DNA of 38,041 nt, from assembly GCA_018333815.1 (NCBI GenBank), contig JAGXSN010000178.1, forward strand, positions 1 to 38,041, written 5' to 3'. The notes under the pieces were generated by a model. The model did no database searches, had not been told where the DNA came from, and worked only from the letters and a program-made list of their open reading frames with translations. Position numbers and translations under genes: made by a program. Origin of the DNA: Sulfuritalea sp. GTDB taxonomy: Bacteria; Pseudomonadota; Gammaproteobacteria; Burkholderiales; Rhodocyclaceae. Each line of letters begins with the position of its first letter. Position 1 is the stretch's first letter. This document shows positions 1 through 38,041 of this stretch, piece by piece.

Positions 1-2
1 CC

Positions 3-143
3 GCCGCCGCCAGTCCGGCCCTTGGCGGGGCGCTGTTCGCCGCCGGCTGGCTCGCCGCGCCGCTGGTGGCCTGCGGCACGCTGAAAATCCTCTACGACAT
101 CGCGATCTGGCGCGCCTTCCGCAAGGTCAAGCCGGACTTCTGA
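3..143 (+). CDS. C-terminal fragment of a membrane transporter, probably MFS family (5' end outside window)
   Basis: Open frame from base 3 to TGA 141-143: ...GALFAAGWLAAPLVACGTLKILYDIAIWRAFRKVKPDF*, resembling MFS C-termini ('LKILYDLLLWRAFRxVKP'). Confidence 0.6.
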   Translation, partial: AAASPALGGALFAAGWLAAPLVACGTLKILYDIAIWRAFRKVKPDF

Positions 144-165
144 AAATCGGCGCGGGCGGGACGGC
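141..165 (+). repeat. Dispersed repeat copy 1 (GAAAGTCGGCGCTGGCGGGACGGC-like)
   Basis: tgaaaatcggcgcgggcgggacggc; overlaps the transporter stop codon. 26/29 identity with 2659-2687 when extended to 137-165. Confidence 0.75.
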
Positions 166-167
166 GA

Positions 168-1706
168 GTGAACCGGAAATCTGCCAAAATTCGGCGACAT
201 TCAACCTCAACCGGAGGACAAGCCTTGCTGGCGGAAGCCGAACAGGCGCGTGTGCGCATAGCGAAGAACACCCACGCCGAGCATAAATCGCGGCTCGGCC
301 AGTTTTTCACGCCCGCTGCGACCGCGCGCTTCATGGCCGGCATGTTCCTCCCCCCTGCTTCCCGCCCAATGGATTGCCGCCTGCTGGACGCCGGAGCCGG
401 CGTCGGTTCGCTTTCCGGAGCGTTCCTGGAACGCTGCGCGGCAGGCGGCTTGCGCTTCGAACGTATCTTTGCCACCGCATACGAACTTGACGAGCGCCTG
501 CTGGGCGAGATGGAACGCACGCTTTCCGCCTACGCGGGACCGGCGCCGCTCGACTACCGCATACGGCATGCCGACTTCATCGAGGACGCCATCAATCGCA
601 TTCAGTTCGGCGGCGAAACCTTCACGCACGCCATCCTGAATCCGCCCTACAAAAAGATTCCCGGCAATTCGCGCCATCGTCTGCTGTTGCGGCAGGCCGG
701 CATCGAAACCGTCAACCTCTATTCCGCGTTCGTCGCGCTAACCCTCGCCATGATGGCGCCGGGCGGGCAGGTCGTCGCCATCGTGCCGCGCAGCTTTTGC
801 AACGGCCCCTACTACCGGCCCTTCCGCGAATACCTGCTGCGTCATGCCGCCATCCGGCATCTGCACTTGTTCGCATCCCGCTCGCAGGCATTCAGGGACG
901 ACGACGTGCTGCAGGAAAACATCATCGTCGCGCTGGAACGCGGCGCGGCGCAAGGCGACGTGACGATCTCCACTTCGACGGACGACCGTTTCGCCGACCT
1001 GACGACACACATTCACCCGTTCGACCGTATCGTGCATCCCGACGACCCGGAGCGCTTCATCCATGTACCAACCTCGCCGGAACCCGACGCGCTCGCGCTC
1101 GCCCCGGCGATTCGTTATTCGCTCGACGACATCGGCGTGCAGGTATCCACCGGCCCGGTAGTGGACTTTCGGCTGCGCGAGCATTTGCGCGAGCTTTCCG
1201 GCCCCGGCACCGTTCCCCTGCTCTATCCGGGCCATCTGGGCGGCGCGCGCGCTCAGTGGCCGCGTCCGGACCTGAAAAAACCGAACGCCATCGAGCGCAA
1301 TGCCGCCACGGAAAAATGGCTTTACCCGAACGGCTTCTATTGCGCGGTGCGTCGCTTTTCCGCGAAGGAGGAAAAGCGGCGCATCGTGGCCGGCGTGGTG
1401 GAACCGCAAACATTCGGCGCGGCGCCGCTGCTCGGATTCGAGAACCACCTCAACGTGTTCCACGAACGTCGACATGGGCTGCCCGAAGCGCTGGCGCGCG
1501 GACTGGCCGCCTATCTGAATACCTCGGCCGTCGACGCCAATTTCCGGCGTTTCAACGGTCACACGCAAGTCAATGCCACCGATCTGCGCCTGATAAAGTA
1601 TCCCAGCCGCGCCGCCTTGATCACCTTGGGCGAATGGGCAAAGCGCCAGGCCGCCATGCTCGATCAGGCCATGCTCGACGAACGATTTTCCACCTTGGCG
1701 GCATGA
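168..1706 (+). CDS. Type II DNA adenine-N6 methyltransferase, BsuBI/PstI family
   Basis: 512 aa; RLGQFFTPAATARFMA, DAGAGVGSLSG (SAM binding) and NPPYKKI (NPPY catalytic motif); followed with ATGA overlap by a BsuBI/PstI-type endonuclease. Confidence 0.9.
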   Translation: MNRKSAKIRRHSTSTGGQALLAEAEQARVRIAKNTHAEHKSRLGQFFTPAATARFMAGMFLPPASRPMDCRLLDAGAGVGSLSGAFLERCAAGGLRFERIFATAYELDERLLGEMERTLSAYAGPAPLDYRIRHADFIEDAINRIQFGGETFTHAILNPPYKKIPGNSRHRLLLRQAGIETVNLYSAFVALTLAMMAPGGQVVAIVPRSFCNGPYYRPFREYLLRHAAIRHLHLFASRSQAFRDDDVLQENIIVALERGAAQGDVTISTSTDDRFADLTTHIHPFDRIVHPDDPERFIHVPTSPEPDALALAPAIRYSLDDIGVQVSTGPVVDFRLREHLRELSGPGTVPLLYPGHLGGARAQWPRPDLKKPNAIERNAATEKWLYPNGFYCAVRRFSAKEEKRRIVAGVVEPQTFGAAPLLGFENHLNVFHERRHGLPEALARGLAAYLNTSAVDANFRRFNGHTQVNATDLRLIKYPSRAALITLGEWAKRQAAMLDQAMLDERFSTLAA

Positions 1707-2665
1707 ACGACGACGCCTCCACGACGACGATCGACGCCGCCCGGCGTGTTCTGGCCGATCTGGGCCTGCCGGCAGGGCAGCAGAACGAGCGCTCGGCATT
1801 GTGTTTGTTGGCACTCTTGGACCTCGCGCCCGGCACGCCCTGGAAAAACGCGGAGCATCCCTTGATGGGCATCACGCCGATCATGGACTGGGTGCGCGTC
1901 CATTACCGGAAGGAGTACGCGCCGAACACGCGCGAAACGGTAAGGCGGCAAACGATGCACCAGTTCGTCGCGGCCGGCATCGCCCTGTACAACCCCGACC
2001 GGCCCGACCGGCCGGTCAACAGCCCCAAGGCGGTTTACCAGATCGAGCCGGCAGCGCTCGCGCTGTTGCGCGGCTTCGGCTCGCCGCGTTGGCGGGAAAA
2101 TCTCGCCACCTATCTCGCCCAACGCCAGACGCTTACAGAGAAATACGCCAGGGAGCGCACGCAAGCGCTCGTTCCCGTGCGCACCACGTCGGGGAAACGA
2201 ATCAAGTTGAGTCCCGGCGAGCACAGCAAGCTGATACGCGCCGTAATCGAAGAGTTTGCACCGCGCTTCGCCCCCGGCAGTACGCTGATCTACGCCGGCG
2301 ACACGGGCGAGAAGTGGGGGTATTTCGACCGGGACGGACTGGCCGCGCTGGGCGTCCATGTCGATGTGCACGGCAAGATGCCCGATGTCGCACTCCACTT
2401 TGTGACAAAGAACTGGCTGCTACTGGTCGAGGCCGTGACCAGCCACGGTCCGGTCGATGGCAAACGACACGAGGAACTCGCCCGCCTGTTCGCCGGATCG
2501 CAAGCCGGACTGGTCTATGTGACCGTCTTTCCAAACCGGGCCACGATGGCTCGCTATCTGGCCGACATCGCCTGGGAAACAGAGGTCTGGGTGGCCAACG
2601 CGCCCTCCCATCTGATCCACTTCAACGGCACGCGCTTCCTCGGGCCTTACGCGGAAAGCTTCTGA
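1703..2665 (+). CDS. Type II restriction endonuclease, BsuBI/PstI family (predicted target CTGCAG)
   Basis: 320 aa from ATG 1703 (overlaps MTase stop, ATGA). Motifs GEHSKLIRAVIEEFAPRFAPGS, YAGDTGEKWGYFD, HGKMPDVALH, LLLVEAVTSHGPVDGKRH, WVANAPSHLIHFNG are characteristic of the R.PstI/R.BsuBI family. The tracker start at 797 is out of frame with the MTase and too early. Confidence 0.92.
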   Translation: MNDDASTTTIDAARRVLADLGLPAGQQNERSALCLLALLDLAPGTPWKNAEHPLMGITPIMDWVRVHYRKEYAPNTRETVRRQTMHQFVAAGIALYNPDRPDRPVNSPKAVYQIEPAALALLRGFGSPRWRENLATYLAQRQTLTEKYARERTQALVPVRTTSGKRIKLSPGEHSKLIRAVIEEFAPRFAPGSTLIYAGDTGEKWGYFDRDGLAALGVHVDVHGKMPDVALHFVTKNWLLLVEAVTSHGPVDGKRHEELARLFAGSQAGLVYVTVFPNRATMARYLADIAWETEVWVANAPSHLIHFNGTRFLGPYAESF

Positions 2666-2687
2666 AAGTCGGCTCCGGCGGGACGGC
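2663..2687 (+). repeat. Dispersed repeat copy 2
   Basis: tgaaagtcggctccggcgggacggc, beginning exactly at the endonuclease stop codon. Confidence 0.75.
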
Positions 2688-2729
2688 AGCCCGACGCCCC
2701 CCCCCCGAACAAACAAGAATTCAGTCATA

Positions 2730-2751
2730 TTCCTGAAACTGTTTTCAGGAA
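2730..2751. promoter_or_regulatory. Inverted repeat TTCCTGAAA-ctgt-TTTCAGGAA, possible operator upstream of the DUF3373 gene
   Basis: Perfect 9-bp arms in an AT-rich patch upstream of the ATG at 2902; no T-run follows. Confidence 0.4.
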
Positions 2752-2901
2752 CGAAACTATTGATACATGTCAATATTCGAAAGTTCATAATTAATAAAAT
2801 TCTCAGGGATGCCTGCCCGATCAGGCCACCACTGGAGCCCGTTGCTGAGGGACAGACCGGACAGGAGTTTTGTTTTTTCACTTCGTCAAGGGGAGATGGT
2901 A

Positions 2902-4635
2902 ATGAAACAGCAGCAAATGAAGCGGGCTCTGCTCGCGGCGCTCGTCTCGGGCATGTTCCTGCCACTGGGGGTACAGGCGGCCGATGCCGAGCTGATGCGC
3001 AAGCTCGAAGCGCTGACCAAGGAGGTCGAGGCGCTCAAGGCGCAGGTGGCGGCGCAGCAAAAGACCACGCAGCAGGTTGCCGACAAGGTCGAAATGACCG
3101 AGAGCAGGTCGCTCGGCAACTGGCTCACCGTCGGCGGCGACTACCAGTTCCGCGTGGACAGCCTGCGGGGCGAGACGGCGGCCTTCACCGACGTCTTCAA
3201 GGCGTTCGACAACGCCAAGAATGATCTGCAATTCCGTGCTGTCCTGAACGACCCCGCAGCCATCACCTCACTGCAGAACTTAGGGATGATGGATATGGCG
3301 ATGCGCGGCATCACGACCTATGCTCAGGCACTCGCGTTCACGACTGGTTCGGTTGCGACTAACGGGATGTTAGCTCTTTTCCCCTATCTTCCCGGAGCCC
3401 ACGTCGCCGCCTACAAACCCAAGAACAGCACGCTCTACACCCACCGCTTCGGCCTCGACCTCGGCGCCAAGGTGGCGCAGGACGTTGCGCTCACCGCGCG
3501 GCTGGCGATGTACAAGACCTTCGGCGACCAGACCCTGGATGCGCTGTCCAACGGCAGTAACGCGCCCTACTTCGCCGACCGCGTCGGCGTCTTCGACGGC
3601 ACCCTGAGCCGCGTGCCCTCCGACAGCTACCTCAACGTCGATCGGGCCTACGTGAGCTGGAACAACCTGTTCGACCAGGACATGTGGTTCTCCGTCGGCC
3701 GCCGCCCCTCCACCCAGGGTGGCCCGACCAACTTCAAGAACAACACCGAAAAGCCGGGCCGCGGCGGCACCCCCGCCCTGCTGGTCGATTACGCCTTCGA
3801 TGGCATGACCCTCGGCTACGGCTTCGACATTGACGGACTGCCCGGCGCCCACGCCAAGCTCTGCTACGGCCGCGGCTTCGAGAGCGGCTTCCGCGCCCCG
3901 TCGATGAACTCGCTCCAGGATACCGACATGATCGGCCTTTCCTTCGTGCCGATCGACACCGACCGGATGCGCGTCTGGCTGCAGTGGAACCGCGGCACGA
4001 ACATCTTCGACGCCCCGAAGATGCGGAACACCTACTTCGGCGACACCGCCCCCAGCATCAATCTGGGCGACATCGACTGGTTCGGCGCCGGCATCATGGG
4101 CACGCTCAGGAACGTCGGCAGCGGCAACCTCAACTACTTCGCCGACTTCGGCCTGAGCAAGTCCCGCCCGAACCAGAACGTGTCGGCCAACTTCGGCTTC
4201 CAGGGCCTGCTGACCGGCGCCTTCTTCAACCCCGAAGCGCCCAACGACAAGACCGGCAACGCCATCCTGCTCGGCCTGCGCTACGACCTGCCCTCGAAGA
4301 CCAAGCTCGGCTTCGAGTTCAACCGCGGCAGCAAAAACTGGATCACCTTCGCGCCGGCCACCGCCGACATGTGGACCTCGAAGGTCGGCACGCGCGGCAG
4401 CGTATATGAGGCTTACCTGATCCAGGAACTCGACGCCAAGCCGATCGCCTCGGCCCAGGCCAAGAGCTTCTTCCGCCTCGGCTTCCAGGTCTACGACTTC
4501 AAATACACCGGCAGCAACAACTGGGTCGGCGCACCGGTCAAGATTTCCGCCATCAACGCCACCAACAACATGATGACCCTCACCCCGCTGTCGAAGGCCT
4601 ACGACCTCTACGGCACGATCGAGGTGAAGTTCTGA
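2902..4635 (+). CDS. DUF3373-like outer-membrane beta-barrel protein
   Basis: Signal peptide (MKQQQMKRALLAALVSGMFLPLGVQAA), coiled-coil N-terminus (LMRKLEALTKEVEALKAQVAAQQ), then alternating aromatic barrel-like strands (VDRAYVSWNN, WFSVGRRPST, LYGTIEVKF*). Start chosen after AGGGGAG. Confidence 0.7.
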   Translation: MKQQQMKRALLAALVSGMFLPLGVQAADAELMRKLEALTKEVEALKAQVAAQQKTTQQVADKVEMTESRSLGNWLTVGGDYQFRVDSLRGETAAFTDVFKAFDNAKNDLQFRAVLNDPAAITSLQNLGMMDMAMRGITTYAQALAFTTGSVATNGMLALFPYLPGAHVAAYKPKNSTLYTHRFGLDLGAKVAQDVALTARLAMYKTFGDQTLDALSNGSNAPYFADRVGVFDGTLSRVPSDSYLNVDRAYVSWNNLFDQDMWFSVGRRPSTQGGPTNFKNNTEKPGRGGTPALLVDYAFDGMTLGYGFDIDGLPGAHAKLCYGRGFESGFRAPSMNSLQDTDMIGLSFVPIDTDRMRVWLQWNRGTNIFDAPKMRNTYFGDTAPSINLGDIDWFGAGIMGTLRNVGSGNLNYFADFGLSKSRPNQNVSANFGFQGLLTGAFFNPEAPNDKTGNAILLGLRYDLPSKTKLGFEFNRGSKNWITFAPATADMWTSKVGTRGSVYEAYLIQELDAKPIASAQAKSFFRLGFQVYDFKYTGSNNWVGAPVKISAINATNNMMTLTPLSKAYDLYGTIEVKF

Positions 4636-4675
4636 TCCGGGGGCATACCCTGAACGGGTAGTGGTGTTGCCGCGC

Positions 4676-4716
4676 GCGACCGGCGGTGTAAACTTTCCGC
4701 CGTTGGTCGCGTTTCT
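4676..4716 (+). terminator. Possible terminator hairpin after the DUF3373 gene
   Basis: GCGACC-GGCGG ... CCGCC-gtt-GGTCGC, then gtttct; the T-run is weak. Confidence 0.35.
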
Positions 4717-4751
4717 CGCTTGGTAGCTTTCTAAACCTGGAGGGTTCAAAC

Positions 4752-5063
4752 ATGCTCAAGAATCTCACCGTCGCCGTCGCGCTCGCGCTTTCCGTCATCG
4801 CCTTCTCACCCGTCGCCACGGCGGCCGACGCCCGGATGGTCGGCGTCATCACCGAAATCAAGGTGGCTGCCGACGGCAAGACCGCCACCGCGGTCGTGAA
4901 GAACAACCGGGGCGGCGCCATGGTCAATGTCCTGATCAGCGACACCGAAACGCTCGACAAATTCAAGGACAAGCGGATCGTCAAGGGCGACGAGGTGCGC
5001 GTCAGATACGACAGCGCGAAGGACAACCTGAGTTCGTCCTTCCGGAAGACCGCCGGCTGCTGA
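4752..5063 (+). CDS. Small secreted protein of unknown function
   Basis: 103 aa with signal peptide MLKNLTVAVALALSVIAFSPVATAA; GGAGG upstream (ctggagggttcaaacatg). Confidence 0.75.
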   Translation: MLKNLTVAVALALSVIAFSPVATAADARMVGVITEIKVAADGKTATAVVKNNRGGAMVNVLISDTETLDKFKDKRIVKGDEVRVRYDSAKDNLSSSFRKTAGC

Positions 5064-5086
5064 AGAACCAGCCTGCGGCCTGCATG

Positions 5087-5114
5087 ACGGCGACCCGCGG
5101 GTCGCCGTTTTTTA
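5087..5114 (+). terminator. Rho-independent terminator
   Basis: acggcgaccc-gc-gggtcgccgt followed by ttttt; lies between convergent genes. Confidence 0.85.
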
Positions 5115-5135
5115 TTGACGCGCGGCGCGCCGCGG

Positions 5136-7484
5136 TCAGCGCGTCAGGCCGGCGTAGAGCAGGGGCAGCTTCTCCGGCAGGCGTTCGACGTGATCGACGA
5201 TCATGTAGTTGCGCGCGCCGAAGATGCGCGCGACGTATTGGTCGGCATGGGGGTCCAGCGTCATGCAGAAGGTGGACACCCCGGCCTTGGCAATCTCCTC
5301 CACCGCCTTCTTGGTGTCGAAGCGCAGGTATTGCGGATCGCGCACGTCGTTGTCGGCCGGCTCGCCGTCGGTGATGATGAGCAGGAGCTTCCTGGCGCTG
5401 CCCGTCTCGGCGAGGATCCGGCCGGCGTGGCGGATCGCCGTGCCCATGCGGGTGGACAACTGGCCGGTCATGCCCGCCAGGCGTCCCTTGACCTCGTCGT
5501 CGTAGGCCGTGTCGAAATCCTTGTAGCGGTAATACTCGACGTCGTGGCGGCCATTCGAGTCGAAACCGTGGATGGCGAAGCGGTCGCCCACCTTGTCCAT
5601 TGCGTGCGAGAGCAGCGCGGCCGCCTCGCGCGCCAGGTCGAGCACCGTGAAGTCCCGGCCGGCGACGGTCTCGTTGGTGGATTCCGACAGGTCGATGAGC
5701 AGCAGCAGCGCGAGATCGCGCACCTTGCGGATGTTGCGGATCATGATGCGCGGCTCGGGATGCCGCCCCAGGCGCGCGTCGATCAGGGCGTCCACCGCGG
5801 CGGTGAGGTCGATCTCGTCGCCGTCCTCCTGCTTGCGCAGGCGCTTGACGCCCTGCGGCTGCATGGCGTCGATGAGAAACTTGAGCCGGCTGACGATGGG
5901 CCGGTGCTTGGCGATGATTTCCTCGATGCGCTCCGGGTCGCCGCGCTTGGGACGCTTTTCCAGCAGGGTCACCCAGGACGGGCGCTCGAGCTGCATCTGG
6001 TAGTCCCATTCGTGGTAGTGGCAAGGCGCCGAGACCGGCTCCTTGCCTTCCAGCTCGTTCATCGACCGGGCGTCGCTGTCGCGGAAGAACTCGGTCGGCA
6101 GCACCCAGATTTCCTGGGCGGTGTCGTCGGCCAGCTCGTTATCCACCTCGTTGACCATCTCCATCAGGCTCACCTTGCGGCGCACCTGCTGAGGCATATG
6201 GAGGGTCTCGACGTCGTGGCTGGCGAGAAAGTCCTCGAATTCCCAGAGGTAGCGGTTGTCGTCGCGATAGGCCGGGCCGAGCGCGTCGTCGCTGGGCGCG
6301 AAGGGCAGTTGCTGGCGCGCGTGCTCGCCGGCCAGCCGCAGCCCCAGTTCGCGCGCGAGCTCGGGGTCGTCCCAGCGCTCGGCGGCTTCATAAAAATCGG
6401 TCTGCGCCCTGACCACCCAGGGATGCGGATCCGCATAGTCGGGATCGAGCAGGGCGCGCGCCAGGCGGGCGAACAGGGCGGGCGCAGCATCGCCGTCCGC
6501 CGGGCCGGTCGTGTGCAAGCGCCACCACAGGTGCGCCAGGCCCGGAAATTTCTTGATTGCCAGCGCCTCCACCCGGGCATCCTCGATGAGGCCGATCAGC
6601 GTGCATTGCAGCAAGCCGTATTGGAGATCCTCGAACTGGGCGCGGGTATGGACCACATGCGCCGCGACATGGGCCGCGGCGGCGCGATAGATCTCGAGGC
6701 CGCTGACCGGCGCGCCATCGCGACTGAGCTCGCCGGGCACGGCGTCGAAGGCGTCCGGCAGATGGATGAAGAATCCGTCGATGTAGGGGCGATAGCCGGC
6801 GCGGCTTTCGTAGTCGCCGCTGGTCGGGCGCATGAAGAAATCGCGCGCCCACAGGGCGCGCAGATACATGTTGAGCCGGCGCTGGACATCCACGAACAGG
6901 GTGCCGCGTCGCTCCTTCTGCAACACCTTGAGCGACTCGGGCGACTCGAGCGAGAAATACCTCACCTGGGCATCGGGATCGGTCTTGTGGGCATGCGCGC
7001 CCCACATCGCCCAGCGCCGCAGGCCGCCCAGGGTCAGTTGGCCGAGCAGGGCATCGAGATGATCGAGCAGGGGGCGCACCCCGCGCGGCGCCTGGGCCAG
7101 AAGCAGGTCGACCAGGTTCAGATAGCCGCGGAACAGTTCGGCGTCGCCCAGGCGCTGCGCCGCCACCGGCGCGGTCGAGAAGAACAGGGCCAGCACCGCG
7201 GCACTGGTGCGCGAGGCCATTTTCATCGCGGCGGTCAGCATTTCCTTGACCGCCTCTTCGCCGATTTCCCGCGCCACCGCCGGCGCGGCCTCGAGGAAGG
7301 AGACCACCGTGTCGCTGCCGCGCCCCACCGACTTGAGGCCCTGCGCCCCCTTCAGGTAATAGACTTCCAGGCCCTTGGGACTGAAGGCGCGCGCCGCCTC
7401 GATCCAGGAGCTGCGCAGGACCTCGACGGCGTGCCCGCCGAGCTCGTCGAGGATGTCTTGGTAGTCTTCCAGATGGACAGCCAT
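5136..7484 (-). CDS. cbbO: CbbO, von Willebrand factor A-domain Rubisco activase subunit
   Basis: Start MAVHLEDYQDILDELGGHAVEVL; C-terminal VWA/MIDAS region (LLIDLSESTNE, LLIITDGEPADNDV); directly downstream of cbbQ. Confidence 0.92.
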   Translation of the reverse strand: MAVHLEDYQDILDELGGHAVEVLRSSWIEAARAFSPKGLEVYYLKGAQGLKSVGRGSDTVVSFLEAAPAVAREIGEEAVKEMLTAAMKMASRTSAAVLALFFSTAPVAAQRLGDAELFRGYLNLVDLLLAQAPRGVRPLLDHLDALLGQLTLGGLRRWAMWGAHAHKTDPDAQVRYFSLESPESLKVLQKERRGTLFVDVQRRLNMYLRALWARDFFMRPTSGDYESRAGYRPYIDGFFIHLPDAFDAVPGELSRDGAPVSGLEIYRAAAAHVAAHVVHTRAQFEDLQYGLLQCTLIGLIEDARVEALAIKKFPGLAHLWWRLHTTGPADGDAAPALFARLARALLDPDYADPHPWVVRAQTDFYEAAERWDDPELARELGLRLAGEHARQQLPFAPSDDALGPAYRDDNRYLWEFEDFLASHDVETLHMPQQVRRKVSLMEMVNEVDNELADDTAQEIWVLPTEFFRDSDARSMNELEGKEPVSAPCHYHEWDYQMQLERPSWVTLLEKRPKRGDPERIEEIIAKHRPIVSRLKFLIDAMQPQGVKRLRKQEDGDEIDLTAAVDALIDARLGRHPEPRIMIRNIRKVRDLALLLLIDLSESTNETVAGRDFTVLDLAREAAALLSHAMDKVGDRFAIHGFDSNGRHDVEYYRYKDFDTAYDDEVKGRLAGMTGQLSTRMGTAIRHAGRILAETGSARKLLLIITDGEPADNDVRDPQYLRFDTKKAVEEIAKAGVSTFCMTLDPHADQYVARIFGARNYMIVDHVERLPEKLPLLYAGLTR

Positions 7485-7541
7485 GCTCGCCGCGGTCGGG
7501 AAGCGCCGGCACACCGGCGCTTCCCGCCGCAGGCCTCCTTG

Positions 7542-8345
7542 TCAAAAATAGGTGGTGATCGCCGCGTCGAGCGCGTCGCGCATGTCGGGATCGTCGGTGA
7601 TCGGGCGCACCAGGGCCAGGCGGCAGGCGGCGACCGGATCGACCTGGCGGGCGATCAGCGAACCGGCGTGGATCAGCATGCGGGTGGAAATGCCCTCGTC
7701 GAGGCCGTGACCCTTGAGGTTGCGCGCGCGCTCGGCGACATTCACCAGCTTGCCGGCCATCTCGCGGCTGACGCCGCTTTCATGGGAGACGATCTCGCTT
7801 TCGATGTCGTGCGCCGGATAATTGAAGTCCAGGGCGCCGAAACGCTGCTTGGTGGACTGCTTGAGATCCTTCATCAGGCTCTGGTAGCCGGGATTGTAGG
7901 AAATAACGATCTGGAAGTCGGGATGGGCATGCACCAGCTCGCCCTTCTTTTCCAGCGGCAGCACGCGGCGGTTGTCGGTCAGCGGATGGATCACCACGGT
8001 GGTGTCCTGGCGCGCCTCGACGACTTCGTCGAGATAGCAGATGGCGCCGTGGCGCGCCGCGACGGCGAGCGGGCCGTCCTGCCAGCGCGTGCCCTGGCTG
8101 TCGAGGAGGAACCGGCCGACCAGGTCGGCAGCGGTCATGTCCTCGTTGCAGGCGACGGTGATCATCGGCTTGCCCAGGCGCCAGGCCATGTATTCGACAA
8201 AGCGCGTCTTGCCGCAGCCAGTCGGGCCCTTGAGCATCATGGGCATGCGCACCGAGTAGGCGGCCTCGTAGAGCTCGACTTCGTCGGCGACGGGCAGGTA
8301 GTAGGGCTCTTTCTGGATTCGGTATTGCTCGACTATCTCAGACAT
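7542..8345 (-). CDS. cbbQ: CbbQ, AAA+ (MoxR-type) Rubisco activase subunit
   Basis: [18 protein letters not shown]...[21 protein letters not shown] (Walker A), [12 protein letters not shown] (Walker B); 267 aa. Confidence 0.95.
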
Positions 8346-8404
8346 GATGCACTCCGGAAAAGGAGCGGGGGCCAGGGCGACGGGGCGCGGAAGACCTCGT
8401 CGCT

Positions 8405-8596
8405 TCAGTCGGGCCAGACCCGCGGGGGAAACAGTTTGTCCCGGACGGCCGCGGCCCGCTCCTGGACGGACGCGGCGGGTTTTTCGGCGGCCGCCTGGGC
8501 CGGGGGCCGTCGGGCGGGCGCCGACTTCTGCACCGGTTGCGTCTTGGCGCGCCGCACGCTCGCAGCCAGCTTGCTTTCCATTTTCTTGACGGTCAT
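8405..8596 (-). CDS. mcdB: McdB-like alpha-carboxysome positioning adaptor
   Basis: 63 aa, low complexity, basic N-terminus ([18 protein letters not shown]), Ala/Pro-rich middle, C-terminal Trp (LFPPRVWPD*); ATGA overlap with the upstream ParA gene, between mcdA and cbbQ. Confidence 0.65.
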
Positions 8597-9231
8597 AGCG
8601 CGAGTACCTCCTCGATGATGGCTTCCACCTCGGCCACGGCGGCGGCGCCGCGACCTCCCTGGCCATAGACGCTGGAACCGTCCAGCACGCTGGCCCGAAA
8701 CACCGCCCGCCGTCCCAGGCCGCTGCGCAGGGCCGGCATTTCCATTTCGCTCAGGGCCTGGCCCACGTCGCGCGTCAGGGCGCTTCTGGGTTCCAGCTGG
8801 TTCAGCACCAGCCGGGCGCGGAGCGAGCGATTGTGCAAACGGGCGTCCTCGACGGCCTTCGCCATCGCCAGGCTGGCCCACAGATCGACCGGCGAGGGCA
8901 ACACGGGCACGAGCAGGCTATCGGCCCCGATCAGCACGGCGCGCACGGTTTCGCCGGCCGGCGCGGGAGGGCAATCGACCAGGATGAAGCCGTAATCCGG
9001 CCGGAAGCGCTCCAGCTCGCGGGTCAGCGCCCCGCCGACCCGGATCACCGAGGCCGGGAAAGGCGCGCCATCGGGCGCCTGCGCGGCCCACTGGCTGGCC
9101 GTGCCCTGCGGATCGGCATCGATCACCAGGGTGCGTCCCCGCCGCGCCAGGCCGGCGGCCATGTTCATCGCCAGCGTGGTCTTGCCGGCGCCGCCTTTCT
9201 GGTTGGCGATCGCAATGACGTGCGCCCTCAC
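8593..9231 (-). CDS. mcdA: McdA-like ParA-family ATPase (carboxysome positioning)
   Basis: [22 protein letters not shown] (deviant Walker A), [26 protein letters not shown] start at 9231 with AGGAGG 6 nt upstream; the tracker's TTG at 9246 lies upstream of that SD. Confidence 0.88.
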
Positions 9232-9242
9232 CCGCGGCCTCC

Positions 9243-9524
9243 TCAACCCCGTCCCGGGTCGTAGAGCGCCTCAATGCCCCGGGCGACGCGGACATCCTCG
9301 GCATCCAACCCTTCCGGATTGCGTCCCTCGATGGTGACATTGACATAGGCGGGGCCGAAGCTGATGTTGTGCGGATGCACCCCTTGCGCCTCGGACCAGG
9401 CCGCCAGGGCATCGAGAAACCGGCGCGTCTGGGCATAGCCGGCGAAGGCGAAACGCCGGCTCAGCATGGGCGGCTTGGCGCGCTTTTCCCAAGGTTCGGG
9501 AATGGCCAGAGGCTCAGTCGTCAC
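9243..9524 (-). CDS. Pterin-4a-carbinolamine dehydratase-like Rubisco assembly factor (acRAF)
   Basis: [68 protein letters not shown] start at 9524 overlapping the upstream ferritin-like gene. Confidence 0.82.
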
Positions 9525-9957
9525 GCTGGTTCCGTTCCGCCGCGCCGGCGTGCTTGCCGATCCGGTCGAGATGCTTGAGTTCTTCGTCCAGCAGGTCGGC
9601 AAACACCCCGCCGTCGGTCGTGTTGCGCATGCGCCGGCAGTATTCCAGCGCTTCCTCGTACAGGCGCACCGCAGCCAGCTCCACCGCACGGTTCGCCGCC
9701 AGCAGCTCGGCCACGCTGCGGCCCAGCCGCACCGGGAAGAGTTGGGCGCCTCCCGGCGCCACACCGTAGGCCAGCAGCCGGCGCATCAGGGTCTCGGCAT
9801 GGCGCAACTCGTCCTGCGCATCCGCGCGCAGGCCGGCCGCCAGACCCGGCTGGCCCCAGAGCTCGACCAGGTTGGCCTGCATGAGGTAGTGCTGCGCGGC
9901 CGCCATCTCATGGCCGAGAGCGCGCAGCAAGAACCCCACCAGACGCTGGTCACGCAT
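9514..9957 (-). CDS. Ferritin-like (bacterioferritin-type) protein of the cso operon
   Basis: MRDQRLVGFLLRALGHEMAAAQHYLMQANLVE...DAQDELRHAETLMRRL...AVELAAVRLYEEALEYC...DLLDEELKHLDRI; 4-helix ferritin motifs (E..H). 147 aa. Confidence 0.8.
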   Translation of the reverse strand: MRDQRLVGFLLRALGHEMAAAQHYLMQANLVELWGQPGLAAGLRADAQDELRHAETLMRRLLAYGVAPGGAQLFPVRLGRSVAELLAANRAVELAAVRLYEEALEYCRRMRNTTDGGVFADLLDEELKHLDRIGKHAGAAERNQRDD

Positions 9958-9973
9958 CGGGAAAGCGGGGCGC

Positions 9974-10315
9974 TCAGCTGCGCACCGCAGCGATTTCAGC
10001 ATCGCGCCCGCCACCCGCGCTCTGGGGAGCGACAGGCAGGATGCTTTCCACTTCGCCGTGCACGCGCGCGATGATGTGGGCGGCAACCAGACCGTCGCCC
10101 ACGCGCTCGCACGCGTCCGCACCCGCCCGCACGGCCGCATTCACCGCACCCGTCTCGCCCCGCACCAGCACCGTCACATAACCGCCGCCGACAAACTGGC
10201 GGCCGATCAGCCGCACTTCCGCCGCCTTCGTCATCGCGTCCGCCGCCTCGATGGCGGGCACCAGACCGCGCGTTTCGATCATGCCCAGGGCGATACCGCC
10301 CACTGCTTTCGCCAT
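9974..10315 (-). CDS. csoS1B: Carboxysome shell hexamer CsoS1 (CsoS1B-like, C-terminal extension)
   Basis: GIALGMIETRGLVPAIEAADAMTKAAEVRLIGRQFVGGGYVTVLVRGETGAVNAAVRAGADACERVGDGLVAAHIIARVHGEVESILP plus extra C-terminal residues. Confidence 0.95.
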   Translation of the reverse strand: MAKAVGGIALGMIETRGLVPAIEAADAMTKAAEVRLIGRQFVGGGYVTVLVRGETGAVNAAVRAGADACERVGDGLVAAHIIARVHGEVESILPVAPQSAGGGRDAEIAAVRS

Positions 10316-10368
10316 AGTGTTGCTCCCTGATTCCGGTTACTCGATTGCGGCCCCGCAAGCAGGGCCGA

Positions 10369-10665
10369 TCAGGCTTCGGGCTTCTTCGGCAGGATGCCTT
10401 CCACTTCGCCGTGCACGCGCGCGATGATGTGGGCGGCAACCAGACCGTCGCCCACGCGCTCGCACGCGTCCGCACCCGCCCGCACGGCCGCATTCACCGC
10501 GCCCGTCTCGCCCCGCACCAGCACCGTCACATAACCGCCGCCGACAAACTGGCGGCCGATCAGCCGCACTTCCGCCGCCTTCGTCATCGCGTCCGCCGCC
10601 TCGATGGCAGGCACCAGACCGCGCGTTTCGATCATGCCCAGGGCAATACCCGTCACATCAGCCAT
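10369..10665 (-). CDS. csoS1A: Carboxysome shell hexamer CsoS1 (CsoS1A-like)
   Basis: 98-aa BMC domain protein nearly identical to its neighbours; SD AAGGAGGTAGG upstream. Confidence 0.95.
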   Translation of the reverse strand: MADVTGIALGMIETRGLVPAIEAADAMTKAAEVRLIGRQFVGGGYVTVLVRGETGAVNAAVRAGADACERVGDGLVAAHIIARVHGEVEGILPKKPEA

Positions 10666-10707
10666 TTTTCCTACCTCCTTCGATCAAAAATTGACAAGCC
10701 AGAACCA

Positions 10708-11007
10708 TCAGGCGCCCGGCGCAACCGGCAGGATGCCTTCCACTTCGCTGTGCACGCGCGCGATGATGTGGGCGGCAACCAGACCGTCGCCCACGCGCTC
10801 GCACGCGTCCGCACCCGCCCGCACGGCCGCATTCACCGCACCCGTCTCGCCCCGCACCAGCACCGTCACATAACCGCCGCCGACAAACTGGCGGCCGATC
10901 AGCCGCACTTCCGCCGCCTTCGTCATCGCGTCCGCCGCCTCGATGGCAGGCACCAGACCGCGCGTTTCGATCATGCCCAGGGCAATGCCAGAATTTCCGT
11001 TGCTCAT
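10708..11007 (-). CDS. csoS1C: Carboxysome shell hexamer CsoS1 (CsoS1C-like)
   Basis: 99-aa BMC domain protein; third tandem copy. Confidence 0.95.
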   Translation of the reverse strand: MSNGNSGIALGMIETRGLVPAIEAADAMTKAAEVRLIGRQFVGGGYVTVLVRGETGAVNAAVRAGADACERVGDGLVAAHIIARVHSEVEGILPVAPGA

Positions 11008-11029
11008 GTTCCACTACTCCTTGATTGAA

Positions 11030-11326
11030 TTACCTGAACACTGCCGCAGACTGCGCGGCGCCTTCACTTCTTCCCTGGGCCGGGTCGCTCCAGTTGTCGA
11101 GGATCCCGGCGATGGTCAGATCCGTTAACACCCGTGCATCGCCCTGGGCATAACGGGCCGCGGAACCGCTCACGGTAAACACCCACTTGCCCGGCGCCGC
11201 GCCCACCGGGTCGGTGGCGACGCTGATCTTGCCCTTGCTGGTGCGCAGCACGCGCAAAGAGGCGGCATACAGGCCCGCCACCCTGCGGGTGCATACCAGT
11301 TCATCGACCACCTGCATGATTTCCAT
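11030..11326 (-). CDS. csoS4B: Carboxysome shell pentamer CsoS4B
   Basis: MEIMQVVDELVCTRRVAGLYAASLRVLRTSKGKISVATDPVGAAPGKWVFTVSGSAARYA; BMC vertex family, position after csoS4A. Confidence 0.93.
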   Translation of the reverse strand: MEIMQVVDELVCTRRVAGLYAASLRVLRTSKGKISVATDPVGAAPGKWVFTVSGSAARYAQGDARVLTDLTIAGILDNWSDPAQGRSEGAAQSAAVFR

Positions 11327-11329
11327 GGC

Positions 11330-11575
11330 TCACTCTTCCGTCCAGTGATCGATGATGCCGATGATGGTCAGGTCGCTGGGATATTCCTTGCTGCCGGCGG
11401 CCTCGCGCGCCGCCGAGCTGCCCACGCAGATGACCCAGTCGCCCGGAATGCAGCCGACCGAATCGACCGCGACGCTCAGGGCGCCCTTCTCGCTGACCAC
11501 GAGCAGCGGCCGATGCCCCAGCTCCTTGATGCGATTGGTGGATACCAGCGTTCTGACGACTTTGCAGATCTTCAT
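11330..11575 (-). CDS. csoS4A: Carboxysome shell pentamer CsoS4A
   Basis: MKICKVVRTLVSTNRIKELGHRPLLVVSEKGALSVAVDSVGCIPGDWVICVGSSAAREAAG. Confidence 0.95.
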   Translation of the reverse strand: MKICKVVRTLVSTNRIKELGHRPLLVVSEKGALSVAVDSVGCIPGDWVICVGSSAAREAAGSKEYPSDLTIIGIIDHWTEE

Positions 11576-11584
11576 CTCTCGGCC

Positions 11585-13198
11585 TCAGTGTCCCTGCGCA
11601 ACGGCGTCCCCGACCAGCTCGAGACGACTGCCCCTGGCCTTGCCGCGCACCGTCATCGCGCAATGCAGCAGCCCGCTCGCGGCCAGTTCGGCGTGGCGCG
11701 CCAGCAGGGCCTGCCTGACGCGCTTGCAGCGTTCGATGGCGCGCTCGCGCGAACCCGGCACCTGTTCGTTGTAACGGTAATGCACCACAACGGGAATGGG
11801 CAGGCCATGACCGACATTCAGTCCGCGAAAGATCTTGACGCCCACATCGACGTCCGCCGCGCCCTCCTCCACGGTGTCCAGGTGGGCGTAGTAGGCCAGA
11901 TTGCGCAACTGGATGGCATCCTGGTTCGCGCCGACGGCGATGAAACACTCCTGGTGGCCGATATCCGCGTAGCGGCCGCCGTGGTGGTGAATGACGTACT
12001 CGATCTGGGCAAGATTGCTGACCAGAAGATGGGTCAAGAAGCGGCGCATGCCGGCACGGGGTTCGCCCTGCCCCCGGCCTGCGCCTTCCGTATGCGTGAC
12101 CTGGTCGATCATCGCATCCACCGCCTGGCTCGCGCTTCGGGCATCCATGCCGAGTGTCGCGCGGTAGACTTCGGCGCTGGCGATGTAGCGCGCCAGGCTG
12201 ATGTTGCCGCGCCCGTCCGGCAGGTGAATCCTGATGCTGTCGGTATCGGTATCGACGCCGACCAGCAGGATGTCGAGCGAGGCGCCCGGGAAGCTGACTT
12301 CCACCGCCCGGCGCAGAGCGTTCAGGCGGCTCAGGGCGGCCTCCGCGGCAGCGCCATCGTCGCTGCCGTGGGCGGCGCAGCCTTCCTGACAGGGTTTCGA
12401 GCTCGAAAGGTGATAGACCGCCACCTTGAGATAGCGGGTATCCTCGCTCGCCGGATTGGGATCGGCATCGCGATGACGTCTGAGTTCGATGCGTTGCCAG
12501 CGGGCCAGATCCCCCTCGACGTCGAACAGCGCGCCGGCATAGGCCTTGGTGCTGCGCAGGGCGTGCAGCGGCAGCCGGAGCACGAAGCGCTCCAGCCCTT
12601 TGAGGCGACCATCGGCGCAGGGGGAAATATCCACCTCGTGGAACCCGCAGTCGAGGAAGAACCGCCTGGCCTGCTCGACCGCATTGCGCTCCGCCGCACT
12701 GGTCTCGATCTGCTGGTTGGCCACCGCCATGTAGGTCTGGAAAACGCACTCGGCGTAAAGGGCGCGCATGTCGAGCTGCTTGATCCAGGCATCCTCCAGC
12801 ACCGCTGTCGGCAAGCCGAAACCGAGGCGCGTGGCGGCGATCGTCTGGGCGCGGCTGACGAAGTCGCGTTGGTGCTGCAAGGCGGCGATCTCCTGCAGCA
12901 CGGGCACGATGTTGTCGAAGCGTTCTTTCACGCCCCGTTCGTAGGCGAACAGGCGCTCGTTTTGCCCCTTGTCGGTCAGGGCGTGCAGACAGCGCTGCCC
13001 CGGACCGACCGCGCAGATCGGCTGCTCCTGACCGCCGCTCGGCGCGAGGCCGTGCGCCGCGGCAGGGCGGACGAGCAAAGACGCGAACGAAGGCGAACTT
13101 TCCGCGCCCGCCAGGGCGAAAGCCTGCACCCGACGCCCGCCCTCACGATGCGGGCGGCGTGCCTGGGCTTGCAGCTGGCGGGCAGCTAGGGTGCTCAC
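11585..13198 (-). CDS. csoSCA: Carboxysomal carbonic anhydrase CsoSCA
   Basis: 537 aa, GTG start; position between csoS2 and csoS4A; CsoSCA-like segments (LVGVDTDTDSIRIHLPDGRG, YVIHHHGGRYADIGHQECFIAVG). Confidence 0.93.
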   Translation of the reverse strand: MSTLAARQLQAQARRPHREGGRRVQAFALAGAESSPSFASLLVRPAAAHGLAPSGGQEQPICAVGPGQRCLHALTDKGQNERLFAYERGVKERFDNIVPVLQEIAALQHQRDFVSRAQTIAATRLGFGLPTAVLEDAWIKQLDMRALYAECVFQTYMAVANQQIETSAAERNAVEQARRFFLDCGFHEVDISPCADGRLKGLERFVLRLPLHALRSTKAYAGALFDVEGDLARWQRIELRRHRDADPNPASEDTRYLKVAVYHLSSSKPCQEGCAAHGSDDGAAAEAALSRLNALRRAVEVSFPGASLDILLVGVDTDTDSIRIHLPDGRGNISLARYIASAEVYRATLGMDARSASQAVDAMIDQVTHTEGAGRGQGEPRAGMRRFLTHLLVSNLAQIEYVIHHHGGRYADIGHQECFIAVGANQDAIQLRNLAYYAHLDTVEEGAADVDVGVKIFRGLNVGHGLPIPVVVHYRYNEQVPGSRERAIERCKRVRQALLARHAELAASGLLHCAMTVRGKARGSRLELVGDAVAQGH

Positions 13199-13202
13199 GT
13201 CG

Positions 13203-15596
13203 TCAGCCCCGCGCCCCGCCGGAAACGGTCACCAAAGGGCCCTTGATCGTTGCGCCCGCGCTGCCGGTGATCTTCGTGCTCGGCGCTTCAGGGCGTTCGA
13301 TGGCACGATTGGCCTGGGCCCCCGCCCCCGACTGGGCGGTGCGTGCCGCTCCGCGCAGGGTGGGGTTGCGGCTCATCGCCGAAGAGCCTTCGGTGCCGGT
13401 AATGCGACCGCCGCGCTGCCAGGCGTCTCCGGTGATGCTGCGCCCTTCCTGCCGCCCCTCACCAGTGATGCGCTCGCGCGCCGGAGCGGCCGGCTCGCCC
13501 GCAGCGACCGCTTCGGCCGAGGACGCGGTCGGGAGCGCAACGTCAGTCATGTCGGCCAGGTAGCGGAATTCCGGCGTTCCCGAAACCAGGCTGTCCGCGA
13601 GATTGACCGGACCGGTGATGCGGGACCCGCCGGCAGACACGGTTCCGGTGATGCGCTGGCGCGCGGCGCGGGCCGGGCTGACCACGCTGAATGCACTGAA
13701 ATCGGCGCGACCCGCCGCGGGCGGTGCATCGGCCGGGGCCGGGGCAACCTGCGCCTGCCTGTCCGGGCCAAAGCGCGGATGCAGCGCAAGCGGCGTCTCT
13801 CTCGCCTCACGCGCCGGACTGGCCGGCAGACTGTCGCAGAAAGCCCTGTATTGCTCCGGACTGGCATAAGCGCTGCCGGTGATCGACTGGCAAGCGCCCG
13901 TCTCGTCTCCCGTCACCCGCTCGCTGCGCCCGACCTGGCTGCCCGTGACGCGCGCGTCATGGGCAATCGCAGCCGGGCCCGCGTCAGGCTTGCGCGGATG
14001 ACCGACGGTTTCCATGCGGCCATTCCGGCTCACGGGAAAGTATTGGCTACCGCTGATTGGCCGCTCCCCGCCTGCCTCGTCTCCGGTCACGGCGGTGGAG
14101 CGCCCGACCTGGGAGCCCGTCACGCCCTGACCGCCCCAGGTCGTGCTGCCGCCCACCTTGGCCGGGGGCTGATAAGGCGTCGCGCGACAAAACGACTGAA
14201 ACTGCTCGTTGCTGATGTATTCGGTGCCGCTCACCACATGGCAGGATCCGGCCTCGTCGCCCGTGACCCGTGCGCCGCGTCCCACGGCAGTACCGCTGAT
14301 GGCCTGGTTGCGGACCGTATGAGTCACCTCGACCTTGACGGGGGTCTTGCCGCCGGCGGACTGCTGCGACTTCTCGTTGACATAACTCGACCCGGTGATC
14401 GGTCGGCCTGCACCCGCTTCATTGCCCGTGATCTTCTCGCTGCGCTCGACCGGCGTGCCCGTGACGGGCTTGCCCCTCCCCGTGCTGAATACGGCAACCT
14501 TCTCGGCGCCCGGCTGGGGCGCTCCGCCACAAGCCGCCGCGAAGCGGTCCGCCGCGAGGTACTCGGTACCGGTGACCCGCTTGCAGGCGCCCGATTCGTC
14601 TCCGGTGACCTTTTGCACGTGACCGAGTTCGGTACCCGTCACGGTACGGCCTCGCGCGGTCTGGGTGCTGCCCACCTTGTCCGGCCCGGGTGCGGGGCGG
14701 CCCTTGCCGAACAACTCATACTGGGACGCTCCGACGTATTCGGTACCGGTAATCGTGCGGGTGCTGCCCACTTCGTTGCCCGTCACGCGCTGGCGCCGTT
14801 CGACGCTGGTTCCGGTAACGGTTTTGCCCTTGAGCGTTTCGGAGCGCTCGACCTTGGGCACGGCTTCGCCCTTGGCCACGGCCGGGCGCAAGTGGGCCGC
14901 GGGGCGGACGTTGCCGACCTTGCTCCGCCCCCGGACCGATTGTTCCGCCCGCCGCGCCATGGCAATCTGCCGGCCGGTCAGCCCCAGCGCGACGGCTTGC
15001 CCCAGGGTTTCATTGCGCAACAGGCCGACGCCGGCAAGCGTCGCCGCGGCGCGCATTGCCGCCACCCCTTTCTTTCCCTGTGTCGCCAGAGCGGCGCGGC
15101 GCGCCATCGCGTAGGCCCTGCCTTGGGGAAGTGCCGGCCCGGACAGGATCGTTTCGGCCGCAGCCGGAACGCTCCCGGCTCCAGGCGATGCTGCCGCCCG
15201 AACCGCGCCTGCTGCCTGACGCTGCGCTTCAACTCGCGCCGACTGCCGCATGGCCGCAGCCGATCGCATTGCGGTCGTCCCGCCCGCCGCCGCGGCGGGC
15301 GCCAGGGCGACCTTGCCCATCTGCGCCATGGCCTGGCGACGCGCCAGGGCAAAATCGCGCCCGCTGATCTTGGCGGTGATCAAACAGGGCATCTCCAGGC
15401 AGGGCGGTTCGTCGGCGCAAGCCGCAGGAAGCATGTTCGCGGATGCCTTCAACATCGACGCACCGGCTGCTTTCTGTCCGGCGGCCTGCACTGCGACAAC
15501 AGCGGATTTCCCGTTCCGGCTCAGCGCCTGTCGGCGCGCCAGGGCGGCGGCCCGTCCGCTACTAAGCATCACGGCAGTTTGCGATTTGTTTTCCAT
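13203..15596 (-). CDS. csoS2: Carboxysome assembly scaffold CsoS2
   Basis: About 797 aa from ATG 15596; four N-terminal (A/M)ARRxA-type repeats, six middle VTGTxVGRSxxVTGDExG repeats, C-terminal RITGxxx repeats ending KITGSAGATIKGPLVTVSGGARG*. Confidence 0.96.
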   Translation of the reverse strand: MENKSQTAVMLSSGRAAALARRQALSRNGKSAVVAVQAAGQKAAGASMLKASANMLPAACADEPPCLEMPCLITAKISGRDFALARRQAMAQMGKVALAPAAAAGGTTAMRSAAAMRQSARVEAQRQAAGAVRAAASPGAGSVPAAAETILSGPALPQGRAYAMARRAALATQGKKGVAAMRAAATLAGVGLLRNETLGQAVALGLTGRQIAMARRAEQSVRGRSKVGNVRPAAHLRPAVAKGEAVPKVERSETLKGKTVTGTSVERRQRVTGNEVGSTRTITGTEYVGASQYELFGKGRPAPGPDKVGSTQTARGRTVTGTELGHVQKVTGDESGACKRVTGTEYLAADRFAAACGGAPQPGAEKVAVFSTGRGKPVTGTPVERSEKITGNEAGAGRPITGSSYVNEKSQQSAGGKTPVKVEVTHTVRNQAISGTAVGRGARVTGDEAGSCHVVSGTEYISNEQFQSFCRATPYQPPAKVGGSTTWGGQGVTGSQVGRSTAVTGDEAGGERPISGSQYFPVSRNGRMETVGHPRKPDAGPAAIAHDARVTGSQVGRSERVTGDETGACQSITGSAYASPEQYRAFCDSLPASPAREARETPLALHPRFGPDRQAQVAPAPADAPPAAGRADFSAFSVVSPARAARQRITGTVSAGGSRITGPVNLADSLVSGTPEFRYLADMTDVALPTASSAEAVAAGEPAAPARERITGEGRQEGRSITGDAWQRGGRITGTEGSSAMSRNPTLRGAARTAQSGAGAQANRAIERPEAPSTKITGSAGATIKGPLVTVSGGARG

Positions 15597-15653
15597 GACT
15601 ACGATCCGGGGAGTTGGAATCGGTGACAGAAGGATGCGTCGGTTTTCCGTTGC

Positions 15654-15686
15654 GGCCATCCGCGCTTCGTCATGCTACGGACGGCC
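15654..15686 (-). promoter_or_regulatory. Intercistronic stem-loop between cbbS and csoS2
   Basis: Minus strand GGCCGTCCG-N15-CGGATGGCC (9-bp stem, one G-U), 17 nt downstream of the cbbS stop. Confidence 0.45.
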
Positions 15687-15703
15687 ATCGACGGGGTCCG
15701 GGG

Positions 15704-16033
15704 TCAGCGGCCGCGATAAACCACGAAGGCCGTGCCCTGGCTTTGAGCATAGTTATCGTAACCGACCAGGCGGATCATCTGATCGGGATACTCGCGGTGA
15801 CAGGCCTCGACTTCGGCCAGCACGGCATCGACGGACTGCTCGCCGAACAGCGGCAGCTTCCACATGTACCAGTAGTTGCTGGTCGCCTTTTCCTTTTCGG
15901 TGTGCTCGACAGCCGGATTCCAGCCCTTCGAGATCAGATAGACGATCTGCTTCCTGACCTGGTCGGGCGTCATTTGCGGCAGGTACGAGAAGGTTTCGTA
16001 CTTGGGCGACTGCTTGAAGCTGTAATCAGCCAT
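15704..16033 (-). CDS. cbbS: Rubisco small subunit (form IA)
   Basis: [46 protein letters not shown]...[14 protein letters not shown]. Confidence 0.98.
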
Positions 16034-16088
16034 TTGGGTATGTCCTTTCCTTGAAATCTCGCTGAGCGGATGGCGTGCGGGTTACGGG

Positions 16089-17510
16089 TTACTTGTGCAC
16101 CACGTCCAGCTTGTCCACGGTGTCGAATTCGAACTTGATCTCTTTCCAGGTTTCCATGGCGATCTTGAGTTCGGGCGAGTGCTGGGCGGCGGCGATGAGA
16201 ATCTCCTTGCCTTCCTTCTCGACCGGCCGGCCTTCGTTGCGCGCCTGCACGCAGGCTTCGAGAGCGACCCGGTTGGCCGTCGCTCCGGCCGCATTGCCCC
16301 ACGGGTGACCCAGGGTGCCGCCGCCGAACTGGAACACCGCGTCGTCACCGAAAATATTGAGCAGCGCCGGCATGTGCCAGACATGAATGCCGCCGGAAGC
16401 CACGGCGAATGCGCCCGGCATCGAGCCCCAGTCCTGGTCGAAGAAGATGCCGCGCGAACGGTTCTCGGGGACGAAGGACTCGCGCAGCAGGTCGATCCAG
16501 CCCAGGGTGGCCTCACGGTCGCCTTCCAGCTTGCCGACCACGGTGCCGGTATGCAGGTGGTCGCCGCCCGAGAGACGCAGAATCTTGGTCAGCACGCGGA
16601 AATGGATGCCGTGGTGCGGGTTGCGGTCGAGCACGGCATGCATCGCGCGGTGGATGTGCAGCAGCATGCCGTTCTCGCGGCACCAGTTGGCCAGGCCGGT
16701 ATTGGCGCAGAACCCTCCGGTGATGAAGTCGTGCATGATGATGCACGAACCGACCTCCTTGGCATACTCGGCGCGCTTGTACATCTCCTCGGGCGTCGGC
16801 GCGGTGACGTTCAGGTAGTGCCCCTTGCGCTCGCCGGTTTCCCGCTCGGCCTTTTCGACCGCCTCCATGACGAAGTCGAAACGCTGGCGCCAGCGCATGA
16901 AAGGCTGCGAGTTGACGTTCTCGTCGTCCTTGGTGAAATCGAGGCCGCCGCGCAGACACTCATACACGGCGCGCCCGTAGTTCTTGGCCGACAGGCCCAG
17001 CTTGGGCTTGATCGTGCAACCCAGCAGCGGGCGACCATATTTGTTCAGGATGTCGCGCTCGACCTGAATGCCCAGCGGCGGGCCGCCACAGGTCTTGACG
17101 TAGGCGATAGGAAAACGCACGTCCTCGAGACGCAGGGCGCGCACGGCCTTGAAACCGAACACGTTGCCGACCAAAGAGGTGAACACGTTGACCACCGAGC
17201 CCTCCTCGAACAGGTCGATCGGGTAGGCGATGAAGGCGTAGAAGCAGGTGTCGTCGCCCGGCACATCCTCGATGTGATAGGCGCGCCCCTTGTAGTAGTC
17301 CATGTCGGTCAGCAGATCGGTCCACACCGTCGTCCAGGTGCCGGTGGACGACTCGGCGGCCACGGCAGCGGCAGCCTCCTCGCGATCCACGCCTGCCTGC
17401 GGGGTGATCTTGAACACCGCCAGAATGTCCGTATCCAGCGGGGTGTACTCCGGAGTCCAATAAGTCTGGCGATATTCCTTGACGCCAGCGTCATACTTCT
17501 TCACTGCCAT
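16089..17510 (-). CDS. cbbL: Rubisco large subunit (form IA, carboxysomal)
   Basis: 473 aa; active-site motifs [35 protein letters not shown] and [34 protein letters not shown] upstream. Confidence 0.99.
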
Positions 17511-17807
17511 GTTTAACTCCTTTTTATCGATCGCTCGGTTGAATGACTCGAAACCCCGTTTGCACTACCGCCGGCGCCGGCTTGGGGCCGCACCACAAGC
17601 TCCGCCGACGTTCTTGTTCTAGGGCCCCGCCGACAGGGGGACGAATTACCTTGGGTTTTCTACTGCCTCCTAATAGTGAAATGCAATATAGCACTCGCAC
17701 TTCATCAACTTATAATTATGATTGGTGATCGTAACAATAACCCTTGATGATCGTTTGGCCGACAGACATCGCGGCGGAACGGCCCGAACCGTGCTTGACA
17801 TCCGGCA
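17511..17807 (-). promoter_or_regulatory. Probable promoter/leader region of the carboxysome operon
   Basis: About 300 bp gap upstream of cbbL containing an AT-rich block (ttcatcaacttataattatgattggtgatcgtaacaataa) with palindrome ataattat; CbbR binding would be expected but is not demonstrated. Confidence 0.4.
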
Positions 17808-18629
17808 TCAGAGCCCGGCCTCACGCAGGTATGCCTCGGCTGCCGCACGCACCTGGGAAGACTTGATCACCAGTCCCAAATCGATCATCTCGCTGCTATA
17901 CACGGCAGTCTGCTGGCTGGCGGGAATGGGGGCGCTGACCAGATGGTTGGATTCCTCCTTGAAAAAAACCGCGGCCACGACGCCCAGAAACAGAAAACGC
18001 CGCGCCGCGCCGCGCTGGGCGATCGTGTCGCTATCGTAGAGAAATACCGGGCTGCCGCTCGACCCCGGGTACACCGCGGCATCCACCAGAAACTCCGGGC
18101 GCGCCTCGAAATCGAGGAAAACCGGGGTTGCGGTCGTGCCGCGCCGCAGGATGGGCATCAGGTTGGCCTTGTCCCACACCCCACTGGGATAGCCGACGAA
18201 TATCACCTGCTCGAGCGCATCGAGATTCGTCACGGTCGCGCCATCAGGAATCAAGCGCCCGTCGATGGCCTGGTAGAAAATCTCGCCGCCTTGCTCCCGG
18301 ATGTGCGCCTCGAGAGGGCGCAGCGGCAACACGGCAAGATCGACGCTGGCGTCGGGATGGTAGAACCAGGCCTGACTAAAATCCTCGATATCGAGGCGGA
18401 AACCCCGCCCGACCATCGGCTGCCCGTCGCGCTTGCGGGTAAAAATCAACGCGCCGGTGCGCACGTTCTCGGCAAGGTGGCGATTGGTCACGACGAAACT
18501 GTGCGGTTTCCCGTTGTGCATGCAGTCGAAAACGAAGGCGGTCCCCGTCCCCTGGGAGCCATCCTCGAGCACCGTGTCCACCCGCACGGTGCTGAACAAC
18601 AAACGCTTGGCGATCGAATTGATTTCCAC
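17808..18629 (-). CDS. Trypsin-like (S1/DegP-fold) serine peptidase domain protein
   Basis: 273 aa, GTG start; His (FVVTNRHLAENV), Asp (DASVDLAVLPL), Ser (PGSSGSPVF) triad motifs; no obvious signal peptide. Confidence 0.8.
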   Translation of the reverse strand: MEINSIAKRLLFSTVRVDTVLEDGSQGTGTAFVFDCMHNGKPHSFVVTNRHLAENVRTGALIFTRKRDGQPMVGRGFRLDIEDFSQAWFYHPDASVDLAVLPLRPLEAHIREQGGEIFYQAIDGRLIPDGATVTNLDALEQVIFVGYPSGVWDKANLMPILRRGTTATPVFLDFEARPEFLVDAAVYPGSSGSPVFLYDSDTIAQRGAARRFLFLGVVAAVFFKEESNHLVSAPIPASQQTAVYSSEMIDLGLVIKSSQVRAAAEAYLREAGL

Positions 18630-18701
18630 CGCGCCATCTTACACGCTTGTTCCGACCGCGTTGTTCCCCAACCCGTTTCCGGAGCGCCGGCGCCGTGACC
18701 G

Positions 18702-18730
18702 AAAAAAATCCCCGCCGCGGCGGGGATTTT
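18702..18730 (-). terminator. Rho-independent terminator after the cytochrome b gene (potentially bidirectional)
   Basis: Perfect 26-nt palindrome AAAATCCCCGCCGCGGCGGGGATTTT, with T7 on the minus strand; 24 bp beyond the stop at 18755. Confidence 0.88.
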
Positions 18731-18754
18731 GCCGTAGGCGCTCCTTGCGACGAG

Positions 18755-19351
18755 TCAGTGCACTTTCTCCCAGCCGGTGATCATCGCCTTGATGTGCGCC
18801 AGCGGGGTGGCGCCGGTGGTGGTGAGGTAAACATGCACGATGAGGAACAGCAGCATCAGGTATGCGCCGACCACATGCCCGAACGCAACCCAGGCGGGCA
18901 CAAGGCCGCCCAAGCCCCAGTCCGCCCAGACATCGCTGAAAAGCATCAGCCATCCGGTCGTCCAGATGAGCGGACCGACGATCGCCAGGATGAACAGGTA
19001 GGCCAGCTTCTGCAAGGGATTGTGCTTGGTCAGCGCCGTCTGACGGTGGGGATGGGGCGCGTTCCTGAAAATGCCGAACAGATAGTAGTTCGCCATCGCC
19101 ATCACGTTCTTGGTCGATGGGATGTACTGCTTCCACTCGCCGGTGGTGAGGTGCCAGAAGATCGCAAAGCACCACAGACCGACCAGGATCCAGGCCGCGA
19201 TGGTGTGGTATTCGACCGCTTTTTCGAAGCCGAAGTAGCTGTACCAGCCGTGGATTTCCAGGCCGGAGAACAGCAGGAAGATGATCAGCGTCGCCTGCGA
19301 CCAGTGCCAGAAGCGCTCGAATCTCTTGAAAATGTAGATATGTTCAGCCAT
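18755..19351 (-). CDS. Di-heme cytochrome b (formate dehydrogenase gamma / thiosulfate reductase b-like)
   Basis: MAEHIYIFKRFERFWHWSQATLIIFLLFSGLEIHG...YHTIAAWILVGLWCFAIFWHLTTGEWKQYIP...HVVGAYLMLLFLIVHVYL; TGATG coupling with the upstream octaheme gene. Confidence 0.87.
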   Translation of the reverse strand: MAEHIYIFKRFERFWHWSQATLIIFLLFSGLEIHGWYSYFGFEKAVEYHTIAAWILVGLWCFAIFWHLTTGEWKQYIPSTKNVMAMANYYLFGIFRNAPHPHRQTALTKHNPLQKLAYLFILAIVGPLIWTTGWLMLFSDVWADWGLGGLVPAWVAFGHVVGAYLMLLFLIVHVYLTTTGATPLAHIKAMITGWEKVH

Positions 19352-20982
19352 CAGTGATCTCCCAGATTTCTCGTTTGGCGTTTCTTGCTCATGAGGATGC
19401 GCATCGCACCGTGGGCAACGACGCCGAGCAGCGTGAGCACGACCAACACCCTCATCGCGTTGTCGAGCCAGGGGGTGCTGTCGCGGCCGGTGATGTAGAT
19501 GCCCTCGATCTTGTCCAGGCGGCCACCCTTGGTGTGGCATTCGCTGCAACCGACCGTATTTTCCTTGGGAGCCACCATGTGGTTGACCGGCCATTGGCTA
19601 ACGGTCTCGATGAAGCCGACCTGGCCGGAGAATGGCAAGCCGGCCGTCTTCATGCCGGCGGCAACCGCTCTTTCCCAGTTCAGGTTGGTCCAGTAGGCCG
19701 TGTCGTTGGCGCCCGCCAGTTGGGTCACCGCCAGGGTCTTGTTGACCGGGTCATACGGCTGCTTGCCGACGTGCGTCTTGATCGGCCAGATCTTCGAGCG
19801 GCCATCCTCCGGGCTGCCCAGGAACTTGTTGATGTAGATCGGACGCTGCGCCGATTCGATCTTTTCGGTCGGCAGGGTGTATTCGACGTCGCCGTTGAAC
19901 CAGATGTAGTCGGGCTTGACGTTGTCGCCGAAGGTAGATGTCCCCTTGTGCCCCTTGTAGATCGGGTTGCCGAGGTCGTCCCTGATGCTCAGGGGTTTGC
20001 CTTTCTCGTCGCGCTTGCCGGCGGTCGACCAGTCCCAGGAGAGCATCGTCGAGACCCCCCCCCGCGCCATGGCGGGAACATGGCAGGTCTGACAGGCCAG
20101 CACCCGGGAGTGACTGTCGAGCCGGTCTGCCTGATCGCCCTTGTGCGGTGTCTGGCCATGACAGGACTGGCAGGTCGCCGGATTTCTCTCCCCCGTCATG
20201 CCGCGGAGACGCGCAGGATCCTTATCCACCGCGGTGGGTGCATAGCGGCTGCCTGGGACATGATGGCCTTCCGTCTGATGGCAGGTCGCGCAGGTGAAAT
20301 TGAGGCCGTCCGCGTTCATGTGAACGTCGATGCTCTTGTCCGGCTCCTCCAGAGAGGAGTCCATTTCACCCTGCTTGACGCCGTCCCCGCCGCCACCGAA
20401 GAAATGGCAACTGCCGCAGGTCTGCCGACTGGTCTTGCCGACATTCTGGGCAATCCGCTTGAGGTTGGTGCCGCGGATGATATTGCCCGAGCCGGGCGGC
20501 ATCTCGACGTCCTTGGCGAACACGTTGCCATTGAGCCCGGAAGGCTTGCGGTAACTGCCCGTGGTGTCGTGACAAACCAGGCAGTCCACCCGCTCCGGAT
20601 CGGTCGAAAGACCGCCCTTGTCGGTCAGCCCGGCGTATCCGACGTGACAACTCGTGCAGGCATGCAGATTGGAAACCGCCGAGGTGCAGTAGTTGTTGAC
20701 CACGTGGCGCTTGCCGACCAGTTCCTTGCTCTTCGGATTGACAAACTCCCATTTCCAGTGCTGGGTATGCATCACCTGGTCGGCCGCCTCGGTGTGGCAA
20801 ACCAAACACGCCCGGGTGACCTCCGGACCGGATTGAAAGTCCTGGTCAAGCTCCTTGAACTTGCCGTGATCGGCCGTAACCGCAGACTTCCGATCGGTGT
20901 CAGCGAACGCCACACCGGATCCCGAAACAACGACGAGCCACCCGACCAGCAGCGCGGTGGCGGCGCGCAGTACACGTTGCAT
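19351..20982 (-). CDS. Octaheme c-type cytochrome, tetrathionate reductase (OTR) family
   Basis: Signal peptide; eight CxxCH motifs counted (ACLVCH, ACTSCH, DCLVCH, TCGSCH, TCATCH, TCQSCH, ACQTCH, GCSECH); C-terminal TM helix. Confidence 0.88.
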   Translation of the reverse strand: MQRVLRAATALLVGWLVVVSGSGVAFADTDRKSAVTADHGKFKELDQDFQSGPEVTRACLVCHTEAADQVMHTQHWKWEFVNPKSKELVGKRHVVNNYCTSAVSNLHACTSCHVGYAGLTDKGGLSTDPERVDCLVCHDTTGSYRKPSGLNGNVFAKDVEMPPGSGNIIRGTNLKRIAQNVGKTSRQTCGSCHFFGGGGDGVKQGEMDSSLEEPDKSIDVHMNADGLNFTCATCHQTEGHHVPGSRYAPTAVDKDPARLRGMTGERNPATCQSCHGQTPHKGDQADRLDSHSRVLACQTCHVPAMARGGVSTMLSWDWSTAGKRDEKGKPLSIRDDLGNPIYKGHKGTSTFGDNVKPDYIWFNGDVEYTLPTEKIESAQRPIYINKFLGSPEDGRSKIWPIKTHVGKQPYDPVNKTLAVTQLAGANDTAYWTNLNWERAVAAGMKTAGLPFSGQVGFIETVSQWPVNHMVAPKENTVGCSECHTKGGRLDKIEGIYITGRDSTPWLDNAMRVLVVLTLLGVVAHGAMRILMSKKRQTRNLGDH

Positions 20983-21293
20983 AGCGACTCCCTTATATTT
21001 TTGGCAACGCGCTCATCTTATTACCCGCCGAATTCGGGGCGCAATTACTCCACGGGAGTAGCGCGGTCTTTCGGCAAGGGGATCGGCGCCCCTCCGGACG
21101 CGCGCTCAATCGTGCCCAGTCGATTGAATTATTAGCGTTTGCTGATACTGCGGCTCTTCGGCTTTCCACTAACCCATTTGGCTAGTTCGCAAGTCAATAA
21201 CTTTGGTGCTAACGTGGTCGCGCTGCGTTGCCATGGTTCGAGCGGACCGCGTCGCCAGCTTCGAAAAAACTCGTACATGGGGGAAAGGCATCG

Positions 21294-22532
21294 ATGAGTT
21301 CAGGAAACGGCTGGGTTGCCGGCTTCAAGGCCGACTACGAGAAAATCTTCGTCGAGGAATGGTCGCACTATGTCGGCGCGATCCTTCTGATCATGATCAT
21401 CCTGGCGATGATGGTCAATGGCACGGTCTGGGGAGTTTTCGGCGGCGTACGCTACTGGGGCGACCAGATCAACGGCTTCCTCGGTCTGGCGCCGATCCTG
21501 GGCATCCACGTCGCCGAGGAGGGACCGCTCACGCACCGCATGTCGCTGATGAACATCATGCTGCTGCTCGGCGCCTTCACCGCCGCGCTGATGTCGCGAC
21601 AATTTCTCGTCAGTCGGCCACCCAAGCTTGAGTATGTCTGGGCGGCCCTGGGCGGAACCCTGATGGGCGTCGGAGCGGCTTTGGCCGGCGGCTGCACGAC
21701 CGGGGGCTTCTTCAATCCCGTGGTGCATGCCTCGCCGGCGGGCTGGACGATGTGGTTCGGCTTGCTGATCGGCGTAGTGATCGGTCTGAAACTTCTGCTC
21801 TGGACGCTCGAAAACATCAACTGGGGCATGAACCCCCCGCCTACCCTCAATACCCCCGGCGGCCTGGTGAAGGTGTTTCCCTGGATCGGGTTCGCCGTTC
21901 TCATCGGCATCGCAATCTGGGCCTACGAGTGGTACACCTCGCCGGACCGCGTCTGGGCGAGCCGCGCCGTGATCGTCGTGCTCGGCTTCGCCATCGGCTT
22001 CGTCATGCACCGGGCGCGACTGTGCTTCGCGCGCGCCTTCCGGGAGCCGTTCATGACGGCCGAAGGCGACATGACGAAGGCGGTCATCCTGGCCCTGGCG
22101 ATCGGCATCCCGATCGCATCCTTCCTGTTCCAGAAAAACGTGATCGACCCCTACACGGCGATCCCCGCTGCCTTCTGGATCGGCTCGCTCGCCGGCGGCG
22201 TGATTTTCGGCGTCGGCATGATCTTCGCCGGCGGCTGCGCCTCCGGCTCGCTCTGGCGCATGGGCGAAGGTCACGTCAAGCTGTGGGTCGCCATGCTCTT
22301 CTTCGCCTGGATGGGGTCGACCGCCAGCGCGCTGCTGAAGAAGGCCGGCCTGACCTCGGCCGACCCGTATAGCGAGGCGGACTACGAAGTCACCGCCCTC
22401 GGCTACCAGGCCTACTGGCCCAGCATGTTCGAAGGCTGGGGTCTGACCCTGTTGGTCTCCGGCGCACTGCTGCTGGCTTGGTATGCCTTCGTGCGCTACA
22501 ACGAATCGACCGAGAAATTCACTGTTTTGTAA
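21294..22532 (+). CDS. YeeE/YedE family (TsuA-like) sulfur-compound transporter
   Basis: MSSGNGWVAGFKADYEKIFVEEWSHYVG...; conserved Cys motifs AGGCTTGGFFNP, RARLCFARAFREPF, AGGCASGSLWRMGEGH. Confidence 0.88.
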   Translation: MSSGNGWVAGFKADYEKIFVEEWSHYVGAILLIMIILAMMVNGTVWGVFGGVRYWGDQINGFLGLAPILGIHVAEEGPLTHRMSLMNIMLLLGAFTAALMSRQFLVSRPPKLEYVWAALGGTLMGVGAALAGGCTTGGFFNPVVHASPAGWTMWFGLLIGVVIGLKLLLWTLENINWGMNPPPTLNTPGGLVKVFPWIGFAVLIGIAIWAYEWYTSPDRVWASRAVIVVLGFAIGFVMHRARLCFARAFREPFMTAEGDMTKAVILALAIGIPIASFLFQKNVIDPYTAIPAAFWIGSLAGGVIFGVGMIFAGGCASGSLWRMGEGHVKLWVAMLFFAWMGSTASALLKKAGLTSADPYSEADYEVTALGYQAYWPSMFEGWGLTLLVSGALLLAWYAFVRYNESTEKFTVL

Positions 22533-22569
22533 CGTAACTCGTGCAGTCCCTACAAAAAGGAGAGTTGAG

Positions 22570-23763
22570 ATGAAACTGAAGCTGCTCGTCGCCGCAGTCT
22601 CCATTGCCCTGATCGGAGGTTGCGCCCAAACGCCACAAAAACCGGTAGGCGCCGAAGCCAAGCCCGCAGCGGCCCCGGCGGCCGGCGGTGGGGTGGGGGT
22701 CGGCAACTACAAGCCTTACACCAAGATCGTCGATTTCGCTTACGTCAAACCCCATGCCACGCCGCCGATCGACCGCGCCAAGACCGCGCTGCTGATCGAC
22801 TCGCGGCCCACCAAGCCGCGCTTCGATCCGGGTCACATTCCCGGCTCCATCAACATTGTCGACCCGCTTTTCGACAGGCAAAAAGACCGGCTGCCCGCCG
22901 ACAAGAACAAGGAGATCATCTTCTACTGCGGCGGCCCCGCCTGCGAGCTCTCGCACCAGTCGGCCTATAAGGCCGAGGCGCTCGGCCACACCAACATCAA
23001 GGTGTTCCAGGGCGGCATGCCGGAATGGGAGGCCAGAGGCGAACTCGTCTCCGTCAGCACCGCTTTCATCAACAGGATCCTGGCCGAAAAACAGGACATC
23101 GTGTTGGTCGATTCGAGGCCGGATCGGGTCTTTGCCAAGGGCAGCATTCCTGGCGCGATCAACATTCCGGACAACAAGTTCGATGCCGCCCGATTGCCCG
23201 CCGACAAGAACAAGCCGATCATCTTCTTCTGCGGCGGCCTGATCTGCGACCTGTCCGACAAGTCGGCGCACAAGGCAAGGCAGCTGGGCTACAAGAACGT
23301 GCGGGTCTATACCGAAGGCTATCCGGCCTGGCTCGAGGCGAACAAGGCCGCAGCCGCTCCGGCAGCCGCACCCGCCGCGGCCGCGCCCGCCGCAGCCGCT
23401 CCTGCGGCAGCCGCAGGCGGATCCGGGATCGAAACCACCGCCGACAAGCTGGTCATCCACCCTGCCTTTTTCGAGCGCGTTGTCAGGGAAAACCCCGCCA
23501 GACTGACCATCGTCGACGTGCGCCGCGCCGTGCAGTGCCAGGCCGGCACCTGGCCGGGCGCCCAGTGCATCCCGCTGGAGGAACTGGAGGGCAAGCTCGC
23601 CGCACTGCCCAAGGGCAAGCCGATCGTCTTCACCTGCGCAACCGGCGCCCAGGCCAGCATGGCGCACGACATGTTCGTCGACAAGAAAATGCAGGGCGAA
23701 GCGTATATCCTCGACGCCGAAGTCGAGATGGCTGACGGCAAGATCCGCCTGAAGAAGAAGTAA
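22570..23763 (+). CDS. Triple rhodanese-domain lipoprotein
   Basis: Lipobox LIGGCAQ; three rhodanese-like units with Cys loops FYCGGPACELS, FFCGGLICDLS, FTCATGAQASM; Ala/Pro linker before the third; SD aaaggag. Confidence 0.85.
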   Translation: MKLKLLVAAVSIALIGGCAQTPQKPVGAEAKPAAAPAAGGGVGVGNYKPYTKIVDFAYVKPHATPPIDRAKTALLIDSRPTKPRFDPGHIPGSINIVDPLFDRQKDRLPADKNKEIIFYCGGPACELSHQSAYKAEALGHTNIKVFQGGMPEWEARGELVSVSTAFINRILAEKQDIVLVDSRPDRVFAKGSIPGAINIPDNKFDAARLPADKNKPIIFFCGGLICDLSDKSAHKARQLGYKNVRVYTEGYPAWLEANKAAAAPAAAPAAAAPAAAAPAAAAGGSGIETTADKLVIHPAFFERVVRENPARLTIVDVRRAVQCQAGTWPGAQCIPLEELEGKLAALPKGKPIVFTCATGAQASMAHDMFVDKKMQGEAYILDAEVEMADGKIRLKKK

Positions 23764-23779
23764 TCTTCGCGCGAAGCGC

Positions 23780-23810
23780 CCGCCCGTGTCGCTTGGCCGG
23801 ACACGGGCGG
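23780..23810 (+). terminator. Stem-loop after rhodanese gene (weak terminator or mRNA 3' structure)
   Basis: CCGCCCGTGTC-gcttggccg-GACACGGGCGG, perfect 11-bp stem without a T-tract. Confidence 0.45.
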
Positions 23811-23857
23811 TGGTGTCCTCCGGCATCGACACCCCTCTCCACCCAGCGTGGCCGGGC

Positions 23858-23898
23858 CTCGCGTGGCCCGTTTCTCGCGTGGCCCGTTTCTCCCGTGG
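23858..23898 (+). repeat. Short tandem repeat, 16-bp unit ctcgcgtggcccgttt, about 2.5 copies
   Basis: Units at 23858-23873 and 23874-23889, then partial ctcccgtgg. Confidence 0.7.
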
Positions 23899-23951
23899 TA
23901 AGCTTGCGCGCCAGTGTATTCCGGTGCTCTCGCACCGCTCGTCAAGCCTAG

Positions 23952-26117
23952 ATGCCCGCTTCCCGCTTTTTGCAGCACGCGCTCCTGCAGCGCTTCTTTC
24001 CGTTTCTGGCGTGGCTGCCGATCAATGCGTCCGTCCTGCGCGGCGACCTGATTGCCGGCATCATCGGCGCCCTGGTGCTGGTGCCGAAGGCGATGGCCTA
24101 CGCCCAGTTGTCTGGCCTGCCGGTCTATTTCGGACTCTACACCGCATTCATTCCGGCCATTCTTGCCGCCTTGTGGGGTTCTTCGCGGCAGTTGCTGACC
24201 GGGCCGGTCGCCATCGTTTCGCTGATGACCGCCGCCGCCGTCACTCCGCTCGCCGTTCCGATGAGCGAGGACTACATCGGCCTGGTACTCCTGCTCACCC
24301 TGCTCGTCGGCATCATCCAGTTCGCGCTCGGCGCCGTCAAGCTGGGCACCATCGTCAACTTCGTGTCCCACCCGGTCATTCTCGGCTTCATCAACGCCGC
24401 GGCGATCATCATCGCCCTTTCGCAGCTGGATCTGCTGCTCGGCATCCCCAAGGGGCGCAGCGGTTCCTTTCTCAAGGACATCTGGGAAATGCTCGCCTAC
24501 CTGCCCCAGACCCATCTGCCCACGCTGGCCATGTCGGCTTTCGCCCTGGCGCTGATGCTCGCATTGAAAAAAGTCAAGATGCTGATCAAGCCGAGCGTGT
24601 TGATCGTGGTGGTCGTCACGACCCTGGTCAGCTATTTCGCCGGCTACGCCCACGACAGCAAGGGCAAGCCCGAGGACATCGTCAACCCGGCGATCCATGC
24701 CCTGGTGATGGGCCACATCGTCGCCGACGACAACATCCGTGCCATGACCGCGGAAATCGCGGACAAATCCGCGGAACTGCGCGCGCTCGGCCAGGAGGAC
24801 GATCTCGCCGAGATCGCCGAGATCAACTATCAACTCGATCTGATGCGCCTGGCAATCGCCAACATGGAGCACGACAACAAGGAGCGCATGCAGCAGCTCC
24901 ATCGGGTCAAGCTAAAGCGCGCCCTTGCTGCCGAAACCGGGTCGGCAAAAATTTACCTCGAGGGCGAAGTGCCGCCGACAGTCGCTACCGATGGCCGCAC
25001 CTGGCACATCAAGAAAATCGAAGACGGCCAGATCGGACTGGTGGGCGGCGGCGAGGTGATCGGCGCCATCCCGTCCGGCCTGCCCGATCTGCGCCTGCCG
25101 ACACTGGGTTTCGAAGCTGTCCTGTCCCTCGTTACCGCCGCACTGATCATCGCGCTGGTCGGGTTCATGGAAACGATTTCGATGGCGAAGGCGCTGTCGG
25201 CCCAGACCAAGCAGCGCATCGACCCCAACCAGGAGTTGATCGGCCAGGGGGTGGCAAACATCGGCGGAGCGTTCTTCCAGTCCTATCCCGCCTGCGGCTC
25301 CTTCACCGGTTCGGCCATCAACCTGCAGGCGGGCGCCCGCACCGGGCTGGCTTCGGTATTCAACGGAGTGTTCGTGGCCGTCACTCTGCTGTTTCTGACC
25401 TCCTGGCTCTACTACCTGCCCAAGGCCGTGCTGGCCGTGATCATCCTGCTGGCGGTCGTCGGCCTCATCACCCCGGCCGCAATCAGGCACACCTGGCAAG
25501 CCAGCCGCAAGGATGGGGCCACGGCCCTGGTCACCTTTTTCGCCACCTTGATCTTCGCCCCCCATCTCGACAAGGGCATCATGATCGGCGCGGTGCTGGC
25601 GATCGTCATGCACCTCCACGAAACGATGCAGCCGCGCGTCGCGATTCTGGGTCGCCACCGCGACGGCACCCTGCGCGACGCCAAGATTCACAATCTGCCC
25701 GCCTCCGACGTCATCACCGCCATACGTTTCGATGGCCGCCTCTACTTCGCCAATGTTTCCTACTTCGAGGAAGCAGTGCTCAACGCCGTCGCCGACAACC
25801 CCGCAGCGCCTTACGTGCTGATTGTCGGCGACGGCATCAACGGCATCGACGCGTCGGGCGAGGAAGTCATCCACCACCTCGTCGAGCGCCTCAACGAGAT
25901 TGGCATCGTCGTGCTGTTCGCCGGCCTCAAGAAGCAGATCCACGACGTGATGCGCGCCACCGGCCTGCGTGACAAGATCGGCAAGAAGCGCTTTTTCGCC
26001 ACCGCCGAGGAAGCCCTCAATGTCATCTACTCGCGCGCCGAGTACGCCGGCGAGGACGATCCGCTGCGCCCGCCGCCGCGCCGGGAACCGATGTCCGCCA
26101 TGAAGCTGCACGAATAA
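23952..26117 (+). CDS. SulP family anion transporter with C-terminal STAS domain and an inserted helical segment
   Basis: LRGDLIAGIIGALVLVPKAMAYAQLSGLPVYFGLYTAFIP, GFMETISMAKALSAQTKQRIDPNQELIGQGVANIGGAFFQSYPACGSFTGSAINLQAGART; STAS domain YVLIVGDGINGIDASGEEVI; about 720 aa. Confidence 0.92.
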   Translation: MPASRFLQHALLQRFFPFLAWLPINASVLRGDLIAGIIGALVLVPKAMAYAQLSGLPVYFGLYTAFIPAILAALWGSSRQLLTGPVAIVSLMTAAAVTPLAVPMSEDYIGLVLLLTLLVGIIQFALGAVKLGTIVNFVSHPVILGFINAAAIIIALSQLDLLLGIPKGRSGSFLKDIWEMLAYLPQTHLPTLAMSAFALALMLALKKVKMLIKPSVLIVVVVTTLVSYFAGYAHDSKGKPEDIVNPAIHALVMGHIVADDNIRAMTAEIADKSAELRALGQEDDLAEIAEINYQLDLMRLAIANMEHDNKERMQQLHRVKLKRALAAETGSAKIYLEGEVPPTVATDGRTWHIKKIEDGQIGLVGGGEVIGAIPSGLPDLRLPTLGFEAVLSLVTAALIIALVGFMETISMAKALSAQTKQRIDPNQELIGQGVANIGGAFFQSYPACGSFTGSAINLQAGARTGLASVFNGVFVAVTLLFLTSWLYYLPKAVLAVIILLAVVGLITPAAIRHTWQASRKDGATALVTFFATLIFAPHLDKGIMIGAVLAIVMHLHETMQPRVAILGRHRDGTLRDAKIHNLPASDVITAIRFDGRLYFANVSYFEEAVLNAVADNPAAPYVLIVGDGINGIDASGEEVIHHLVERLNEIGIVVLFAGLKKQIHDVMRATGLRDKIGKKRFFATAEEALNVIYSRAEYAGEDDPLRPPPRREPMSAMKLHE

Positions 26118-26243
26118 CCTACACCCTCAGGCCCATTACCGGGACCGTTGGAGCGCACATGAAACCCCTGGCCGAGCATCCGCACATCGACGCGGATGCG
26201 ACGCCGGCCGCTGTTCGGCATGCCGATTCTGGCGGGGTGATGC

Positions 26244-26270
26244 CGGGAAAGTCGGCGCTGGCGGGACGGC
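26244..26270 (+). repeat. Dispersed repeat copy 3
   Basis: cgggaaagtcggcgctggcgggacggc, identical over 27 bp to the reverse complement of 37982-38008. Confidence 0.85.
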
Positions 26271-26295
26271 GCATCCGCTGCCCGGCGCCGACCGG

Positions 26296-26670
26296 TCAGT
26301 CCCCGGCCTCCTTGCAGGCGATAATGATCCGTTCGATCAGGTCTTCGATATCGATCGGCTTCAGGCAGTAGTTGCTCGCCCCCTGTTCCATACCGAGGAT
26401 GCTCGACTGCAGGGAAGCATGGCCGGTCAGCATGATCACCGGAAGCCGGGGCGCGACGCGCTTGACCAGGCACAGGCACTCGATGCCGTCGGCATCGCCG
26501 AGCATGACGTCGAGCACTACTGCATCGGGCCAGCCTGCCTGCACCTCCGCCAGCGCCGCGGCGCAGTCGAGGGCGGTCTTCACCTCATAGCTGCGCCGGC
26601 GCAGGCGGCGCGCCATGGTCTCGAGAAACTCGCTTTCGTCGTCGACCAGCAGGATGTTCTTAGGCAGCAT
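26296..26670 (-). CDS. Stand-alone response regulator receiver protein
   Basis: MLPKNILLVDDESEFLETMARRLRRR...DAVVLDVMLGDADGIECL...PVIMLTGHAS...NYCLKPIDIEDLIERI; no output domain. Confidence 0.92.
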   Translation of the reverse strand: MLPKNILLVDDESEFLETMARRLRRRSYEVKTALDCAAALAEVQAGWPDAVVLDVMLGDADGIECLCLVKRVAPRLPVIMLTGHASLQSSILGMEQGASNYCLKPIDIEDLIERIIIACKEAGD

Positions 26671-29221
26671 GGAGCTGTTCCGCCGCCGTACGGGCGGCAT
26701 TTTCCTGAATCGTGCGGATGTCGGCGCGGATCTTGGCCCGGAACCTCTCGATGAATCCTTCTTCGTCCATCACCATGTCGACCTGGCGCGTGTGGATGAT
26801 CAGGTAGCCGAGCGCCAGCAGGCGCTCGTGCAGATAGGGTATCGGCCTTTTCTCGATGCGCGCCACCAACGCATCGGCTTTGCGGTCCACCCGGAAGCCG
26901 AGTTCCTTGAGCATCTCCGCCAGCAGGCCGACACGCCGGCGCCGGCGCCGCTCGTCCGCCGCACCGCCCTGAAACTGGAAACTGACATAGGACTCGTTGA
27001 GCAATTCAGAGAAATTCGCCTCCGCCAGAGCAAAATGATAGCCGAGGCGCACGCTGAGATTGCAGTACTTCTTCGACACCAGGAAATAGTTCCGGTCGCC
27101 CAGGTTCGAGCGCACGGCCGGATCCAGCTGCGGATTCATCGCCGACTGGGCGATGATCGCACCCAGGCCGCGCACGCTGATCGGCGGCGGCCCCTCCCAG
27201 GGTATCGCGGTCATACCCCCCCAAATGACGCGCATCGGCTCGGAAACGATGTCCTCGATGCGGATGAACTGGGCGGCGGCATCGACCCCCTCCCGGTAGC
27301 CGTCCTTCAGGTTGACCACCCACCACTGGGAAGGACTGTCGGCCACATAAAGCTGCTTGGCCGACTTGTCGCGGGCGCCATGACGCCGGCCGAAATTGAA
27401 CATCTCGTGCAGGGCCTTTTCGTGGCAGAAACGCGTGATGTCGTGCAGCGTGCGGCAGTTCGCCGGCTTGAAGAACGGCGAGTCCGGCTCGGTGAGATGC
27501 AGCGGCGTGACATGGATCAGCGCCTCCTTGAGCAGACCGTAGATCGGACTGCCGACCATCAGGCTGCGGCGCGTGGACGCCCGGGTCAGCAGGGCCTCGA
27601 CGCGACCGGCATAAACCCGGCGGCTGTCGGCGCACAGCGTGACGATCTGGCCATTCTCCAGCCGGGCCGATGCGTCCCCGCCGTCGAACAGGGCCGGAAC
27701 GCCGAACTCCCGCGCCACGGTCGCCAGATGGGTCGCGCTCTGGCCGGTGTCGCTGATCACGCCGGCGGCGCGACTGATGAGCACCGCCCACTCCGGCCAG
27801 GGCGTTTCCACCACCAGCACGGCGCCTTTGGGAAACTCGAGCACGTCGAGCGCGCAATTGACCTTGAACACCGGCCCGACGGCAACGCCTTGGCTGGCGG
27901 TCACCCCGCCCTCCACCAGCAGCTGCGCATCGACCGCGCCGGCAGGAGCCTGGGCTTCCGTTACCGGGACAGGTGCGGTATCGAGCGGTCGCGCCTGCAG
28001 GATGTAGAGATCGCCGCTCGCGTCGATCGCCCACTCGATGTCCTGCGGCCCGCCGAAATGCGCCTCGATGCGCAGGGAGAGTTCCGCCAGTTCGCGCACC
28101 TGCGTCTCGGCAAGACACGGTCCCCGGCCCGGCTGCGCCTCCTTGCGGCAGCAAATGGCATGCGGCGGTTCGCGCTCGACTTCGAGCATGTCGTAGGCCG
28201 CCACCCCATCCACGATCTGATCCCCCAGCCCGAGTGCGGCATGGATCAGCAGATGCCCCGCCCCGGCATCGGCGGGCGGGCGGGTATATACGACCCCGCT
28301 GACATGGGCATCCACCATGACGATGCATCCCACGCACATGATGACATCCTGATGCCGGAAGCCGCGCTGCTGGTGATAGACGATCGCCTGGCTCTGGTAC
28401 TTGCCGGCCAGGATGTCGCGATACACCGGAAGAATATCGTCCAGGCCGATGCGCAGGCGGCTGCGATACTGTCCGGCGAAGGAGCTGACATCGCTGTCCT
28501 CGCCCAGCGCACTCGAACGCAGCGCCACCTTGAAGTCGTTCTTCCCCTGTCGCTCGATCAACTCGTGGGTCTGCGCGCGGATGGCGCGCTCCAGATCGTC
28601 CGGAAAGGATGTCGCCCGGATCAGCTCCTGAATTTCGGAACTGACGGAATAAAGCGCCGTGAGATCGTCGAGGTCCAGGGTTTGGAGCAGGCGATTGATC
28701 TCGATCTGAGTGTGGCTCACCTCCATGAAATGCTTGGCGGCGGCGGCGGTGACAGCGAAGCCGTCCGGAACGCGGATACCCAGCAGGTTGCGCATCTCAC
28801 CCAGATTGGCCATCTTGCCGCCGACCTGGTTAATGAGGCTGCGCTCGATCTCGTCGATCGAGTAGGTGAACACCCTGCCCTTGACCTCGGGCTGGCGCGA
28901 AAGGATCGCCTCGATGCGGTGGGTGACGGCGGCGAAGCTGTCATTCAGGCCCCGGTAACGCCCTTCGGACAGCACCGTCAGGCTCTGGATCATCTTGTAA
29001 ACATTGACCGTCAGCGCCGTCAGCTCGCCGCGCACGAAGGTCATGCCGAACGGTCTGCCCGAGCGCAGCATGGCCTCCGCCCGGGCCATGCCTTCGAGCG
29101 CGTTATTGTTGGCCGTCAGCAGGGCGCGAAAGTTCTTGAAATGCGTCTGGAATGCAGACTGGATGCGATCGTCGTGCCGCCGGCCGCGCCGGCGGAAAAG
29201 GTCAACAATCCAGCCAAACAT
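26660..29221 (-). CDS. PEP-synthase/PPDK-like protein: N-terminal ATP-grasp-type domain, PEP-utilising swivel domain, uncharacterised C-terminal domain
   Basis: VALRSSALGEDSDVSSFAGQYRSRL (PPDK N motif), QDIEWAIDASGDLYILQARPL, GQSATHLATVAREFGVPALF (phospho-His domain); C-terminal ~330 aa show no recognisable PEP-binding TIM-barrel motifs. Confidence 0.82.
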   Translation of the reverse strand: MFGWIVDLFRRRGRRHDDRIQSAFQTHFKNFRALLTANNNALEGMARAEAMLRSGRPFGMTFVRGELTALTVNVYKMIQSLTVLSEGRYRGLNDSFAAVTHRIEAILSRQPEVKGRVFTYSIDEIERSLINQVGGKMANLGEMRNLLGIRVPDGFAVTAAAAKHFMEVSHTQIEINRLLQTLDLDDLTALYSVSSEIQELIRATSFPDDLERAIRAQTHELIERQGKNDFKVALRSSALGEDSDVSSFAGQYRSRLRIGLDDILPVYRDILAGKYQSQAIVYHQQRGFRHQDVIMCVGCIVMVDAHVSGVVYTRPPADAGAGHLLIHAALGLGDQIVDGVAAYDMLEVEREPPHAICCRKEAQPGRGPCLAETQVRELAELSLRIEAHFGGPQDIEWAIDASGDLYILQARPLDTAPVPVTEAQAPAGAVDAQLLVEGGVTASQGVAVGPVFKVNCALDVLEFPKGAVLVVETPWPEWAVLISRAAGVISDTGQSATHLATVAREFGVPALFDGGDASARLENGQIVTLCADSRRVYAGRVEALLTRASTRRSLMVGSPIYGLLKEALIHVTPLHLTEPDSPFFKPANCRTLHDITRFCHEKALHEMFNFGRRHGARDKSAKQLYVADSPSQWWVVNLKDGYREGVDAAAQFIRIEDIVSEPMRVIWGGMTAIPWEGPPPISVRGLGAIIAQSAMNPQLDPAVRSNLGDRNYFLVSKKYCNLSVRLGYHFALAEANFSELLNESYVSFQFQGGAADERRRRRRVGLLAEMLKELGFRVDRKADALVARIEKRPIPYLHERLLALGYLIIHTRQVDMVMDEEGFIERFRAKIRADIRTIQENAARTAAEQLHAA

Positions 29222-29231
29222 GAAAACCTCC

Positions 29232-29272
29232 CCCGGCGCCGCGCCGGAACCTCGTCCCGACGCGGCGCCGGG
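29232..29272 (-). repeat. Inverted repeat between the small membrane protein gene and the PPDK-like gene
   Basis: cccggcgccgcg ... cgcggcgccggg, 12-bp perfect arms, 17-nt loop. Confidence 0.6.
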
Positions 29273-29278
29273 ACGGAT

Positions 29279-29968
29279 TTAGTGTTCGAGCCTCAGTCCG
29301 ATCCCCTCAAACAGGAAGAGGATGGCATACCCATACCATACCGTATAAATGACATAACCCACCAAGGCCGCCAGCACGATCCAGAACAGGTCCATGATCG
29401 GTATGGCTTCGATGCCGTAGTAATTGTAGGCCGGCTCGACGCCCTTGGTGACCACGTCGTGCAGGATCTTGCTCTCGGCAAAGCGCCCCTGGCGATCGAG
29501 ATCCTTCGCCGCGGCGGAAAGGATCTTGTGCCAGTCGAAGAGCGCCTGACGCGCTTCGAGACCATACTTGGCGGTGACCGCCGCGCCGTCATTGGCGAAC
29601 ATCAGGTCGGCATCGGTCAGCGCCTGGCCGAGCAGCTTGCCGAGGTCGGCATCGACGGCCAACTGCATCTCCTGGCGCGTGACGCCGGCCCCGCCCTGAC
29701 CGAGCAGCTTTTCCATGCGCTCGGCCTGGGGCGCGCTGGCGGCCTGCAGGGTCAGGCTGACGGCGCTCCCGGCATGCTTTTCGGCCTTCTCGTTCAGATC
29801 GGGAATGTAATAGGCCGAATTTTTCGAGATCGAATTGAACACGTTGTCGAGATAGCTGATCGTGTTCTTTCCGTCCGGCCACAGCGGCATGAAGAGGACG
29901 GCAAGCACCAGGAAAAATCCGGTCAGCAGAATCAAGCCGAGGCCAAATTCCTTTTTGTCGTGGATCAT
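29279..29968 (-). CDS. Membrane protein with two TM helices flanking a ~140-aa domain, unknown function
   Basis: MIHDKKEFGLGLILLTGFFLVLAVLFMPLWP...IPIMDLFWIVLAALVGYVIYTVWYGYAILFLFEGIGL; SD GGGAGG upstream of ATG 29968, overlapping the end of the permease gene. Confidence 0.75.
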   Translation of the reverse strand: MIHDKKEFGLGLILLTGFFLVLAVLFMPLWPDGKNTISYLDNVFNSISKNSAYYIPDLNEKAEKHAGSAVSLTLQAASAPQAERMEKLLGQGGAGVTRQEMQLAVDADLGKLLGQALTDADLMFANDGAAVTAKYGLEARQALFDWHKILSAAAKDLDRQGRFAESKILHDVVTKGVEPAYNYYGIEAIPIMDLFWIVLAALVGYVIYTVWYGYAILFLFEGIGLRLEH

Positions 29969-29970
29969 GT

Positions 29971-31269
29971 TCAATCCTCCCGCTTGAGCGTCTTGAGGTT
30001 GCTGAAGAATGTCCAGAACACCCAGATCGTGAACGTGCTGAGGACGACGAAGAAGATGGCGATGCCGATGCGCTCGATGAGCAGTCCGGCTTCGGCCGAC
30101 AGCGGAATGTAGCCCAGGTTCCCCAGCTTGCCGGGCAGCGCGAAGATGCGGTTGGCAAAAGCAGCCAGCACGGCAACGGCGAAGAAACCGCGGATGGTCA
30201 CCCCTGATACCACCTTGGTCACCAGCGTGCCGATCTGGATGCCGAACAGGGAACCGAGCAGCATCCCCATCGCCAGCGTGTAGAAGATGAAGCCGTAGAT
30301 CGCATACTGGCCGATGCCCGCGTAGCCCGCGGTGAACACGATTTGCAGGATGTCCGTGCCGACCGTCGTCGAGGCCGAAACGCCGAGGACATAGACGAAA
30401 ATCGGGAAGGTGAGGAACCCGCCGCCCACACCCATGATGGCGGCGGCGATGCCGACGATGAAACCGCTGATGACCAGGAACAGTGCGGAAACCTTGCGGC
30501 CGCCCGGAACCACGCCTTCGTCGAAATGAATCATCGGCGGGATGTTGACCGACTGGATCCTGCGCGACAGCGAGGTCATGTCGTCGTGGTCTGGCGCAAC
30601 CTGATTGCTGCCCTCGACCCTGCCCTGCGCAGCCGGCTTGCGGGAGGCCTTGCGTATCCGCAGGTAGTCGGACAGGCCGTAAAAACCGAGGAAGCCGAGC
30701 AGGAAGACATAGACCGTGGTGATGAAGGCGTCGGAAAGAACCGGGTTGGCCTCGTAGATTGTTCGGTTGATGTAGCCGCCCAGGGTCGCGCCGCCGATGG
30801 AGCCGACCAGGAAGGTCACCGCGAGCATCACGGAAATGTTGCCCAGCTTGCGGTGCAGGACGCTGCCCATGATCGCCTTGGCGAAAATGTGGAACAGGTC
30901 GGTGCCGACGGCAAGGATGCCCTTGACGCCCGCGCTCATGAGCGCGGGGGCGATGATGAAACCCCCGCCGGCGCCGATGCAGCCGGTGATCAGGCCGGCC
31001 ACGACGCCGACGGCGATCGACGCCAGGAAAATCGTGGTCGTGTAGTAGGCAGGACTGAATGCCTGCTTGCCCCCCAACACGTTCGGCAGGGCTTCATTGA
31101 CCGATTCGGCGAAGGTCGTGCCGATCAAGAAGACGGGCAGGATCAGCAGCAGCAGCAACCCCATGCGGCGCCGGTCATGCAGGATGCGGAGCGAGGTGTC
31201 GATTTCCCAGCGCGCGAAACTTCGCGCTCCATGCATCATAAGTGCGTAAAACTCTCTAGAGACTCCCAT
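29971..31269 (-). CDS. TauE/SafE (TSUP) family permease
   Basis: MGVSREFYALMMHG...; duplicated TSUP motifs GLITGCIGAGGGFIIAPALMSAGVKGILAVGTDLFHIF and AAIMGVGGGFLTFPIFVYVLGVSASTTVGTDILQI; SD GGGGAGAG. Confidence 0.92.
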   Translation of the reverse strand: MGVSREFYALMMHGARSFARWEIDTSLRILHDRRRMGLLLLLILPVFLIGTTFAESVNEALPNVLGGKQAFSPAYYTTTIFLASIAVGVVAGLITGCIGAGGGFIIAPALMSAGVKGILAVGTDLFHIFAKAIMGSVLHRKLGNISVMLAVTFLVGSIGGATLGGYINRTIYEANPVLSDAFITTVYVFLLGFLGFYGLSDYLRIRKASRKPAAQGRVEGSNQVAPDHDDMTSLSRRIQSVNIPPMIHFDEGVVPGGRKVSALFLVISGFIVGIAAAIMGVGGGFLTFPIFVYVLGVSASTTVGTDILQIVFTAGYAGIGQYAIYGFIFYTLAMGMLLGSLFGIQIGTLVTKVVSGVTIRGFFAVAVLAAFANRIFALPGKLGNLGYIPLSAEAGLLIERIGIAIFFVVLSTFTIWVFWTFFSNLKTLKRED

Positions 31270-31297
31270 TGCTAACTCTCTCCCCTTAAAAAAACCG

Positions 31298-32980
31298 TCA
31301 AACCCTCTGTTCGGCGCCGCCGGTTTGGCGGCGGTCCGCTGCCGGCAAATACAAACTGAATACCGCGCCACCCTCCTGCCGGTTGGCCGCCGTCAGGCGC
31401 CCGCCGCTTTTCTCCATGATCTCGCGCGAGACGTAAAGCCCGAGCCCCGTGCCCTTGCCCTTCGGCTTCGTGGTGAAAAACGGATCGTACAGATGCGTCA
31501 GCACCGTGCCGCTCAGGCCCGGACCATTGTCGGCGAAATCCGCCGCAACCCGATCGCCGGCAAGGCGGCTGGCGATCTCGATCGAGCCGTCCTTGCCGAT
31601 GGCATCGATCGCGTTGTGCAGGATATTCAGAATCACCTGCTGCAGACGAGCCGGATCGCAGATCGCTTTCGGCAGGTTGGCGCCGTAGCGCCGCAGCAGG
31701 ACGATGCGATGGCGCCTGGCTTCGTGTTCGAACAGCGCCACGGTCTCCTCGAGCGCCTGGTTGATGTCGATTTCCATGTCCCTGCCTTCCGGCGCATGGG
31801 AAAAACCGAGCAGGCGCCGGGTGATCGTGCCGGCGCGTCCGGTCTGCGTCCGGATTTTTCCCAGCGCGAGGAAATAATCCTCCGCATGCAGCAAGCTCTC
31901 CTGCCGCTCGTCTTCCATCAGATCGCGCATCAAGCCGGCCTGGTCCGCAATCAGCTGCAGCGGATTGTTGATTTCGTGGGCGACGCTGGCGGCCAGGCGC
32001 CCGATCAGCGCCATCTTTTCCATCTCCCCCATGTGGTTGACCAGAACACTGCGATCCTGTTCGGCGCGCTCCAGGCGCCCGATCATCGAGCGGGTCAGCA
32101 CCACCGCGACCAGGACGATCAACACCGTCGCGATCGCCACCACGGCCGTATCCAGACGCCGCGCCTCGTCGTAGGACGCCAGGGCCGCGGGCAGGCTGGA
32201 CTTGAGCACCATGAGCCAGCGGCCGTCATTCACCGCAATCGCGCTGACCAGGTGGTCGCCCGACCGGACCGCCTTGCCGCCCCGGTCCGCCAGATCCGCG
32301 AACAGGGCCAGCTGGGCGGGACTGGGGACATCCTGACCACGTCGGCTGGGCGTCTGCCATTCGCCGCGCCGGTTGACGATGAAGGCATCGCCGTCCGGAC
32401 CGACATTCACCGATTCAAGCAGGCTGTTGAAGAAGGCGGAATTGACGGTGGCACGCAGAATCCAGCGCCGGTCGGCATCGGCGACCGCCACGACGAGATG
32501 GGGAACCTGGCGCACGCCGGGAAAGACATCGCTGACGTAGCGCCCCCCCTTCATGACTTCGGCAAACCAATCGGCCTGGGCATAGTTTTCATTGGACAAC
32601 GCCTGTTCGAAGGGGCCGTGGTAGGCGCGATGCCAGCCGAGATGGTCGATGACGCCGAGGTCGGTGATCGCTCCGCTGCGGTTCGTGGCATCGAACAGTC
32701 GGCCGAGGCGCTGTCCGTCGACCAGGGCATGCGGCCCGAAAAACGAAAGATATCCCGCCAGCAGATCCTCTTCGGCCGCCAGGAAACGGTCGATGATTTC
32801 CTTGCGGTCGCGCGCCAGGGTCGTCAATTCGAGGGAAGTCCCCTCGATCCACGAATCCTGGTAGAAACGCGCGGCGTTGAAATTCAGGATGAGCAGCGGC
32901 ACCACGGCCACAACGACGAAGACCAGCGCAAACAGAAATTTCTGCTTGGCATAAAAGGCCTCGCGCGCGCGCACGGTCAT
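31298..32980 (-). CDS. Sensor histidine kinase with extracytoplasmic (double-Cache-like) sensor
   Basis: TM helix, ~240-aa periplasmic region, TM helix, HisKA (MALIGRLAASVAHEINNPLQLI), HATPase_c (DNGPGLSG, FFTTKPKGKGTGLGLYVSREIM). Start taken at ATG 32980. Confidence 0.9.
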   Translation of the reverse strand: MTVRAREAFYAKQKFLFALVFVVVAVVPLLILNFNAARFYQDSWIEGTSLELTTLARDRKEIIDRFLAAEEDLLAGYLSFFGPHALVDGQRLGRLFDATNRSGAITDLGVIDHLGWHRAYHGPFEQALSNENYAQADWFAEVMKGGRYVSDVFPGVRQVPHLVVAVADADRRWILRATVNSAFFNSLLESVNVGPDGDAFIVNRRGEWQTPSRRGQDVPSPAQLALFADLADRGGKAVRSGDHLVSAIAVNDGRWLMVLKSSLPAALASYDEARRLDTAVVAIATVLIVLVAVVLTRSMIGRLERAEQDRSVLVNHMGEMEKMALIGRLAASVAHEINNPLQLIADQAGLMRDLMEDERQESLLHAEDYFLALGKIRTQTGRAGTITRRLLGFSHAPEGRDMEIDINQALEETVALFEHEARRHRIVLLRRYGANLPKAICDPARLQQVILNILHNAIDAIGKDGSIEIASRLAGDRVAADFADNGPGLSGTVLTHLYDPFFTTKPKGKGTGLGLYVSREIMEKSGGRLTAANRQEGGAVFSLYLPAADRRQTGGAEQRV

Positions 32981-33115
32981 CCCGCCGCCGCGCGCACCGG
33001 TTGTCGGGCACGGAACCTGGGCGGGCGCGGGGCGGGCACGATGACCCATGGCCCCTGCGCGGTATGCCGCCGGCACAACATTCGACTTTCCTCCCTTGGT
33101 GAACCCCGAACGATA

Positions 33116-33148
33116 CGGCACCCCGTCGGGCGGACCGACGGGGTGCCG
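33116..33148. promoter_or_regulatory. Long perfect inverted repeat in the intergenic region between the kinase gene and pduO
   Basis: cggcaccccgtcgg-gcgga-ccgacggggtgccg, 14-bp arms, 5-nt loop; no flanking T-tract. Confidence 0.55.
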
Positions 33149-33222
33149 ATTCCTTCCTGCGGGTTGTTTGGTGCGGGGAGGGTGAAGCATACAGGAAAGC
33201 GCTTTTCATGTAAGCTCCCCCG

Positions 33223-33774
33223 ATGGGTTACAGACTGTCGAAGATTTACACCCGCACCGGGGATGCCGGCCTGACCGGGCTGGGGGACGGCTCGCGCATC
33301 GGCAAAGACGGCCCGCGCATCGCCGCTCTGGGCGACGTGGACGAACTCAATGCCGGCGTCGGCCTGTTGCTCTGCGAGGAACTGCCGGACGAGGTGCGCG
33401 TGCTGCTTACCGGCATCCAGCATGACCTGTTCGATCTGGGCGGCGAGCTGTCGGTGCCGGGCGCCAGCTTTCTCCAGCCCACGCAGCCGGGCCGGCTCGA
33501 AACGGCGATCGACCGATTCAACGGCGAACTGGAACCGCTCAAGGAATTCATCCTGCCGGGCGGCATGCGCGCCGCCGCACTGGCGCATCAAGCCCGCACG
33601 GTCTGCCGGCGCGCCGAACGCGCGGTGGTCGCGCTGGCGCAGAGGGAAGCGGTGTCGACCCCGGCCCGCCAATATCTCAATCGACTGTCCGATCTGCTGT
33701 TCGTGCTGGCGCGCTGGCTCAACCGCCAGGCCGGGCGGGACGACGCGCTCTGGCAGAAAGGCCGCGGCGCCTGA
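33223..33774 (+). CDS. pduO: PduO-type cob(I)alamin adenosyltransferase
   Basis: [44 protein letters not shown]...[27 protein letters not shown]...[14 protein letters not shown]. Confidence 0.94.
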
Positions 33775-33923
33775 CCCTGCGGGCACGGCCCGCGGGGGCG
33801 GGCACGCGGGAAATCCACCGGAGCGCGCCCGGAGCTTTCCAGTCGGCAGGCGTAGGGCTATATTTGGATCGGTGCGGCAATGCGCGGGCACGTCGGGCGT
33901 TTCGAGGCGGCGGGGAGGGTGCA

Positions 33924-35696
33924 ATGGAGCGTGGATCGGTCATCCGCAAGAGCGCAACCGACCTTCGGGTTGCGCCGAACTTTTCGGACTACGAGGGCGG
34001 GCGTGCGGCGTTCTCCTGGCGGGCGGCGTTGCGGGAGATCGCCGGCGCGGCGGACCGCGTCAATCTCGCGGTACTCGCGGTGGATCGCCACGCGGCAGGA
34101 GCGGGGCGCAACCGGACGGCCTTTCGCTTCCTCGCCCCGGGGTCTCCAGCGCGCGACATCGGTTATGGCGAGCTGGCCGAGCTGACCGGCCGCTTCTGCG
34201 CTGTGTTGCGCGCGCTGGGGATCGGCAAGGGTGAGCGCGTATTCGTCCTGGCCGGGCGCATTCCCGAACTGTATGTCGCGGTGCTCGGCAGCCTGAAAAA
34301 CGGCTGCATCGTTTCGCCGCTGTTTTCAGCCTTCGGGCCGGAACCGATCGCCACGCGGATGAATCTGGGCGGCGGCAGCGTGCTCGTCACCACGGACCTG
34401 CTCTACGAGCGCAAGGTGGCGAAGGCGCGCGAGCGGATGCCGACCTTGAAGCACGTGTTGCTGGTGGCCGAAGATGGCGGCACGACGGACGTGCCGGACA
34501 CGCTCGACCTGGCGACGCTGATGGCGGCGGCAAGCGAGCAATGCGAGACCGCGCCGACCGGCCCCGAGGACATGGCGTTGCTGCACTTCACCAGCGGCAC
34601 CACGGGCACGCCGAAAGGCGCGATCCACGTGCATGGCGCAGTGGCGACGCATTGGGCGACCGGAAAATACGCGCTCGACCTGCATCCCGAGGACATCTTC
34701 TGGTGCACCGCCGATCCGGGCTGGGTCACGGGCACGTCCTACGGCATCATCGCGCCGCTGCTGCACGGCGTGACCTCGATCGTCGATCGCGCCGAATTCG
34801 ACGCCGAGCGCTGGTATGCCATCCTCCAGGATGAAGGCGTGACGGTCTGGTACACCGCGCCGACGGCGGTCCGCATGCTGATGAAGGCCGGGGCCGAGAT
34901 TCCCGCGAAATACCGTTTTCCCAAGCTGCGCTTCATCGCCAGCGTCGGCGAGCCGCTCAACCCCGAGGCGGTGCGCTGGGGCAAGGAGGTACTCGGCCTG
35001 CCCATCCACGACAACTGGTGGCAGACCGAGACTGGCGGCATCATGATCGCCAACACGCCGGCCTTCGACATCAAGCCCGGCTCAATGGGGCGGCCGCTGC
35101 CCGGCATCGACGCGGCGATCGTCAAGCGCAACGAGGACGGCTCGCTCACGCTGATCGACACGCCCGACGTCGAGGGCGAACTGGCGCTCAAGTCCGGCTG
35201 GCCCTCGATGTTCCGCGGCTACCTCAACAACGAGGAGCGCTACCGCAAGTGCTTCGCCGGCCCGAACAATGAGTGGTACCTGACCGGCGACCTGGCGAAG
35301 CGCGACGCCGACGGTTACTACTGGTTCGTCGGCCGCGCCGACGACGTGATCAAATCGGCCGGCCACCTGATCGGCCCGTTCGAGGTCGAAAGCGCGCTGA
35401 TGGAGCACCCGGCCGTGGCCGAGGCCGGCGTCATCGGCAAGCCCGACCCGGTGGTCGGCGAGACGGTCAAGGCCTTCGTCTCGCTGAAGCAGGGCTACGC
35501 GGACTCGGAGGCGCTGCGCATGGAACTGCTCGGCCATGCCAGGAAGCGCCTCGGCGCCGCCGTCGCGCCCAAGGAGATCGCCGTGCTGCCGAGCCTGCCG
35601 CGCACGCGCAGCGGCAAGATCATGCGCCGGCTGCTGAAGGCGCGCGAGCTCGGCCTGCCCGAGGGTGACCTGTCCACGCTGGAGTCGGGTGCCTGA
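33924..35696 (+). CDS. acsA: Acetate-CoA ligase / acyl-CoA synthetase (AMP-forming)
   Basis: [115 protein letters not shown] before ATG 33924. Confidence 0.88.
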
Positions 35697-35697
35697 C

Positions 35698-36695
35698 ATG
35701 ACGATCGATCATCGCGCCCCGCCCCCGCCCAGCGGCCCGGTGCCCTGGGACAAGGACTTCGCGCAGCGCTTGCTGGCCGACATGCTGCGCACCCGCCGCA
35801 TGGAGGAGAAGTGCGCGGAGCTTTACGGCGCCGGCAAGATCCGCGGCTTCCTGCACCTCTACATCGGCGAGGAGGCGGTGGCGGCCGGCGCGCTGGCCGC
35901 CTTGCGCGCGGAGGACAACGTCGTCGCCACCTATCGCGAGCACGGCCACGCGCTGCTGCGCGGCATGAGCATGGGCGCGATCATGGCCGAGATGTACGGC
36001 AAGCGCGAGGGCTGCGCGCGCGGCCGCGGCGGCTCGATGCACCTGTTCGATGCGCAGACGCGGCTCTTCGGCGGCAACGCCATCGTCGCAGGCGGGCTGC
36101 CGCTGGCCACCGGCCTCGGCCTCGCGGCGCAGATGCTGAACGAGGACCGCGTCACCGCCTGCTTCTTCGGCGATGGCGCGGTGGCCGAGGGCGCCTTCCA
36201 CGAGTCGCTGAACCTTGCCGCCCTCTGGAAACTGCCGGTGCTGTTCTGCTGCGAGAACAACCTCTACGGCATGGGTACCGCGATCGAGCGCGCCGAGGCG
36301 CAGACCGACTTCTGCGCCAAGGCGGCGTCCTATGCCATGCCGGCGCAGCGCGTCGATGGCATGGACATCGTTGCCGTGCATGAGGCGACGCAGCAGGCCG
36401 TGCAGCGCGTGCGCGGGGGCGGGCCGATGTTTCTCGAGTACCAGACCTACCGCTTCCGCGCCCATTCGATGTTCGACGCCGAGCTGTATCGCGACAAGGC
36501 GGAGGTCGAGGAATGGAAGACGCGCGGGCCGATCCACACGTTCACCGCCCGGCTCAAGAGCGAAGGCAAGCTCACAGAAGAGGCGTTCCTCGCCCTCGAC
36601 GCGGCGGCGCAGCGGGAAGTGGAAGATGCCGTCGCCTTTGCCGAGGCGGGCGGCTGGGAGCCCGTCGCGGACCTGCTCAAGGACGTGCACACATC

Positions 36696-36699
<4 letters not shown>
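35698..36699 (+). CDS. pdhA: Pyruvate (or acetoin) dehydrogenase E1 component, alpha subunit
   Basis: [92 protein letters not shown] (ThDP motif). Confidence 0.9.
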
Positions 36700-37666
<967 letters not shown>

Positions 37667-37670
<4 letters not shown>

Positions 37671-38041
37671 TCGATTTCAAGCTGCCGTCGCTCGGCGCCG
37701 ACATGGACGAGGGCACCCTGCTCGAATGGAAGGTGAAGCCCGGCGACGCCGTGAAGAAGGGCCAGGTGGTCTGCGTGGTCGATACCGTCAAGGCGGCGGT
37801 CGACGTCGAGTGCTGGCAGGAAGGCACGGTCGCCGAGCTGCTCGCCGAGGTCGGCCGGAAGATGCCGGTCGGCACGGTGATGGCGCGGCTGCTGGAAGGT
37901 GGTGAGCCCGGTATTGCCGTCCCCATGCTGGCGGCGGAACGGCTTGGCGCCGTCCCCATGTTGGAGGCGGGCCGGCCCAGTGCCGTCCCGCCAGCGCCGA
38001 CTTTCCCGCCGCGGCGCATGATCTCCCCCGCGGCGCGCAAG
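37667..38041 (+). CDS. Dihydrolipoamide acetyltransferase E2, N-terminal part (truncated by window end)
   Basis: Lipoyl domain [59 protein letters not shown] overlap with pdhB. Confidence 0.9.
37916..38014 (+). repeat. 33-bp period tandem repeat in the E2 linker (third unit carries dispersed repeat copy 4)
   Basis: Units begin gccgtccc at 37916, 37949 and 37982; peptides [11 protein letters not shown] / [11 protein letters not shown] / [11 protein letters not shown]. Confidence 0.65.
37982..38008 (-). repeat. Dispersed repeat copy 4
   Basis: gccgtcccgccagcgccgactttcccg is the exact reverse complement of copy 3 (27 bp). Confidence 0.85.

Follow-up and report, generated by a model that had tools for sequence, protein, structure and literature searches.

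The 38,041-nucleotide stretch of DNA analyzed here (the window; contig JAGXSN010000178.1 of an 84%-complete metagenome-assembled genome of Sulfuritalea sp., Rhodocyclaceae) carries a five-gene module encoding a sensor histidine kinase (HK), a TSUP-family permease, a protein with two transmembrane (TM) segments, a PPDK-like phosphohistidine protein, and a stand-alone receiver. We give an even chance to the reading that this module is a two-component-controlled transporter of a sulfur oxyanion (thiosulfate, sulfite, or sulfate), in which a dikinase-derived phosphohistidine protein gates or energizes the permease. The arguments come from the architecture of the proteins, from the way in which their genes travel together, from their restriction to dsrA-bearing genomes in our samples, and from a published Desulfovibrio gene cluster of similar make-up.

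The five coding sequences of the segment 26296-32980 were confirmed to the base (Table 1). The sequence-only reading had described five same-strand genes with tight or overlapping junctions, and all of them were recovered: the gaps are 28 nt between the HK and permease genes (tight, not overlapping), 2 nt between the permease and TM genes, and 57 nt between the TM and PPDK-like genes, while the PPDK-like and receiver genes overlap by 11 nt. A second in-frame ATG lies upstream of the HK start, at 33190. No promoter- or terminator-like signals above chance were found. The intercistronic hairpin between the TM and PPDK-like genes folds with a z-score of -6.4, none of 200 shuffles being as stable, and strong but different hairpins occupy the same position in relatives of the genus (L017/L021, L018, L019, L022, and L023); in L020, there is no gap between the two genes. 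The hairpin may set unequal expression of the membrane and cytoplasmic parts, or it may be a mobile palindrome. The 138-nt spacer between these genes is identical in L017 (14682-14819) and L021 (11893-12030), from genomes G008 and G016, which may mean that very close strains were assigned to separate species or that the bins overlap.

Table 1. Features of the five-gene module, with coordinates in the window
Feature	Coordinates	Strand	Remarks
Sensor histidine kinase (HK), 560 aa	31298..32980	-	ATG 32980, stop 31298
TSUP/TauE-family permease, 432 aa	29971..31269	-	ATG 31269; Pfam TauE
Two-TM protein, 229 aa from ATG 29968 (231 aa from TTG 29974)	29279..29968	-	orphan
Hairpin between TM and PPDK-like genes, GC-rich, ~20-bp stem, no U-tract	29222..29278	-	RNA folding
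PPDK-like phosphohistidine protein, 853 aa	26660..29221	-	Pfam PPDK_N + PEP-utilizers
Stand-alone CheY-like receiver, 124 aa	26296..26670	-	ATG 26670; Response_reg

The module is flanked by plus-strand genes identified with Pfam, namely a SulP permease (23952-26117) and a cobalamin adenosyltransferase (from 33223). The SulP permease, on the strand opposite to the module, has a STAS domain, and SulP genes are also found near the module in L017, L018, L031, and L032. Given its place near carboxysome genes, it could serve bicarbonate transport: alpha-carboxysome genes (RuBisCO large subunit, CsoS2, and CsoSCA), together with CbbQ-type AAA and VWA genes, lie at 11588-17510 and 5139-8666 of the window. 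A multihaem cytochrome with a PF11783 domain (octaheme tetrathionate reductase-like family) is encoded a few kilobases from the module (19354-20982).

The kinase consists of a TM segment, an extracytoplasmic dCache-like sensor, a second TM segment, a HisKA domain (SVAHEINNPL), and HATPase_c. The Pfam match to HATPase_c is strong (3.3e-22), those to dCache_1 (8.6e-09) and HisKA (5.3e-05) are below cut-off, and in the relatives from L154 and L018 the dCache match is above it, so the extracytoplasmic sensor proposed earlier holds. Identity in the sensor region amounts to 55-63% within the genus and to ~27-39% for kinases beside PPDK-like genes of Desulfobacterota. For the receiver, Pfam gives Response_reg alone (2.3e-24, residues 16-125 of 134), in keeping with the absence of an output domain noted from the sequence, and the Asp pair, the phospho-acceptor Asp, the Thr, and the Lys are all retained.

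The PPDK-like protein is composed of a helical N-domain (~1-115), an ATP-grasp domain (131-416), a swiveling His domain (463-532, with His498), and an orphan C-terminal domain (~556-853), the Pfam matches being PPDK_N (1.7e-76) and PEP-utilizers (2.5e-13). The catalytic ATP-grasp residues and His498 are retained in 83-87 of 88 relatives (His498 in 83). The last 298 residues have neither a Pfam nor a PDB sequence match, and no consistent Pfam match was obtained in 43 relatives. A profile of the 88 relatives matched PEP synthase and rifampin phosphotransferase structures in the PDB only to about position 560, and the AlphaFold model (pLDDT 89.9) likewise resembles PEP synthase, PPDK, and rifampin phosphotransferase in the ATP-grasp/His part only; its C-terminal domain is mixed alpha/beta, with an order of elements that is not a (beta-alpha)8 series. 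Since the PEP/pyruvate-binding barrel was absent in Pfam, PDB sequence, and profile searches, the protein is no PEP synthase, and the earlier suggestion that it is something other than a normal metabolic enzyme of that kind is borne out. Scores of the NCBIfam PEP synthase models are below cut-off (303.7 versus 598 bits for PRK06464 and 288.3 versus 739.75 for TIGR01418).

Among known systems, the PEP synthase PpsA (EC 2.7.9.2) shares the succession of ATP-grasp and swiveling phospho-His domains, and the part that aligns with 2ols is 29% identical to it, but the PPDK-like protein has the orphan 298-aa domain in place of the C-terminal barrel, an extra helical N-domain, and scores far below the equivalog cut-offs. 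Rifampin phosphotransferase is also related to the dikinases and has likewise a different acceptor domain where these have the pyruvate barrel; its His domain comes last, unlike that of the PPDK-like protein, and no similarity between the two acceptor domains was found. Enzyme I of the PTS also uses a swiveling phospho-His domain to couple phosphotransfer to transport; its donor part, however, is a PEP barrel instead of an ATP-grasp domain, and neither HPr nor EII is encoded among the five genes. On our reading, the PPDK-like protein would be a former dikinase that now serves as an effector of transport.

In the C-terminal domain, Asp594, His600, His729, Arg763, Asp783, and Asp815 are present in 88/88 sequences. 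In five Desulfovibrionaceae loci of the order PPDK-HK-RR-PPDK (L065, L068, L071, L072, and L154), the first PPDK copy, preceding the HK-RR pair, has lost most ATP-grasp residues and His498 and has kept the C-terminal invariants. Conservation of the domain in seemingly dead copies suggests a role in ligand sensing or a structural one, and the position of these degenerate paralogues beside HK-RR genes speaks for a regulatory role of the protein. The invariants (HDxxRxxHE, His729, Arg763, and Asp783) could equally form an enzyme active site, as their full conservation in active copies makes catalysis possible there too. A second PPDK-like paralogue, of ~1067 aa, is present in at least six members of the genus (G000:C211:2839-5298, that is L024, and L025-L029). 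In L025, L026, and L028, it adjoins a gene with a low-molecular-weight phosphotyrosine phosphatase domain (the domain being that of the L025 copy), an arrangement also seen in the Nitrospirota contig L104.

The permease is a clear TauE-family protein (2e-35; 123 bits versus a cut-off of 32.6), and its sequence is, by comparison, unusually conserved: the corresponding permeases of dsrA genomes from other phyla are 53-73% identical to it, versus ~30-37% for the other TSUPs of those genomes. It shares the family with clade B of Marietou et al. 2018 (PMC5840216), a highly conserved TSUP of sulfate reducers (25/44 genomes; e.g., DVU2958) proposed as a possible sulfate transporter, the likeness being one of family; that paper was not found to connect the clade with any PPDK-like protein. 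The TM gene follows the 432-aa permease directly in 47/48 loci with room for it (median gap of 11 nt). Its product is without a Pfam match, no consistent Pfam family emerged among its relatives, and neither its sequence nor its model (at E<=0.001) matched the PDB. In the AF2 model (pLDDT 92.5), long hydrophobic helices (7-28 and 193-225) enclose an alpha/beta domain, and basic residues ahead of helix 7-28 suggest that this modeled domain is extracytoplasmic. The protein is probably an accessory subunit of the permease on the extracytoplasmic side.

Within the host genus, the 432-aa permease and the PPDK-like protein were found in the identical 8/19 genomes (G000, G008-G011, and G014-G016), and neither was found in the other 11, several of which are complete. 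For an unbiased view of the neighborhood, 47 full-length PPDK-like loci with flanks were collected by PPDK sequence alone, without reference to TSUP; the loci L154-L173, partly chosen for TSUP, were excluded from these counts. In 31/47, a TSUP permease is encoded no more than 5 kb away, far above the ~0.85% expected from TSUP density (binomial p ~1e-52, in which related genomes are not independent), and an HK-sensor homologue is near 30. Since the receiver query matches many unrelated receivers, these were only counted on the same strand and within 600 bp, which was the case in 22/47. At least one of the three partners is present at 42 loci and none at five. Desulfobacterota and Nitrospirota also have the TSUP-TM-PPDK block, in many cases accompanied by HK and receiver genes. 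The neighborhood, whose conservation the sequence-only reading had proposed to check, is therefore a co-conserved unit.

This unit is made of two parts. The HK sensor tracks the PPDK-like gene even without a nearby permease, as in the Desulfovibrionaceae PPDK-HK-RR-PPDK loci, and is missing from five permease-TM loci without PPDK (L155, L158, L159, L160, and L162), which points to two conserved sub-units, HK-RR-PPDK and permease-TM. In several Desulfovibrionaceae, the pair of 432-aa permease and TM gene lies far from the PPDK-HK-RR-PPDK unit, on distant stretches or different contigs of one genome (e.g., L154/L155 and L157/L158), so that the two still co-occur although they are not adjacent.

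PPDK relatives were seen to pair with three TSUP/accessory types. In type 1, that of the window, the 432-aa TSUP comes with the orphan two-TM protein. Type 2 combines a TSUP of ~350 aa with a TM protein of 100 aa and a DUF4881 lipoprotein, and either HK/RR genes or a divergent sigma-54 activator (weak dCache) are found nearby. In type 3, a TSUP of ~310 aa is joined by an Alph_Pro_TM protein. The sigma-54 activator variant of type 2 resembles, by description only, DVU0151/DVU0150-0146 of Kazakov et al. (PMC4641369). The type labels cluster on the PPDK tree (for types 1 and 2, 0/500 shuffles gave so low a value). What the three types have in common is a TSUP permease accompanied by a membrane-anchored accessory protein of its own, together with a PPDK-like protein and a sensory system.

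The distribution of the module is patchy. Using presence cut-offs that were fixed before the tallies but are arbitrary (1e-70 for the permease and 1e-100 for the PPDK-like family), and with some incomplete MAGs among the surveyed genomes, the permease was found in only the window's own genome among 369 genomes of the class, and no genus sampled from the family and order apart from the host's had the PPDK-like protein (at E <= 1e-40). Among named contigs, the closest homologous ones are Rhodocyclaceae, one of which the tree places inside the genus group; beyond the family, the nearest relatives come from Desulfobulbaceae and other Desulfobacterota (67-71% identity for the permease, 48-50% for the TM protein, and 46-58% for the PPDK-like protein). 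This patchy pattern suggests that the module was gained horizontally as a unit.

In the favored mechanism, the permease and the two-TM protein would form the membrane transporter; the dCache kinase would sense an extracytoplasmic signal and phosphorylate the receiver, which would act on the PPDK-like protein; the latter would autophosphorylate its histidine from ATP, and its phospho-His state, together with a ligand at the C-terminal domain, would gate or energize the permease. The distant location of the permease-TM and PPDK-HK-RR units in several Desulfovibrionaceae weighs against this explanation. The main rival is that the PPDK-like enzyme traps the substrate by phosphorylating or activating the imported anion, as rifampin phosphotransferase does with its drug, with the two-component pair controlling expression only or being incidental. 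The intact ATP-grasp and phospho-His motifs, the many invariant polar residues of the C-terminal domain, and the presence of rifampin phosphotransferase, with an acceptor domain unlike that of PEP synthase, among the nearest solved homologues are in its favor. However, the stand-alone receiver has no DNA-binding output, the HK sensor follows the PPDK-like gene even where no permease is nearby, and the degenerate copies preserve the C-terminal domain without the ATP chemistry, so we consider substrate trapping possible but somewhat unlikely.

The nature of the anion is best approached through the genomes that carry the module. In a survey of 198 Desulfobacterota genomes, each at least 85% complete, 47 had the permease, 67 the PPDK-like family (E <= 1e-100), and 102 dsrA. 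All 47 permease genomes and all 67 PPDK-like genomes were dsrA-positive, 46/47 of the former also carried the PPDK-like family, and neither was found in any of the 96 dsrA-negative genomes (Fisher p for these tallies of 3e-17, 5e-27, and 2e-27, uncorrected for ancestry). Of 16 further carriers, mostly from other phyla (Acidobacteriota, Nitrospirota, Bacteroidota/Kapaibacteria, and records labeled Myxococcota), 15 were dsrA-positive. Within the host genus, dsrA matches were present in 19/19 genomes (18 above cut-off; 16 passed the aprA cut-off), so no dsr contrast is seen there. Three members, the host among them, were checked for gene order and have a dsrE-like gene after dsrB, as in the oxidative arrangement; Pfam confirmed this for the host. 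An import of electron acceptors is therefore unlikely as the role there, and occurrence in sulfate reducers as well as in at least one oxidative-Dsr lineage points to a substrate that both would use, for example thiosulfate or sulfite. The earlier proposal had left the choice between a C2-C3 acid and a sulfonate or sulfite anion; the restriction to dsrA genomes in these samples favors a sulfur oxyanion and disfavors the C2-C3 acid.

A gene set of comparable plan is the "nitrate cluster" of Desulfovibrio (DVU0251-DVU0245 and Dde_0597-0605), described by Korte et al. 2014 (PMC4001038) and annotated as TauE permease DVU0251, conserved hypothetical DVU0250, PtxB-like protein, HK, receiver DVU0247, and PPDK-like DVU0246. 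Like the window, it combines a TauE permease, a conserved hypothetical protein, an HK, a receiver without output domain, and a protein bearing PPDK_N and PEP-utilizer mobile domains, a likeness of plan drawn from gene content (Table 3, PMC4001038). The lengths differ (permease 320 versus 432 aa, hypothetical protein 195 versus 229, PPDK 744 versus 853), its permease is closer in length to the short TSUP types, its HK is a pseudogene in DvH, and it additionally encodes a PtxB-like binding protein and a phosphatase, neither of which is found among the five genes of the module. The 842-909-aa genes beside the Desulfovibrio PPDK in L163-L166 were considered as a fused HK-RR-binding protein of this cluster and rejected, the scanned L165 gene being a sigma-54 activator with a weak dCache.

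Transposon mutants in the permease, hypothetical, receiver, and PPDK genes were nitrate-resistant and not nitrite-resistant, and the authors propose a leaky thiosulfate importer, citing a mild thiosulfate growth defect as unpublished (PMC4001038). Since nitrate is a competitive inhibitor of Sat, the cytoplasmic sulfate-activating enzyme (PMC9723548), blocked nitrate entry would protect. The Desulfovibrio gene set thus seems to admit nitrate, and perhaps thiosulfate, to the cell; the shared mutant phenotype would fit both the gated transporter and the trapping of the substrate. With this cluster on record, the module's designation as an undescribed system was only partly right: a cluster of like composition is published with mutant phenotypes, while its mechanism is not on record, and nothing describing it further was found in the literature beyond that study.

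As these mutants were found through nitrate, as TSUP substrates are diverse, and as dsrA lineages are phylogenetically clustered, with Fisher p-values that ignore ancestry, the permease might instead move nitrate, a sulfonate, or a C2-C3 acid, the link to dsrA reflecting shared lifestyle or transfer history. We regard this as distinctly unlikely, considering that nitrate respiration is not shown for either Desulfovibrio strain, that the authors of the mutant study propose thiosulfate (PMC4001038), and that carriers of several phyla are dsrA-positive. That an ordinary PEP synthase, a sulfite exporter, and a two-component pair are adjacent by chance, the names that annotation pipelines would give and that the sub-threshold NCBIfam matches recall, is highly improbable, being already contradicted by co-occurrence and adjacency across phyla, scores far below cut-off, and the missing PEP/pyruvate domain.

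The passage of sulfate, sulfite, and thiosulfate across the membrane of sulfate reducers is largely unsettled; in D. vulgaris, sulfate reduction continues with all three annotated sulfate permeases deleted (PMC7531388). A module confined to dsrA genomes in our samples, with a plan like that of a nitrate-resistance cluster, offers a short gene list for direct tests and exposes two orphan protein domains and a branch of the dikinases. It may also bear on why resistant mutants are selected when oil-field souring is treated with nitrate. A broader proposal, which we consider unlikely, is a new class of transport energization or gating, in which TSUP anion permeases are driven or gated by a receiver-switched, ATP-driven phosphohistidine protein whose ligand-binding domain is unique; if true, it would be a signature device of dissimilatory sulfite reductase organisms, with a loose parallel to a PTS Enzyme I that is fed by ATP.
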